Shown: positions 1 through 64,000 of the stretch, in pieces
How the letters are laid out: every line of letters starts with the position of its first letter
Position numbering within the stretch: the first letter of the stretch is position 1
Assembly (NCBI GenBank): GCA_945890645.1
Contig: CAMDCV010000020.1
Coordinates: 1-64,000 of the forward strand
Origin: Akkermansia muciniphila
GTDB taxonomy: Bacteria > Verrucomicrobiota > Verrucomicrobiia > Verrucomicrobiales > Akkermansiaceae
Length of the DNA stretch: 64,000 bases
Direction of reading: 5' to 3'
Program-made: the position numbers and the translations under genes
Notes under the pieces: model-generated
What the model saw: the letters and a program-made list of their open reading frames with translations, nothing else
Told to the model about the DNA's origin: nothing
The model's database searches: none

Positions 1-261
1 AGTACGGACAATAAAATCCTAGATCTACGTCTTGCGCCAGCGCATGTTGCCCTAGTGGGCCAGAGCACGAATGGGCAAGGACTGTCGAAGACCGAAATGC
101 CAATCTTTGAAGCACAACGAATGACCACCTCCGCCTCCTTTTTCATCGGTCAACCCTTTCTTCTCGGCACGGTCAGTCGCCCACCCAATTCAAAAGTAGA
201 TCCAGACTCAGCCAACCGCGTTTGGTTTGCTTTTGTGACCGCAACCTTGGCAAAACCCTAA
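1..261 (+). CDS. C-terminal end of an unidentified conserved-looking protein (5' end outside window)
   Basis: The frame is open from the first base to a TAA at 259-261, giving 86 residues with no stop, so the gene begins upstream of the window. The visible part ends with a segment containing VDPDSANRVWFAFVTATL. The stop overlaps the ATG of the following histidine kinase (TAATG), so the genes are probably co-transcribed and translationally coupled. I do not recognise a domain. It could be an envelope protein monitored by the sensor kinase, but that rests only on gene order. Confidence 0.6.
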   Translation, partial: STDNKILDLRLAPAHVALVGQSTNGQGLSKTEMPIFEAQRMTTSASFFIGQPFLLGTVSRPPNSKVDPDSANRVWFAFVTATLAKP

Positions 262-1823
262 TGCGTCCCGCCCTCGTCACCATCCTTCCCATGCTCGCTG
301 CCGCCGTCCTTGTAATGGTCGGCGGCGAACGCATCGCCAGGCGTGACGTGGAAACCCGCACCCCCGCTGACCGCGAGCGCTTGCTGGATCTGGCTGATTC
401 CTTGCGCGCGGAGTTGTTGCGACTGGATCAAATTTATCTGAGTCATCTGGACGGTCTTTCTGACAGCTACCTGTATGGCAAACCCGGCCAAGCATTGACC
501 GAGGTGCCTGCCATCACTGGTGTTCGCCGGATGCGAATCTTTCGAAAAATCGGCAACGACACTCAAATAGCACCACCATTTACCACGGAACGATTGCCGG
601 AGATCGAAATCGAAAAACGCAAGCGTCCACTGGATCCATCGACGGCGGTGATTCTCGAAGCCGAATTGTTAGAAAAAACCTTACCCCAGCCCAAGTTCTG
701 GCGATCCACTCCTGATCCAAACTTTCGTCTCTACTGCAATCAGCCCGAGCCCGGAATTCTCATTGTTTTGATCATCGACTTATCAAGAGTGCGGGAAGCC
801 ACTAAAGCCCATCTAACGGATTGGCTCAACTCACCACTCACGCCGCTCCGAGAGGCAGGCGAGCGCGTCGATATCGATTCTCCACAGGGGACGGCAGTCG
901 CTTCGATCGGTCCACCACGTCATGGTCCTGCCGCCTTGATTCTGCCCGCACGCACACTTTTTGGCGACTGGCAGATTCGCGCCTGGGACAGCTTGGTGCT
1001 GAGCCGTAGCCATGATACCGCGACTCTTACCGCAGCCTCTGCTGTCGCCCTTCTGCTCGCTGGTTCTGGCGTGTTGTTATTCTCTCAACACAAACGCGCA
1101 CTCAAACTCGCTGCCGAGCGGGTTTCTTTCGTCAATCGCGTTTCCCATGAACTCGGCACGCCACTCACGAATCTCTCGCTGAATCTCGATCTCGCCACGG
1201 AAACCCTCACCGACCGACCTGCGGACGCCCGCCATCGTCTCGGCCTCGTCGCCGAGGAAATCGAACGCCTGTCCCGTCTCGTCGCCAATGTTCTGACCTT
1301 TTCTCGTCGCGAACGCGATACCTTGGAACTCAAGCCTGTCAGTTGCATTCCCGGCGAAACCATCCGCCGCACACTCGAAAGCTTTCGCCCCGCACTCGAA
1401 CGACGCGGCATCCAAATCGAAGCAAGCATTTCCTCTAACGAAAATGCCATGCTGGATGCCGATGCACTCAGCCAGATCACGGGCAACCTGCTCTCCAATG
1501 TCGAAAAATACGCGGTGGAAGGTAAGTGGCTTCACATCGAAAGCGAACTTCAGGACGGTTTCCTCGTTCTCGAAATTCACGACCGCGGCCCGGGCATTCC
1601 TGCCGCCGCACGCCAACGGATTTTCAAACCCTTCGAGCGCGTCCACAATACCACTAACGAAGGAGCCAGCGGCACCGGACTCGGGCTCGCCATCGGCAGA
1701 GATCTCGCCCAGCGCATGGGTGGCACTCTCGAATTGTTAGAGGTAGCGGAAGGAGCCGCCTTCCGCCTGCGCATCCCCGCGCCACCATCACCGTCCACCG
1801 ATTCTCACGCTACCATCGCATGA
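261..1823 (+). CDS. membrane sensor histidine kinase
   Basis: Sensor kinase of a two-component system, predicted in the inner membrane. The start chosen is the ATG at 261, which opens with a hydrophobic segment (residues about 4-20) and overlaps the preceding stop. A GTG start at 222 would add 13 unlikely residues. A periplasmic sensor region is followed by a second membrane segment at about 255-275. The HisKA domain has phospho-acceptor H296 in VSHELGTPLTN. The ATPase domain shows the N box (N413 in LLSNVEKY), G1 (DRGPGIP from 441) and G2 (GTGLGLAIG from 471). It overlaps the response-regulator start by four bases (ATGA), a standard coupled pair. The signal sensed is not evident. Confidence 0.93.
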   Translation: MRPALVTILPMLAAAVLVMVGGERIARRDVETRTPADRERLLDLADSLRAELLRLDQIYLSHLDGLSDSYLYGKPGQALTEVPAITGVRRMRIFRKIGNDTQIAPPFTTERLPEIEIEKRKRPLDPSTAVILEAELLEKTLPQPKFWRSTPDPNFRLYCNQPEPGILIVLIIDLSRVREATKAHLTDWLNSPLTPLREAGERVDIDSPQGTAVASIGPPRHGPAALILPARTLFGDWQIRAWDSLVLSRSHDTATLTAASAVALLLAGSGVLLFSQHKRALKLAAERVSFVNRVSHELGTPLTNLSLNLDLATETLTDRPADARHRLGLVAEEIERLSRLVANVLTFSRRERDTLELKPVSCIPGETIRRTLESFRPALERRGIQIEASISSNENAMLDADALSQITGNLLSNVEKYAVEGKWLHIESELQDGFLVLEIHDRGPGIPAAARQRIFKPFERVHNTTNEGASGTGLGLAIGRDLAQRMGGTLELLEVAEGAAFRLRIPAPPSPSTDSHATIA

Positions 1824-2491
1824 CCATTCTCCTTGCCGAAGACGATCCGCTCACGCTCGATGCTCTCGCCACTTGCATCGAAAGCGAAGGCTTCACCGTG
1901 CTGCGAGCGGCCAATGGCCAGCAAGCGATCGATCTCTGGCGCCATCAAAAGCCCGACCTGCTCTGCCTCGACATCATGATGCCGGCCGTGGACGGCTATG
2001 AAGTCTGCCGTAGGGTGCGCGCTAGCGACAAAAAAGTCCCGATCCTGTTTCTTTCTGCAAAAAACCAAGAGATCGATGTTGTCGTCGGGCTCGATCTCGG
2101 GGCCGATGATTTTATCCGCAAACCATTCACGCGCAGCGAGGTGATGGCACGCATCCGCGCCGCTCTCCGTCGCAGCGCTCCCACACAGGGCACTGATTAT
2201 TTTACCCTCGGCGATCTCACGGTGAGACCGAGCTCTTTACTCGCCGTGCGCAATCATGAAACCATCGAACTCACCCCGCGAGAAGTATCGATACTACGAC
2301 TCCTCCACGACCACAGCGGCGAGCCAGTCACCCGCGATGCCTTTCTCGATACCTGCTGGGGACTCAACTATTTTCCCGATTCCCGCACACTCGATCAACA
2401 CATTTTTCTACTCCGCAAGAAGATCGAGTTAGATCCCACCAATCCCCAAATCATCCAAAGCGTTCGCGCAGTGGGCTACCGCCACGGCTGA
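1820..2491 (+). CDS. OmpR-family response regulator
   Basis: DNA-binding response regulator, partner of the kinase it overlaps. The receiver domain (about 1-115) has the acidic pocket E7-D8-D9, phospho-acceptor D51 in CLDIMMP, switch residue S79 and K101 in IRKPF. The C-terminal winged-helix domain (about 130-222) has the family pattern LTPREVSILRLL and ends RAVGYRHG, as OmpR/PhoB proteins usually do. The length of 223 residues is normal. Targets are unknown. It is convergent with the next lipoprotein gene. Confidence 0.94.
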   Translation: MTILLAEDDPLTLDALATCIESEGFTVLRAANGQQAIDLWRHQKPDLLCLDIMMPAVDGYEVCRRVRASDKKVPILFLSAKNQEIDVVVGLDLGADDFIRKPFTRSEVMARIRAALRRSAPTQGTDYFTLGDLTVRPSSLLAVRNHETIELTPREVSILRLLHDHSGEPVTRDAFLDTCWGLNYFPDSRTLDQHIFLLRKKIELDPTNPQIIQSVRAVGYRHG

Positions 2492-2504
2492 GTGCTATAG
2501 AATC

Positions 2505-3020
2505 TCAACGCAGAGTCACGCCGCGCAGCCAGAAATCGATCTGACTCACATAGTTCGCGCCCATTCCGTGGCAGATGATAATTTCATAATACTCGCGCTT
2601 GCCTTGGGCGTTTGTCACCGCAAAAACTTCCGTGGCAAAGCCGGGAAAATCCGCGCCGCCTCCCATGTCTTGTTGATACCATCGCACAGGCTGACCGAGA
2701 ATATTCGTGTATTTCCACGCTTGGGGCTTGCCGGGTGGCGGTTGTGGCGTCTCGCCGGAATACATTTGTTGGATGAGCGGCGGCTGTGTCCTCACAGGAC
2801 CAGGGCCGGCCACTTTGCGGATGAAAAAGAAAGTCAGCGACGATTTGGGATCGGTATAGCGCACGCCATCACTCTCCTCCTGAGAAGTCCAACGCGCCGC
2901 CAAGCTCGGCTGCTGAAGAGAAATGGGCCCTTTGGCGACAGCAGTGCCGGAATCGACACATGCCGTGAGCAACAGCATCGGAATGACCGCCAAACGAGAG
3001 AGAAAAGAGGTAACTTGCAT
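2505..3020 (-). CDS. hypothetical lipoprotein
   Basis: A 171-residue protein with a type II signal peptide: a short basic start, a hydrophobic stretch and lipobox LTAC with the Cys at about residue 21. The mature part is polar, contains a Pro-rich segment near the middle (TPQPPPGKP) and ends in a compact domain with WYQQDMGGG. No family is recognised. It is probably anchored in an envelope membrane. It stands alone, convergent with the response regulator and divergent from the Fn3-cyclophilin gene. Confidence 0.75.
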   Translation of the reverse strand: MQVTSFLSRLAVIPMLLLTACVDSGTAVAKGPISLQQPSLAARWTSQEESDGVRYTDPKSSLTFFFIRKVAGPGPVRTQPPLIQQMYSGETPQPPPGKPQAWKYTNILGQPVRWYQQDMGGGADFPGFATEVFAVTNAQGKREYYEIIICHGMGANYVSQIDFWLRGVTLR

Positions 3021-3176
3021 AACGAGAGCAGACTAACACGACCTTGACCTTGGTAAAGCCCGATTTCTGCCGATCATAGGGAGAAAAACACGATGCAAAA
3101 TTTTCCTTGGCAAGGGGGTGGCGGGGATGCTTTCACTTGTGGGAATCCCCCTTTGGCTCCACTCATTTTTTATCTT

Positions 3177-5642
3177 ATGGTTTCTCGTTTTTGGACAATT
3201 TTTTTTGGGCTGATTTTAGCGTTGGGATTACGTTTGGAGGCTGCCGCACCGGGTAATTGCACAGCCGTGACTTCCAAGCTAACCTCCTCAAATGCTAGCA
3301 TCACTATTTCTTGGATCGATAACTCAATGAACGAAATAGGTTGGCAGTTGTATTTCAATGATAATGGCGGCAACACTTTTAGTCCGTTAGGCGGAGTCAC
3401 AACCACAACAAATCAATCAGGTACAGGCGGAACGGTTTCTATTCCATGGAACTTTGCGCAATTGAACAAATTGTATCAATTTATAGTTATAGCCGTCAAT
3501 GCAAGTGGCCCAAACCAATCCAATATTGCCACCGTAAAAACTGACGACTTAAGCGCTCCGATCAACTTCTCCGTCACTGCGGTGGATCCTTTCAATGTAA
3601 GAATGTTTTGGGAAGAGCAATCCACTACCGAAAACGGGTTTTCGATAGAACGAAAAATCGGCTCGGGTGCTTGGCAAATTCTCACGCCTGCCAATGGTGC
3701 GAACGTCTTAGGCATCGGAGCCAGTCAATTAACAGCGCCGTCACAAAGCTATTCGTTTCGAGTGCGTGCATTTAAAGGAAGTGCTCCGACGACACCGGAT
3801 TCTAGCGCGGGAACTAGTGGCGTTTCTGCCTATTCATCGGAAGTAACAATGACTGCGGCAGCCTACACAATAACCGCCACAGCAGTGCCCGGACAGACAA
3901 GAATCAATCTTTCTTGGCCCAACATCGCGAATGAGACAGGTTATGTCATCTATGCGTTGCTGCCCGGGGGCTTTTTCTACGAGCAAACTGGCCTTATTGC
4001 GGCAAACACCACCACGACACAGGTTACCAATCCGTTGATCGAAGCCGCGAAAACTTACTCCTTTATCGTGAGTCCCTATATTGGGATCAATACCATTGGC
4101 GAATCGAACAGTGCCACGGTCACTGTGGATGGCATGACTAGCAAAACCGGTGCCTCGAGCACTCCGGGGGCAACCTTTTCCCACACCTTTACGCATGCCT
4201 CAAGTGCCACGGTGACATCTCGCTCTCTTACAGGTGTTCCCAGTGGACTGGCTTTTAACGCCAGCACCGGGACATTGACCGGCGTCTATCCCGCCCTCGG
4301 AAATTACTCGCTCACCTACACGTTGAATTTATCGAATGGTGCTGTCCTCACCCAGGCATTTTCCATCCGCGTGCGCCCTCCTGCCGGTGCACCGCTCATC
4401 GGCACTACGATCCCTGCGTGGAATGGCGCAGCGGGCACGAGTCGCAATACCTCGCTCACAGGCACTTTCACCGATCCCGAGGCAGAGTCCGCCGTGCGCG
4501 TCAGCACCACCCTTGGCACCATGGATTTCATTTTGTTCAACACGGCCACCCCCGCGACGGTGACCAATTTCATGAGCTACGTGAACGCAGGAAAATACAC
4601 CGACGTTTCTTTTCACCGCAGTATTCCGTCGTTTGTGATTCAAGCAGGGGGCTTCAAGGGCACCGGCACGGGCAGCAATTTCACCAGCGTCGTCACCACT
4701 CCTCCCGTGGTCAACGAGCCGGGGATCAGCAACTTGCGCGGCACGATCTCCATGGCGAAACTCGGCGGCGATCCGAACAGTGCGACGAGTCAGTTTTTCG
4801 TCAGCACCAATGACAATAGCGCCAATCTCGATTTTCAAAACAACGGCTTCACGGTATTTGGTCGTGTTGCCGGCAATGGCATGACTGTGGCCGATGCGAT
4901 CAACTCGTTGCCACATGCCACTTACAATCTCAGTGTTAATGGTGGCGCCGCTACGGCATTTTCCGATTTCCCCATGAACGCCGCCACCGCACCTGTCGCC
5001 ATGGATCAGACCAAGGTGGTGAAAATCAACTCTGTGACATCGATCCCGACCCTTTCCTACAGCATCACCGGCAATACCAATCCCGCCGTCGCCACCGCAA
5101 GCATCGTCAATGGCGAACTGCAAATCACCGGACTCAGTGGCGGGCAAACGACGATCACGGTCACAGCAACGGATCTCGATAACCTCACGACGTCGCAAAA
5201 TGTTGCCGTGAATCTCACCGACACCTTTGCCACTTGGGCCGCACGCACGAGTTTTCCCAACGGACAAAACGGAGCCACGCAGAACCCCGATGGCGATACC
5301 CTCAACAATCTGTTAGAGTATGCGTTTTTACAAAATCCCGCATTGCCCAACACGACGATCGTGCCGACAACGGGCAGCACCGCCATTTCCCCGACGACCC
5401 GCGCAATGACGCTGCAATTCCCCGTGCGTAAATTTACCACAGGCATGACCTACAGCGTCCAAGCGAACAACCAACTCACCGGTACGTGGACGGAAATCTG
5501 GAATTCCTCGCAAGGATTTGCGCATGCACAAGTGCTGAGTGCCGTCGATCAATCCGACCGCACGGTGGTGACCATCAAGGATAACGTGGTGATCGGTGCC
5601 TTTCCGAAACGTTTCCTGCAAGTCAAGGTGCTGCAGAATTAA
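3177..5642 (+). CDS. secreted fibronectin-III/Ig-like protein with internal cyclophilin peptidyl-prolyl isomerase domain
   Basis: Multidomain exported protein of 821 residues. The ATG at 3177 is chosen because it starts a clear signal peptide (MVSRFWTIFFGLILALG) and skips a non-secretory 28-residue extension. Three Fn3-like repeats occupy about 25-325 (each with a Trp and YxFxV-type strands), then an Ig-like putative domain (GNYSLTYTL). A cyclophilin domain lies at about 440-585, with the typical FHRSIPSFVIQAGG, GTISMAK and TSQFFVS blocks. A final domain has the pattern DPDGDTLNNLLEYAF (here NPDGDTLNNLLEYAF), a C-terminal module I associate with secreted Verrucomicrobiota proteins. The role may be folding or remodelling of extracellular proteins, but activity is inferred. 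Base composition is more AT-rich in the Fn3 half than in the cyclophilin half. Confidence 0.85.
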   Translation: MVSRFWTIFFGLILALGLRLEAAAPGNCTAVTSKLTSSNASITISWIDNSMNEIGWQLYFNDNGGNTFSPLGGVTTTTNQSGTGGTVSIPWNFAQLNKLYQFIVIAVNASGPNQSNIATVKTDDLSAPINFSVTAVDPFNVRMFWEEQSTTENGFSIERKIGSGAWQILTPANGANVLGIGASQLTAPSQSYSFRVRAFKGSAPTTPDSSAGTSGVSAYSSEVTMTAAAYTITATAVPGQTRINLSWPNIANETGYVIYALLPGGFFYEQTGLIAANTTTTQVTNPLIEAAKTYSFIVSPYIGINTIGESNSATVTVDGMTSKTGASSTPGATFSHTFTHASSATVTSRSLTGVPSGLAFNASTGTLTGVYPALGNYSLTYTLNLSNGAVLTQAFSIRVRPPAGAPLIGTTIPAWNGAAGTSRNTSLTGTFTDPEAESAVRVSTTLGTMDFILFNTATPATVTNFMSYVNAGKYTDVSFHRSIPSFVIQAGGFKGTGTGSNFTSVVTTPPVVNEPGISNLRGTISMAKLGGDPNSATSQFFVSTNDNSANLDFQNNGFTVFGRVAGNGMTVADAINSLPHATYNLSVNGGAATAFSDFPMNAATAPVAMDQTKVVKINSVTSIPTLSYSITGNTNPAVATASIVNGELQITGLSGGQTTITVTATDLDNLTTSQNVAVNLTDTFATWAARTSFPNGQNGATQNPDGDTLNNLLEYAFLQNPALPNTTIVPTTGSTAISPTTRAMTLQFPVRKFTTGMTYSVQANNQLTGTWTEIWNSSQGFAHAQVLSAVDQSDRTVVTIKDNVVIGAFPKRFLQVKVLQN

Positions 5643-5650
5643 AGTTCAAG

Positions 5651-5683
5651 GGCAGGGACGGATCTCAGAGATCGGTCCCTGCC
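5651..5683. terminator. strong hairpin after the Fn3-cyclophilin gene
   Basis: A near-perfect inverted repeat lies nine bases after the stop codon. The arms of 16 bases (starting GGCAGGGAC and ending GTCCCTGCC) pair with one mismatch. There is no following T run, so it may act as an mRNA 3'-end stabiliser or a factor-dependent terminator rather than a classical intrinsic terminator. Confidence 0.5.
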
Positions 5684-5734
5684 TATGCTTCCATGGCAAA
5701 ATCTTTCCGCCTTGCATCTTCATCATGTTCCTTT

Positions 5735-5890
5735 TATCACAAGCGCGCCGGGCAACCGGCCTGATAGGGAAGCTCTTGGATGGAGCAGGAAATTGTTGGG
5801 GAAGCCGGTGTGATTCCGGCGCGGTACCGCCACTGTGTTTTTCGTTTGGCAACAGACGAAAAAAGTCAGATCGCCAGCCTTGTCACGCGT
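5735..5890 (+). promoter_or_regulatory. cobalamin (B12) riboswitch
   Basis: The leader upstream of the BtuB-like receptor carries the conserved core of the cobalamin riboswitch: GGGAAGCCGGTG, ATTCCGGCGCGG, then CCGCCACTGTG (about 5799-5837). A B12-box-like segment AGTCAGATCGCCAGCC follows at 5864-5879. Downstream, GACC and GGTC bases around 5897-5915 can pair near the start codon and could form the expression platform. High B12 should reduce synthesis of the receptor. The boundaries are approximate. Confidence 0.9.
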
Positions 5891-5931
5891 TCGAATGACC
5901 TGCGGAGTTCGGGTCAACTGACTGACTATAC

Positions 5932-7734
5932 ATGAAAAAAAATATAACGACCTCCTGGCGAGGTTTCTGTTGGCGTGCTGTCGTGGCACGAAGTTTGATC
6001 GCAATTTCCGCGACGGGTATTGCCCCTGCGGAAGTGGAAAATGAATTGGCGACGATTATCGTATCGGCCTTGCGCACCCCGCGTGAAGCAGGCGATGTCA
6101 CATCGACCGTTACCGTGCTGGACCCACGCGAGTTGGAAAAACGCAGTATGGGGCAATTGCGCGATGCCTTGAACGAGTCACCGGGCGTCATTGCGACATC
6201 GACCGGTGGCGAGACCGGGGCCCTCGGCTCGGTTTTCATCCGTGGCACCAATACCGCTTCTTCGCAGCTAGTGGTGGATGGCATGCGCTTGAGCGATTCC
6301 ACCACGCCGCTCGGCAACATGCTGAGCGCGGCGCGAGTCTTTGATCTCGGTCGCATCGAAGTCTTACGTGGCGCCCAAGGTGCTGCCTACGGCGGCGAAT
6401 CGATCGGCGGAGTGCTGTGGATGGAAACAGCGCGCGGCTCCGGCAAACCGCAAGGAACCTTCGTTGTGGAAGCGGGCTCGTTTGACTCCTTCAGCACTGC
6501 TCTGCGCTATCAAGGCGAGAAAAACGATCTATCGTATTTCTTTTCTGCCGCGTATGAAGAAACGGCGAACGATGCCCCGCAGCAGGATTTCCATCAGGGT
6601 AGTTCGGCCTTGCGTTTGGAACAAAAAATTGACGCCCAATGGCAAGCCGGAATGACCTATCGCGGTGTGGATTCGTTTTACGAAAATCGCGGCCAGTCCG
6701 ATGATCGACTCGATGCCTCACTGGTGACCGTCTATCTAAATGGCCAAATTAATAGCGATTGGAAAACAACCGTGCTCGCAGGATTTCAGCAGGAGTTTTA
6801 CGATAGTGATTCTCTTTATGGAAACTACGGCACCGACATGCGAGCGACGAGTCTATCGAATGATCACGAGTGGCGCATCCGCGAAAACGTAACTTTGTTA
6901 GGAGGAGTTTTCGTGCACCGCAGCGATTTCCATAACACGATCAACACCTCCGAACAGCGTGATCGTTACGGACTGCATCTCGGCGTTGAGTGGGAGCCGC
7001 TTGCTGATTGGAAAACGTATGCCGCTTGGCGGTGGGAAGATTACGATGCCTATGGCGACGAGAGCACATGGCGCATCGGCAGCTCTTACGAAATCAAATC
7101 GACGGGCACAATCCTGCGCACCGGGCTTGGTTCCTCGTTTCGTGCGCCGAGTTTTCTCGATCTCTTCGGATCAACCTTCGGCGCGGGCAATCCGAATTTA
7201 AAAGCGGAATCTTCGTTAGGCTGGGACATCGGCGTCGAACAAGAATTAGGTAAAGATCATCGTTTGATCGTCACTGTCTTTCACAACGCCATCGAGGATC
7301 GCATCGACTCCTTTGCCAAGCCCATGCCCGTGAATCTCCCCGGTGAGACTCACACGGAGGGATTAGAGTTTGCGCTCAACGGTCGCTTCTTCGATGATAC
7401 CTGGCGCTATCGCATCGCATGGACATACCTTCCGCAAAGCTTGAGTGATCAACCCCGTCACCACGTGCAGGCGGGCCTTGATTGGCAGGCTTCGGAAAAT
7501 TTGTTGCTCGGAGTGGGATTGCACTCACTTTCCGATCACTCCTGGGGCGGTTCACCGATTGATTCCTATGCCGTCGGTCGCATGCATGCCAGCTATCAAC
7601 TGAGGGAAAACATCCGACTGCAGGCGCGGTGGGAAAATTTCACTGATGAAAGTTATTTGCTGTCCGACTTTTATGGCGACACCATTCGCGCCGCCGGATC
7701 TGCGGTGTATGCGGGTATCACGGTAGATTGGTGA
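5932..7734 (+). CDS. btuB: TonB-dependent vitamin B12 receptor, BtuB-like
   Basis: Outer-membrane beta-barrel receptor of 600 residues, the usual size for BtuB. After an N-terminal export signal (to about residue 34) comes a TonB-box-like TIIVSAL. A plug domain follows (about 45-150, with SMGQLRDALNESPGV, FIRGTNTASSQLVVDG and RIEVLRGAQGAAYGG). The barrel ends in an aromatic residue (TVDW), as outer-membrane barrels usually do. The cobalamin riboswitch directly upstream supports a corrinoid substrate. No BtuFCD transporter genes lie beside it. The substrate could be another cobamide or cobalt chelate. Confidence 0.88.
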   Translation: MKKNITTSWRGFCWRAVVARSLIAISATGIAPAEVENELATIIVSALRTPREAGDVTSTVTVLDPRELEKRSMGQLRDALNESPGVIATSTGGETGALGSVFIRGTNTASSQLVVDGMRLSDSTTPLGNMLSAARVFDLGRIEVLRGAQGAAYGGESIGGVLWMETARGSGKPQGTFVVEAGSFDSFSTALRYQGEKNDLSYFFSAAYEETANDAPQQDFHQGSSALRLEQKIDAQWQAGMTYRGVDSFYENRGQSDDRLDASLVTVYLNGQINSDWKTTVLAGFQQEFYDSDSLYGNYGTDMRATSLSNDHEWRIRENVTLLGGVFVHRSDFHNTINTSEQRDRYGLHLGVEWEPLADWKTYAAWRWEDYDAYGDESTWRIGSSYEIKSTGTILRTGLGSSFRAPSFLDLFGSTFGAGNPNLKAESSLGWDIGVEQELGKDHRLIVTVFHNAIEDRIDSFAKPMPVNLPGETHTEGLEFALNGRFFDDTWRYRIAWTYLPQSLSDQPRHHVQAGLDWQASENLLLGVGLHSLSDHSWGGSPIDSYAVGRMHASYQLRENIRLQARWENFTDESYLLSDFYGDTIRAAGSAVYAGITVDW

Positions 7735-7756
7735 GTCCATAACCTTTCATGGGATA

Positions 7757-7813
7757 GATGATGTCGATGAGGATATCGCTCCTCTCGGCATCATCTAACA
7801 AATCTACTTTTTT
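7757..7813 (+). terminator. probable intrinsic terminator after btuB
   Basis: An imperfect stem (GATGATG-CGA-GAGGA against TCCTC-TCG-CATCATC, 7757-7795) is followed after about ten bases by a run of seven T at 7807-7813. It lies 22 bases past the btuB stop and would separate btuB from the comF-accD-folC run. Confidence 0.6.
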
Positions 7814-7933
7814 TATTTTACCAGGCACTTGATCTGCTAGATTTCTGTCATCGAATCTTCCTCGGAACATCCCCCTACACCGTCGCAAATACCGCTTCTC
7901 ACAGAATCGTGGTGGAGACGTCTTTCCCATCGA

Positions 7934-8644
7934 TTGCTCGACGCCCTTTATCCGCCCTTTTGTGAGCTCTGCGAGCATCCTCTCAAAGAAGGTCGCTACC
8001 TTTGCGATCTTTGTTACGAGACCTTACCCCGTGTCGTCGATCCGTTTTGTAAGACGTGTGGGGAAATGTTTGAGGGCAACATCCAGTCGGATTTCCTCTG
8101 CCCGAATTGTAGCAAACTGACCTATGACTTTCGCTTTGCACGGCCAGTCTTACTGAACAGCGATCACGCGCGCACTCTGATCCATGGCCTGAAATACCAA
8201 CGCAGCATCCACCTCGCTCGCGATCTCGCGCGACTTGCTGCCGAAGCTTTTGCGGATCCCCGACTTGCCCAGGCATTGCGTGAAAAGTGGACGCTCGTCC
8301 CCGTGCCGCTGCACTGGCGACGCGAACAAACACGTCACTACAACCAATCGCAAGAAATCGCCCGCCACCTCGGTGAACTTCTCGGCCTGCCTATGGTCGC
8401 CGCCTTGAAACGCATACGCGCCACCCCGACGCAGACTCACCTCAATCGCAAACAACGCCTGCAAAACTTGCGTGGAGCCATCGAACTCTCGCGCGCCGGA
8501 AAGCGTTGGAGCCGCGAGGGCCCGGCGGGCGTGATTCTGATCGACGACGTCTTCACCACCGGTGCCACTGTCCAAGAATGCGCACGGATTTTGACGAAGA
8601 ATCAGCATGAAAACATAGTTGTCGTAACCGTGATGAGAGGCTAA
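7934..8644 (+). CDS. comF: ComF-family phosphoribosyltransferase-like protein
   Basis: ComF-type protein: N-terminal Cys-rich zinc-binding region (CELC, CDLC, CKTC and CPNC pairs within about the first 65 residues), then a type I phosphoribosyltransferase fold. The PRPP-loop signature is ILIDDVFTTGAT near residue 200. In competent bacteria ComF helps import DNA, and elsewhere its role is unclear. The listed start is a TTG. The reading frame is open further upstream to a TAG at 7838, and the extra codons give WWRRLSHR just before LLDALYPPF, so the true start may be a rare ATT/ATC codon near 7841-7850. Confidence 0.82.
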   Translation: MLDALYPPFCELCEHPLKEGRYLCDLCYETLPRVVDPFCKTCGEMFEGNIQSDFLCPNCSKLTYDFRFARPVLLNSDHARTLIHGLKYQRSIHLARDLARLAAEAFADPRLAQALREKWTLVPVPLHWRREQTRHYNQSQEIARHLGELLGLPMVAALKRIRATPTQTHLNRKQRLQNLRGAIELSRAGKRWSREGPAGVILIDDVFTTGATVQECARILTKNQHENIVVVTVMRG

Positions 8645-8692
8645 GCTCCCGTGCAGGAGCCACTAGCGGCACCGACTCAATCTATTACCATC

Positions 8693-9520
8693 ATGGGAAT
8701 TTTCGACAGACCTCGTCTCCGACCACAGGAAAAACGCGACGACATGCCGGAGGGCATGTGGACCAAATGTCCTTCCTGCGAGGCGATGCTGCATCAGCTC
8801 GACCTCAAGCAAAATTTCAACGTTTGCCCGCCCTGCGGCCACCACTTTCTCTTCGGCTCACGCGAGCGCATCGATAATCTTGCCGATGCTGGCAGCTTCG
8901 AGGAAATCGATGCTGACCTGATCTCCGCCAACCCGCTTGGTTTCGCCAATTATCCTGAAAAAATCGAACAGCAGCGACACAATTCCGATCTCAATGACGC
9001 GGTGATCACTGGACGTTTGAGCATCGAGGGCAAACCCGCCGTGATTGCGGTGATGGACTTTAAATTTTTCGCTGGCTCTATGGGTTCCGTGGTTGGTGAA
9101 AAAATCACCCGTGCCATCGAGCTCGCCACTGCGGAAAAACGCGGCATGATCATTATTTCAGCTTCCTCTGGAGCCCGTATGCAAGAAGGCATGCTATCGC
9201 TGATGCAAATGGCCAAAACTTGCGGCGCACTTGCTTTGCACGGCGAAGCTGGGCTGCCCTACATCTCGGTGATGACTCACCCCACGACCGGTGGCGTCAC
9301 AGCTTCCTTCGCTACGATTGGCGATGTCAATCTCGCAGAGCCGAAGTGCATGATCGGATTTGCTGGTCCACGTGTGGTGAAAGAAACCACGCACCAAAAC
9401 CTGCCACCAGGCTTTCAGACGGCGGAGTTCATGATGGATCACGGCCTCATTGATGGCATCGTCGCCCGCAAGGACTTGCGCCACAAGCTCGGCGTTTTGT
9501 TAGGCTATTTGTTGAAATAA
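8693..9520 (+). CDS. accD: acetyl-CoA carboxylase carboxyltransferase subunit beta
   Basis: Transfers the carboxyl group from biotin to acetyl-CoA in the first step of fatty-acid synthesis, working with AccA. The ATG at 8693 gives the standard opening MGIFDRP and 275 residues. The zinc ribbon has C26, C29, C45 and C48. The carboxyltransferase core includes FKFFAGSMGSVVGEK, SSGARMQEG and GGVTASFA, with GFAGPRVV near the C-terminus. It sits between comF and folC, with folC only nine bases downstream. In many bacteria accD and folC are neighbours, so this is a conserved arrangement. Confidence 0.97.
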   Translation: MGIFDRPRLRPQEKRDDMPEGMWTKCPSCEAMLHQLDLKQNFNVCPPCGHHFLFGSRERIDNLADAGSFEEIDADLISANPLGFANYPEKIEQQRHNSDLNDAVITGRLSIEGKPAVIAVMDFKFFAGSMGSVVGEKITRAIELATAEKRGMIIISASSGARMQEGMLSLMQMAKTCGALALHGEAGLPYISVMTHPTTGGVTASFATIGDVNLAEPKCMIGFAGPRVVKETTHQNLPPGFQTAEFMMDHGLIDGIVARKDLRHKLGVLLGYLLK

Positions 9521-9529
9521 TTCCGCCAC

Positions 9530-10750
9530 ATGACCTACCCCGAGGCGATCACCTGGTTGTTTTCGACGCAACTGTTTGGCATCAAACTCGGTCTCGATGG
9601 TCCGCGAGAATTGCTACGACAGTATCTCGCTTTTCCCGCTCGTGGTGTGAAAGTCATCCACGTAGCAGGCACCAATGGCAAGGGGTCGACCTGCGCCTTC
9701 ATCGATGCCGTCGCCCGCGCTTCCGGCCTGCGCACTGGGCTTTTCACTTCGCCCCACCTGATCGATTACCGCGAACGCATCAAAGTCGCCGGAGCGGAAA
9801 TTTCCGAAGATGATTGCACCCGTCATCTCGTGGCATTGCGGCAACTGTGCGAATCGTTAGAAACGCATCCGACGTTTTTTGAAATCACTCTCGCCCTCGC
9901 GATGCGCTATTTCACCGAGAGAGAATGCGAGATGATCGTGCTCGAAACCGGCATGGGTGGACGGCTCGATGCCACCACCGCCGTGCCTGCAGATGTCGCC
10001 GTGATCACACCCATCGGCCTCGATCACACCCAGTGGCTCGGCGACACTATCGCTGCGATCGCAGGGGAAAAAGCAGGCATCATTTGCGCGGAGAAACCGA
10101 TCATTTCCGCACCACAAGTAGACGATGCCGCGCGCGTCATTGCTATGCAGGCCAATGAAATGCGCGCGCCTCTGACAGTGATTGAGGAACCACTGCAAGG
10201 CTACAATCTCTCACTCATTGGCACACACCAGCCATGGAATGCGGCGCTCGCGCTCGCCGCGCTGCATGCAGCAGGGATCTCTCTTCGCTACGATGCCGTG
10301 CAATACGGACTCTCGCACACCCAATGGCCCGGTCGCTTTGAAGTCATTTCTTCGGAGGGAAAAACGATGGTGTTAGACGGCGCCCACAACCCCCATGCCG
10401 CGCAAGTTCTCGTCGAAACTTGGCGACAGCAATATCCACAAAAGTCTGCCTCGTTGATTTTTTCGGCTGTCGCCTCGAAGGATGTCCGTGGCGTATTGAA
10501 CCTGCTCGCTCCCCTCGCCTGCCGCATCTATCTCTGCCCCGTCAATAGTCCGCGTGCTCTTAGCCATGCAGAGTTGTTAGATGCCATACCCGCTGGCACC
10601 AACAACGTCGAAACTCACGAATCCTTCACGCAAGCCCTTGATGCGGCACGACAGCACGACGCTCCCATCTTGATTGCGGGGAGTTTGTATCTGGTAGGTC
10701 AAGCCCGCGCGTTGTTATTAGGAGAAACATTTCAGCCAAGCGCGCAATAG
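9530..10750 (+). CDS. folC: folylpolyglutamate synthase / dihydrofolate synthase
   Basis: Mur-ligase-family enzyme adding glutamate to (dihydro)folate with ATP. The P-loop HVAGTNGKGST is at residues 44-54. Next come FTSPHLIDYRERI, the metal-site region ETGMGGRLDATT, ITPIGLDHTQWLG and the C-terminal domain with VLDGAHNPHAA. The length of 406 residues is typical. The gene's last bases (10723-10746) recur almost exactly at 12551-12574, which may mark an insertion boundary. Confidence 0.96.
   Translation: MTYPEAITWLFSTQLFGIKLGLDGPRELLRQYLAFPARGVKVIHVAGTNGKGSTCAFIDAVARASGLRTGLFTSPHLIDYRERIKVAGAEISEDDCTRHLVALRQLCESLETHPTFFEITLALAMRYFTERECEMIVLETGMGGRLDATTAVPADVAVITPIGLDHTQWLGDTIAAIAGEKAGIICAEKPIISAPQVDDAARVIAMQANEMRAPLTVIEEPLQGYNLSLIGTHQPWNAALALAALHAAGISLRYDAVQYGLSHTQWPGRFEVISSEGKTMVLDGAHNPHAAQVLVETWRQQYPQKSASLIFSAVASKDVRGVLNLLAPLACRIYLCPVNSPRALSHAELLDAIPAGTNNVETHESFTQALDAARQHDAPILIAGSLYLVGQARALLLGETFQPSAQ
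10723..10746 (+). repeat. direct repeat, copy 1 (folC 3' end)
   Basis: A 24-base segment inside the last codons of folC matches 12551-12574 at 23 of 24 positions in the same orientation. The two copies bracket 1.8 kb that holds a hypothetical gene and a toxin-antitoxin module. Confidence 0.7.
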
Positions 10751-10895
10751 GATTCCTCATGTTTCAGTCAACGACTCACTACGAAATCGAACTGCTAATG
10801 GCATTTCCAAGGCCTGCCCCCATTTGACGTCACACCCTCTCAATATTACCTTTACACCCTCGCTCTGACGGATAAATTAAGCTATCAGGATATTC

Positions 10896-11951
10896 ATGAG
10901 CGTGCATAAAAAACTCCACCTCACCGCTGCCGCATTTCTGCTGCTGGCGCTCGGGATTCTGCTCTGGCCGCCAGCGCAAAAGCCCACCATAGCTTCGACC
11001 AGCACTACGGAAGGCGCTCATTCAATCAGACGGGAATCGAATTCTCCGCAGCCTCCGTTATCGCCCGAACGGGCAAAAGAATTTCAATCACTCACGAAAC
11101 ATCTGGAGAGCCACGGCCGACGACTCAAAATAACCTGGCAGGAAGTCGATCATTTCGTCGACGCCCAACACCGTAGCATGGCTTCGCTGCTCACCGCCTT
11201 TCGTCTCAGTGAAGACCCCGCGTATCTCAAGGAGGCCCTCGCCAATTTTCCGAATCATCCTCAAGTCCTGCTCTGCGCGCTGCAGTTGGACCCCGACCCC
11301 GCCAAACGGCTGGAGTTGCTCGAATCCTTCAAACGGGCTGATCCAGGCAATGGCATCGGCAACTGTCTTACTGCTAAGGCTCTTTTCGACCTCGGAAAAA
11401 ATGATGAGGCTTTTGCCGAATTGCTCCAATCGCGCGGAAAACCCATCCAAGATTTTTGGATCAACTCCAGCCAGAGCGATGAGGAAGCCTATCTCAGCGC
11501 AGGATTTTCGCCGATCGATGCCAAGATCATATCGCTCTTTGGTTCATCGAAATCGGATCTGACACAGATCCACGGGATCACCAAGAAGCTCGATGAATTG
11601 CGAGCAAATTACGCATCCGCTGGCAACAGTGAAGCGGTGCAGTCCGTGCGCAATATCCAGTCGGAGATGGGACGCCAACTTCAGCAAGACCGCTCCCTCG
11701 TCGGTGAGTTGATCGGGATCGCTGCGGAAAAAGGCGCTTTGAGGGGGCTTGATGACCCCGCGTCCATCGCCCGGATGGCAGAAATTGATCGACAGCAAAA
11801 ATCCGTGAGCGAAGGAAATCAAAAAATCTCTGCGCTGATGGAAAATGCCACCGTCCCCGAGTCCGACTGGCTCCTCTACTTTGACCGCGCCAAGCTCTTC
11901 GGCGAAAGGGCGGCGATGGACTGGATGCTAGGGAAACACCCAGAGCCTTGA
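10896..11951 (+). CDS. hypothetical membrane-anchored or exported protein
   Basis: A 351-residue protein with an N-terminal hydrophobic segment (about residues 8-26) after a short basic start, so it is anchored or exported. The rest is mostly charged and helical, with one region (about 100-170) that resembles a tetratricopeptide-like helical array (ALANFPNHPQVLLCALQLDP). I recognise no catalytic motif. The gene lies between two copies of a folC-derived direct repeat, next to a toxin-antitoxin module, so it may have arrived with it. Confidence 0.7.
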   Translation: MSVHKKLHLTAAAFLLLALGILLWPPAQKPTIASTSTTEGAHSIRRESNSPQPPLSPERAKEFQSLTKHLESHGRRLKITWQEVDHFVDAQHRSMASLLTAFRLSEDPAYLKEALANFPNHPQVLLCALQLDPDPAKRLELLESFKRADPGNGIGNCLTAKALFDLGKNDEAFAELLQSRGKPIQDFWINSSQSDEEAYLSAGFSPIDAKIISLFGSSKSDLTQIHGITKKLDELRANYASAGNSEAVQSVRNIQSEMGRQLQQDRSLVGELIGIAAEKGALRGLDDPASIARMAEIDRQQKSVSEGNQKISALMENATVPESDWLLYFDRAKLFGERAAMDWMLGKHPEP

Positions 11952-11968
11952 ACCGCCAGATCGACTGG

Positions 11969-12220
11969 TCAAATTTTCTTTTCGTAACTGTCATGACGCC
12001 CGATGAAAAACCATACAATCGTGCCATCACTTTCCACGCCGAGTGCGCGGTGATTGCGATTGATGCGGGCTGACCAATACAAACCGACTCTTTTAAAATG
12101 TAGCGACGGATGCCAGTGATCCGTCAGCCACAGGTGGAACTGTTTACGCGCCAGTCATTGCACATCCGGGGCAAGGCTCGCGAGTTGCTTACGAAATGCC
12201 GCGCTGGTCGAGGACTTCAT
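11969..12220 (-). pseudogene. RelE/ParE-type toxin gene with an in-frame TGA
   Basis: Read on the minus strand from an ATG at 12220 that overlaps the antitoxin 3' end, the frame encodes a small toxin ending HPSLHFKRVG, YWSARIN, NHRALGV and TIVWFFIGRHDSYEKKI. These are the hallmarks of a RelE-like toxin of about 83 residues. Codon 22 (12155-12157) is TGA, between VQ and LARKQF. Relatives commonly have Arg there, so a CGA-to-TGA transition is the simplest explanation. The toxin is probably inactive unless the stop is read through. The overlap with the antitoxin is the normal arrangement. Confidence 0.75.
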
Positions 12221-12416
12221 GCAAAGGAACGGTTTTTTGTTCGTGCAGCTCTCTCAACGCCTCAGCTGCCAGATCGTCGAATGCTCCTTCTCTCACTTGC
12301 GCGGCAAATTGCTCATCCACGGCACGCGCCGCCTCCGCATCGACCTGCGTGGCCAATGCAAGCAGTTCCGTATCCGGCAATTTCCGAATTTCGTTCATTA
12401 GTTCTGCAACGCTCAT
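12189..12416 (-). CDS. antitoxin of a type II toxin-antitoxin module
   Basis: A 75-residue acidic, helical protein immediately upstream of and overlapping (by 32 bases) the RelE-like toxin reading frame, the usual antitoxin position. It begins MSVAELMNEIRKLP and is rich in Ala, Glu and Leu, with no evident DNA-binding fold. It would bind and neutralise the toxin and may still be kept although the toxin frame is broken. Antitoxins of this type are poorly conserved, so the call rests mostly on context. Confidence 0.72.
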   Translation of the reverse strand: MSVAELMNEIRKLPDTELLALATQVDAEAARAVDEQFAAQVREGAFDDLAAEALRELHEQKTVPLHEVLDQRGIS

Positions 12417-12550
12417 GAGGTCAATTTACTTTCTCTACCTAAATCCACAAGTTCGTTTTCCCATCTGTCGCGGATCCACGCAAGAAGCAATGGAGATCGT
12501 TGTCGATGAAACCATCTCCGGGGGCATCTCAGAGGCGTGATCTTGTTAAA

Positions 12551-12574
12551 AGAAACATTTCAACCAAGCGCGCA
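12551..12574 (+). repeat. direct repeat, copy 2 (folC 3' end duplicate)
   Basis: Matches the folC 3' end at 10723-10746 with one mismatch in 24 bases. It ends four bases before the trpD stop codon (12579-12581, minus strand). Upstream of it a TTGTTA is shared as well, with a three-base gap. No open reading frame uses this copy as a coding end. Confidence 0.7.
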
Positions 12575-12578
12575 GTGG

Positions 12579-13622
12579 TCACCGCGCATGCTTTTGCAGA
12601 AGCCGCAATTTCTCTAACGCCGAGCCATCGCGAATGGTTTCCCGAGCAATCTCTAGGCCGTCGCCGATGTGATCCGCCAAGCCCGCACAGGCCAATGCCG
12701 CAGCAGCATTGAGAAGAACGATATCACGCTTCGGACCAGTCTCTTTGCCAGAAAGAATGGCTTCGAGGATGATCGCATTTTCACGAGCATCACCGCCTTG
12801 CAAGTCATCGACATGGGCACGACTCAGCCCGAAATCCTCGGGCTTAATTTCCTCATCCTCCAGGTCCTGATAGGCCCCGGCTTTGCAAATCCATGTCGGC
12901 CCCATCAAGCTGACTTCATCGACGGCACTGCCATCGTGCGTGCTGCCATGCACCGCCCAGGCGCTATCGCGTCCGAGGCGTTGTAAAATTTCCGCGAAAA
13001 CAGGACACAGCCCCCGATCATAAACACCGACCATTTGGCATTCCGGGCGGGCGGGATTCAGCAAGGGACCGATGAGATTGAAGATCGTGCGGATTTTTTT
13101 CTCACCGAGAATTTTACGAGCATCGATCACCGCCTTGAATGCGGGATGATAGATCGGCGCGAAAAGAAATCCAACGCCCGCCTTATCGAGGCAATCGCGA
13201 AATTCATCGGTGCTAAGATCTAGACGCACACCCAGCGCTTCGAGCACATCTGCTCCACCGGACTTCGAAGTGATGCCGCGATTCCCGTGTTTCACGACAA
13301 TCGCACCCGCCGCAGCGGCGATGAACATCGTCGTCGTCGAGACATTGAACAAATTGAGTCGATCCCCGCCCGTGCCGCACAAATCTAGCGTCGGGCCTTC
13401 GAGGTCGAGCAGATGCACATGCGGGTTCACCGCGTGCTGTAAAAACGTTTCCACAAAACCAGCAATCTCCGCAGGCGTCTCACCCTTCGCGGCGAGGGCT
13501 TCGAGAAGATGCGCTTTCTTTTCCGAAGAAGCCGAAGTATCTAACAAAAACTCCGCCGCGCTTTCGATTTCACGCTGCGATAAATCCTGTTTCGCTTCCA
13601 GTTGGTGAATGAGAGAATCCAT
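12579..13622 (-). CDS. trpD: anthranilate phosphoribosyltransferase
   Basis: Second step of tryptophan synthesis: joins anthranilate and PRPP. The PRPP-binding GTGGD is at residues 83-87, with NVSTTT following. KHGNRGITSKSGGAD (from 111) is the family signature for substrate binding, and NLIGPLLNPARP is also typical. The length of 347 residues is normal. The gene stands alone here, without trpE, trpG or trpC, so the tryptophan genes are dispersed in this genome. The reaction is well established for the family. Confidence 0.96.
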   Translation of the reverse strand: MDSLIHQLEAKQDLSQREIESAAEFLLDTSASSEKKAHLLEALAAKGETPAEIAGFVETFLQHAVNPHVHLLDLEGPTLDLCGTGGDRLNLFNVSTTTMFIAAAAGAIVVKHGNRGITSKSGGADVLEALGVRLDLSTDEFRDCLDKAGVGFLFAPIYHPAFKAVIDARKILGEKKIRTIFNLIGPLLNPARPECQMVGVYDRGLCPVFAEILQRLGRDSAWAVHGSTHDGSAVDEVSLMGPTWICKAGAYQDLEDEEIKPEDFGLSRAHVDDLQGGDARENAIILEAILSGKETGPKRDIVLLNAAAALACAGLADHIGDGLEIARETIRDGSALEKLRLLQKHAR

Positions 13623-13711
13623 ATGAACAGAAAGAGTTTACCACATCCTCTAAACGATGAACAGCAGATGCGAAGAAATTCTTCATATTTCGTTGAGAAA
13701 CACTGCCACCA

Positions 13712-16700
13712 TCAGTCATCGATCCATTTGTCTAAGGCTTGGAGGAGTTCGTCGCTGCGTTTGACGTGATAGAGTTCGGGAAGCTCTACGGTGCATCGCT
13801 TGCCGCTGCTGTTTTGGAAATGCAGAAGCACGGGCGTCTTGCCAGGGTAGCCGGCGATGATGTGGCGGATATCTTGCAAGTCGTGTTCGCCGTGACGGCT
13901 GGTCCAGAGTGTCAATTGCACAGGGCCTTTGTCGTTCTTTGCGGCGACGCGGGGTTTGAGTTCATCAACTTCGTAGCCCGTAAGCCTGCGGCTGCCCGTG
14001 CGGTCATCAACTTGGATCGCGGCTTTGCATTTGATGATTTTTCCTGCTTCGAGAAATCCTTTGTCGCGCGCGGGCACAAACGATTCACCCCACATGATGA
14101 GTTCCACAGAGCCTGTGAAATCTTCGATGGTCAACACGCCGAAAGGCTTACCGCTTTTGGTCATTTTCGCTTCGACGGTGCGGATCATGCCAGCGAAGGG
14201 AAAACGCGCGCGCGGATTGGTGGTATCCAGATCATCGATGAGCGCGATTTTGCAAAACTTATCGGAGTCGAGCAAGCCACGGAATTTATCGAGTGGATGG
14301 CCGGTAACATAAAAACCTAACAACTCTTTCTCATGTGCGAGGCGTTCATCCTTGGGCCATTCCTCGATCACTTCGCCGCGTTTCACCGGAGCGACGGGTG
14401 GTGCGAAATCAATCGAGTCGAATAAAGACACCTGACCTGAGGCGCGGTCTTTTTGCAGAGACGACGAGGCAGCCACGACTGACTCCAAACGAGCGAACAT
14501 CGTCGCGCGTGTTTCGCCTACCCAATCGAGCGCACCGGCTTTGACGAGCGTTTCGAGAATGCGTTTGTTCACAACGCGGGAATCGAGGCGATTCGAAAGG
14601 TCTTCGAGCGATTGGAAGGCACCATTCTTCTCGCGTTCTTCGATGGCGATGGCCATTGCACCCTCGCCGCAGTTCTTGATGGCAGCGAGGCCGTAGCGGA
14701 TCGCAGCGCCACCGGAGGGCGTGGATTCTGGCAAGAAACGCAGGCCCGATCGATTGAGATCAGGTGGCAAAATTTCGATCTTCATGCGATGGCACTCGGC
14801 CACGAAAACGGAGATTTTATCGGTGTTGTTGATCTCGTTCGAGAGCAAGGCCGCCATGAATTCGACGGAGTGATTGGCTTTTAGATAAGCGGTCCAATAC
14901 GAAATGTGACCGTAACAAGCGGAGTGCGATTTGTTAAAGCCGTAACCGGCGAACATCTCGATCTTGTTGAAAATTGCGTTGGCGAGTTTTTCGCTGATGC
15001 CATTCGTTTTTTCACATCCTTCGACAAACACGGCGCGTTGTTTGGCCATTTCCGCAGGGTCTTTTTTGCCCATCGCACGGCGCAGCAAGTCGGCACCACC
15101 GAGCGTGTAACCCGCAAGCAACTTTGCGGCATTCTGCACCTGTTCTTGATAGATCATGATGCCGTAGGTCGAACCAGCGACTTGCTCTAACAAAGGATGC
15201 TCGAACATCGGTTTGGTGCGGCCTTTTTTCACTTCGATCATCTGGTCGATGAACTGCATGGCGCCGGGTCGATAGAGCGCGAGCAGGTCGATGATGTCTT
15301 CGATTTTATCGATGCCATACTTGCGGCAGGTTTCCACCATACCGCCGGACTCTAACTGGAACACGCCCATCGTCTCGCCGCGATTGAGAATGGCAAAAGT
15401 GCCGGCATCATCGAGTGGTACATCAGCGACTCGGAAGTCGGGGATGAGCTTGCGGATGTGCGACTCCGCATCGTGGATGACGGTCAAGTTTTTCAGACCG
15501 AGAAAGTCCATCTTGAGCAAGCCGACGTAAGTAATCGCGCCCATGTCGAACTGCGTCACAACCTCGCCTTCGTTGCCGACAGTGAGTGGCACGTGCTCAT
15601 CAAGCGGTCGGTCGCCGATCACCACGCCCGCCGCGTGAACGCCGGTATTGCGCACCAGACCTTCGAGCTTCAATGCGTAGTCCCAGAGCTCGTGATAGGT
15701 CGTGGAGCCATCGACGAGTTCGCGCAGTTCGGCTTTGTCTTTCCATTCTTTTTCGAGAGTGACGCCGGGCTTGGCTTCGATCATCTTGGCGATGCGATCG
15801 GCCTCGCCATAGGAAACTCCCATCACGCGAGCGACATCGCGAATCACACTTTTTGCCCCCAGTGTGCCGTAAGTTATGATTTGCGAAACACTGCGACGCC
15901 CATATTTTTCTCTAACGTATTCGATGACCTCGCCGCGACGCGATTGGCAAAAGTCGATGTCCACGTCGGGGGGGCTCACCCGTTCAGGATTGAGGAAACG
16001 TTCGAACAATAGACCAAAGCGCAGCGGGCAAATATCGGTGATGCCCATGGTGTAAGCGACGAGCGAACCCGCCGCCGATCCCCGACCCGGGCCGACAGGG
16101 ATATCGTGATCGCGCGCCCATTGAATGAAGTCGGCAGTGATCAAGAAATACGACGAGAAACCAAGGTGGTTAATCGTATTGATCTCGTAGTCGAGTCGAG
16201 CCATTACTTCGGGATCAGCGGCTTTTTCCTTGCCGTAGCGGCGTTCCAGACCTTCGTAGCAGAGCTTGCGGAAATATTCTTCACGTGGTGAGCCATCGGG
16301 CGTGCCGAATTGAGGATACTTTTCCGAGCTGGAAGGATCGAGTTTCAGCGTGACATTGCAGCGCTCGGCAATCTCTAACGTAGCATCACAGGCCTCGGGA
16401 ATATCTGCGAAAATTTCGCGCATTTCTTCGGCTGTTTTGAAATGCACTTCCGGCGTGTAGCGCATGCGATTTTCATCGATGAGCTGTTTTCCCGTGCCAA
16501 TGCAGATGAGGGCATCGTGCGCCTCGTGGTCGCTGCGATTGAGGAAATGCACGTCATTGGCGGCTACTGTTTTCAGTCCGAAATCACGGGCGAGTTCGAC
16601 TAACTGCGGAAGTACTTGGAGTTGTGGACCGAGGCTGTGGTTATGAAGCTCGACATAGACATTTTCCTTGCCAAAAATTTCGATCAATTCCGCAAGTGCT

Positions 16701-17179
16701 TCTGCCGCTTTGATCGGTTCACTGGCCAACAGCCACTCATTGACAGGACCTGAAATACAACCCGTGAGACAAATGATGCCCTTCGCGAACTGACGCAGAT
16801 CACCGCGATCCACGCGCGGCTTGCCATAATACATGCCTTCGAGATGTCCGATCGAGATGAGTTTTGTTAGATTTTGCCAACCCTCATTCGTTTCTGCCAG
16901 CAAGGTCATGTGGCAATTGCGCTTGCGACCCGGGATCTCTTTTTTTTCGTCCTTGGTCGTCGGGCAGAGGTAAATTTCGCAACCCAGAATCGGTTTAACG
17001 CCCGCTTTTTTACAAGCTTGGTAAAATTCAATTGCTCCGAAGAGATTGCCGTGATCTGTCATTGCCACGGCAGGCATGCCCAATTGCGCGGCCCGTTTGG
17101 CGACGTCTGCCGCCCGTGTCATGCCATCCAGGGTGGAATATTCAGTGTGGAGATGGAGATGAACGAAGGAGTCCGGCAT
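13712..17179 (-). CDS. dnaE: DNA polymerase III alpha subunit
   Basis: Replicative polymerase catalytic subunit, 1155 residues as usual for DnaE1. The N-terminal PHP domain begins with HLHLHTEYS (H7, H9, H11). The polymerase active-site segment is PPDVDIDFC. Other family blocks are GPGRGSAAGSLVAY, GVHAAGVVI, MDFLGLKNLTVI and GYGFNKSHSACYG. A helix-hairpin-helix region and an OB-fold (MIRTVEAKMTKSGKPFGVLT, then DFTGSVELIMW) follow near the C-terminus. tRNA-Met lies just upstream on the same strand. Confidence 0.98.
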   Translation of the reverse strand: MPDSFVHLHLHTEYSTLDGMTRAADVAKRAAQLGMPAVAMTDHGNLFGAIEFYQACKKAGVKPILGCEIYLCPTTKDEKKEIPGRKRNCHMTLLAETNEGWQNLTKLISIGHLEGMYYGKPRVDRGDLRQFAKGIICLTGCISGPVNEWLLASEPIKAAEALAELIEIFGKENVYVELHNHSLGPQLQVLPQLVELARDFGLKTVAANDVHFLNRSDHEAHDALICIGTGKQLIDENRMRYTPEVHFKTAEEMREIFADIPEACDATLEIAERCNVTLKLDPSSSEKYPQFGTPDGSPREEYFRKLCYEGLERRYGKEKAADPEVMARLDYEINTINHLGFSSYFLITADFIQWARDHDIPVGPGRGSAAGSLVAYTMGITDICPLRFGLLFERFLNPERVSPPDVDIDFCQSRRGEVIEYVREKYGRRSVSQIITYGTLGAKSVIRDVARVMGVSYGEADRIAKMIEAKPGVTLEKEWKDKAELRELVDGSTTYHELWDYALKLEGLVRNTGVHAAGVVIGDRPLDEHVPLTVGNEGEVVTQFDMGAITYVGLLKMDFLGLKNLTVIHDAESHIRKLIPDFRVADVPLDDAGTFAILNRGETMGVFQLESGGMVETCRKYGIDKIEDIIDLLALYRPGAMQFIDQMIEVKKGRTKPMFEHPLLEQVAGSTYGIMIYQEQVQNAAKLLAGYTLGGADLLRRAMGKKDPAEMAKQRAVFVEGCEKTNGISEKLANAIFNKIEMFAGYGFNKSHSACYGHISYWTAYLKANHSVEFMAALLSNEINNTDKISVFVAECHRMKIEILPPDLNRSGLRFLPESTPSGGAAIRYGLAAIKNCGEGAMAIAIEEREKNGAFQSLEDLSNRLDSRVVNKRILETLVKAGALDWVGETRATMFARLESVVAASSSLQKDRASGQVSLFDSIDFAPPVAPVKRGEVIEEWPKDERLAHEKELLGFYVTGHPLDKFRGLLDSDKFCKIALIDDLDTTNPRARFPFAGMIRTVEAKMTKSGKPFGVLTIEDFTGSVELIMWGESFVPARDKGFLEAGKIIKCKAAIQVDDRTGSRRLTGYEVDELKPRVAAKNDKGPVQLTLWTSRHGEHDLQDIRHIIAGYPGKTPVLLHFQNSSGKRCTVELPELYHVKRSDELLQALDKWIDD

Positions 17180-17246
17180 GGTGCGCGCTCACAGTAGCGG
17201 AGGGCGCGGAGGCGTGGCAAGTGCCATGCAAAAAAAAATCTCACGA

Positions 17247-17321
<75 letters not shown>

Positions 17322-17440
17322 ATCGTGAGGTTTCGCCACTTGGTGGAGCAGCGGGCGCGGAGATTGTACGAAACCAGTGATTTTGTCCAATAAAAAAAAT
17401 TCCCATTGCAATCATGCGATAGCGTGCGAGTTTGTGCGCG

Positions 17441-17950
17441 ATGAATCCATTTAAGTTTCTTGCGCCTGCTGCTGCCGTTATCGGCATTACTCTCCCTGGC
17501 TCCGCTGAGCCTATTGTCGAAGGGACTCCACTGCCCGCCGTTTCCTGCCTTGATCAAGCGGGGAAAGAAGTGAAACTCGCAGAAACTGGAGCGAAAGGCT
17601 ACGTGTTAGTCTATTTCTATCCAAAGGCCGACACCCCAGGCTGTACGAAACAAGCCTGCAGTTTGCGCGACTCCTATGAAAGCATCACCGACAAAGGCGT
17701 GAAAGTCTTCGGTGTTAGCATGGATTCGGTCGACGCCCAAAAAGCCTTTGCAGAGAAATACAAATTACCCTTCACATTGCTTGCTGACAAAGAGGGCAAA
17801 GTAGCCGATGCATTCGGTGTGCCGCACATGGCTGGCTTTGCAAAACGCCAGGCATTTCTCTTCCTCGATGGCAAATTGGTATGGCGCGATCTCTCCGCTT
17901 CGACTGACCAGCAAGCCGCTGATGTCATGAAGGCGATTGAGAAAAAGTGA
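17441..17950 (+). CDS. exported peroxiredoxin, Bcp/PrxQ-type
   Basis: Thiol peroxidase that reduces hydrogen peroxide or organic peroxides. The ATG at 17441 gives a signal-peptide-like start (hydrophobic residues 5-21, ending GSAEP). The thioredoxin-fold core shows FYPKADTPGCTKQAC, with peroxidatic C68 and a resolving-type C73 five residues later, as in PrxQ. The C-terminal part has VPHMAGFAKRQAFLF. An export signal suggests a periplasmic role, unusual for Bcp, which is normally cytoplasmic. It precedes the DUF1080 gene by 53 bases on the same strand. Confidence 0.88.
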   Translation: MNPFKFLAPAAAVIGITLPGSAEPIVEGTPLPAVSCLDQAGKEVKLAETGAKGYVLVYFYPKADTPGCTKQACSLRDSYESITDKGVKVFGVSMDSVDAQKAFAEKYKLPFTLLADKEGKVADAFGVPHMAGFAKRQAFLFLDGKLVWRDLSASTDQQAADVMKAIEKK

Positions 17951-18003
17951 CAAGCTGCATTGTGCTGAAATATCGGTCAGATTCAGTTCGTAGCATTGCT
18001 ATT

Positions 18004-19248
18004 ATGAAAAATTTCACCCGCTGGGGTATCATCTTGCTTTCTAGTTCCTTGTTTTCTTCGGCGCAAGAGTTTCGCTCTTTGTTCAATGGCAAAGACCTCA
18101 CAGGCTGGAAAGGCGAAGGTTATGAGGTGGTCGATGGCACCATCGTCTGCACGCCTAAAGGAAAGAACCTCATCACCGAGGAACGCTTCAGTCGCTACAT
18201 TCTCGATTTTGAATTCCGCCTGCCACCCGGTGGCAACAATGGTTTGGCTCTGCACTACCCTGGCACTGGCGATTCTGCGTATGTGGGCATGGAATGCCAA
18301 ATTCTCGATGACACTTCGGACCAATACAAAGACCTCAAGGATTACCAGTTTCATGGTTCACTCTATACGTTGCTGCCCGCGAAACGTGGTCATCTCAAGC
18401 CGCAAGGCGAGTGGAATCACGAGCGTGTCACGGTCATGGCCAACACGGTCAAAGTAGAAGTGAACGGCACAGTCGTTCTCGAAACCAACCTCGAAGATTT
18501 GGAGAAAAAATTTCCCAAGCATCAAGGCATCAAACGCCGCTCTGGTCACATCGGCTGGTGTGGCCATGGCGATGCAGTAGCTTTCCGCAACATCAAGATT
18601 GCCGAGATGCCACCGACACCGAACACCGAGGAGCTCGCCAAAGAAGGCTTCAAGCCGCTTTTTGATGGCAAGTCATTGGAGCATTGGAAAGTTGATGCCG
18701 GCAGCGAAAATCACTGGGTACCTGCCAATGGTGTGCTGAAATACGATGGAAAAAGTACTGCGAAAGTCAAAGACCTTTGGTCGGTCAAGCCATACGGAGA
18801 TTTTACCATGGTGTTTGATTGGCGTTGGAATGGCTTGGGGTCGGTCATGAACCGTCCTGTCATCAATGCAGCTGGCGATGAAACGGGGGAGACTTTGCAA
18901 GTCGAGGAACTCGACAGCGGCGTCTACTTGCGCGGCGACTCGACATCCCAAGTCAACTTGTGGAACTGGCCCGTCGGTTCCGGCGAAGTATACGGATACC
19001 GTATCAATAAAAAACTGGCTCCCGAAATCCGCGCCGGCGTGACGCCAAAAGAAAAAGCGGACCGTCCGGTAGGTGAGTGGAATCACATGGAAATCACCAT
19101 GAAAGGCGATCGCTTGACAGTCATCCTCAACGGCAAAAAAGTCATTGAGAATGCCCAGCTTCCTGGCGTTGCGGCCACCGGACCAGTAGGCCTGCAACAC
19201 CATGGCAGCTCACTTGATTTCGCTAATATCTGGATCAAGGAGCTGTAA
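18004..19248 (+). CDS. exported protein with two DUF1080 (3-keto-disaccharide hydrolase-like) domains
   Basis: 414 residues from the ATG at 18004. The signal peptide ends about SSAQ. Two DUF1080 (jelly-roll, concanavalin-like) domains are in tandem: the first opens EFRSLFNGKDLTGWKGEG and the second GFKPLFDGKSLEHWKVDAG. Both continue with a GEWNH block (GEWNHERVTV, GEWNHMEITM). The family is linked to hydrolysis of 3-keto sugars and to carbohydrate binding in Planctomycetota and Verrucomicrobiota. Which domain is catalytic cannot be told. It is probably secreted and convergent with leuS. Confidence 0.87.
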   Translation: MKNFTRWGIILLSSSLFSSAQEFRSLFNGKDLTGWKGEGYEVVDGTIVCTPKGKNLITEERFSRYILDFEFRLPPGGNNGLALHYPGTGDSAYVGMECQILDDTSDQYKDLKDYQFHGSLYTLLPAKRGHLKPQGEWNHERVTVMANTVKVEVNGTVVLETNLEDLEKKFPKHQGIKRRSGHIGWCGHGDAVAFRNIKIAEMPPTPNTEELAKEGFKPLFDGKSLEHWKVDAGSENHWVPANGVLKYDGKSTAKVKDLWSVKPYGDFTMVFDWRWNGLGSVMNRPVINAAGDETGETLQVEELDSGVYLRGDSTSQVNLWNWPVGSGEVYGYRINKKLAPEIRAGVTPKEKADRPVGEWNHMEITMKGDRLTVILNGKKVIENAQLPGVAATGPVGLQHHGSSLDFANIWIKEL

Positions 19249-19258
19249 TTCCGATGGT

Positions 19259-19282
19259 GCTCAACTTACCACTAAGTTGAGC
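19259..19282. terminator. hairpin between the DUF1080 gene and leuS
   Basis: A perfect 10-base inverted repeat (GCTCAACTTA / TAAGTTGAGC) with a four-base loop that contains the last leuS codons and stop. It lies between convergent genes and could limit read-through in both directions, but there is no adjoining T run. Confidence 0.4.
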
Positions 19283-21810
19283 AAACGACCTTGCACGTAA
19301 ATGACCTTGCGCATGGTTTTGTCGTTGGTGTATTCCTGAATTTTGAGGGAGGCTAATGCCGTTTGCAAAGCGATTTCCTCACTCGCATCGGGCACCACGC
19401 GAATACGATCGCGGAGCTTGCCATTGACCTGCACGACCAGCTCGATCTCGTTTTCGATCAAGGCCTCTGCATCGAACTCTGGCCACGGTTGGTGGTAGAG
19501 CATCGTGTTATCCGCGGTAAGTTTGGTATGCAGTTCCTCGGCCAAATGCGGAGCGAAGGGATTGAGCAAACGCAGGAAAATCAGGAACTCTTCAAGCGGC
19601 ACTTGCTCGGCTTGGGTAAAGGCATTGGTGCTAATCATCATCTGCGAAATGGCGGTATTGAATGCCATGCGTTCGATGTCTTCGGTGACTTTCTTGATGG
19701 TCTCATGCACGACCTTTCGCAGTTTTGCATCGCTGCATTTCTCGTGACTGAGACGCGATGACAACTGCCACTCACCCGCTTGGTTTTCTTCCATCGCCAC
19801 GCGCCAGACGCGCGCGAGGAAGCGGTGTACGCCCTCGACGCCTTTCATTTGCCAAGGCTTCACTTGCTCGAGCGGGCCCATGAACATTTCATAGAGACGC
19901 AAGGAGTCAGCGCCATACTCGCGGATGACGTCATCGGGATTGACGACATTACCCACGGACTTCGACATCTTTTGTCCGTCCTCGCCGAGGATAAGTCCTT
20001 GATTGACCAATTTCTGGAATGGCTCCGGCGTGCTGAGATGACCGAGGTCAAACAACACCTTGTGCCAAAAACGTGCGTAGAGCAAATGCAACACCGCGTG
20101 CTCGGTGCCGCCAACATAGAGATCGACCGCGCCGCTCTGTCCCTCGCCGCCCAACCAATATTGCTCAGCTTCTTTCGAGATAAAAGCGTCCTCATTGCGC
20201 GGATCACAATAGCGCAAGTAGTACCAGCAAGAACCAGCCCACTGCGGCATGGTGTTTGTTTCACGTTGCGCTGTTTCGCTATACTTGATCCAGTCAGTCG
20301 CCTTAATCAAGGGACCACGTGGATCGCCTGTCGGTTTGAAATCTTCCAATGCTGGTTGCAGCAAAGGCAGTTCACTCGCAGGGATCGCCGCGTGTTGTCC
20401 GTTTTCCCAAACAATCGGAAACGGCTCACCCCAGTAGCGCTGACGAGAAAACAACCAATCGCGCAATTTGTATTGCACCTTGCGCGTGCCTTTGCCGTTT
20501 TCTTCCAGCCAAGAAATCATTTTCGATTTCGCTTCCGCAGTTGACAGACCATCAAGGAAGGAAGAATTGATGGCGGTTCCGTAATCCGTGTAGCCTTTCC
20601 AATCATCTGCTTCTTTGAGTGGTTTGACGACCTGCACAATCGGGAGGGAAAATTTCTCCGCGAAAGCAAAGTCGCGTTCGTCGTGCGCGGGCACGGCCAT
20701 GATCGCGCCGGTGCCGTAGCCCATCATCACGTAATCTGCGATCCAGACAGGAATGTTTTCGCCGTTGACGGGATTAACCGCATACGCACCGGTAAAGACG
20801 CCCGTTTTATCCTTATTCATCTCACCGCGCTCCATGTCCGACTTGGTCGCACAGGCTTGGATATAGGCATCGACTTCCGTTTTTTGCGAAACAGTGGTGA
20901 TCTCTGCGACCAACGCATGCTCGGGAGCCAACACCATGTAGGTCGCGCCGAACAAGGTATCAGGGCGAGTCGTGAAGACAGTGACAGTATGCCCGCCGAC
21001 GAGGAAATCGACAGTCGCGCCCTCGCTTTTTCCAATCCAATTTTTTTGCAGCAACTTGATGCCTTCCGGCCAATCGAGCGCGTCAATCTCAGTGAGCAAA
21101 CGCTCGGCGAAGGCGGTAATGCGCAACATCCACTGACGCAAGGGACGACGCTCGACGGTGTGTCCTTTGCTGCGCCATTCCTCGACTTCTTCGTTCGCTA
21201 AAACCGTGCCAAGATCAGGCGACCAGTTGACCGGAGCCTCATGCACAAATGCCAAACGCACAGCATCGATCTGTTCGCGCGACCAACCCTGGGCCGCCAA
21301 CTCACTTACAGGCTTGGCCTTTTGCTCGGTCTCATCAAAATACGAATGATACAACTGCAAGAAAATCCACTGCGTCCAGCGCACGTAGCTCGGGTCGGTG
21401 GTATCGACTTCACGATCCCAATCATACGAGAAACCAAGATTTTTCAACTGCTGGCGGAAATTTTTGATGTTCGCTTCGGTGGTGACGCGCGGGTGTTGTC
21501 CGGTTTTGATCGCGTATTGTTCAGCGGGCAGACCGAAGGCATCCCAGCCCATCGGATGCAAGACGTTGAAACCGCGGCAGCGTTTATAGCGCGCCAAAAT
21601 ATCCGTGGCCGTGTAACCCTCCGGATGCCCGACGTGCAGGCCCGCGCCACTCGGATACGGAAACATATCGAGCACATAAAACTTCGGCTTCGAGGCATCG
21701 AAATCAGCATCGCCCGGACCGAGTGTGCGGAATGTTTTCTCAGCATCCCAACGGCTCTGCCACTTGGATTCAAAAACATCAAAAGGAAAAGGTTTGCGAC
21801 GCTCAGACAT
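19261..21810 (-). CDS. leuS: leucyl-tRNA synthetase
   Basis: Charges tRNA-Leu. I chose the start ATG at 21810 ([11 protein letters not shown]), giving 849 residues, typical of bacterial LeuS. An upstream in-frame extension looks non-coding. The HIGH-type motif is in [14 protein letters not shown] and the KMSKS loop is [10 protein letters not shown]. The CP1 editing domain includes [20 protein letters not shown], and the tRNA-binding C-terminus ends [14 protein letters not shown]. Confidence 0.98.
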
Positions 21811-21894
21811 AGCTACAAGGAAGTTAAGGGGCGGGAGATTGGCGGATTTTCCCAAAAATGCAACGCATTTCCTGCCTCTGATCACAGCGGCGAC

Positions 21895-22686
21895 TTAGTC
21901 GGAAAAGGCAAGATACAATGCTTGCAGCTCATCTTCTAACTGCGCTGGATCGGCAAGTGTCTCGGCGATCTCAGCACGCAAGAGCTCGCGATATTGCCTC
22001 CGTAAGCGATGTACGGCTACACGTACCGCACTTTCACTGATGCCAAGAGTCTCAGCAACTTCTGGGTAATTAATGGCCCGCCGCTCGGCCGTGAGGCAGG
22101 GTTTCAGCGAGAGAAAATAGTCGTTTTCGGCATTCGCCAATTGCAAGCGATGCATCACACGTTCCAATAGCGTCAATGCCCATGCGCGATCGTACAGTTT
22201 ATCAGGACTGAGTTGGTCAGCGGGGTCAATCCGATAGCGCGACTCGGCATCTTGCCAATCGAGCGACAACAACTCCACCCCACCGCCGCGTTTTTGCCGC
22301 TGAGATTTATCCCATTCGTTTGCGAGGAAATGTTTCAGAGCCGCCAAAAGAAAAAACCGAAAACGCCCGCGCTCGGGATTCAAGCCATCGAGAAAATTCT
22401 TTTCAAACAAACGGGCGAAAAACGCTTGGGTGAGATCTTCCGCATCTTCTTTAGAGTGTCCGCGCCGTCGCACATGAGCATAGAGCGGATACCAATACGT
22501 CTGACAAAGTTCATCCATCGCCATTTCGACCTGCTTGTCAGAACCTTGACCTGCGGCCACGATAATGTTCCATCGCGTTGTAGCAAACGCCTCTTTATGA
22601 TTCTCATGGAAAGATGGCCCCGAAGTTGAGGCAACGATTTTCTGCTGATTCGAATCATCATCCATGGGCCTCACAAAATTTTTCAC
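21895..22686 (-). CDS. ECF-family RNA polymerase sigma factor
   Basis: Group IV (extracytoplasmic function) sigma factor of 263 residues. Region 2 is visible as WYPLYAHVRRRGHSKEDAEDLTQAFFARLFE and region 4 as YPEVAETLGISESAVRVAVHRLRRQYRELL, a helix-turn-helix that binds the -35 element. The GTG start at 22686 overlaps the kinase stop as GTGA; an ATG at 22665 is an alternative with a poor site upstream. Tight coupling to the kinase suggests phosphorylation-controlled sigma activity, as proposed for ECF/STPK pairs. The target regulon cannot be seen. Confidence 0.85.
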   Translation of the reverse strand: MKNFVRPMDDDSNQQKIVASTSGPSFHENHKEAFATTRWNIIVAAGQGSDKQVEMAMDELCQTYWYPLYAHVRRRGHSKEDAEDLTQAFFARLFEKNFLDGLNPERGRFRFFLLAALKHFLANEWDKSQRQKRGGGVELLSLDWQDAESRYRIDPADQLSPDKLYDRAWALTLLERVMHRLQLANAENDYFLSLKPCLTAERRAINYPEVAETLGISESAVRVAVHRLRRQYRELLRAEIAETLADPAQLEDELQALYLAFSD

Positions 22687-25634
22687 TTCCGATTTGCTTC
22701 AGGAGGACGAGCTTTTATCGCGTTCAGCGCTCTATCTGCGGCAACTTTCGCGAAAAAATCTTTATCTTTGGTAGCTCTTTGGAGCGCGGGGAGACTCGCG
22801 CTGGTGCCAATGTTCGCCAATACTTCCGCGGCCCTTTTTCTCGTAGTCGGATCCTCGCTGCTGAGCAAAGCAAGCACGGACGGCTCCGCACTGCTTCCGA
22901 GACGAATCAGGGCATTTCCTGCATAGTGAGTTTTCATTCGATCTTGCAACATGGCAGCAAGCGGCTTGGCAACTCGAACATCCTTGAGATCAACTAAAAT
23001 ATCCGTGGCAAATACGCGAAGGGCGTCATCGGTGGAGTTCATTTTCTCTAACAGAAAATCTGCATCCGCTTTTGTCGCCAGTGTTTTCAGGGCTCGGCGT
23101 GTTGCATCGGCCACCCCTTTGTCGGGATCTGCCACCAGCGTATGCATGGCTTTCGCGACTGCTACACGCTGCGCTTCCGTGAGCGTCGCCTTGGAGAAAA
23201 ATTCTACGGCAGAGCGACGAGTTCCCGCGCTGCTATTAGCCAACGCTTTGAGCGACTCTGACTTGATCTCATCTTCTGTTGCATTGTAGCCGCGCAACAA
23301 TTCGCGCGCGGCCTCTTGCACACCACGGTTTTCGTGATGATACAGCGGCAGCACGGCGGGCTTGGCGAGATCGCCCATCGCGGCCAATGCCGCCTTGGCA
23401 TCGCGTGCCACGTGAAATTCCGTTAGACATGCAGCCAATGGCTCTGCTGCTCTGGCATCGCCCAAACGTGAGAGGACTTTCATGGACTCCTTGCTGCGGG
23501 CTGAAGTCGGCGCCACTCTTATAAATTCGATCAACTCGGGCACTTGTTCCTTATCTGCCCAGCGGATGAAAACTTGAAATGCGGCATCCTCCCATTCGAC
23601 ATCCTTGAGCAAGGGAGCAACGGCATCTATCACATCATCGCGGCGTTCTGCTTCGACGTTAGACTCGGCTAAAAAGCGCAGTGATCCCCGGCGATCTGTG
23701 CCAGGCGATTTTAACGATTCAAGGGCGCGGGTAATAGTCATCGGCTCTTCCACGGGCGGACGCGTCGGGATCGTAGGTGGAGGAGTGCTGCTGGGTCGTG
23801 AGGGTGTGGTTGATGTTACGTTGCGCGGTGGAGTGTTCACGCTTGCACTAACCGCTTTGGGGGCTTTACGAAACTCATCTTCCGTTAGATAACGCACCGA
23901 CAAATCCGCGTAGAGCACGTTTCGCCCGACGATGGCCTTTCCCATTGCGCGATGGGGCGAACGATCCCAGGCGATGATGCCGCGCGCTTCTGTTCCGCTG
24001 GGTCGTATGTATTCATAGCTACCGATGCCAGAGTTCCCTTGATGCAGCGGGCAATGCAGCGCCTTTGCGGATATGTTGCCCTCCTTTTCCAGATCTTTCA
24101 AATTTGCGGGATACTGGCCGTTGTGCGTTTGCCGATACTGCGCGATGCCAACGCCAATCATTCTTAGATTGTTCGTGCAAGTCTCCGTTTGCACAACGAA
24201 GGTCGCGACGGATCGCGTATTTTTGTAGATGATGATGTGAAAAGGTATCATCAATGCCGCAATTGCCCCTATGACTGTGCCAGAGATCGCCAAGCCCTTG
24301 CTCGTGGTTTTCTTCACGAGTGCCGTGATGCCGCAGGCCAAACCGAAAACTCCCGTTGCCATACCGAGGATGGGAATGACTCCGATAATGCTCAGCACCA
24401 GTGACCAGATGGCAATTCCTTTAGCGCGTTTTGTCGGAGCGGCCGGTGGGAGAGACGTGAGGCGAGGTGGAAGAATCGGCGGAATCGGGGCGGGTTCATT
24501 TTCCGGAACAGAAGCTGCCGGCACCAATAATATTGCTGTGCATTGGGGGCAATTCACTTCTGCGCCCGCCGCTGTCTGGCCCACAGAAAGTTTCTGTCCG
24601 CATTGATGACAATTGAATTTGATATCCATAACTTTTGTTTGTTGGTTTTGAGGAGGATTCGGAAGTGTGATGATGGTCTCGACAATCTCTTTCACTTGGC
24701 TGGCTTGTTGATAGCGATGCTCAGGATTTTTTTCTAAGGCTCGCAGCACCACTTCATCGAGACGCACATCGATCTGAACTTTGCGCGAGGGAGCTTCCAG
24801 TTGTTGTCCTGGCAATTCGCCCGTCAGCATTTGATAGAGTACGACGCCTAGCGAATAAATATCAGCGCGATGATCGACATCGCCCGCTTGCTCGATCTGC
24901 TCGGGTGCCATGTACTGCGGCGTACCCATCACCATGCCCGCTTGTGTGAAATAGGAAATATCGTACGTTTCTTGTATGAATCGCTCTTCTCCTACACCAA
25001 CGAGTTTTGCCAAACCAAAATCTGCCACTTTCACGCGCCCCTGTCGGTCGAGAAGGATGTTTTCCGGCTTGATATCGCGATGGACGATGCCAGCATCGTG
25101 AGCGTATTGTAAGGCGTCGCATATTTGCGGCACGATGGCCAAAGCCTCGCGTGAAGAAATACGTCCCGCTTCGATAAGTTGCCGCAGATTCATCCCATCC
25201 ACATATTCCATCAGCAAAAAATACAAGCCATCCACACGCCCCGTGTCGTGAATCGTCACAATCCCCGGATGGTTCAGTTTCGCGAGAGCTTTTGCTTCTT
25301 GTGTAAATCGTTCGGCAAAACCCGGTTGATCGCCGATTCCCGGAGGAAGTATTTTCAACGCTACGATGCGGTCCAGTTCCCGCTGCCGCACCTTATACAC
25401 GGCCCCCATGCCGCCACTGCCGATTAGATTGAGAATTTCCAATTGTGGCAATAACGGAGCTAGCTCCTCCAGACTAGGAGGCGTAAATGCTGCCATCAAC
25501 CCCGTATCACCCGCTGCACCTTGCTTCAACAAACACGCCGGACACAAACCCGCAAGCACTCCTGCGGGCATCGCCATGGCGCAATGCGGACATACATTCG
25601 CTCCGTGCGCCATCGCACTAATCGGAGTTTGCAT
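22683..25634 (-). CDS. mosaic Ser/Thr protein kinase with zinc ribbons, membrane segments, pilin-like domain and HEAT repeats
   Basis: A 983-residue protein. The N-terminal zinc ribbon has C15, C18, C31 and C34. The kinase domain (about 66-315) has the glycine loop IGSGGMGAVYKV, K94, HRDIKPEN with D187, DFG at 205-207 and an APE motif. A second CxxC ribbon follows at about 340. Two or more hydrophobic membrane segments (about 405-475) resemble DUF4190. Next is a pilin/DUF1559-like block (NNLRMIGVGIAQYRQTHNGQYP), then a Pro/Thr linker and about 300 residues of HEAT-like repeats. The kinase side is therefore cytoplasmic, with the repeats probably beyond the membrane. It precedes an overlapping ECF sigma gene. 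Confidence 0.87.
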   Translation of the reverse strand: MQTPISAMAHGANVCPHCAMAMPAGVLAGLCPACLLKQGAAGDTGLMAAFTPPSLEELAPLLPQLEILNLIGSGGMGAVYKVRQRELDRIVALKILPPGIGDQPGFAERFTQEAKALAKLNHPGIVTIHDTGRVDGLYFLLMEYVDGMNLRQLIEAGRISSREALAIVPQICDALQYAHDAGIVHRDIKPENILLDRQGRVKVADFGLAKLVGVGEERFIQETYDISYFTQAGMVMGTPQYMAPEQIEQAGDVDHRADIYSLGVVLYQMLTGELPGQQLEAPSRKVQIDVRLDEVVLRALEKNPEHRYQQASQVKEIVETIITLPNPPQNQQTKVMDIKFNCHQCGQKLSVGQTAAGAEVNCPQCTAILLVPAASVPENEPAPIPPILPPRLTSLPPAAPTKRAKGIAIWSLVLSIIGVIPILGMATGVFGLACGITALVKKTTSKGLAISGTVIGAIAALMIPFHIIIYKNTRSVATFVVQTETCTNNLRMIGVGIAQYRQTHNGQYPANLKDLEKEGNISAKALHCPLHQGNSGIGSYEYIRPSGTEARGIIAWDRSPHRAMGKAIVGRNVLYADLSVRYLTEDEFRKAPKAVSASVNTPPRNVTSTTPSRPSSTPPPTIPTRPPVEEPMTITRALESLKSPGTDRRGSLRFLAESNVEAERRDDVIDAVAPLLKDVEWEDAAFQVFIRWADKEQVPELIEFIRVAPTSARSKESMKVLSRLGDARAAEPLAACLTEFHVARDAKAALAAMGDLAKPAVLPLYHHENRGVQEAARELLRGYNATEDEIKSESLKALANSSAGTRRSAVEFFSKATLTEAQRVAVAKAMHTLVADPDKGVADATRRALKTLATKADADFLLEKMNSTDDALRVFATDILVDLKDVRVAKPLAAMLQDRMKTHYAGNALIRLGSSAEPSVLALLSSEDPTTRKRAAEVLANIGTSASLPALQRATKDKDFFAKVAADRALNAIKARPPEANRK

Positions 25635-25830
25635 ACTATCTTAAGAAGCAAATCCGAGGATTTGTTACAACTCATTTTCTATTTTTCCGCTTTGATTACT
25701 TGAGCTCCTGAGTCAGGACCAAGCAAAACGCTGCGCGTAAGAACATTTCCATGCAAACGTGAAAATGCGCCCTCGCGCAGGACAAAGTTTTCATTTGTCA
25801 ATACATACAAAACATCTTACGCTACCGTGC

Positions 25831-27123
25831 ATGCGCCCCCTGTTACTTACCCTTATGGCACTGCTGGCATCTGCCGGCAAGAGTCAGGCGCAGCTGTATG
25901 CCGATGTGCAAACCAGCGCAGGACATTTTACCTGCGAGCTGAACTTCGCGCAAACGCCGCGAACCGTCGCAAATTTCGTGTCACTCGCCGAAGGCACCCG
26001 TCAATGGGTCGACGAACGCAATGGCCAACTTTCTACTCTCTCTCCCGCACAACCATTCTACGATGGCATGGCGTTTCACCGCGTGGTAAATGCTGAAGGT
26101 TTTAAGCTCATCCAAGCAGGATCGAAGCGCGGTGACGGCACTGATGGCCCAGGTTACGAGTTTCCGGACGAAATGAATCTCAATACTCCCGCCACCTATC
26201 GTTTCGATCAACCGTACCGCCTTGCGATGGCGAACACGGGACCAAACACCAATGGCAGTCAATTTTTCATCACCGGCGATGCGATCGAAGGTCTGGAAGG
26301 CAAGCACACGGTCTTTGGAAAAGTGGTATCTGGCCAGAGCGTAGTCGATGCCATTCTTGGCGCTGAAGTCGATGCGAATGATAGCCCCGTAAATCATATC
26401 GTGATTGAAAAAATCACCATTCGTCGCATTGGCAATGCCGCACAGCAGTTCAAGCCTGCTGCCATGAAATTGCCGACTTTATCAGTGCCGCCGTTTGAGC
26501 AAGAAGCTGCGCCTAGCCCAGAAAACACGCATCGTTTTCTTTTCAGTCAGGGCCAACGCAGCGAGTTGTTAGCCTATGCCAGTATCGATGCTGAACAACA
26601 AGAATGGCAGAAACTGGAAAGCCGTTGGCATGCCCCATCACCCTATACAGTGCGCTACTACGATGTCACCTACCCGGAAGGTTCGCCGATCACTGGCTTT
26701 CGTCCGATTATCGCCAAGTATCATCCGGATGCCTTGACGCCGATGACTTTAAGTGGTTGGACGCTTTCGTTAGAAAATGCCGATGGCGTTTATCTGTTTT
26801 CCTTTCCGCACGATGGCACCATGGGCTACATGTTTACACCGACTGGCAGCAAGCTTTCGCAAACAGGCACGATCGATGCCGCCACATTGCATTATCAAGC
26901 ATCGCCGCACCATGCCATCGCCGAGTTTGAATTGGACCAACAACAAATCATCCACTTGCATCTCGGCTTCGATAAAAAAGTGCAGAACAATTTGCACGGT
27001 CGCTGCGTGACCAAGATCAAAAATTTCGTGATCACCAATCCCGAAACTGGTGTTGGTTTTTATCCAGGAAATTTCACCGAATCCGGCGGCGACAAAGGTT
27101 TTTCGATGGTGCCGATTCAGTAA
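25831..27123 (+). CDS. exported cyclophilin-type peptidyl-prolyl isomerase with an extra C-terminal domain
   Basis: The ATG at 25831 opens a signal peptide (MRPLLLTLMALLASAGKSQAQ), leaving a mature protein of about 410 residues. The cyclophilin domain spans about 22-215 with FHRVV, NGSQFFITGD and LEGKHTVFGKV; the catalytic Arg is in MAFHRVV. The following 200 residues (from about FEQEA) are a beta-rich domain I do not recognise. It is probably a periplasmic folding factor. The rlmN start follows 13 bases after the stop, so the two are likely co-transcribed. Confidence 0.9.
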   Translation: MRPLLLTLMALLASAGKSQAQLYADVQTSAGHFTCELNFAQTPRTVANFVSLAEGTRQWVDERNGQLSTLSPAQPFYDGMAFHRVVNAEGFKLIQAGSKRGDGTDGPGYEFPDEMNLNTPATYRFDQPYRLAMANTGPNTNGSQFFITGDAIEGLEGKHTVFGKVVSGQSVVDAILGAEVDANDSPVNHIVIEKITIRRIGNAAQQFKPAAMKLPTLSVPPFEQEAAPSPENTHRFLFSQGQRSELLAYASIDAEQQEWQKLESRWHAPSPYTVRYYDVTYPEGSPITGFRPIIAKYHPDALTPMTLSGWTLSLENADGVYLFSFPHDGTMGYMFTPTGSKLSQTGTIDAATLHYQASPHHAIAEFELDQQQIIHLHLGFDKKVQNNLHGRCVTKIKNFVITNPETGVGFYPGNFTESGGDKGFSMVPIQ

Positions 27124-27136
27124 CCTACTGCTCGCT

Positions 27137-28213
27137 ATGTTATCTACACCGAGCAAGCTGCGTTCCTTGCACGATTTTAGTTTTGCCGAATTGGAAGCCC
27201 AGTTGGTGAGCGACGGACTCAGTGCGACTCATGCCCACACACTCTGGCGATCACTCCACGGACATGCGGATGCCTTCCAAACGATGCCCACAAATTTTCT
27301 GGGGCCCTTGGCGCGTTGGATGGAAAAACATTTGTATAGCGAGCATGCCGACTATTTTCTTGATGTGCCAGAGATCGTCACGGAGACACGCAGCAGCGAT
27401 GGACTGACGCGCAAGTATTTGCTGCGCCTGCGCGATGGCAATACCATCGAAACCGTGCTGATGGGCTACGAGGGGCGTTTCACTGTCTGCGTCAGCACGC
27501 AAGTTGGCTGCGCCATGGGATGTGTTTTTTGCGCTACCGGCCAAATGGGTTTCACGCGCCACCTCCGCTCGGGAGAAATTCTTGGCCAGGTGCTTCATGT
27601 GCAGCGAGTGCTCCGCCAAGATTTTGGCAAGAGCTTGCGCAATATTGTGCTGATGGGCATGGGCGAACCGCTGCACAACTACGATGCGGTCATGAAAGCA
27701 CTCACCGTCGTAGCCGATGTGCGCGGGCCGAGTTTATCGTGGCAACGCATTACCATTAGCACAGTCGGACTCGTTCCCGCGATACGACGCATGGCTGACG
27801 AGGGTTGTCCTTACAGCCTCGCATTGAGTTTGCACGGAGCGACCGATGAACAGCGCCGAGCATTGATCCCAGTCGGCAGAAAATGGCCAATGGACGAATT
27901 GATCGAAGCCTGCCGGTATTACAACCGCAAGTTAGGCAAATGCATTTTCATCGAATGGACTCTGATCGCAGGCACGAACGACAGCCCCGAAATTGCGCAT
28001 CAACTGGCGAAGTTGTTAGAAGGCATGGACGTCCACATCAACCTGATTCCCCTCAATCCCACGGCTGGGTATGCAGGCAGCGCCAGCGCGCACTCGGCAG
28101 GCCTTGAATTCCAACGCATCCTCCGCGCTGCCGGTTTCCCTGTCACTTTCCGTCAACGACGCGGCATCGATGTGGCGGCGGGATGCGGGCAACTCAAGGC
28201 ACAGGCATCGTAA
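27137..28213 (+). CDS. rlmN: 23S rRNA (adenine2503-C2)/tRNA (adenine37-C2) methyltransferase, RlmN
   Basis: Radical-SAM enzyme that methylates C2 of A2503 in 23S rRNA and of A37 in some tRNAs. The start ATG at 27137 gives 358 residues. The 4Fe-4S cysteines are C125, C129 and C132 in CAMGCVFCATGQ. The C-terminal Cys in RRGIDVAAGCGQL corresponds to the methylated active-site Cys, and GMGEPLHNYD is also typical. Cfr is the nearest alternative; the family patterns fit RlmN better. Confidence 0.93.
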   Translation: MLSTPSKLRSLHDFSFAELEAQLVSDGLSATHAHTLWRSLHGHADAFQTMPTNFLGPLARWMEKHLYSEHADYFLDVPEIVTETRSSDGLTRKYLLRLRDGNTIETVLMGYEGRFTVCVSTQVGCAMGCVFCATGQMGFTRHLRSGEILGQVLHVQRVLRQDFGKSLRNIVLMGMGEPLHNYDAVMKALTVVADVRGPSLSWQRITISTVGLVPAIRRMADEGCPYSLALSLHGATDEQRRALIPVGRKWPMDELIEACRYYNRKLGKCIFIEWTLIAGTNDSPEIAHQLAKLLEGMDVHINLIPLNPTAGYAGSASAHSAGLEFQRILRAAGFPVTFRQRRGIDVAAGCGQLKAQAS

Positions 28214-28230
28214 TTTTTACCGATCCATCC

Positions 28231-28584
28231 ATGGAAATTCGAACTTACTCACAACAAGTCCCCTTCACCACCAAAGATGGTTCGACGATCCGCAGCTTGT
28301 TGGATTTATCGAACGCGCCCGTCGTAGAACAAAGTCTCGCAGAAGCAGAAATTCCAGCGGGTGGCCAAACCGAGCGACACTATCACCGCCTCAGTGAGGA
28401 AATGTATTATCTCCTAAGTGGCAGTGGCATCATGGAAATCGAAGGGGAAACGCGCGACGTAAAATCCGGTGATGCGATTCTCATTCCCGCCGGAAAATGG
28501 CATCAAATTCGCGCAGTAGAAGCTCTGCGTTTTCTCTGCTGCTGCGCGCCGCCGTACTCGCACGACGATACCTACTTTGCCTGA
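28231..28584 (+). CDS. cupin-domain protein
   Basis: A 117-residue single-domain cupin from the ATG at 28231. Metal ligands of the first cupin motif are visible in RHYHRLSEEMYYLLSG (two His and a Glu), and motif 2 in PAGKWHQI gives the final His. Small cupins of this form range from isomerases to dioxygenases and unknown roles, so no substrate is assigned. It follows rlmN by 17 bases and is convergent with the DUF1501 gene. Confidence 0.85.
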   Translation: MEIRTYSQQVPFTTKDGSTIRSLLDLSNAPVVEQSLAEAEIPAGGQTERHYHRLSEEMYYLLSGSGIMEIEGETRDVKSGDAILIPAGKWHQIRAVEALRFLCCCAPPYSHDDTYFA

Positions 28585-28591
28585 ATTTCTG

Positions 28592-30016
28592 TTAGGCGAG
28601 TATTTTTTTCACCACATGTCCGTGAACATCCGTAAGGCGGAAGTCACGACCTTGCGCCCGATAGATGAGCTTGGTGTGGTCGAAACCTAACAGATGAAGA
28701 ATCGTCGCATTCAAATCGTGGACATGCACTTTATCCTCGATCGCATTGAAGCCGAGGTCGTCAGTTTTGCCGAGTTGGTAACCGCTTTTCACACCACCGC
28801 CGGCCATCCACATCGTGAAGGCATTCGGGTGGTGGTCTCGGCCATCGTTGCCGCCCTGCACCATCGGTGTGCGACCAAACTCACCGCCCCAGATGACAAG
28901 CGTTTCATCTAACAAACCGCGTTGCTTCAAATCCTGGATCAGTGCCGCACAGGCTTTATCGACATCGAGGCAGTTCTTTTTCAAGTCACCAACAAGGTTT
29001 CCATGCTGGTCCCAGGACTCGTGAAAGAGCTCGACAAAACGCACGCCACGCTCGACGAGACGGCGGGCGAGCAAACAGTTGTTCGCAAAGGATCGCTGGC
29101 CGGGCTTGGCCCCATACATTTCGCGGATATGCTCCGGTTCTAACGAAATATCCGTCACCTCCGGCGCGACATCTTGCATGCGGAATGCCATTTCAAACGC
29201 AGCAACGCGCGAGGCAATTTCTGGATCGCCGACGGATTCGAAGCGTTTTTGGTTAAGGAGATTGATCGTGTCGATCGTCTGGCGTTGTTGCTGGCGGGAG
29301 ATTCCTTTTGGATTGGAAAGGTATAGCACCGGCTCGCCAGTAGAGTTGAATGTCACACCATCGTGGACGCTAGGCAGAAAGCCGGAAGCCCAATTGTTAT
29401 TGCCTCCGGAAGGCCCCTTGAAGCCAGACGACATGACAACGAAGCCAGGTAGGTTGCTGTTTTCTGACCCAAGGCCGTAGCTGACCCACGAGCCGAGTGA
29501 AGGACGCCCGAATTGCTGCGACCCCGTGGACATAAGGATCTGCGCAGGCGCGTGATTGAAGGCATCTGTCTGCATCGAGCGAATCAACGTGATGTCATCC
29601 GCGCAAGAACCGATGTGTGGCAAAATTTCTGCCATCTCCATGCCGCACTCACCGAAGTGCTTGAAAGGAAATTTCGAGCCGAGGAGTTTATTTTCCGGGC
29701 GGATGAATGCCGACTGGTAACCCTTCAGCAATTCCGCGGGTGGATTGCTGCCATCCATTTTTCGCAGTACGGGCTTGTTATCGAAAAGATCGAGATGGCT
29801 CGGTGCCCCCCCCATGAAAAGGAAGATCACATTTTTCGCCTTGGCCGGATAATGCGGAGCGCGCGGTGCTTGCGGATTCGTGACCACGGAAGCTCCCGAT
29901 GCTTGACCGAGCATCGAAGTAAGCGCTACCGAGCCCAAGCTCAGGCCGCAGTCTTTCATGAACCAACGGCGAGAATACGCACGCTGGGTTTCGTGGAGGA
30001 TAGAGGGTGGGATCAT
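28592..30016 (-). CDS. DUF1501 protein (Tat-exported, sulfatase-fold relative)
   Basis: A 474-residue DUF1501 protein, a family in the alkaline phosphatase/sulfatase superfamily. A twin-arginine signal (SRRWFMKD) precedes a hydrophobic stretch ending near QASG. Core blocks include FLFMGGAPSHLDLFDNKP, the conserved WGGEFGRTP and DHHPNAFTMWMAGGG. It starts four bases after the upstream PSD1 gene, the standard order, and the two are usually presumed to work together in polysaccharide or heme-linked export processes in Planctomycetota and Verrucomicrobiota. The function is not established. Confidence 0.9.
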   Translation of the reverse strand: MIPPSILHETQRAYSRRWFMKDCGLSLGSVALTSMLGQASGASVVTNPQAPRAPHYPAKAKNVIFLFMGGAPSHLDLFDNKPVLRKMDGSNPPAELLKGYQSAFIRPENKLLGSKFPFKHFGECGMEMAEILPHIGSCADDITLIRSMQTDAFNHAPAQILMSTGSQQFGRPSLGSWVSYGLGSENSNLPGFVVMSSGFKGPSGGNNNWASGFLPSVHDGVTFNSTGEPVLYLSNPKGISRQQQRQTIDTINLLNQKRFESVGDPEIASRVAAFEMAFRMQDVAPEVTDISLEPEHIREMYGAKPGQRSFANNCLLARRLVERGVRFVELFHESWDQHGNLVGDLKKNCLDVDKACAALIQDLKQRGLLDETLVIWGGEFGRTPMVQGGNDGRDHHPNAFTMWMAGGGVKSGYQLGKTDDLGFNAIEDKVHVHDLNATILHLLGFDHTKLIYRAQGRDFRLTDVHGHVVKKILA

Positions 30017-30020
30017 GTGG

Positions 30021-33000
30021 TTAGTTCTTGGTGATGGTTTCGTCGAGGTTCAACAGCACGCGCGCGACAGCGGTGGCGGCGGCTAATTGATCGAGCGGAT
30101 GAGCGGAAAGATCGAGAGTGACGGGGCGGTAATTTTCTAACAAAATTTTCATTTGTTCGGGATCAGCTTTGAGAGATGCCTCATAAAAAGATGTGAGTGT
30201 GGCAAGTTCTTGAGCATCAGGAAGTCGTGCAGTGCAACGTTGAAAGGCACGAGAAATTTTTTCCTGAGTGCTTCCCGAATCTGTGAGGATGCGGTGGGCG
30301 AGCCCGAGCGCTGCTTCGACCGAGACTTGTTCGTTGAGTGTGACTAAAGCCTGCAATGGGGTGGTGGAAAGGGTGCGTCGAACACAGGAAACTGAGCCGT
30401 TGGGAGCATCGAAGGTAGTCAGCATCGGATAAGGCACGGAACGGAAGCGGAACGTATAAAGCGCTCGTCGGTAGCGCTGGGAATCGGTTTCGACGACCCA
30501 GGTTTTGGGGCCATAAGAAACCGGTCTTTGGAATAGGTAGTCAGGTGCTGGCGGATAAACACTGCGCCCACCGAGTGACGTATCGAGCAAACCAGAAGTC
30601 GCCAACTGAATATCACGAACCGTTTCCGCAGGGGCGCGGAAACGTGGGCCGCGTGCCAACAAACGGTTCTTGGGATCGCGTTCGCGCAACTCTTCACTGG
30701 CGAGAGAATTTTGTTGATAGGTCGCGCTGCAAACAATCAAGCGGTGCAAGCGTTTCACATCCCAGCCACTGTCCATGAATTCGCATGCCAACCAATCGAG
30801 CAACTCCGGGTGAGACGGTCGCGCCGCCTGGTGACCAAAATCTTCTGAGGTCTCTAACAAGCCAATACCAAAATACGCTTGCCACACCCTGTTCACAAAA
30901 ACACGAGCCGCGACCGGTGATTTCGGATCGACCAGCCACTTCGCAAACGTGAGTCGCGACTCTGGATCGCCCGGCGGAAGCGGATGAAGGAAAGCTGGCA
31001 CATGCGGCTTCACGACATGCTTGGGATGAGTTTGCTCACCGCGTTCGAATAGTCGCGTTTCGCGAGGAGTTTTATCTTCTCCCGCGACCAAGGCCCATGT
31101 CGCCAAGGGAACCTTTGCATAAAGAGCTTCGATCGTTTTCGTTTGTTCCGAAAATTCTGTTTGGTTCTCGCGCCAGTGGGCGAAGATTCTTGCCTCCTGC
31201 TCTTTGCTCCGCTCGGCTACCGGTTTCTCCAATGCCTCGCGCACCAGCGGCGGCAATTGATCGAGCGCGTTCGGCAAAGTAGAAGAAACGGATAAGCGAA
31301 CGCGACCCAAGTTATAGGTCATGTTGTCATCGGAATTGAAACCACCGTGATTTAACGAAAGAGTGTAATAGAAATAGGTTTTCCCCGCTCCCTCCAACGG
31401 TTGCTCCAATTCAAAAGTCAGCACTGCGGGATCGTTATTGCGCGCTGGATCTCTCTCATGTGTCCACGCCGTTTTGTTATCACCATCCAAAGCAAAAGCC
31501 ACTGGCCCCGTGCGCCTATCATCCGGTTTTCCTCCCGCATTATTGGGAAAACGTTTCGGATCCAACGCAACTTCCGGTGGATTCACACTCGCCACTGGAT
31601 TTTTAAATTTCAGCTTCTCGGTTTTTGCCGCATCTTTGCCTCCTTTTAAATTGAACTCAGTCAGCGCACCCGTGCCGCGTGTGGATCGTCCCGGCCCGTT
31701 CATCGGCAAATAGGGATCGTTCATCACCTCGAGACGGGCAGAACGGATCACTGGCAAATCAGATGAGCAAGTAAACGTCTCACCGCCACGTGTCGCGGCA
31801 TAGCCCATGTTGATCACTGACTTGTCTGCTAGTGGCCAAAATTTCTGTCCTGAATCACCAAGCTGATACAGCTCAAGCGCTTCCCACTCGGTCCGCGGCA
31901 ATGCCAACATCTCGCGCTGCCATGTTTGGTATTTTTCTTCCACCGCAGGCGATGACTGACGGATGCCTTGATCGATTGCGCCAATCTCTGCAAGCAACTG
32001 CTCCTTCGTTTTTTTCTCCTCAGGTGTGTGAGCCGCAACAGAAGTTTCACTTACGCCATTCAGAAACGCGAACATGCCGTAGTATTCGTCGTGGGTGAGA
32101 GGATCATATTTATGCGTGTGGCATTGCGCGCATTGCGCTGTCAGACCGAGCACTGATTTTCCAATTGCATCGATGCGGTCGAAAATGCCCTCGACGCGGA
32201 ATTGCTCGGGCTTGGCTCCCCCTTCCTCGTTGGTCATCGAGTTGCGAAGAAATCCAGTAGCAATCCGATCGTCTTGATCGGCATTCGGCAGCAGATCCCC
32301 AGCGATTTGTTTCACGACAAACTCATCATAGGGCATGTTTTGATTCATCGCAGCCACTACCCAGTCACGATAGAAGTGATGGTAGCGCGGCAGGTCTTTT
32401 TCATAGCCTGCGGAATCCGAATAGCGCGCGGCATCCAACCACTCACGTCCCCAACGCTCGCCGAAATGCGGACTCGCGATCAGCCGCTCGACTTCTTTTT
32501 CCGCATCTCCCGACGCGGAAAGTTCTTCCAAGGTCGGCGGCAGACCAATCAAATCTAACGAAAATCGACGCAGTAAAGTCGCTTTGTCCGCAACAGACGA
32601 TGGCGACAAGCCTTCGGTTTCCAGTCGTGCCATGACAAAGGCATCAATCGGATTTTTCACCCATGCAGCATTTTTCACCTGTGGCACTGTCGGACGCTCG
32701 GGAGACTTGAACGCCCAGTGAGTCCCCCACTCCGCGCCCTCCGTGATCCACTGGCGAATGAGCGCCACCTGCTCCGGCGACAACCGTTTCTTTTTATCCG
32801 GCGGTGGCATGACCTCATCAAGGTCGGTGTGAGTGATGCGCTCCATAAGGATCGACGCTCCTGCATCGCCCGGAACGATCGCCTTGCCACTGTCTCCGCC
32901 CTTCAATGCCTTTTCGCGCACGTCGAGACGCAAGCCGCCCTCCACTTTGGCCTCATCAGGGCCGTGACAAGCGTAACAATTTTCCGAGAGAATGGGTTGA

Positions 33001-33080
33001 ATCTGGGTGGTAAATTCGATCTTCCCCGCCCAGGCAACTGACGTCATCAAAATCAGAGAAAGTAAGGTGGTAAAGCGCAT
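30021..33080 (-). CDS. PSD1/DUF1549/DUF1553 planctomycete cytochrome c protein
   Basis: A large exported protein of 1019 residues, start ATG at 33080 with signal peptide ending VAWA. The N-terminal planctomycete cytochrome c (PSD1) domain has the heme motif NCYACHG. DUF1549 follows, with WVKNPIDAFVMARLE and a second heme-like motif CAQCHTHKYDP. A beta-rich region and then DUF1553 complete it (typical VFVNRVWQAYFG, SHPELLDWLA). The family is abundant in these phyla and its biochemical role is unproven. It forms a unit with the downstream DUF1501 gene; a PAS-AraC regulator lies divergently upstream. Confidence 0.92.
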   Translation of the reverse strand: MRFTTLLSLILMTSVAWAGKIEFTTQIQPILSENCYACHGPDEAKVEGGLRLDVREKALKGGDSGKAIVPGDAGASILMERITHTDLDEVMPPPDKKKRLSPEQVALIRQWITEGAEWGTHWAFKSPERPTVPQVKNAAWVKNPIDAFVMARLETEGLSPSSVADKATLLRRFSLDLIGLPPTLEELSASGDAEKEVERLIASPHFGERWGREWLDAARYSDSAGYEKDLPRYHHFYRDWVVAAMNQNMPYDEFVVKQIAGDLLPNADQDDRIATGFLRNSMTNEEGGAKPEQFRVEGIFDRIDAIGKSVLGLTAQCAQCHTHKYDPLTHDEYYGMFAFLNGVSETSVAAHTPEEKKTKEQLLAEIGAIDQGIRQSSPAVEEKYQTWQREMLALPRTEWEALELYQLGDSGQKFWPLADKSVINMGYAATRGGETFTCSSDLPVIRSARLEVMNDPYLPMNGPGRSTRGTGALTEFNLKGGKDAAKTEKLKFKNPVASVNPPEVALDPKRFPNNAGGKPDDRRTGPVAFALDGDNKTAWTHERDPARNNDPAVLTFELEQPLEGAGKTYFYYTLSLNHGGFNSDDNMTYNLGRVRLSVSSTLPNALDQLPPLVREALEKPVAERSKEQEARIFAHWRENQTEFSEQTKTIEALYAKVPLATWALVAGEDKTPRETRLFERGEQTHPKHVVKPHVPAFLHPLPPGDPESRLTFAKWLVDPKSPVAARVFVNRVWQAYFGIGLLETSEDFGHQAARPSHPELLDWLACEFMDSGWDVKRLHRLIVCSATYQQNSLASEELRERDPKNRLLARGPRFRAPAETVRDIQLATSGLLDTSLGGRSVYPPAPDYLFQRPVSYGPKTWVVETDSQRYRRALYTFRFRSVPYPMLTTFDAPNGSVSCVRRTLSTTPLQALVTLNEQVSVEAALGLAHRILTDSGSTQEKISRAFQRCTARLPDAQELATLTSFYEASLKADPEQMKILLENYRPVTLDLSAHPLDQLAAATAVARVLLNLDETITKN

Positions 33081-33149
33081 TAAGGGAATACTACTCGTAA
33101 ACCAAAATCTTTCCATGTCAAAAGCGGCATTTTATGGTAAAATCCGCGC

Positions 33150-33899
33150 ATGATGCACTTACAACATTTTGCCAGTGACACTAGCATGATCCATCTGTTC
33201 GATCACCTTCCGATGGTCATATTTTACATCAAGGACAAGAAAGGGACATTCATTCACTGCAATCCTCGCTTCGAAGAATTTCACGGCCTTGCACGCGGTG
33301 CTGCAGTGGGCCTGAACGACCTTGATCTCCATCAAATCGCAATAGCCACACGCTATCGCGCGGAAGATCGGAAGATCATGGAAACGGGACAACCCGCGAC
33401 GAATCGCATCTGGCTCGTGCCGGGCGCGAAAGGATTGCTGCGTTGGTGGATCTCTAACAAATTTCCCACATACAACGCACAAAAAAGGATCACTGGCGTC
33501 GCAGGGGTGATGTATGAAATCTCTGATGCCATCGGCATGACCGAGCCCTTTTCTCGCATTGAGCCTGCGCTGAATTTGATCCATTCGGATGCTCAAACAC
33601 CTCTCTCCACTCAGCATCTCGCCGCGGCCTGCCACCTATCCGAGAGCCAATTCAATCGAATCTTCCGCCATCTCACCGGACAGTCTCCCCGTCAATACGT
33701 GTTGATCCACAAAATTGAAACAGCCAAAGACCTGCTTTCCCGCACCGATCTGCCACTTTCCGAAATCGCCCTGCGAGCCGGTTTTTATGATGCCAGTGAT
33801 TTCGGCAAACGCTTTCGCGAGCAGGAACATCTCACGCCTCGACAGTATCGCATGAAGCTTCAGCAACTCATCCTGCAAACCAACAACAAATCGCATTGA
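33150..33899 (+). CDS. PAS-domain AraC-family transcriptional regulator
   Basis: A 249-residue regulator. The N-terminal PAS domain (about 15-125) has LPMVIFYIKDKKGTFIHCN. The C-terminal AraC DNA-binding domain (about 145-245) has its two helix-turn-helix motifs, HLAAACHLSESQFNRIFRHLTG and LSEIALRAGFYDASDFGKRF. It is transcribed away from the PSD1 gene with about 70 bases between the starts, so it plausibly controls the PSD1-DUF1501 operon. The ligand is unknown. Confidence 0.9.
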   Translation: MMHLQHFASDTSMIHLFDHLPMVIFYIKDKKGTFIHCNPRFEEFHGLARGAAVGLNDLDLHQIAIATRYRAEDRKIMETGQPATNRIWLVPGAKGLLRWWISNKFPTYNAQKRITGVAGVMYEISDAIGMTEPFSRIEPALNLIHSDAQTPLSTQHLAAACHLSESQFNRIFRHLTGQSPRQYVLIHKIETAKDLLSRTDLPLSEIALRAGFYDASDFGKRFREQEHLTPRQYRMKLQQLILQTNNKSH

Positions 33900-33979
33900 A
33901 AAATTAGTGCCCCAAACGGATTGCCCCCAAAACAGTAGGACGATGCATTGCACTACGGTCAAGGCACCGGAACTCTGCC

Positions 33980-34891
33980 TCATTCTGGCTTCTTCAGATT
34001 CTTGATCAGATATTCGGTAGGAGTTTTGTATTTGATGTCAGTGACTCCTGGATGCACAAGGTCACACTTGATACCTAGCTTCTTGCAATGCGATTCCAGT
34101 CCAATACCGAAATTTGCTGAGTGGGTGGGATCTTTCTGGTTTTGCTGCATCGCGGGGGAAGTGGAATAAAACAGCGCGACTGGAGGGTCGTCCTTACTTG
34201 CTAGCGAGTATGGCGAATATTCAGCGATCCATGGTAGGATGCTCTCGCGATCGACAATGGCTTGAGCGAAGTTTTTTTTCCCGAAGGCGTGCGCACCGTA
34301 GACGCTGTTTGGGATCCACTCTTTTGCCTGCTTAGGATCGAGTGTAGTTTGTGCTCCGATGACCGCAATGCACAGCAGACGCGTGGACTGTTGCTCGATA
34401 GGGTCGTCGCTTTTTGGATTTGCCAGATCGTCGTGATACGCAATCCAGAGGCTGGTGCAGGCACCTGCGGAACCGCCTGCGGCAGCGATGCGTTTGGGAT
34501 CGATATTCCATGGTTTCGACTTGCTGCGAAGGAATTGCAGGGCGCGGGCGGAGTCCAACATGGGAGCTTTGACAGGTGGCATGACACCTTTCGCTAGAGC
34601 TTGGGGTACCATGCGGTAGTTGTTAGCCGCAACTGATATTCCCGCGTCAAGCAAGGCTTGCACATCGACGAAGCGATTGATCCGCTCTTTGCTGCCACTC
34701 ATCCAACCGCCGCCGTGAATCACTAAGACGAGAGGAGTCGGGTATTCGGCCTTGGCCTTCCAGAAATCAAGAACGTTGCGTTCGTCAGGGCCATATTTCA
34801 CTTCCGATTGCGTGGGCTTTGGTACGCTTTTGTCGTAAACCTCCGCGTGGAGGAAGCCTAAAGCGAGTAAAAAAATGAGGATGTTTTTCAT
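33980..34891 (-). CDS. exported alpha/beta-hydrolase (esterase/lipase-like)
   Basis: A 303-residue hydrolase with a short signal peptide (MKNILIFLLALGFLHA). It has the oxyanion-hole sequence HGGGWMSGS, the nucleophile elbow GGSAGA (Ser as nucleophile) and a late HPGVTDIKY with the candidate catalytic His; the acid is less clear. This pattern is typical of BD-FAE-like carbohydrate esterases. It is four bases from the sulfatase gene, which suggests joint removal of substituents from an extracellular polysaccharide. The actual acyl substrate is not known. Confidence 0.88.
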   Translation of the reverse strand: MKNILIFLLALGFLHAEVYDKSVPKPTQSEVKYGPDERNVLDFWKAKAEYPTPLVLVIHGGGWMSGSKERINRFVDVQALLDAGISVAANNYRMVPQALAKGVMPPVKAPMLDSARALQFLRSKSKPWNIDPKRIAAAGGSAGACTSLWIAYHDDLANPKSDDPIEQQSTRLLCIAVIGAQTTLDPKQAKEWIPNSVYGAHAFGKKNFAQAIVDRESILPWIAEYSPYSLASKDDPPVALFYSTSPAMQQNQKDPTHSANFGIGLESHCKKLGIKCDLVHPGVTDIKYKTPTEYLIKNLKKPE

Positions 34892-34895
34892 GGGT

Positions 34896-36311
34896 TTATT
34901 CTATGGGAAGAGTTTCTGCCTCCTTGATGCGCTGCTTGAGTAGAGTTTTCATCTTAGTCACGATCTCTGAGTATTCTGATTTACTCGCTACGTTTTGATT
35001 CTCCTGCGGGTCTTTCTTCAGGTCGTAGAGCATCTCGGATTTGCCGTTGTTATAGCTGGTATAGTTATAATCCTTGGTAATGACGGCATCAGCGGAGATG
35101 AAACGGCTATAAGCGGCTTCACGGAAAGGTGACTGAGGCGCATCGAAAAGACCTGTGAATGCGCGGCCTTGCACAGATGTGGGAACCTGGATTCCGGCGA
35201 GTTTGCAGAGTGTGGGGTAGATATCTGACGTTTCCACAATGGATGCCGTGATTCCTGGTTTTTTGCCAGGCACCTTAATGAGAAGCGGCACCCGAGTGGC
35301 CAAGTGCATGGTGTTGTGCTTGCCCCAAAAATTGTGTTCGCCGAGATGCCAACCGTGGTCACCCCAGAGAACTACGATGGTATTTTCGGCAAGGCCGAGA
35401 CGATCAAGCTCGAAAAGAACATCGCCAACGAGCTTGTCCGAGTAACTGGTGCATGCGAGGTAACCGTGTCGCATCATGCGGTGAAATTCCTCGGAATTTT
35501 CGTCAAAATCCGAGAGGTGGTAGGAACGAAACTCGCCGCTGCCCTTCAACTCCTTTGGCGCGTTTTTCGGGCGCTCACGATTGGGAGCAATGTCAATTTT
35601 TTCGCGCTCGTAGAGATCCCAGTATTTTTTAGGAGCATAAAATGGCATGTGTGGCCGGAGGAATCCACAAGCGAGGAAAAATGGCTTGCCCTCTTGTTTG
35701 AGGCGCTGGAGATCGGCAATTGTTTTTTCCGCAATCCGCCCATCTGGATAGGCGTTATCTGGGACTTTAGGTGATTCGTAAATACGGCCCCGTTGTTTCG
35801 TTTTCGAGAGACGCAGCAGCGTTTCTGGGTCATGGCTTTCTGAATTGTTGCCATTGTTTATAAAAACTTCGCTCCAGCTTCTTTTCGCAGCGTCATCAGG
35901 ATTGTGGAAGATTTTGCCATTCGAGATGGTCGTGTAGCCGCTTTTTCTGAAAGTTTCCGGTAATGTGGAGGCTTTGGGCGTGTCCACATCTGTGCGACAG
36001 TCGCCGACGAATCGTTTTGCCGTTGGCAGGATTCCGGTCATTAGGCACGCACGCGAGCCCATACAGATCGGCACTTGGCAATAAGCTCGATCGAATCGCA
36101 TGCCCTGAGCTGCCAGTTTGTCGATATGGGGCGTCTTGACTTGTGAGTGACCATAGCAGCCGAGTTCTGGACGCAGGTCATCAATCGCAATGAATAAGAC
36201 ATTCTGTTGGGCAGCCATGGCCTGGCGGTCCGGTGCGAAAATAAGAAACAAGCACGCCAGCCATGGCGTGCAATTGATGTTGAAACGTGCAATGTGATGA
36301 ATCGGGAACAT
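34896..36311 (-). CDS. exported sulfatase (iduronate-2-sulfatase-like) with unusual active-site motif
   Basis: Arylsulfatase-family hydrolase of 471 residues. A signal peptide is present at the N-terminus. Metal ligands include the DD pair at 44-45 in FIAIDDLRP, and the late block GDHGWHLGEHNFWGKHNT is typical of iduronate-sulfatase-type enzymes. The expected formylglycine motif C-x-P/A-x-R is here C83-M-G-S-R, with Gly where Pro or Ala is usual. It may still be modified, or the enzyme may be altered. Its neighbours (esterase, SGNH hydrolase) suggest polysaccharide processing. Confidence 0.9.
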   Translation of the reverse strand: MFPIHHIARFNINCTPWLACLFLIFAPDRQAMAAQQNVLFIAIDDLRPELGCYGHSQVKTPHIDKLAAQGMRFDRAYCQVPICMGSRACLMTGILPTAKRFVGDCRTDVDTPKASTLPETFRKSGYTTISNGKIFHNPDDAAKRSWSEVFINNGNNSESHDPETLLRLSKTKQRGRIYESPKVPDNAYPDGRIAEKTIADLQRLKQEGKPFFLACGFLRPHMPFYAPKKYWDLYEREKIDIAPNRERPKNAPKELKGSGEFRSYHLSDFDENSEEFHRMMRHGYLACTSYSDKLVGDVLFELDRLGLAENTIVVLWGDHGWHLGEHNFWGKHNTMHLATRVPLLIKVPGKKPGITASIVETSDIYPTLCKLAGIQVPTSVQGRAFTGLFDAPQSPFREAAYSRFISADAVITKDYNYTSYNNGKSEMLYDLKKDPQENQNVASKSEYSEIVTKMKTLLKQRIKEAETLPIE

Positions 36312-36438
36312 GATCGATGGCTTGTGATTAGATGATTGGCCGCGCTGAACACGGTTGTGTTTTTGAGGTTGTCGAGGTTTTCTTGGTTGCGGTGGATGAT
36401 TCGAGCAGTATGTGCAACCGATCGGGACATGTGAATGT

Positions 36439-37167
36439 TTACGGCTCCTTCGAAGGGGCTAACGGTTCCGGATTTCTTGCGATCACGTTGGGCGCGAGTT
36501 CAGGGGCGACTTTGATGAATTCAGGGATGATCAGATCCGCGATTGCGGCGGCGCCCTTTTGGTTGAAATGGGTCTTGTCCCCCTCCTCGAAGTTGTAAGT
36601 CATACTTGCTTCCGGCCCGATCGCATTCTGGTGTGCAACGCTGATAGCGTGGAGATCGATGAAAGGAACCTTCTCCTCAGCCGCAACGGTCTTGGCTGCT
36701 TCCGCGTAGGATGCCAGGTCGGCTTTGAAGGTGTATTTTTCCGTTTGGGCTTTGATTGATAGGATCTTGCCGTTTTTATCGAATGTTCGACGGGTGACAG
36801 AGCTCACGATGATCGGCTTTAACCCTGCTTTCCGGATTCTGTCGACATAGGACTTGAGGTGGGTGGAGTATACGTCCGTTCCGTATCGCTTCTGATCGTT
36901 GTGTCCGAATTGGATGAGAATATAGTCGGGTTTCAGTTGGATCAGGGCATCCAGCTTCTTGGAAAGGGATTCGAGAGTCGCTCCATTGACCGCATGGTTG
37001 AGGACTTTTGTTTGGGCATTATACCGGGTAGCAAAAGCCGGCCCCCAGCCCGATTGCTCGGCAACCGTCGAGTCCCCAATCAAACCGATGATGGATGGCT
37101 TCATCTCAGCCATACTGGCGTGGATACTCGTCATCAGGATAAAGGCAATTTGCAAAAATCGATTCAT
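36439..37167 (-). CDS. SGNH/GDSL hydrolase, rhamnogalacturonan-acetylesterase-like
   Basis: An exported 242-residue deacetylase. A signal peptide (MNRFLQIAFILMTSIHASMA) precedes the block I motif LIGDSTVAE with nucleophile S33. Block II-III shows FGHND and the block V DKTHFNQKG provides the catalytic Asp/His. It resembles the rhamnogalacturonan acetylesterase branch of GDSL enzymes, which remove acetyl groups from pectin. It lies 127 bases from the sulfatase on the same strand, so they may be one transcript. It is beside a decayed recombinase remnant. Confidence 0.88.
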   Translation of the reverse strand: MNRFLQIAFILMTSIHASMAEMKPSIIGLIGDSTVAEQSGWGPAFATRYNAQTKVLNHAVNGATLESLSKKLDALIQLKPDYILIQFGHNDQKRYGTDVYSTHLKSYVDRIRKAGLKPIIVSSVTRRTFDKNGKILSIKAQTEKYTFKADLASYAEAAKTVAAEEKVPFIDLHAISVAHQNAIGPEASMTYNFEEGDKTHFNQKGAAAIADLIIPEFIKVAPELAPNVIARNPEPLAPSKEP

Positions 37168-37249
37168 AGATAAATCTTCAATCGTCCGTGAATGTCATAG
37201 CTCCATTTCGATAGTAAAGTCCAATACTACTTTTCTTGTTTCCTAACGA

Positions 37250-37417
37250 TTCGACACGGCGCCACGATAGAAGCCCAACTCAAGCAAAATCCATATCGAT
37301 CTTCGCCTCAATCCAATCACTAATGCTCAGGCGATAACGGATCAATTCACCATTCCAAAGGACCACGAATAACAAATTCTCATTTTATGCCTTCCCCTAT
37401 TTTTCGATAATTTTCAT
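37250..37417 (-). pseudogene. decayed 5' end of a second tyrosine recombinase gene
   Basis: On the minus strand, from an ATG at 37417, the sequence aligns for roughly 50 codons with the start of the recombinase at 39805 (shared MKIIEK, then conserved NG-ELIR-like and EAK positions), but it has an in-frame stop after MKIIEK and other disruptions. The relationship extends into the noncoding leader and a copy of the tRNA-Arg 3' end. The wider stretch 37168-37754 has no gene: its remainder is an AT-rich leader and 37553-37754 shows nothing I recognise. Confidence 0.75.
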
Positions 37418-37512
37418 CCTGAGCATTTCCTCGTTTTGGGCAAATGAAGCAGAAAAAAATCAAAATAGTATCTAAGCTGGATACTGCTGCGGAAAATCTG
37501 AACTAGTAAATT

Positions 37513-37552
37513 CCGCAAACCATAGCTGCGTATGGTGCACCCTAAGGGACTT
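37513..37552 (-). repeat. far copy of the tRNA-Arg 3' end (putative att site)
   Basis: Forty bases matching 39963-40002 at 36 of 40 positions in the same orientation. The matched block covers the last 20 bases of tRNA-Arg including the CCA end, plus 20 bases beyond it. It lies just past the recombinase leader remnant, so it looks like an attachment site left by an integrated element. Confidence 0.75.
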
Positions 37553-37754
37553 CGCCATAGTCTATGTCATCCACGAGAATCATGAAAAAAGGCGGATGGG
37601 TGCTTGCCAAGCATTCGCGGGAAAGACCGAGACCCACAAAAACCCTAACGGAATAGAAAGGTGAATGATGAAAGCCCTCAGGCTGTGTGAGAGCAAAGTC
37701 TGATGCTATTGTCTCATGATTTCCGTGAGCAATCGATGCGGTTTAAGCCCGGGA

Positions 37755-38564
37755 TCAATCGTGGATCAATTCACGAAACGCCTCGAACTCGCCGGGATTC
37801 ATGGCAACGAGGTTGGAGGGCGCGGGAAATTTTCCTTCGTTCACGTCGTCGATGTATTCGCGAAAGGCAGCAATCCGCTCGAGCTGAAGGCGGCGGTATT
37901 CTTCGAGAAAATTTCGATAGGCCTTGGCATGGCGCGGCAGGCGCTCCTCGTATTCGCCGAGAATGTCGTCGGAGAAAAGAAACTGCGTGTCGCAGCCAGT
38001 CCCTGAGCCGAGTGACATCAGGAGCAACGAGGTGCGAGAGCAAAGGAACGCGGCGAGTTCGTGTGGGACGCATTCGAGTTCGGCCGCGTAGGCCCCAGCG
38101 CTCTCCAACGTTTTCATGCGCTGGTAAAGTCGCGCGGCTTCATCGGCCGTCTTGCCGATGGCACGGTAGCCGGTCCAAGTGACGTGGCGCGGCACCATGC
38201 CGAGGTGGCCGACGACGGGGATGCCTTCGCGCGCCATTTGTTCAATCAGAAACGGACTACCAGAGCAATACACCGAGCTAGCCCCGGCTTCCAGAGCTTG
38301 GAAGGAAATTCGGATTGCCTCCTCGGCGCTGGCCATGCCGTGCGGAGTCGCGCAGGAAAGGAAGCTGTTTGGCGCGGCGGCGACTAACAAAGGGAACCGC
38401 GCTTGCGCGGCGGGGTTATCGTAACTGCAGCTCATCAGATCGATGCCTGCCGCGGCGGCCGCCGCCGCTTCATCGGGGGATTTAATGTGGATGTGGGTGA
38501 GCTGGCGTTTGCCTTTGAGCTGACGCAGATCGTGGACTGTGTATTTTTTGCGAGGACGGATCAT
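37755..38564 (-). CDS. PanB-like (ketopantoate hydroxymethyltransferase family) protein without the usual metal ligands
   Basis: A 269-residue TIM-barrel protein clearly related to 3-methyl-2-oxobutanoate hydroxymethyltransferase. It retains the opening DLRQLKGK, the block GIPVVGHLGMVP with the conserved His, and ELECVPHEL, which holds the family's catalytic Glu. The metal-ligand sites differ: the usual VGDSLG, DLPF-type and KIEGG segments read SCSYDN, SCATPH and YCSGSP, and a loop after the first is shorter. A usual Mg-dependent aldol reaction is therefore doubtful. It lies between a far att copy and a truncated recombinase, so it may be element cargo. Confidence 0.83.
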   Translation of the reverse strand: MIRPRKKYTVHDLRQLKGKRQLTHIHIKSPDEAAAAAAAGIDLMSCSYDNPAAQARFPLLVAAAPNSFLSCATPHGMASAEEAIRISFQALEAGASSVYCSGSPFLIEQMAREGIPVVGHLGMVPRHVTWTGYRAIGKTADEAARLYQRMKTLESAGAYAAELECVPHELAAFLCSRTSLLLMSLGSGTGCDTQFLFSDDILGEYEERLPRHAKAYRNFLEEYRRLQLERIAAFREYIDDVNEGKFPAPSNLVAMNPGEFEAFRELIHD

Positions 38565-38741
38565 ACAGAAGAACGGTGTGAAAGGAACTGATGAGCAAGG
38601 GTAGCATGGACGCGAATGCCTGTTCGAGTTTTAATTTTCTGCCGTCTTTTCGGTTTCGATGCCCAAGTCACCTTGTTGAGGAATCCTTGGATCGCTTCGA
38701 CAGTGCGAAACCAAGATGGCTCGAGAAAAATGATTCTGTTC

Positions 38742-38791
38742 GATCAAGCTAGGGGAGAACCATATCTTGGTTTTTCCTATCCCGAAGGGAT
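38742..38791 (+). repeat. 50-base dispersed repeat (copy 1) with adjoining hairpin
   Basis: The 50 bases from 38742 are the reverse complement of 45522-45571 at 49 of 50 positions. Immediately after, 38804-38838 is a strong hairpin (CCCTGGGT arms around CCGCTCAGCGG). The gap from 38565 to 38923 has no recognised gene; an open frame on the plus strand ending at 38997 is unassigned and may be a gene remnant. Confidence 0.75.
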
Positions 38792-38923
38792 GGCCTACGA
38801 AAGCCCTGGGTTGCTCCGCTCAGCGGGGCTACCCAGGGTCATCAACCAAACCCGTGAATGATGCTGCCCAGAAGCATCTCGAAAAATTGACCATCCCCGA
38901 AAGCCGCCGCACCATGAGGCGCC

Positions 38924-39805
38924 CTAACGGGCAACCGATCCTGCTGACGTCCTACATGCTGGAAGAAGAACCGGACGACCTTGAAGCACGGCGATAGCTT
39001 CCGGCGTCATCGGGATCACCTTGATCTTCCCCCTCTTCATCTTCACCGTCATCTCGCCTTGGACGAAATCGATCATCGACCACTCCAAAGTCGCTGCCGC
39101 AGTACGCCGCAGCCCGGTAGAAGCTAAGAACCGCAAAAACGCAGCCCCATCCGGATCCTCTCCCTCCACCATCGCGAAAAACTCTCTCACTACTGAAATC
39201 GATGGCACTCGAATCATCCGAGAATTGACACGCAGCATTGGGATTTTCGCCAAGGACTCCGTGGCATTCTCACCCAACAGTCCTCGTTTTTCAGCCCAAG
39301 GCACAAAGCTCCGCATATAAGTGCGCAAGTGATTGGCTGCAGAGCCAAGTTCTTCACCTTGGCGTTTGATGCCTGTAGCACGATACGCCTTCCAAACTTT
39401 AACAGGATCGAAGTCTTCCCATTTCTTACAAAACTTTTCAATCACTCGCTTCGTCCGGTCTGCCATTTCACGCGTGCCATCCGCCAATAGTATTAAGTCA
39501 TCGTGATGCTCTTTCAAAGCATCCGCTATAGTCATTTTCTCCTGATCGATCGTTACCGCGACCTCTTTTACTTCCTTCGCGTCGTGTGCGATCAACTCCG
39601 CGGCCACAGGCACAGGCGCTGGCGCTGGCACAACAGGGTCATGCGCAGTGACGAACCCCAAGATGCCAATTTCACGGATTTTCTTTTTCGCCTCATTCAA
39701 ATCTGTTGTGCCCAGACTTTGACGAATCAACTTCCCATTACGACGGATTACAAAATACAAGTTTCCGTTTTCATGCCTTCCAATATTTTTTTCGATGATT
39801 TTCAC
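38924..39805 (-). pseudogene. truncated tyrosine recombinase (integrase)
   Basis: From a GTG at 39805 this encodes 293 residues. It has an N-terminal arm-binding-like region, a core-binding helical domain (KVWKAYRATGIKRQGE region) and the first part of the catalytic domain, with the first catalytic Arg in ASTGLRRTAA and the beta-strand KRGKIKVIPMT. The His-x-x-Arg motif and the catalytic Tyr are absent: similarity ends at AIAVL and the last 20 or so residues read as unrelated sequence. It is therefore probably inactive. It reads away from tRNA-Arg, beside it, as tRNA-targeting integrases do. Confidence 0.8.
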
Positions 39806-39875
39806 CCCTAGCTTTTCCTTGTTTTGGGCAAAAGAAAAAGAAAAAGGTGAAAACAGATTCTAAAGGGTCCAATTT

Positions 39876-39933
39876 GTATCTAATGGGTCAAATTAGTATC
39901 CAAATAGTATCCAAAAGTATCTTAGTTGGATAC
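39876..39933. promoter_or_regulatory. phased GTATC repeats, possible recombinase arm-type sites
   Basis: GTATC occurs at 39876, 39896, 39907 and 39917, with an inverted GATAC at 39929. The spacings are 20, 11, 10 and 12 bases, close to the DNA helical repeat. They lie between the recombinase start and the tRNA att site, where arm-type sites are expected. The decayed left copy keeps a GTATC at 37468 and a GATAC at 37480, at the same 12-base spacing. Confidence 0.5.
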
Positions 39934-39962
39934 TCCTAACATAAATTCCGGACCAGAAAAGC

Positions 39963-40002
39963 CCGCAAACCATTGCTACGTATGGTACACCCGAAGGGAC
40001 TT
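39963..40002 (-). repeat. near copy of the tRNA-Arg 3' end att block
   Basis: The 3' end of the intact tRNA-Arg and its flank, matched by 37513-37552 at 36 of 40 bases. The 2.45 kb between the two copies holds the truncated recombinase, a dispersed repeat and the PanB-like gene. Confidence 0.75.
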
Positions 40003-40059
40003 GAACCCCTAACCTTCTGATTCGTAATCAGACGCTCTATCCAATTGAGCTACGGGTGC
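39983..40059 (-). tRNA. tRNA-Arg (ACG)
   Basis: On the minus strand the acceptor GCACCCG pairs with CGGGTGT (G-U at the first pair), followed by discriminator A and an encoded CCA. The D arm GCTC/GAGC, anticodon stem TCTGA/TCAGA with loop TTACGAA, and T arm GGGGTTCAAGTCCC complete the cloverleaf. Anticodon ACG is normally modified to ICG and reads CGU, CGC and CGA. It is intact despite the adjoining integration remnants. Confidence 0.96.
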
Positions 40060-40179
40060 TAAACCGTCCGCTTCTTGCGCGGGGGCGAAGACTGCTCAAA
40101 ATCATCGTTTGGGTCAAGGATATTTGTGAACTTTTTTCGCGCGATGATTTTTTACCGCTGCATTGCAGGATGACGACTC

Positions 40180-41010
40180 ATGCCGTATCGTCCGCACATG
40201 AAATGGTTGGGATGGTTGTTGTTACCCATGGCGGGTGTCGCCTATCTCTTGGCGCAGAACAGCCACATTCCAGAATCTATGATTCCCTCTGAAGAACCCA
40301 TTCCCGCAGCAGAAACCGCTTCGCTCGCTGTCGATGCTCCCGCTGGCCCTGCACGAGCGAAGGCCGCTGCTGAGCGGGTAAAAAAACTTTTTGCGGCCGA
40401 CCTTGCCGCGAAAAATTTGCATTGGGGCGATCCCGTATATCTCCGTGCATTCAAGGAGGAAGGACAACTGGAACTTTTTGTCAAAGACCGTCAGACCAAA
40501 CGCTTCGTATTGTTTCGCACCTATCCAATCGCCCGACAATCAGGTCGTCTCGGACCGAAATTGAGCGAAGGCGATGGGCAAGTGCCAGAGGGCTTTTACG
40601 CCGCAGGCCGCGGTGGCATGAAATCCGATAGTGTTTTTCATCTCGCCATCAACATCGGCTACCCTAACGAATACGATCGTTCTCACAGTCGAACGGGTTC
40701 ATTCATCATGATCCATGGCAATCATGTATCGATTGGCTGTCTTGCGATGACCGATGAAAAGGTCGAGGAAATTTACAGTCTTTGCGACGCAGCCTTACAG
40801 AAGGGTCAGCCATTTTTTCGCGTTCACATTTTCCCCTTTCGTATGAGCAAAGAACGGATGGAGCGAGCCATCGGAGAAACAAATTATACGTTCTGGCAAA
40901 ACTTACTGGAAGGTTACCAACTCTTTGAGGAACATGGGCTTCCCGCCGAGACCCGCGTCGAGAATCAACGCTATCGCTTCACTCCTGCGGTCGTTTCCAA
41001 CACCCCGTGA
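40180..41010 (+). CDS. exported L,D-transpeptidase (YkuD-type)
   Basis: A 276-residue envelope enzyme. The YkuD signature HGNHVSIGCLAM has the catalytic Cys at 187 and an upstream active-site His. Such enzymes form 3-3 peptidoglycan cross-links or attach proteins to peptidoglycan. A hydrophobic N-terminal anchor (about 8-26) with a polar linker follows. The ATG at 40180 has an AGGA about ten bases upstream, so I prefer it to the ATG at 40198. The architecture resembles YafK. Confidence 0.9.
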   Translation: MPYRPHMKWLGWLLLPMAGVAYLLAQNSHIPESMIPSEEPIPAAETASLAVDAPAGPARAKAAAERVKKLFAADLAAKNLHWGDPVYLRAFKEEGQLELFVKDRQTKRFVLFRTYPIARQSGRLGPKLSEGDGQVPEGFYAAGRGGMKSDSVFHLAINIGYPNEYDRSHSRTGSFIMIHGNHVSIGCLAMTDEKVEEIYSLCDAALQKGQPFFRVHIFPFRMSKERMERAIGETNYTFWQNLLEGYQLFEEHGLPAETRVENQRYRFTPAVVSNTP

Positions 41011-41032
41011 TTGCGGTGTAGCTGGGGGATCT

Positions 41033-41722
41033 TCAATGTCCGAAACGATAGCGACCTAGCACCATCGTGAAGTCTTTGAGTTTATTCTCCCAGACCACGC
41101 CATTTTGCCAATGATGCACAATCCATTTTTCTTTAGCGTGCACACCAGGGCCGGGAACGATGATAGCCGCATGCGCATTGCCATCGGGTAATGTCCAAAA
41201 TATTACATCACCGATTAAGGGTTCGCTTTGAGAAAAATCTTCGCTGGAACGATGAAAAAAACGATGAATGTTCGGAACGCGATTCGAGTCGACGCTTTTG
41301 TTTGGTCCGCGCTCATACCAGAGTTGTGGATATTGCGCAAAAGCATTGCTCATATCCTCGTTCAGTAATTCTTTCAGATCGAGCCCAAGAGCGAGACGAT
41401 AACTTTTCGAAATCAAATCAGCAGAGCAAACAACCGCAGAAGAATCTTTTGACGACTTCGTAAGGCTGAGCGCGGCAATCGCGAGCTTATCGCCAGCGGC
41501 ATTCGATTCACTCAATTCCTCAATCGTAAGGTCTGCCGCGGCTTCGGTCCCCACGACCTGTTCTGAGCGCAACGAGGCGAGAAGGGGGCGACCAAACAAC
41601 GATGCCATGGCTAGCGCAATAACTAAAATCACCCAACCACCAAAGAAATTTTTCTTCGGCTTCTGCGGGCGAGGACCGATGTATTCTATGGTCTTCAGAC
41701 TTCCAAAAGTATTGCGTGACAT
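41033..41722 (-). CDS. DUF1287 membrane-anchored protein (NlpC/P60-like fold)
   Basis: 229 residues from the ATG at 41722. A transmembrane segment lies at about 27-46. The C-terminal domain matches DUF1287, with VVCSADLISKSYR, NEDMSNAFAQYPQLW, RVPNIHRFF, PLIGDVIFW and a late HAAIIVPG. The Cys and His pattern is like NlpC/P60 peptidases. It may be a peptidoglycan amidase or endopeptidase, but family activity is not proven. It is convergent with the L,D-transpeptidase gene, 22 bases away. Confidence 0.8.
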   Translation of the reverse strand: MSRNTFGSLKTIEYIGPRPQKPKKNFFGGWVILVIALAMASLFGRPLLASLRSEQVVGTEAAADLTIEELSESNAAGDKLAIAALSLTKSSKDSSAVVCSADLISKSYRLALGLDLKELLNEDMSNAFAQYPQLWYERGPNKSVDSNRVPNIHRFFHRSSEDFSQSEPLIGDVIFWTLPDGNAHAAIIVPGPGVHAKEKWIVHHWQNGVVWENKLKDFTMVLGRYRFGH

Positions 41723-41846
41723 GGCTGACAACTGAGAGTTATTGCAATTACTTCGATAATTCCAGCTTTTTTACAAAGAATTTCGTCTTTTTTCAACGCT
41801 TTTGATACATTTTTCTTAACAAATATTACCCCTCGACGCAACATCA

Positions 41847-42467
41847 ATGGTTCCTTATCATCGGGTAATGGTAATACTCAGGACAAAAAAAGCGTTGCAG
41901 TGGGGAGAATTGTCATTGCCGGTGTGGGGGCTTAGTCGTAATTGGCACGGTGCCACGAGTGATGCGCCGGTGATGTTTTCGTTAGCCAATGATTCGCAAC
42001 GTTTGTGGTTTATAGCAGCTGGAAAAACTCCCAGCAAGATCCATCCACAAGCGAGGCCCGGTGCTTTTGTTGCGGAGTTGTGGCGCTACGATTGTGCGGA
42101 ACTTTTTTTGTCGGATTTGGAGAGCGGGCGCTACCTCGAATTTAACTTGGCAGCCAATGGTGCTTGGTGGAGTGCCGAGTTCACTGCACCACGCCAACGT
42201 GCAGACGAAATCGACATCGCATTTCCCGAGGTGGCGACTTTTGCCGAACTGTCACCCGAGGGCGGATGGATGTGCGCGATGGCGATTCCACTCGATTTGT
42301 TAGATGCTCGAATCGGATTTGGTGAGCAATCCCGCATCAATGTTGCCTTCATCACAAACACGCCCACACAGCAATTTCTCAGTGCTGCCCGATTGCCCGG
42401 AGAAACACCGGACTTTCACCAACCCGAGCATTTTTCCGCGTTTCTTTATCATGATCTTGAGGAATAA
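41847..42467 (+). CDS. CBM9-like carbohydrate-binding domain protein
   Basis: About 206 residues (199 if it begins at the ATG at 41868, which opens MVILRTKK). The sequence has the feel of the family 9 carbohydrate-binding domain used in extracellular sugar binding: LWRYDCAELFLSDLESGRYLEFNLAANGAWWSAEF. No signal peptide is obvious, so a cytoplasmic protein, as in the related small single-domain proteins found in these phyla, is possible. The start is uncertain, as neither site has a good ribosome-binding sequence. Confidence 0.65.
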   Translation: MVPYHRVMVILRTKKALQWGELSLPVWGLSRNWHGATSDAPVMFSLANDSQRLWFIAAGKTPSKIHPQARPGAFVAELWRYDCAELFLSDLESGRYLEFNLAANGAWWSAEFTAPRQRADEIDIAFPEVATFAELSPEGGWMCAMAIPLDLLDARIGFGEQSRINVAFITNTPTQQFLSAARLPGETPDFHQPEHFSAFLYHDLEE

Positions 42468-42514
42468 CATTGTCAGTTTCACGTGCGAGACTTTAGCGTA
42501 ATGGCGCATACGAC

Positions 42515-43543
42515 ATGTCTCACCCACCGCCTAATCCCTTGCCCCAAAAGCCGCCGCTCGGACTGTATGGTGGTTCGATTCTTTTCGCTGCACCTCGAAA
42601 TTGGGACGAAGCTTGTTTTTCTGTGCCTGCCTTGCGTGCGGTCCGCAGCGCTCGCCCCAACTGCTCACTCGGCGTCATCTGCCACGAAGAACACTTTCCC
42701 CTCTGGCAAACCGTGCCAGAGCTCAATGGAATTATTGCCTACAACGATAAATCAACCGTCCGTCAATTACTCAAGGAGCAGGAAAACACACGCTATGATT
42801 GGGACTGCGCTATTTTATGGGAAAATGACATTTCCGCACAGTTCTGTCAGGCACGAAAGATTAAACAACGATTGGCTTACTCACACAAAAAAATGCAGCG
42901 ATGGCTCACCGATGCCGTGCCCTTCAGCGATGAGCCAGGGCCTGTCGAGCACCGTGTGCAATACTACTTGCGCTTCATGGAGGCCCTGCGTGTTCCGACC
43001 CAACTTCCTCAGTTGTTCACGCCATGTCCCTTAGAAACTGAACTTGCTCCTAAGCACGTCATCGTGAGTCCCGCTTCTGATTATGGCCCTTCTCATGAAT
43101 GGACGTTGGACCATTGGAAAGAAATCATGCATCTGCTGCTGAAGAACTTGGGCGCTAGTGTCTCCATCGTCCATCTACCCATCGCAAAAAGCACCATTGC
43201 CCGCGAACTCGCAGCTCAATTTCCCGACTGCACACTCGTAACCTTGCCATCGTTCGGCGATGCTCTGCCGCATCTCGCCAGCGCCTCTCTAAGCATCGGT
43301 GCCGACTCTAGCCTCTGCCATCTCAGCGCACATCTCGGCACACCAACGATTGCACTATTCGGACCGAATGATCCCACATGGCGCCGTCCGCTCGGACGAC
43401 AAAATGCTTTCGTTCGTCATAAAGTCGAATGCTCACCCTGTTTGCTTTCGAAATGCCCACTCGACCGACGGTGCCAAAACGAACTCACCCATGAGGAAGT
43501 CGCGCGCGTCATCCGAGAAAAGTGGGACGCGCTCGCACCTTAA
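42515..43543 (+). CDS. glycosyltransferase family 9 (heptosyltransferase-like)
   Basis: A 342-residue GT9/ADP-heptose:LPS heptosyltransferase-like protein. The N-terminal Rossmann half has NWDEACFSVPALRAV (the usual position for GD/N-type acceptor residues). The C-terminal half has SIGADSSLCHLSAHLGTPTIALFGPNDP, the nucleotide-sugar binding signature, and a Cys-rich end (CSPCLLSKC). It is expected to add heptose or a related sugar to the lipopolysaccharide core. The stop directly abuts that of ispG, the two being convergent with no bases between. Confidence 0.88.
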   Translation: MSHPPPNPLPQKPPLGLYGGSILFAAPRNWDEACFSVPALRAVRSARPNCSLGVICHEEHFPLWQTVPELNGIIAYNDKSTVRQLLKEQENTRYDWDCAILWENDISAQFCQARKIKQRLAYSHKKMQRWLTDAVPFSDEPGPVEHRVQYYLRFMEALRVPTQLPQLFTPCPLETELAPKHVIVSPASDYGPSHEWTLDHWKEIMHLLLKNLGASVSIVHLPIAKSTIARELAAQFPDCTLVTLPSFGDALPHLASASLSIGADSSLCHLSAHLGTPTIALFGPNDPTWRRPLGRQNAFVRHKVECSPCLLSKCPLDRRCQNELTHEEVARVIREKWDALAP

Positions 43544-45337
43544 TCACTCGGCCACAGGCGCAGGCGCATCGATCCATTTATCGTGCTCGCGGATCAGATC
43601 AATCAAGCGCTCCACCGCTTCCTCTTCCGGAATGTTGAACTTCACCGCCGTCTTGCCGACATACAAATTGATCTTGTTAGGCGCGCCTCCCACATAGCCG
43701 AAATCCGCATCTGCCATCTCGCCAGGGCCATTGACAATGCACCCCATGACCGCGATGCGAACACCTTTGAGGTGCCCCGTCGCGGCACGGATTTTTTGCG
43801 TTGTCGCTTGCAAGTTGAACAAAGTACGACCGCAACTCGGGCAGGCCACATAGTCGGTTTTAAAAATCCGCACCCCTGCTGCTTGTAGGATGTTGTAGGA
43901 CAATCGGAAACTTTGCCCCGGCGCATTTTCGCCTTGAATCAATACCGCATCGCCAATGCCATCGCACAGCAAGGAACCAATATTGCGCGCCGCAACCAAC
44001 AGAGCCTCTTGAAAATCCACCTCGCCCACGGCAGGAAACAAAGTGTCCTTCAGCAAGATCGGATGCCGTGCTTGCAAACGCGAAGCCAGCAAACGATAGG
44101 CATGGATCACTTCCATATCGAGTCCATCGGCCACGGTGACGAACACCGGAACTTCAGCGGCATTGATCGACTCCACTGCCGCCACATCACGCGGGTCCAC
44201 GGCGACCACAGCGGATTTTTCGATGATGATCTCGGGCTTGAAATCACCCAATGACGAAAACTTGTGCGCGACCGCGTTCCACTTCTCCTGCGTGGTCACC
44301 ACTCGCACGGTCTGACCCGCACCCAAGGATACTCCCATGACTTCCATTGCGGAACTAGTCCGTTTCTCGTAGCTAAATGGATCGTAAGAGAGCATCGCCG
44401 ATTTTTCCACGCATCCTGCCGCCGTGCCAAAAGTTTCTTGCAAGAAGGGCGCGACCATCGCCCGTGCGACGGGGATTTCATAAACGGCATCCTCGGTGAG
44501 AGAAACGCGCACGGTATCACCAATGCCATCCGCCAACAACGAGCCCATGCCGATCGCGCTCTTGATGCGACCATCCTCGCCATCGCCGGCTTCCGTCACG
44601 CCGAGATGAATCGGGTAGTTCCAATCAGATCCTTCCTTCTCCAGTCGCGCTACCAGCAAGCGATAGGCTTCGATCATCACCTTCGGGTTCGAGGCCTTCA
44701 TCGAAAACACAAAATTGTGATAGTCCATCTCTCGCGCAATGCGAGCGAACTCAAAGGCGCTCTCGACCATGCCGAGCGGCGTATCACCGTAACGATTCAT
44801 GATGCGATCCGATAGCGAACCATGATTCGTGCCGATGCGCATCGCCCGTTTATTCTCTTTGCACAAATCGACCAAGGGCGCGAACTCCTCGCGGATGCGC
44901 TGCAATTCCTCCTCGTATTGCTCGTCGGTGTATTCGCGGATTTCGAATTTTTTCTTATCGGCGTAGTTGCCGGGGTTCACCCGAACTTTTTCCACCCACT
45001 TCGCGGCTTCCAGTGCGGCATCAGGTTTAAAATGGATGTCGGCCACCAGTGGCACCGCGCAGCCCGCCGCCCGCACTTCACGCGCGATGTTTTCCAAATT
45101 CGCCGCATAGACTTTCGTTTGCGCGGTGATGCGCACGATCTCACAACCTGCCTCGGCAAGTTGCAGCACCTCTGCGACACAAGCAGGAGTATCGCGCGTG
45201 TCCGAGGTAATCATCGATTGCACGCGGATCGGATTGTTGCCGCCAATTCCCACATGCCCCACCATCACCTCGCGGCTGCTACGACGGGCATAATGAAGAA
45301 GATCAGGGCAATAGCGCAAAAGCTCAGAGGCATTCAT
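43544..45337 (-). CDS. ispG: 4-hydroxy-3-methylbut-2-enyl diphosphate synthase, long form
   Basis: Methylerythritol-phosphate pathway enzyme converting MEcPP to HMBPP with an iron-sulfur cluster. The ATG at 45337 gives 597 residues, longer than the usual 360-400 because of a large central insert, as in plant, Chlamydia and Bacteroidota forms. The N-terminal TIM barrel has the early block NPIRVQSMITSDTRDT. The C-terminal cluster-binding Cys are in CPSCGRTLF and GCIVNGPGE. The reaction is well established for the family. Confidence 0.95.
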   Translation of the reverse strand: MNASELLRYCPDLLHYARRSSREVMVGHVGIGGNNPIRVQSMITSDTRDTPACVAEVLQLAEAGCEIVRITAQTKVYAANLENIAREVRAAGCAVPLVADIHFKPDAALEAAKWVEKVRVNPGNYADKKKFEIREYTDEQYEEELQRIREEFAPLVDLCKENKRAMRIGTNHGSLSDRIMNRYGDTPLGMVESAFEFARIAREMDYHNFVFSMKASNPKVMIEAYRLLVARLEKEGSDWNYPIHLGVTEAGDGEDGRIKSAIGMGSLLADGIGDTVRVSLTEDAVYEIPVARAMVAPFLQETFGTAAGCVEKSAMLSYDPFSYEKRTSSAMEVMGVSLGAGQTVRVVTTQEKWNAVAHKFSSLGDFKPEIIIEKSAVVAVDPRDVAAVESINAAEVPVFVTVADGLDMEVIHAYRLLASRLQARHPILLKDTLFPAVGEVDFQEALLVAARNIGSLLCDGIGDAVLIQGENAPGQSFRLSYNILQAAGVRIFKTDYVACPSCGRTLFNLQATTQKIRAATGHLKGVRIAVMGCIVNGPGEMADADFGYVGGAPNKINLYVGKTAVKFNIPEEEAVERLIDLIREHDKWIDAPAPVAE

Positions 45338-45521
45338 TTCGCGACAGATGTAACACAGAACCCACCGCTTCCGCAATCTTTCGCCGTGATTATTTCAGAA
45401 AACCAGAAGCAAAACAACGAGGGCTGCGCTTCTTTCAATATCACTTTAGGCTTCGCTAGGCAGCCTGGGGATTCAGCGGAAATGATAAGCCTAAAGCAGG
45501 CCGTCAGGCTGGCGGTGAGCA

Positions 45522-45571
45522 ATCCCTTTGGGATAGGAAAAACCAAGATATGGTTCTCCCCTAGCTTGATC
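45522..45571 (-). repeat. 50-base dispersed repeat (copy 2)
   Basis: Reverse-complement match to 38742-38791 at 49 of 50 bases. Beside it, a stem of CTTTAGGCTT / AAGCCTAAAG frames about 33 bases (45443-45496). The rest of the 45338-45637 gap between divergent ispG and the TraB-PhoD gene holds nothing else I recognise. Confidence 0.75.
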
Positions 45572-45637
45572 GGCCTGGCGGCCTCCCCATGATTTTCTCC
45601 TTTACGCCGACTACAACGATTTTAGGATGTCGGTAAT

Positions 45638-48322
45638 ATGTTGATCCGAATCTTCACTGCGTTACTATTCCTAACGGGACTCTGTATGGGCGATCCCAAA
45701 CCGACTGCAGAAAAGGAGCCGAAAAACGAGTCCATCCGCATTGAAGAAGATGCCACCGCCGCTCGCTTGCAAACCGCGATTGCCACATGGGAAAAAGACG
45801 GAGTGCGCGTGGATTTGATCGGTGCCATTCACATTGCCGACAAAGCCTACTACGAAACACTCAACCAAACCTTTACTCAATATGAAAGCCTACTTTTTGA
45901 GATGGTGGGCGGAGAAAAACTTGGGCCGCAAAATGAAACCGCTCCCCCACCAAAAAAGGAAAAAAGCAATCTCTCCGGCCTCCGCGATGTCTACGATGCC
46001 GCCGCGCGATACCTCGCCCTCACCAGCCAAGCCAATGTCATCGACTACCACGCAAAAAATTTCATTCATGCCGATCTAACATTAGCAGAATTCGAAGAAA
46101 AACAAAAGCAGCGCAATGAATCGCTGCTGAGCCTCGCGCTGAAGTCGAGCCTTCAGTCCGCCTTCCAACCGCGGGGCAAGCAACCCGACTCCGAACGCCT
46201 GCTCGCCGCCATGCTGTTAGGTCGAAGCGACTGGATGAAACTCGAATTGATGAAATCCCTCGGTCAAGGCGACGACCAAATTTCCGCATTCGCTGGCGAT
46301 ACCGTCATCATCACCGACCGCAATGCCAAATGCCTTGAAGTAGTAGACTCAGAAATCGCTAAGGGTCGCAAAAAAATTGGCGTCTTTTACGGTGCCGCGC
46401 ATTTTCCCGATATCGAAAAAACACTCACCACGCGCGGTTGGAAACGCACAAACACCCAGTGGCTCACCGCATGGGATGTCACCAAGCCCGTCAAAAAAGT
46501 AGCCGCTGGAAAAGAACCTCTTCAGCCCTTCGGCGCTAAGTTTCCCGATCTCGACGCCCCCGCCGTGGGCGAGTGGTGGAAACGCGGTCCTGCCAAAGAA
46601 AAACAAGCGTGGTGGAATGACGTAATTCTCGACGTGCCTCGCGATCAAACAGTCGCCTTCGCTGTTTACACCACCGATCGCGATGTGCTCAAAATGACCG
46701 CACAGCTCGTACCTCTATTACCCGAAGAACCTCGCGAGGCTCGTCTCGAAATCCAACAAGCCGATAGCACCTGGAAAGAAATCGCCCGCAGTCCCGTGCT
46801 CTATCCCGGCTGGTCGGCCCATTTCCGCATCGAGAAATGGGACAACACTAAGACCGTGCCCTACCGAGTCCTCCACAATGACAAATCGAAATTCGAGGGC
46901 AGCATCCGCCGCAATCCGATCGAGAAGAACGTCATCGTCGTCGCTTCACTTTCCTGCAACTCTAACAAAAATCGTGGGCCGCGCACAGACATGATTGCAA
47001 ACTTGCTCGCGCAAGACCCTGACCTTTTATTTTTCGCCGGCGATCAAAGCTACGACCATCAGCAACACACCGCCGCGTGGTTGCTGTGGGGCAAGCAATT
47101 TCGCGACATCATCAAGGACCGTCCGACCATTACGATCCCCGACGATCATGATATCGGCCAAGGAAATTTCTGGGGCGAAGGTGGCATCGTATCGAAGAAC
47201 AGCGCAGGACATGACGGTGGCTACTTTTTTCCTCCTGAATACGTGAAAATGGTCGAGCGCTGCCAGACATGGCACTTGCCCGATGCTTTCGATCCCACGC
47301 CCATCGCGCAAGGAATCGGCGTGTATTACACCAATCTCCGCGTCGGCGGCATCGACTTCGCCATCATCGAGGATCGAAAATTCAAAAGTGGCCCCTCCGG
47401 GAAAATTCCCCAAATGGGACCACGTCCTGACCACATCAACGACCCCAAGTATGATCGCAAGTCTGTCGATCTGCCAGGGCTGGAATTGTTAGGAAAACGG
47501 CAACTCCATTTCCTTCGCGAGTGGAGCGGTGATTGGCGCGAAGCGTCGATGAAATGCGTGCTCTCGCAAACGGCTTTCTGTGGCGCAGTGCACCTTCATG
47601 GAGGCATGAATAACCGCTTGCTCGCCGACCTCGATAGCAATGCTTGGCCGCAGAGTGGTCGCAATGCCGCACTCGAAGAATTGCGCCGTTGCCGCGCTGT
47701 TCATTTATGCGGCGACCAACACCTTGCGGTGGTTGTGCAACACGGCATCCAGTCTCACAGAGATGGTCCCTTCGCCTTCACCAGCCCCGCGATTTTCAAC
47801 AACTACTACGGCCGCTGGTGGAGTCCTATTGGCGAAAAAGCGGGTATTAACCCACCACCCAAAAATCCCTTACCATGGGTCGGCGATTACGAGGACGGCC
47901 TCGGCAATGCCATCACCATGCACGCCTACGCGAACCCGGGCACCCACGGCGGCGCAACCGGACACGATAATCTTCGCGCCGATGGCTACGGCATCGCACG
48001 CTTTGACAAATCTGCCACCACCATCACCTTCGAGTGCTGGCCCTATGCAGGTCGCCTCAGCGAAGGTCTGAAACAATACCCCGGATGGCCCATCACTGTC
48101 CGCAGGGAAGATAACGACGGACGCAAGCCCCTGAAACAAATCCCCGTGCCGCAAGTGATCCGCGACATGAAAGCGCCTGTGATCGCTTTAGTCGATCAAA
48201 CCACTGGCATCCCCGTTTACACCCAACGCTTCCCAAAAGTCCCCGAGACTCTCCCAGTGTTTGCGGAAGGAAACTTCATCCTGCGCTATGGCAAAGACAA
48301 GGCAACGGAAGAAGTGAAATAA
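45638..48322 (+). CDS. TraB/TIKI-family domain fused to a PhoD-like metallophosphatase
   Basis: A single 894-residue frame with a signal-like start (MLIRIFTALLFLTGLCMG). Residues about 45-285 match the TraB/TIKI/GumN group: the GxxH motif GAIHIAD (H65), FEMVGGEK and a second GxxH, FYGAAHFP. The C-terminal region (about 440-800) is a PhoD-like phosphatase with AGDQSYDH, IPDDHDIGQGNFWGE and LCGDQHL as metal-binding blocks. TIKI members cleave Wnt ligands in animals, and bacterial members are poorly understood. PhoD proteins are phosphodiesterases. Combined, they suggest an envelope enzyme of unknown substrate. Confidence 0.82.
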   Translation: MLIRIFTALLFLTGLCMGDPKPTAEKEPKNESIRIEEDATAARLQTAIATWEKDGVRVDLIGAIHIADKAYYETLNQTFTQYESLLFEMVGGEKLGPQNETAPPPKKEKSNLSGLRDVYDAAARYLALTSQANVIDYHAKNFIHADLTLAEFEEKQKQRNESLLSLALKSSLQSAFQPRGKQPDSERLLAAMLLGRSDWMKLELMKSLGQGDDQISAFAGDTVIITDRNAKCLEVVDSEIAKGRKKIGVFYGAAHFPDIEKTLTTRGWKRTNTQWLTAWDVTKPVKKVAAGKEPLQPFGAKFPDLDAPAVGEWWKRGPAKEKQAWWNDVILDVPRDQTVAFAVYTTDRDVLKMTAQLVPLLPEEPREARLEIQQADSTWKEIARSPVLYPGWSAHFRIEKWDNTKTVPYRVLHNDKSKFEGSIRRNPIEKNVIVVASLSCNSNKNRGPRTDMIANLLAQDPDLLFFAGDQSYDHQQHTAAWLLWGKQFRDIIKDRPTITIPDDHDIGQGNFWGEGGIVSKNSAGHDGGYFFPPEYVKMVERCQTWHLPDAFDPTPIAQGIGVYYTNLRVGGIDFAIIEDRKFKSGPSGKIPQMGPRPDHINDPKYDRKSVDLPGLELLGKRQLHFLREWSGDWREASMKCVLSQTAFCGAVHLHGGMNNRLLADLDSNAWPQSGRNAALEELRRCRAVHLCGDQHLAVVVQHGIQSHRDGPFAFTSPAIFNNYYGRWWSPIGEKAGINPPPKNPLPWVGDYEDGLGNAITMHAYANPGTHGGATGHDNLRADGYGIARFDKSATTITFECWPYAGRLSEGLKQYPGWPITVRREDNDGRKPLKQIPVPQVIRDMKAPVIALVDQTTGIPVYTQRFPKVPETLPVFAEGNFILRYGKDKATEEVK

Positions 48323-48391
48323 CTTACGATTGTGATTCAGCTTCCCGCAAGATTGCTTCCCAAGCGAGTCCCACTCTGCTAGGTATCTCGC

Positions 48392-49603
48392 ATGGTTGGT
48401 CTGCTAGGCATGTTGGTATTTTTAATCATTGCGTGGCTATGCTGCGAACACAAGAAAGCAATTCGCTGGAAAACAATCGCAATCGCATTGGCACTACAAG
48501 TCTCTATCGGAGCTTTGGTGTTCGGTGTGCCGGGAGGTCGCTCCTTTCTTGAATGGAGCAGCAAGTGCGTCAACGAGGCCATCGGCGCTGGAAATAAAGG
48601 AGTCGATTTCCTTTTCGGACCACTCACTGCTGACGGCAATTCCCTCGGCTTCATCTTTGCCCTTCGCGTGTTACCCATGATCATATTTTTCACTTCGCTG
48701 ATTGCGGTGCTTTATCACATCGGCCTGATGCAGTGGGTGATCAAGCTAATTGGCGGCGGACTGCGAATTTTGTTAGGCACCAGTCGCGCCGAATCCCTCT
48801 CCGCAGCCGCGAATATTTTCGTCGGTCAAACGGAGGCCCCACTGGTGGTGAAGCCCTACATTCCGCACATGACATCTTCCGAATTGTTTGCCGTGATGGT
48901 AGGCGGATTGGCCAGCGTGGCGGGATCGGTGCTAGCGGGATACGCCGCCATGGGAGTGGATATGAAATACTTGTTAGCCGCGTCGTTCATGGCCGCGCCG
49001 GGTGGATTGTTGTTCGCCAAGTTGATGAAACCAGAAACCGAGGAACCCCGTGAGGCCGTGCTTGCATTCTCCGAAAGCGATGAAGCCCCCGCCAATGTAC
49101 TGGATGCCGCTGCGTGCGGAGCGGCTACCGGACTCAAACTCGCACTCAACGTCGGAGCGATGTTGCTCGCCTTCATCGGCTTAATTGCGCTCATCAATTT
49201 GTTGTTAGGAGCTGTTGGTAACTTTTGGCAACAGCCGGGACTCAGCCTGCAAGGGCTTTTGGGAAGTTTGTTCGCGCCCGTCGCATGGTTAACAGGGATT
49301 TCTCCCACTGAAATGACATCTGCCGGTTCACTGATTGGGCAAAAAATCGTGCTCAATGAATTTGTCGCCTATGGTGAATTCGCGACGATGCAAAGCGCGA
49401 TGAGTGAAAAAACACGAGCCATCTGCTCGGTGGCCCTGTGTGGATTTGCCAATTTATCGTCAATCGCCATACTTCTCGGCGGCTTGGGCGGAATAGCACC
49501 TACCCGACGTGCTGAGATCGCCCGCATGGGACTGCGCGCCGTAATGGCCGGGACGCTATCCAATCTCACCAGCGCGGCCATTGTCGGATTATTTGTTGGT
49601 TGA
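48392..49603 (+). CDS. nupC: concentrative nucleoside transporter (CNT/NupC family)
   Basis: A 403-residue inner-membrane importer of nucleosides. Several hydrophobic segments run through the sequence. CNT family blocks include [16 protein letters not shown], the paired NEFVAYGEF motif and [18 protein letters not shown]. Transport is normally driven by a sodium or proton gradient. It follows the TraB-PhoD gene by 69 bases on the same strand. The exact nucleoside preference cannot be told. Confidence 0.9.
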
Positions 49604-49708
49604 GAAAATTTCCTACTAATCGTGCTGTTGAATCGATTCTTCCTCATCGTCCATTCAACCCAATTTCACAGATTGCAAAACCAATTTCTCAAGTCTACTG
49701 TAGCTCAG

Positions 49709-50659
49709 ATGAAAAAAGCGCATTTTGTTCTCCCTCTGTTACTTGTCAGTCGTCTCGCTGCACAAGAGAGCATCGAACGTCTTGATTCGGCACTGGATAA
49801 GATCATCGCCAGAGATGCCACGATCGAGACATTGTGCCAAGGGTTCCAGTGGTCGGAAGGCCCAGTATGGGATGAAAAGGAACAGCGTCTGTTATTTTCT
49901 GATGTGCCGCGCAATACGATTTTCGAATGGCGCGAGGGTGCGAAGGAAGCAACCATTTTCATGAAACCCTCCGGCTACACTGGCGTATCCGAAATTAGCG
50001 CATCCGGTGGCTCAAACGGACTTGCTTTCGATGCAAAAGGTCAGCTCATTTTCTGTGAACATGGTGACCGCCGTATCTCGTATCTCACGCCCGATGGCGG
50101 TAAGCGCACACTCACCGATCACTTCGAAGGCAAACGCTTTAACTCGCCCAATGATCTCATCATCGCCAAGAACAGCAGCATTTTTTTCACTGATCCGCCC
50201 TACGGTCTGCCGAATGAAAAACTGCGCGAACTTGATTTTAATGGTGTCTTTCGCGTGGGGACAGATGGCAAAGTGCACCTGCTTGTCAAAGACCTCGAAC
50301 GCCCCAACGGCATTGCGCTCTCACCCGATGAAACGATCCTCTATGTCGCCCAGTCGCACAAGCCGCGCGCTGTAATCATGGCCTATCCGTTGTCCGCAGA
50401 TGGCAATGTCGGTGAAGGAAAAGTATTCTTCGATACCAAAGACTTGACTGGCCCTGGTCTTCCCGACGGCCTCAAGGTTAACGCTCAAGGCATCATATTT
50501 ACCACCGGCCCCGGCGGCGTTCTCATACTGAGTGCCGAGGGAAAATTACTCGGTCGCATCATCTGCGGTCGCTCCACGGCGAATGTCGGCTTCGGACCAA
50601 ACCAAAAATCACTCTACATCACTTCGAAAGACCGCGTCTTGCGCGTGAAACTGCTCTGA
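49709..50659 (+). CDS. exported SMP-30/gluconolactonase-like beta-propeller
   Basis: 316 residues from the ATG at 49709 (signal peptide MKKAHFVLPLLLVSRLAAQ). SMP-30/gluconolactonase propeller features: WSEGPVWDEKEQRLLFSDV, NSPNDLII, FFTDPPYGL and PDGLKVNAQG, with the metal-binding E, N and D. The likely activity is hydrolysis of a sugar lactone in the periplasm. It lies in a same-direction run with nupC and the DUF2721 gene. Confidence 0.9.
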   Translation: MKKAHFVLPLLLVSRLAAQESIERLDSALDKIIARDATIETLCQGFQWSEGPVWDEKEQRLLFSDVPRNTIFEWREGAKEATIFMKPSGYTGVSEISASGGSNGLAFDAKGQLIFCEHGDRRISYLTPDGGKRTLTDHFEGKRFNSPNDLIIAKNSSIFFTDPPYGLPNEKLRELDFNGVFRVGTDGKVHLLVKDLERPNGIALSPDETILYVAQSHKPRAVIMAYPLSADGNVGEGKVFFDTKDLTGPGLPDGLKVNAQGIIFTTGPGGVLILSAEGKLLGRIICGRSTANVGFGPNQKSLYITSKDRVLRVKLL

Positions 50660-50666
50660 TTTTATC

Positions 50667-51089
50667 ATGGAACTTACACTCACCAGTCCGGCAGTTTTAT
50701 TTCCTGCCATTTCTTTGCTTTTTCTCGCCTACACCAACCGTTTCCTGCATCTCTCCGCGCTCGTGCGCAAACTCCATTCGGATTGGCTACTCGGCAACGA
50801 ACCAGCCATCCGAGCACAAGTGCAAAATCTCCGCCTCCGCATCGAACTAATCCGCTGGTGCCAAGCGGTGGGAGTTATTAGTTTGATCGGTTGTCTGGCA
50901 TCGATGCTTGCTCTACTCGGCCAATGGCACAACACTGCTTTGACTCTATTTGCCATCAGCTCCGTGACTATGGCATTCTCATTGCTGCTCGCGCTTTGGG
51001 AAATTCTCATTTCCGGCGGTGCACTGAATATCTACCTCAATCAGATGTCCCTTCCACCACAAACGAAAAGCTCATCGGAACAGCAATAA
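50667..51089 (+). CDS. DUF2721 membrane protein
   Basis: A 140-residue protein with three hydrophobic segments (about 8-23, 65-85 and 90-110) and a typical DUF2721 pattern with LRLRIELIRWCQAVGV. The family is of unknown function. It begins seven bases after the SMP-30 stop, so it is probably in the same transcript, and a short gap then leads to the PSD1 gene. Confidence 0.78.
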   Translation: MELTLTSPAVLFPAISLLFLAYTNRFLHLSALVRKLHSDWLLGNEPAIRAQVQNLRLRIELIRWCQAVGVISLIGCLASMLALLGQWHNTALTLFAISSVTMAFSLLLALWEILISGGALNIYLNQMSLPPQTKSSSEQQ

Positions 51090-51142
51090 ATTGTCCACAC
51101 CCGAAAGATCAGACCCGACTCCGCGTATTTTATTATCGATTT

Positions 51143-54100
51143 ATGAAAGCCCCGTGCACCATAGCCCTTCTCTTGGCAACTCTCTCTATAGTGGCCTGCA
51201 ACAAACCTACTTCCACTGCCCAGCAAAAGCCGGGCGAAGAAGCACCAGCTGTTAAATCTAGCTCGACTGTTATTGCGCCAACCACGGTAAACATGGGCAA
51301 GCTGCCCGATGTCGTTTCTTTCAACGAGCATATTCAACCGATTTTCGCCGATACCTGCTACCACTGCCACGGGCCCGATTCCGGCACTCGCGAGCCTAAA
51401 TCAGAACCATTGCGCCTCGACCGAGCCGAATACGCTTTCGCCCCGCGCGAAGACGGCAAGCCTGTGATCAAACCCGGCGACCCAGCGGGCTCGACGATGA
51501 TTCAATTGATTAAAGAAAAAGATCCCGACATCCGCATGCCGCCGCCCGAGGCACACAAGGAAATTTCCGCACGCCAATTGGCATTATTTGAACGCTGGAT
51601 CGAACAAGGCGCCAAGTACGAAGAACATTGGGCGTTCATTCCTCCCGTCAAAACAGCCGTGCCTGAAGTGAAACAAAAAGACTGGGTCAAGAACCCGATC
51701 GATAACTTCATTCTCGATAAACTTGAACAACAAAATTTCGCACCAAATCCGGTCGAAAATCCCCGTCGTCTCTATCGTCGTCTGAGTTTCGATCTCACTG
51801 GACTCCCGCCACTTCCTGCCGCTGTCGATGCCTTTGAAAAAGCATTCGCCGCCAATCCTGACAAAGCCATCGCCGATGCCGCCGATGCCATGATGGCCTC
51901 CGAGCAAGGTGCCGAGCATTTCTCGCGCCAGTGGCTTGATGCCATTCGTTATGCCGACACGCACGGTATCCATATCGATAACTATCGCTCGATCTGGCCG
52001 TACCGCGATTGGGTCATCAATGCCTTCCGAAACAACATGCCATGGGATCAATTCACCATAGAACAAATCGGTGGCGACTTACTTCCAAATGCCACGCTCG
52101 ATCAAATCGTCGCCACGGGCTACGGTCGCTGCCTCCCTACTACCGGTGAGGGCGGCGCGATCGCCGATGAATATTTTGCCATCTACGCTGGTGACCAAGT
52201 CGCTACTACTTCTGCTGTTTGGCTCGGACTCTCCACGCAGTGCGCTGCTTGCCATGACCATAAATTTGATCCGGTCAGCCAAAAAGAATTTTATCAATTG
52301 ACTGCCTTCTTCCGCAATACGCCGATGTCTGGTCTGGACGGTAATCGCGCCGATCACCCGCCTAACATTTTCGTTCCAGCCATGGCTGATCGCGAGCGCT
52401 CGAAAACCATCGCAGCGGAAATTACTACAGAGGAAAAAAATCTTGCGGCACGCCAAAAGACTGCGGAACCAGACTTCCAGCGCTGGCTCACCACAGCAGC
52501 TACCCCAAGCGCCAATGTAGCAGACCCATCTCTGCAACTGCATCTTCCCTTTAATGAATCAGATGGACCTTTCCGTGGCACTTTGCTCGGTCAGCCCTAC
52601 GAAAACATTTCGCCCATTGCACGTCGCGACACCCCTATCGGAAAAGCCCTCCAAGCCAATGCCCAAGTTCTATCCATCGGTGATGTCGGGAATTTTTCGC
52701 GCAAGGATTCTTTCACTTATTCGACTTTCGTTTTCATCGAGGGCGAACCTACCGGTGCAGTTTTCTCTCGCATGGACATCAAGGCTGGCCATCGCGGATG
52801 GGATTTCTGGCTAGATGCCGGCAAACCCACTGCTCACGTCATCGATACCTACCCCAAGAAATCCACAAAAATCCACGCAAAAGATCCGCTGGAAGCGAAC
52901 AAGTGGCATCACATCGCTGTCGTGTTTGATGGCTCAAAACCAAACGAGCAATACTTGCGCATGTTCGTCAATGGCCAACAAGTGAATCACGAGACTACTC
53001 AGAAAAATGTTGGCAACGACATCCAAACGAAAGCACTTTTCTTGGTGGGTGGTCGCACCGGTGGCGACAACATCGGCGGCAATGTTTCGCTTCAAGATCT
53101 GCGCATTTACAATCGTGCCATCTCCGCTGCGGAAATTACCGCATTGTCCACCCGTATGCCTCTGGAAACCATCCTCGCCATGCCTGCGGAACAACGCACG
53201 CCTCAGCAAACGAAAGCACTTTATGAATTCTTCCTCGCCAAGCACGATACCGTCGGTCAAGGAATTCTCACAAAAATTGAGGCGCTCAAAAAAGAACAAA
53301 CCGAGATCACCGCGCGTGGTGCCGTCTCGCTCATCATGCAGGAAAAACCCAACTCGGAACCTTCCGCTCATGTCCTCAATCGCGGCTCCTACGCGGATGT
53401 CGGCGATAAAGTCGGCGTCGGTGTGCCGAAGGTGCTGCATCCCATGACCGATGCGATGCCGAAGAACCGACTCGGCCTCGGACAGTGGCTCGTTGACAAA
53501 AAAAATCCACTCGTTGGACGCGTTACCGTCAATCGTCTCTGGGGTTATCTCTACGGCACTGGCATCGTCGAAACCGTCGAGGACTTCGGCATCATGGGCG
53601 CACGCCCCAGTCATCCAAAACTTCTCGATTGGCTCGCCGTCGAATTCATGGAATCCGGTTGGAATTATCGTCACATGGTCAAACTGATGGTCACCTCGGC
53701 TACCTATCGCCAGTCCGGAGCCGTCAGCCCTGAGAAGCTCGAGCGCGATCCACTCAATCGCTTGGTCGGTCGTGCCCCACGCTACCGCCTCGAAGCCGAG
53801 CCACTGCGCGATGGCATCCTCCATCAAGCAAATCTTCTCGTGCAACAAGTCGGCGGTCCTTCAGTAAAACCGTATCAGCCGGAAGGCATCTGGGAAGCCG
53901 TTGCCATGACGCAGTCGAACACCCGCAACTACGTCGCAGACACCGGCGAGAAACTCTATCGGCGCTCGATGTACACGCTGTGGAAACGCACAGCTCCTCC
54001 TGCATCGATGGAAATTCTCAATGCCCCGAGCCGCGAAACATTTTGCGTGCGCCGCGAGCTTACGAACACGCCTTTGCAAGCCTTCGTCACCATGAACGAT

Positions 54101-54409
54101 CCGCAATTTGTCGAGGCCTATCGTCAACTCGCCACCCTCGCAATTCAGTCCGGTAGCGACCCCACCGCACGCCTGCAATTCATCGCCCAGCGTTTGATTG
54201 CTCGTGATCTCTCCGCTGAGGAAATCACCACCATGCAGCAAACTTTGGCCGCCGCCTCGAAACACTATACCGCTAACGCCGAAGACGCCACCAAGCTCAT
54301 CAGCATCGGAGCCAGCAAAGCAGATCCACAAGTGCCCGTCGCAGAACTCGCCTCTTGGACCATTGTCACTAACCAAATTTTCAACCTCGACGAAGCCCTT
54401 ACAAAATAA
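51143..54409 (+). CDS. PSD1/DUF1549/DUF1553 cytochrome c lipoprotein with inserted LamG-like domain
   Basis: 1088 residues from the ATG at 51143. A lipobox (SIVAC) suggests lipid anchoring, unlike the other PSD1 protein here. The PSD1 domain has heme motif TCYHCHG. DUF1549 follows ([15 protein letters not shown], with [11 protein letters not shown]). Residues about 470-680 form an inserted concanavalin/LamG-like domain ([29 protein letters not shown]). DUF1553 closes the protein ([25 protein letters not shown]). LamG domains commonly bind glycans or proteins, so the insert may give substrate contact. A DUF1501 gene follows 20 bases later. Confidence 0.9.
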
Positions 54410-54429
54410 CGTTTCACTCTATTTTTGTT

Positions 54430-55881
54430 ATGAACGATATCGACCTCTTTAATTCCGCTCTGACACGCCGTCACTTCTTCCGCAAGAACGCGACCGGTCT
54501 CGGCTACGCTGCACTCGCTTCGTTGCTCGGTCAAGACGCTCTCGGTGCTGCTTCGGGCGAAGTGCCACCCGCCCTTGCGCACATCGCGCCGAAGGCGAAA
54601 CGCGCGATCTACCTCTCGATGATCGGAGCGCCCTCGCAGTTCGAGACTTTCGATTACAAACCCAAGGTTGAATTTAATAAAGACCTCAAGGGCTTTCTTG
54701 AAGCGTCCGGCCAGCGCCTCACGGGCATGACATCCGGGCAATCCAAATTTCCCGCTGCGCCCTCGATTTTCAAATTCGCGCAACACGGCAAAGACGGCAC
54801 TTGGGTTTCTGAACTGCTACCATGGACCGCGAAAATGGCAGATGACATTTGCGTGATTCGCTCGATGCAAACCGATGCGATCAATCACGAGCCCGCCAAC
54901 CAATTGATGTACACCGGCAACATGGTCGGAGGCAAAGCCTCCATCGGTTCTTGGCTGTCGTATGGTCTTGGTTCGATGAACAATGACTTGCCTACCTTCG
55001 TGGTGCTTCACGCCTCGCACTCGAACCCCGGTTCTAACGTCCAAGCCATTTCCTCACGTCTCTGGGGCTCCGCATTTTTGCCTGGCAAGTACGCGGGTGT
55101 CTCGCTGCGTTCCAAAGGCGACCCCGTCCTTTTCCTACAAGACTCTCCCGGCGTCCCGCGCGAGCTGCGTCGTCAGATGCTCGATGGCTTAGCCACAATG
55201 AATCAAAAATCCTACGAAGCCGTTGGCGATCCCGAAATCCAAACGCGCATCCAGCAATACGAAATGGCATTCCGCATGCAAACAAGCGTGCCGGAACTTG
55301 CTGATACTAGCAAGGAAACTGAGGCCACTTACAACCTTTACGGCCCTGACTCAAAGAACCCCGGCACCTTCGCCAGCTCTGCCTTGATGGCACGCCGTCT
55401 CATCGAACGAGGCGTCCGCTTCGTACAAATTTTCCATCGCGGTTGGGACCAACACGGTAACCTACCGCACGACATCACCGCGCAGTGCCGCGACATCGAC
55501 CAAGGTTGCTACGGACTGGTGCAAGACCTCAAACAACGCGGCATGCTCGATGACACTCTCGTAATTTGGGGTGGCGAATTCGGTCGCACCACTTACTCGC
55601 AAGGTGCTCTCAGTCAAACCAACTACGGTCGCGACCACCATCCCCGCGCCTTCTCGATCTGGATGGCGGGCGGTGGCATCAAAGGCGGCTTCAACTACGG
55701 TGAGACCGATGAAATGTCGTTCAACATTACTTCCGGTGCCATGCACGTACGCGACCTACACGCCACCATCCTCAATCAACTCGGCATCGATCACCTCCGT
55801 CTCTCCTACAAATACCAAGGCCTCGACAACCGCCTCACCGGCGTCCTACCCGCCAAAGTAGTCAAAGACCTATTGGCCTAA
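54430..55881 (+). CDS. DUF1501 protein (Tat-exported), second copy
   Basis: A 483-residue DUF1501 protein. The twin-arginine-like signal is TRRHFFRKN with a following hydrophobic stretch ending LGAASG. Core blocks resemble those of the first copy: [25 protein letters not shown] and [15 protein letters not shown]. It is paired with the PSD1 gene upstream in the same order as the other pair, which suggests the two families act together. The function remains unknown. Confidence 0.9.
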
Positions 55882-55882
55882 C

Positions 55883-55906
55883 CGTGGCGGAGGCGTCCTC
55901 GCCTCC
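55883..55906 (+). repeat. 24-base palindromic repeat, copy 1
   Basis: Identical to 62653-62676. It forms a short hairpin (GGAGGCG with CGCCTCC). Both copies sit just after the stop codon of a plus-strand gene, consistent with a dispersed post-gene palindrome. Confidence 0.65.
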
Positions 55907-55927
55907 CAGCCAAATCTAACAATCAAA

Positions 55928-56033
55928 GGAAAGGAGCATCCCGCTCAGCGGGACAGGCAGGCATCTGCCTGTGTATCAAAACCACAAACAGGCGAGACGC
56001 CGGCATGTCCCGCAAAGCGGGGTTCTCCTTTCC
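55928..56033. repeat. 106-base complex inverted repeat
   Basis: Arms GGAAAGGAG and CTCCTTTCC enclose nested smaller hairpins (CCCGCT-GCGGG, CAGGC-GCCTG, CCCGC-GCGGG). No gene lies in it. The rest of the 55882-56208 gap has the 24-base palindrome and a short C-rich tract, and I see no promoter or other feature that I can name with confidence. Confidence 0.65.
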
Positions 56034-56208
56034 CAAAGACACACAAATCCCCCCTCCCCCAAATTCCTAAGAAAAATCATAGCTTCTGCTCCGCTCATAG
56101 CCTGTTGCACTGGTCACAGACCTGTTTAGCCCGTTGAATTTTTTTCAACCGATCCTCGACAAATCCGGCGCAAGCAATCAGTTTCAATTCAGCACCAATC
56201 TCAATCGC

Positions 56209-57324
56209 ATGGAACCAACACAGGACTTCGCCACACCGGTCACCCCTTCTTCTGACTTCGGCTTCACCCCCGTCGCACCCGAAACTACCCCCCCGAGCCC
56301 TGTCGCTTACGATGGTCTGCCTCCCGACGATGTCGCGGCGATCAATGAGCTCGGTCAAACCTACGAAGCATTTTGTGCGGAGCTTGGGAAAACAATCATC
56401 GGTCAGCAACAAGTCATCGAAAACCTCGCGATCTGCCTTTTCGCTCGCGGCCACGCCCTGCTGATGGGTGTGCCCGGTCTTGCCAAAACGCTGCTTGTCT
56501 CCTCTGTTGCGCAAACATTCGACCTCTCGTTCAACCGCATCCAGTTCACACCGGACTTGATGCCTGCCGACATTACTGGCACGGACATCATTCAAGAAAC
56601 CGGCACCGGTGGTCGCCGTGAGTTCCAGTTCATCAAAGGCCCGCTGTTCGCGAACATCGTGCTCGCCGACGAAATCAACCGCGCTCCCGCCAAAACCCAA
56701 TCGGCCATGCTCGAGGCCATGCAGGAGCATAAGGTCACCGTGCTCGGCAATACCTACACACTCGCCCCGCCGTTCTTCGTGCTCGCCACACAAAACCCGA
56801 TCGAACAAGAAGGCACTTATCCACTTCCCGAAGCGCAGCTCGACCGCTTCATGTTCCTCATCGAAGTCGGCTATCCAACCGCCGAGGAAGAAAAACGCAT
56901 CGCCCGAGAAACCACCGGAGCAGCAAAGGGCAAGCTCACCCAGCTTCTCGGTGGCGAAAAAATTCTCGCTTTCCAACAGCTCGTTCGTCGCGTCCCAGTG
57001 CCGGAACACATTTACGACTACGCTGTTGCCATCGTTCGTAAAACACGACCCACCGAAGGCGATGCTCCCGCATGGCTCAAGGAACTCGTCGGCTGGGGTG
57101 CCGGACCACGCGCTGTGCAGTACCTGATCCTCGGTGCCAAGGCTCGCGCCGCTCTGAAAGGCTCCTACATGGTGCGCATGGAAGACATCGAGGCCGTCGC
57201 CTCGCCCGTTCTTGCCCACCGCGTTATCACCAACTTCGCTGCGGAATCACAAGGCATGACTTCCAAAAAAGTCGTCGAACGCCTCGTCGCCGAAATGCGC
57301 ACACAAACGCAATCACCCGCGTAA
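56209..57324 (+). CDS. MoxR-family AAA ATPase
   Basis: 371 residues if the ATG at 56209 is the start; a TTG at 56134 would add 25 unlikely residues. The AAA+ core has the Walker A block GVPGLAKT, Walker B-like LADEINRA and sensor ATQNPIEQEGTYPLPEAQLDRF. MoxR ATPases act as chaperones that mature or assemble protein complexes, with VWA-domain partners. Here a DUF58 gene and two VWA-type membrane-protein genes follow on the same strand, the usual layout. Confidence 0.93.
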   Translation: MEPTQDFATPVTPSSDFGFTPVAPETTPPSPVAYDGLPPDDVAAINELGQTYEAFCAELGKTIIGQQQVIENLAICLFARGHALLMGVPGLAKTLLVSSVAQTFDLSFNRIQFTPDLMPADITGTDIIQETGTGGRREFQFIKGPLFANIVLADEINRAPAKTQSAMLEAMQEHKVTVLGNTYTLAPPFFVLATQNPIEQEGTYPLPEAQLDRFMFLIEVGYPTAEEEKRIARETTGAAKGKLTQLLGGEKILAFQQLVRRVPVPEHIYDYAVAIVRKTRPTEGDAPAWLKELVGWGAGPRAVQYLILGAKARAALKGSYMVRMEDIEAVASPVLAHRVITNFAAESQGMTSKKVVERLVAEMRTQTQSPA

Positions 57325-57354
57325 TCTCACGATTCGCACCCATTTTCCACCCTC

Positions 57355-58251
57355 GTGCCCACGCAGCTTCTCGATCACGATTTGCTTGTCCGACTCGGAG
57401 CCATCCCGGTCGAGGCACGCTTGCCGATGCTTGGCAACGTCGCGGGTAAGCACCGCTCCCCGCACCGCGGATCGTCGGTAGAATTTGCCGAATATCGAAA
57501 ATACGTGCCTGGCGATGACACACGTCGTCTCGATTGGAAAGCCTACGCCCGCTCGGATCGCTACTACATTAAAGAGTTCGAGGCCGACACCAACCTACGC
57601 GCCTATTTTGTCGTCGATAACTCAGGCTCGATGGCCTTCGCGGAAAAGGGCATGGCAAAAATCGAATACGCCAGTCGTATCGCCGCTAACCTCGCGTATC
57701 TCCTCGTCAATCAAGGCGATGCCGCCGGACTATCTGTCTGCCGCGATACCTTACACATCGAAATTCCCCCGCGTCGCCGCCCCGCGCACTTGCAGTTGAT
57801 CAATCACACCCTGCAAGACCTCAAGCCCGAAGGCGCCACCGGTCTCGTCGAAGCCCTCCATCACATTGCGGAAAAAATTGGCCAGCGCGCCGTGGTCGTC
57901 ATTCTCTCGGATTTGTTTTGTGACACGGTCGCTCTCGAAGAAGCACTGCAGCACTTACGTTATCGCAAGCACGACGTCTGCATGTTCCACCTGATGGACC
58001 CACAAGAAATTGCCTTCCAGTTCGATAAACCACATCGCTTTGTGGACATGGAAGACAACACTGTGTTGGTCGTAGAGCCGAATCTCATTGCCGATGAATA
58101 CCAAGAAGCACTGCGCGAGTTTTTGACCAACGTCAAAAGCGCCTGCCACAACGTTCACGCCGACTACCAACTCGTCACCACCGATTCCCCCCTAGAGCCC
58201 CTACTCCGCGACTTCCTCCTCAACCGCTTACCCAAAAAAGGAAAACGATAG
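57355..58251 (+). CDS. DUF58 protein (VWA-like)
   Basis: A 298-residue protein of the DUF58 family, GTG start at 57355, 30 bases after the MoxR stop. The typical block RGSSVEFAEYRKYVPGDDTR is split by WKAYARSDRYYIKEFEA. A VWA-like metal site is visible as VVDNSGSM. DUF58 proteins normally partner MoxR and may bind metal through this motif. No signal peptide or clear membrane segment was seen, so it is probably cytoplasmic or membrane-associated. Confidence 0.88.
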   Translation: MPTQLLDHDLLVRLGAIPVEARLPMLGNVAGKHRSPHRGSSVEFAEYRKYVPGDDTRRLDWKAYARSDRYYIKEFEADTNLRAYFVVDNSGSMAFAEKGMAKIEYASRIAANLAYLLVNQGDAAGLSVCRDTLHIEIPPRRRPAHLQLINHTLQDLKPEGATGLVEALHHIAEKIGQRAVVVILSDLFCDTVALEEALQHLRYRKHDVCMFHLMDPQEIAFQFDKPHRFVDMEDNTVLVVEPNLIADEYQEALREFLTNVKSACHNVHADYQLVTTDSPLEPLLRDFLLNRLPKKGKR

Positions 58252-58405
58252 TCATTTTCCCACTCAAACAAATTAAAAATCAAACATCAACATTCGTAAA
58301 TCATCAATCAGACTCCAGACCACTTCGCTCCCAGACATAAGACATAAGATAAGAGTGATTGGTTATTAGTTAATAAAATTTCAGCATTTCAGTTTTTTTC
58401 CACCC

Positions 58406-60403
58406 GTGTCCTTCTACCAACAACCTCTGCTCTGGTTCCTTTGCGCCGCTGCGATTCCGGTGATCATTCACCTGTTGAATCGCCGTCGTCACAAGACCTT
58501 GGCATGGGCCGCCATGCAGTTCCTGCTCAAGGCGACACGCGAATCACGCGGCAAGAAAAAGCTCCGTCACATCCTCATCCTCACCGCCCGCACACTGGGC
58601 ATCGCTTGTCTCGCTTTTGCCGTCGCACGCCCCATGATTGGCGGACTACTGGGTTGGGGATCCAGTCAGATGGATACCGTCATCCTCGTTCTCGACCGCT
58701 CGGCGTCGATGGAAACTACTGGCGACAACACCACGGCTTCGCGACGCGAACTCGCCATCGACCGTGTGCGCGATGCGATGAAATCACTCGATGCCACACG
58801 CTTGGTGCTTATCGATTCCGCCACCGCCACACCCCAAGACATTCCCTCACCGGAAAGTCTGATGGAAATCACTAACACCCGAGCCACCGATTCCACTTCT
58901 AACATCCCCGCTCTCCTCCAACGCGCGGCGGAATTCATTGTCGAAACCCAACCGGGCAAAACAGAAGTGTGGATCGCCTCAGACATGCAATACGGCGATT
59001 GGGATAAAGAAAACGAGCGCTGGACCACTGCCATCGCCACGTTGCAAAGCGTGCCGCAAAAGCCATCCGTGCGCATCCTTTCACTCTCCACTCCCTCGAA
59101 ATCTAACGTCTCCCTGCGATTGTTATCCTCGTACCGCAGTGCCGATGAATTATTGTTAGATCTCGAAGTCCTGCGCTCGGGCGATGCGCTTGCGCCCATC
59201 AACCTGCCGCTCACGGTCGCACTCAACGGCACCAAAACCATCGACAGCATCACCGTGCCCGGCCAAATCTTGCGCTTTCAAAAACGAATCAAACTGGCAA
59301 AAAATCAAACCGAAGGACAAGGCTGGCTCAGCCTCCCCGGCGATGCAAATCCACGCGACCACACTGTCTATTTCACCTACGGTGCCGCGCGCCCGGTGAA
59401 ATCTCTCATCGTCAGTACCGCTGGCGAAGCCGCCAGTTATCTCGCCGCTGCCGCCGCACCTCCGGGTTACGACGGACAATCGAGCGAAACCATCGCACCC
59501 TCGCAATTTCTCACCAAGGTCGCTAGCCTCGGCGAGTTCTCGACCATCCTCTGGAATGCCCCACTACCGCAAGAAGGAGCCGCGACCGCAGTCCTAGATT
59601 TCCTCAACGCTGGTGGACATGTTCTGTTCTTCGCGCCGATAGAAAACAGCACGCTGAAATTCCAAAACATCCAGTGGTCGCCGATCACCAAGGCACCCGA
59701 TGGTAAATTTTTCATCCTCCAGCAATGGAATCATGATGACGGTCTGCTGCGCGATTCGCTCAGTGGCGTGCCGCTCGGCGGCCAAACCTTGCGCGCCATC
59801 AAACGCCAAATGCCCGAAGGTCCAGTCGGCACCAGCACCGTATTGGCAACATGGGATGACAACACTCCCTTTCTCAGTCGTATTGTGTTAGAACGCGGCA
59901 CGGCTTGGTTCTTCGCTACTACTCCGGACTACACCGCCAGCAACCTCGGCGATGCTCATCTTCTTCTGCCCGCCGTCCAGCGCGCTGTGCTCGCCGGGGC
60001 CACACGCTTCGATGCCGCCATGCTTGCTGAAGTGAATCGCGGTGAAGCCCTGCCACGCAACACGGAAGTGCGCGCGCGCATCGATGACTTCGCTGTTGAT
60101 ACCAATAGCGATCCTACCTTCAGCGCCGGTGTCTATCGACTCGGCGAACGCGTGATCGCCGCCAACATCCCTACCGCAGAACACGACACGCTGGCCTTGC
60201 AAAAGAACGAGCTCAAGCCGCTCTTCGAAGGCATTTCCTTCAGCACTTTTGAAGATACCGCGGCATCCACCACCGATAGCGAGGAACGCGAAATCTGGAA
60301 ATTGTTCCTTGCCGCTGTGCTCTTTTTCCTCATCGCCGAAGCCCTGCTGTGCCTGCCGAAAGCCAGCGCCGCCGCCCGAGTTGCTTCGCCTAAACCTGCC
60401 TAA
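58406..60403 (+). CDS. BatA-like VWA membrane protein
   Basis: A 665-residue protein, GTG start at 58406. The N-terminal BatA domain has FLCAAAIPVIIHLLNRRRHKT and a second hydrophobic segment. The VWA domain shows the MIDAS-type motif LDRSASM. A large periplasmic-looking region follows, and the C-terminal anchor is LFLAAVLFFLIAEALLCL. It is the third gene of the MoxR set and would act as the membrane partner. The 154-base AT-rich gap before it may carry its own promoter. Confidence 0.88.
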   Translation: MSFYQQPLLWFLCAAAIPVIIHLLNRRRHKTLAWAAMQFLLKATRESRGKKKLRHILILTARTLGIACLAFAVARPMIGGLLGWGSSQMDTVILVLDRSASMETTGDNTTASRRELAIDRVRDAMKSLDATRLVLIDSATATPQDIPSPESLMEITNTRATDSTSNIPALLQRAAEFIVETQPGKTEVWIASDMQYGDWDKENERWTTAIATLQSVPQKPSVRILSLSTPSKSNVSLRLLSSYRSADELLLDLEVLRSGDALAPINLPLTVALNGTKTIDSITVPGQILRFQKRIKLAKNQTEGQGWLSLPGDANPRDHTVYFTYGAARPVKSLIVSTAGEAASYLAAAAAPPGYDGQSSETIAPSQFLTKVASLGEFSTILWNAPLPQEGAATAVLDFLNAGGHVLFFAPIENSTLKFQNIQWSPITKAPDGKFFILQQWNHDDGLLRDSLSGVPLGGQTLRAIKRQMPEGPVGTSTVLATWDDNTPFLSRIVLERGTAWFFATTPDYTASNLGDAHLLLPAVQRAVLAGATRFDAAMLAEVNRGEALPRNTEVRARIDDFAVDTNSDPTFSAGVYRLGERVIAANIPTAEHDTLALQKNELKPLFEGISFSTFEDTAASTTDSEEREIWKLFLAAVLFFLIAEALLCLPKASAAARVASPKPA

Positions 60404-60418
60404 CAGTTTTTTCTCGTA

Positions 60419-62650
60419 GTGAATTTCAACATCCATCATCTGCATTTCTCGCCGACACTGCCAGTGCTCATCACCGGCATTGTAGCTGTTGTGGTCGTGG
60501 GTTTCCTCTGCGTCCTCGGCTACCGCCGCAGCCCTAACAAAAGACGCAGCGGCATACTCGAATCGCTGCGCTTTTTCATCACCTTGCTCGTCGTCGCGAT
60601 GTTGTGGCAACCGGAATGGCTGACGGTGATCAATCCCACCACCAAGCCGCGCATCGCCATCCTCTGGGATGACTCTAAGTCGATGCAGACCACCGATGCC
60701 GAGCTGCCGCAATTGTTTTCGCCGAAAAAAGAAATCGTCACCCGCGCTGAGTTTACCAAAAAAGTGTTAGATTCCGATCTTTGGAACGCACTCTCAGCCC
60801 AAGGTCAAAACGAACTCATCACGCGTTCGTTTTCCACCCATCCAACAGACACGACTCTCCAATCTTCCGCCGGCACGGATCTCTCGACCCCGCTCGAAGA
60901 GATTCTCGAAAAAGAAAGCAACCTCCGCGCTGCGATTGTGATTTCTGATGGCGATTGGAACCTCGGCCAGCCGCCGGTATCCGCCGCGCAGAAATTTCTC
61001 CTCCGCAAAATTCCGGTCTTCACCATTCCCGCTGGCTCGAAAGTACGCCTGCCCGACCTCGATCTTCTCGCAGTCAATGCTCCCACCTACGGCATCGTAG
61101 GCGAGAACATGCAAATCCCTTTCACCATCCGCAGCAGCCTCGATCGCGAAGTCCGCACCACCATCCGCATGCGCGATGAAGGTGGCCGCGAACGCACCAA
61201 AACGATCACACTTTTGCCTAACAAAACCACCTACGACACAATGTTATGGAAGTTGGAAAAAGAAGGCTCATCGACGATGGAATTGTCCTTCCCGACTGCA
61301 CCGGGCGAGTTGGTGCCCTCGAACAATTCCCGCAAATTCACGATCTCGGGCAAGCCAGAAAAAATCCGCGTCTTAGTTGTCGATACCCTACCCCGATGGG
61401 AATATCGCTTCCTGCGCAACGCCCTCTCGCGCGACCCTGGTGTCGAACTTTCCTGCCTGCTGTTTCACCCGCAACTCGGCGTCGGTGGTGGACCAGACTA
61501 CATCGAAAAATTTCCTGATAAAATCGAAGACCTCTCCAAATACGATGTGATTTTCCTCGGCGATGTCGGCATCGGCAATGACCAACTCACCAAGGAGCAA
61601 TGCACCAACATCCGCGGCCTCGTCGAGAACCAAGCGTCGGGATTAGTATTCCTCCCCGGACCACAAGGCAACCAATTTTCACTACTCGATACCGACCTCT
61701 CGGATCTTCTTCCCGTCGTGCTCGATGCCACGAAAAAAACCGGCGTCGTTGAAACCAGCGCCTCACCGCTCGCTCTCACTTCCGATGGTGCGTCGTCGCT
61801 CCTGACCATGCTCGGTGATACCGAGGAAGACAATCCTCTCGTGTGGCGTAGCCTGCCAGGCTTCTATTGGCATGCCCCGGTCGAACGCGCCAAGGCTGGC
61901 ACTACCGTTCTCGCCGTCCACGCCAACCGCAGTTCCGGCAACTACGGACGCATCCCTCTCATCGTCACCAAAACCGCCGGCAGCGGCAAAATTCTCCACA
62001 TGGGCATCGACTCCGCCTGGCGTTGGCGTCGCGGCGTAGAAGACAAATACCACTACCGCTTCTGGGGCCAAGTCGCCCGCTGGATGTCCTACCAACGCAA
62101 CATGGCCGCCGGTCAGCGCGTGCGCATTTTCTACACCCCCGAGCGACCATCCCCCGGCGATGCCGTTACGCTCCATGCCAATGCCTTCGATAAGAATGGC
62201 GCACCCTTGCAAGAAGGCAAAGTCACCCTCGCCCTCACCTCGCCCACTGGCAGCACCCGCCTGCTCGATCTCGGCAAGGACGATAACGCCTGGGGTAGCT
62301 TCACCGGACGCTTCACCATCGATGCGCCCGGTGCTTGGAAACTCAGCGCGTCCATCGTCGATGACGACGCCAAGCCCGTCGAAACCACTCTGCTCGCCCA
62401 AACCGTCGATCTCGAAAAAACCGGCCAACCAGCCCGTCCGGAAGTGTTAGAAGAAATGTCACGCATCGCCCGTGCCCGCATGATCCAGCCCGACATGCTT
62501 CCCGACCTGATTAAAGAAATCACCGCCCTCCCCGAACCGCGTCCTTTAGAAAACCGCATCCCCCTCTGGCATCACTGGGCCGTAATCACCAGCATCATCG
62601 CCCTGCTAGCCATCTTCTGGATCGCCCGCAAATTCAACGGCCAGTTCTAA
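60419..62650 (+). CDS. large membrane protein with degenerate VWA and glutamine-amidotransferase-like region
   Basis: A 743-residue protein, GTG start at 60419, 15 bases after the preceding stop. N-terminal membrane segments (about 15-35 and 50-65) are followed by a VWA-like region with LWDDSKSM and AAIVISDGDWNLG. The middle region from about 330 (VLVVDTLPRWEYRFLRNALSRD) resembles class I amidotransferase-like folds seen in such proteins. A late membrane anchor is near the C-terminus (HHWAVITSIIALLAIFWIA). It is the fourth gene of the MoxR set. Specific function is unknown. Confidence 0.8.
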   Translation: MNFNIHHLHFSPTLPVLITGIVAVVVVGFLCVLGYRRSPNKRRSGILESLRFFITLLVVAMLWQPEWLTVINPTTKPRIAILWDDSKSMQTTDAELPQLFSPKKEIVTRAEFTKKVLDSDLWNALSAQGQNELITRSFSTHPTDTTLQSSAGTDLSTPLEEILEKESNLRAAIVISDGDWNLGQPPVSAAQKFLLRKIPVFTIPAGSKVRLPDLDLLAVNAPTYGIVGENMQIPFTIRSSLDREVRTTIRMRDEGGRERTKTITLLPNKTTYDTMLWKLEKEGSSTMELSFPTAPGELVPSNNSRKFTISGKPEKIRVLVVDTLPRWEYRFLRNALSRDPGVELSCLLFHPQLGVGGGPDYIEKFPDKIEDLSKYDVIFLGDVGIGNDQLTKEQCTNIRGLVENQASGLVFLPGPQGNQFSLLDTDLSDLLPVVLDATKKTGVVETSASPLALTSDGASSLLTMLGDTEEDNPLVWRSLPGFYWHAPVERAKAGTTVLAVHANRSSGNYGRIPLIVTKTAGSGKILHMGIDSAWRWRRGVEDKYHYRFWGQVARWMSYQRNMAAGQRVRIFYTPERPSPGDAVTLHANAFDKNGAPLQEGKVTLALTSPTGSTRLLDLGKDDNAWGSFTGRFTIDAPGAWKLSASIVDDDAKPVETTLLAQTVDLEKTGQPARPEVLEEMSRIARARMIQPDMLPDLIKEITALPEPRPLENRIPLWHHWAVITSIIALLAIFWIARKFNGQF

Positions 62651-62652
62651 CT

Positions 62653-62676
62653 CGTGGCGGAGGCGTCCTCGCCTCC
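62653..62676 (+). repeat. 24-base palindromic repeat, copy 2
   Basis: Identical to 55883-55906 and again two to four bases past a stop codon. The rest of the 62651-62898 gap contains a second short palindrome around 62768-62793 (CGAGACGGACGTCTC) and no gene I recognise. Confidence 0.65.
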
Positions 62677-62898
62677 AAGCCCTCTCCCTCAAATAATCAG
62701 TGCCTTCAGTGGCCATCAGTGTATCAGTTGTTTTAAAAAGCCGCTATTCACTAAACCAGACCCTAGCCGCCGAGACGGACGTCTCTCCCTGTCACAAAAA
62801 ATTCCTCCGTTTGAGATTGACAAGTCCGCCCGCCTAGCGGTAGTTTCTGCCCCCGCGATGCACGCCATCGCCTCAGATTTTCCCGAATTGCCGGTAAC

Positions 62899-62973
62899 GG
62901 CGGAGTAGCCAAGTGGGAAGGCATTGGTCTGCAAAACCGACATGAATGGGTTCGACTCCCATCTCCGCCTCCA
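62899..62973 (+). tRNA. tRNA-Cys (GCA)
   Basis: The acceptor GGCGGAG pairs with CTCCGCC, discriminator base is T (typical of tRNA-Cys) and CCA is encoded. The anticodon stem TTGGT/ACCGA surrounds loop CTGCAAA with anticodon GCA, and the T arm is ATGGGTTCGACTCCCAT. It is 48 bases upstream of purN on the same strand. Confidence 0.96.
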
Positions 62974-63020
62974 GCAGCAAAAGCTGTTGATTCTCCCACT
63001 TTCGTTCTTTAGCATCACGC

Positions 63021-63611
63021 ATGCGAACCATTCGTCTCGGTGTTTTAGGCTCAGGATCGGGCACTAATTTTCAAGCACTGCTTGATGCCATCGCCGCCGG
63101 TGAACTGAATGCACAAATCGTTCTCGTCATGAGCGATGTGCCGCAAGCAGGCATTCTCGAGCGCGCACAGAAAGCGTCCGTCCCATATAAAGTCATCGAC
63201 TGCCGTGGTTTCACCACCAAGTTCCCTGAGGAAGCCCAATTAGAAGTCGCCGCTGCCATGCGCGCTGCCGGAGCCGATCTCATCTGCCTCGCTGGATTCA
63301 TGCGATTAATCAAAGCTCCTCTGCTCAATGCCTTTCCGCAGCGGGTGATCAACATTCACCCATCATTGCTACCCGCTTTTCCCGGACTAGACGCATGGAA
63401 ACAAGCGCTTGATGCCGGCGTCGCGGAGACAGGCTGCACCGTGCATTATGTCGATGCAGGCATGGACACCGGACCTCACATTCTGCAGGCCAAAGTCCCT
63501 GTTTTAGCCGCAGACACCTACGCGACTTTGCACGCGCGCATTCAAGAAGAAGAACACCGCATTTACCCCGCAGCCTTGCGGCTTATTGCAAAAATGCTTT
63601 CACTTATTTGA
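63021..63611 (+). CDS. purN: phosphoribosylglycinamide formyltransferase
   Basis: Purine biosynthesis: transfers a formyl group from 10-formyl-tetrahydrofolate to GAR. The N-terminal substrate loop has GSGSGTNFQALLDA. The catalytic block INIHPSLLPAFPG carries the conserved Asn and His. The Asp is in VDAGMDTGPHI, also a family signature. The length of 196 residues is normal. Confidence 0.96.
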   Translation: MRTIRLGVLGSGSGTNFQALLDAIAAGELNAQIVLVMSDVPQAGILERAQKASVPYKVIDCRGFTTKFPEEAQLEVAAAMRAAGADLICLAGFMRLIKAPLLNAFPQRVINIHPSLLPAFPGLDAWKQALDAGVAETGCTVHYVDAGMDTGPHILQAKVPVLAADTYATLHARIQEEEHRIYPAALRLIAKMLSLI

Positions 63612-63624
63612 AGTGAACTTATTT

Positions 63625-64000
63625 CTACAACCCGGGCAACTGCGCTTTTTGCAGTTCTGCGCGTATCATCTCTTCGCAGACTTCAATCTGCTTGGCACGC
63701 CGCACTCGCGCTTCACTGGCGATTTGTTCGAGCGTGTCGATGTCATACAAATACACTTCCTCAATCTCTGCCACTGCCGGGTCGATGTCGCGCGGCACGG
63801 CGATGTCGATGAAAAACAAAGGCCTAAACTTGCGCTTACGACGCACAGCTTCGACATCCGCTTTGTGCACGATCGTATGCGGCGCACCAGTCGATCCAAT
63901 CACCACATCAACCTGACCGAGCACCAGTTGCCAATCATCAAACCGCACTGCATGGCCATTCATTTGCTGCGCCAAATCCAGCGCTCGATCATACGATCGA
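63625..64000 (-). CDS. hemA: glutamyl-tRNA reductase, 3' part (5' end outside window)
   Basis: The minus-strand frame is open to the window edge and ends at 63625. The visible 124 residues show the family block RPLFFIDIAVPRDIDPAV and VYLYDIDTLEQI, the NADPH-binding part of glutamyl-tRNA reductase. The preceding RSYDRALDLAQQ resembles the usual region after the nucleotide-binding loop. The sequence stops soon after (CEEMIRAELQKAQLPGL), so most of the usual C-terminal dimerisation domain is missing or very short. It begins heme synthesis from glutamyl-tRNA and is convergent with purN. Confidence 0.88.
   Translation of the reverse strand, partial: RSYDRALDLAQQMNGHAVRFDDWQLVLGQVDVVIGSTGAPHTIVHKADVEAVRRKRKFRPLFFIDIAVPRDIDPAVAEIEEVYLYDIDTLEQIASEARVRRAKQIEVCEEMIRAELQKAQLPGL

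Follow-up and report, generated by a model that had tools for sequence, protein, structure and literature searches.

In a 64-kb stretch of Akkermansia muciniphila DNA (the window), the 3′ end of an arginine tRNA gene occurs twice in the same orientation, each time beside the start of a broken tyrosine recombinase gene. What sequence of events could have left two such modules at a single tRNA? The intact gene, tRNA-Arg(ACG), is encoded on the minus strand at 39983-40059 (ARAGORN; Rfam RF00005, 69 bits), with its 3′ end at 39983. The 40 nucleotides at 39963-40002, 20 of them closing the tRNA and 20 lying past its end, match 37513-37552, 2.45 kb downstream of the tRNA, at 36 of 40 positions. This repeat, claimed by a sequence-only reading of the window, is confirmed: the runner-up in the window reaches 23/40 (plus strand) or 22/40 (minus strand), and a match of at least 36/40 is expected by chance about 7 × 10⁻¹⁰ times in the whole genome (binomial). 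A 21-bp core on the minus strand, consisting of the final 20 tRNA bases and one more (39982-40002), is present in only two copies in the 3.8-Mb genome, as determined by a pattern search with up to three mismatches in 21 bases and a concordant second pattern. The second copy (37532-37552, minus strand) carries two mismatches to the tRNA end. The same search of the genome identified no far attachment site for the left element, in agreement with the sequence-only reading. Similarity between the modules does not run through the whole tRNA; it begins abruptly 20 bases inside it, as fits a recombination core. Judged by these sequences, the 3′ end of tRNA-Arg(ACG) would be the attachment target and a reconstituted attL, and the core at 37532-37552 would be shared by two elements, as the far end of the right one and the near end of the left one.

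Both copies share the same order of parts away from the tRNA: core, 19-bp arm, dyad, leader and tyrosine-recombinase start. The element-side arm of the right core (39963-39981, minus strand) lies past the tRNA end and recurs by sequence match in the left module (37513-37531, minus strand); together with the tRNA end, the right arm forms an imperfect inverted repeat (ACCAT...ATGGT). Further out, the right module contains AGTATC repeats at 39895, 39906 and 39916 and the dyad AGTATC-N7-GATACT (39895-39934), and the left module has the same dyad at 37467-37485, with no strand assigned to either. The 64-kb window has no other copies of the dyad than those at 37467 and 39916, which lie 65 and 66 bp from their cores. 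We consider the AGTATC repeats and the dyad putative arm-type recombinase sites. Compared with the left leader, the right one includes two extra AGTATC repeats and is about 60 bases longer. When leader and recombinase start of the two modules are aligned, 130 of 174 bases are identical (75%), with a local score of 119, whereas 285 comparisons with stretches elsewhere in the window never exceed 33; the similar leaders and recombinase 5′ ends described earlier are therefore real. Both modules possess a complete attL-side anatomy.

The right recombinase (38924-39805, minus strand) starts with GTG at 39805, 177 bp from the core, and so adjoins the tRNA end as in a genomic island. It is an open frame of 293 codons related to the integrases of PHROG 1 (E 3e-26), with homology ceasing near 38984. 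Since the match to PF00589 covers only positions 25-79 of 172, the C-terminal catalytic boxes, including the tyrosine, are gone, and the first Arg box is retained; lacking a complete catalytic domain, the gene is classed as a remnant and not as an active element. On the left, a 5′ remnant on the minus strand extends from an ATG at 37417 to 37302. Thus, the long truncated gene of the sequence-only reading stands, but its left counterpart of about 50 codons with one stop has to be revised to about 40 codons, interrupted by two in-frame stops and by frameshifts that compensate one another. No close relative of the right recombinase was detected in genome contigs, viral contigs, phages, plasmids, PDB sequences or 388 genomes of the phylum, and comparison with 57 relatives yielded weak matches only (22-35 bits, 26-32% identity). 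Its position suggests a specificity for tRNA-Arg. The exact att-plus-arm pattern is absent from viral contigs. Near the break point lies a dispersed palindromic repeat (38741-38848, strand not assigned) that folds into a strong hairpin and has four copies in the genome, window positions 45519-45572 among them; it was not found in nine congeners. This repeat may have contributed to the deletion of the recombinase.

On the basis of these sequence features, we propose that elements integrated site-specifically, one after another, at the 3′ end of tRNA-Arg(ACG) and later decayed, leaving this locus as their scar, and we put the probability of this reading at roughly 0.75. A first tyrosine-recombinase element would have integrated with its recombinase start beside the tRNA, whose 3′ end it would have rebuilt. 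Another element, with a recombinase related to that of the first and of identical specificity, would later have entered at this tRNA end and displaced its predecessor outward. In this order, which we infer, the element next to the tRNA would be the newer one, and the core at 37532-37552 would be the place where two elements of one family meet. From the newer element, the catalytic C terminus of the recombinase and probably the greater part of the body would subsequently have been lost, a PanB-like gene perhaps remaining; of the older one, nothing would be left but core, arm, dyad, leader and about 40 codons. The tRNA 3′ end is directly repeated at the far side of the right element; because arm, dyad, leader and a recombinase start come after this second core, it is not simply where a single island ends. 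Two modules of the same orientation, each with an attachment site and its own recombinase start, share one target. Of the three attachment sites of a tandem array (tRNA, internal and far), the genome holds two, so that the array is classed as incomplete; the far one may be lost.

We inspected the tRNA in nine other members of the genus (G001-G009), searched via the YkuD gene located right of it. The tRNA was seen in 8 of the 9 and lies beside the same YkuD gene in 7; in G008 it is located elsewhere, and in G005 a pattern search did not find its end. In five congeners (G004, G001, G006, G002 and G008) a different recombinase begins at tRNA-Arg(ACG), and some of these copies are broken. Downstream of the tRNA, G004 encodes an open integrase of 457 codons; the G001 copy has one stop and is followed about 2 kb on by a second integrase fragment; in G006 and G002 the start of this integrase runs to the contig end; and G008 has a decayed integrase start about 90 bases from its tRNA. 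No recombinase was detected at the tRNA in G003, nor within 599 bases downstream of it in G007, where a reading frame resembles, as judged by eye, the start of an insertion sequence. The G009 contig ends at the final base of the tRNA. As the 457-codon integrase and the window recombinase share merely 22% identity over 133 residues, the site was entered more than once. Elsewhere in the order, seven relatives of the 457-codon integrase start downstream of other tRNAs in the same direction (Val, Tyr, Met, Leu twice, Arg-TCT and Ser), so that the tRNA-then-integrase layout of the window is a usual one here. Because five congeners have a different recombinase starting there, tRNA-Arg(ACG) is a recurrent integration hotspot in the genus, one that at least two distant lineages of tyrosine recombinase have used. 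Serial integration at one tRNA with later decay, as the sequence-only reading had proposed, is well supported by the two attL-side modules together with this use of the tRNA by congeners.

In favour of the same reading, sequence further downstream of the tRNA is largely unshared among congeners with long contigs. The order of genes in the left flank differs between species, and the radical SAM gene (27050) and the tRNA-Arg-YkuD block are on separate contigs in congeners. A clean empty site was not found in any colinear relative, the relatives being mostly draft assemblies with a left flank that is not colinear. This counts against serial integration, as do the missing far attachment site of the older element and the lack of a close relative of the recombinase in the collections searched. 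On contig C1 of G001, relatives of window genes 49622-62650 begin about 5 kb past the radical SAM gene, and the tRNA-Arg-YkuD block is on another contig; relative to this contig, window positions 28213-49622 represent a rearrangement of about 20 kb between species. A separate observation in G001 concerns contig C7, where an open frame with a signal-like start (L045:13244-14614, minus strand) neighbours an integrase fragment some 3.6 kb away from tRNA-Arg(ACG). It combines a near-canonical ubiquitin domain (PF00240, E 2e-29) with an autotransporter β-barrel (PF03797, E 1e-16) and is possibly an assembly chimera; a literature search returned nothing fitting such a frame by title or abstract. At the other end of the window, an AdoCbl-II riboswitch (5784-5884), barely above the gathering score, is located upstream of the gene at 5932.

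The PanB-like gene (37755-38564, minus strand; PF02548, E 1e-35) is situated between the two cores. Scoring 93 bits, it stays under the NCBIfam cut-off for the PanB equivalog (207.55), and a second PanB homologue is encoded on contig C14 of the genome. Its third-position GC content of 0.69 is the highest of 18 genes compared. Dozens of Verrucomicrobiales have relatives of it, at 69-80% identity, in whose fetched neighbourhoods neither integrase has a match (E 1e-3), and no relative was found in viral contigs; outside the window it is an ordinary Verrucomicrobiales gene. No congener examined carries it at the tRNA-Arg(ACG) site; in particular, none has it there without recombinase sequences, an arrangement that would have spoken against the sequence-only reading. 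The assignment of this gene to the right element, put forward in that reading, holds as far as its location between the cores goes. Position makes it possible cargo, and the relatives elsewhere have no related integrase nearby. The companion proposal, which ascribes the SGNH, sulfatase and esterase genes to the left element, is unsupported: neither a far attachment site nor a composition border was detected, and the SGNH gene has no conserved neighbourhood in four relatives. Base composition and third-position GC content show no clear step that would indicate element borders. A Pfam scan of the main genes from 25.8 to 43.5 kb identified neither a relaxase nor any other transfer gene of the kind that an ICE or IME requires. 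That the 2.45-kb core-PanB-core stretch forms a minimal cis-mobilisable unit, still excisable by a related integrase in trans, and that such units help to spread the PanB-like gene among Verrucomicrobiales, strikes us as far-fetched.

Might the locus have arisen in another way? The two modules belong to one family and are 2.45 kb apart, as would also follow from one integration and a local tandem duplication of attachment site, leader and recombinase start, with later divergence and loss. A random duplication would not be expected to stop at the boundary of the recombination core 20 bases into the tRNA, and with 25% divergence of leader and start it would have to be old; we therefore hold it to be unlikely. 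Little credence is likewise given to the arrival, in a single transfer, of a ready-made composite of two accreted elements that subsequently decayed. Composites of this sort are known to be transferred (PMC5704250), yet this scenario needs accretion in a donor, and there is no direct evidence for it here.

A different objection is that the genes from DUF1501 (28592) to PanB (38564) constitute one cluster that was hit by recombinase debris, so that neither attachment-site copy bounds cargo. In G017 (L135) and in L150, which may be the same or close genomes and thus possibly a single observation, the PanB-like gene is convergent with the closest relatives found of the window DUF1501 (73-75%) and DUF1549/DUF1553 (58-59%) genes, which in the window are located at 28592-33116, beyond the left module. 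This hints at a common history of the genes flanking the left module and makes any simple split of the cargo less convincing. However, the orientation of the genes in G017 and L150 differs from that in the window, the linkage between the DUF genes and PanB is missing at other PanB loci, and a core that matches the tRNA end, followed in order by arm, dyad and leader, would be odd for random debris. We consider this objection quite improbable, and retain serial integration as the preferred reading.

Arrays of this kind have precedents. At the ssrA gene of Dehalococcoides, rows of islands are bounded by short direct repeats of the RNA 3′ end (PMC3146451); as in the window, serial islands lie downstream of one RNA gene, and an integration module is situated beside the repeat in many of them, with others lacking it. 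In contrast to that tmRNA system with its serine recombinase, the present locus involves a tyrosine recombinase, a tRNA-Arg and two modules, both of which are broken. A second parallel is the accretion of ICEs, IMEs and CIMEs, in which integration, decay and further integration at the same target generate a tandem at one attachment site (reviewed in PMC5704250, citing Pavlovic 2004 and Bellanger 2011). Unlike those elements, the present locus exhibits neither transfer genes nor a far attachment site, and no element type is assigned. With the 457-residue integrase of its congeners the window recombinase shares the tRNA-Arg(ACG) target, the direction from tRNA to integrase and decay in some species; it differs in being of another lineage, 22% identical over a part, and each of the two has its own leader. 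The locus is an ordinary scar of tandem accretion at a tRNA, by a mechanism well known in other phyla, and its attachment, arm and leader sequences offer a handle for seeking live elements.
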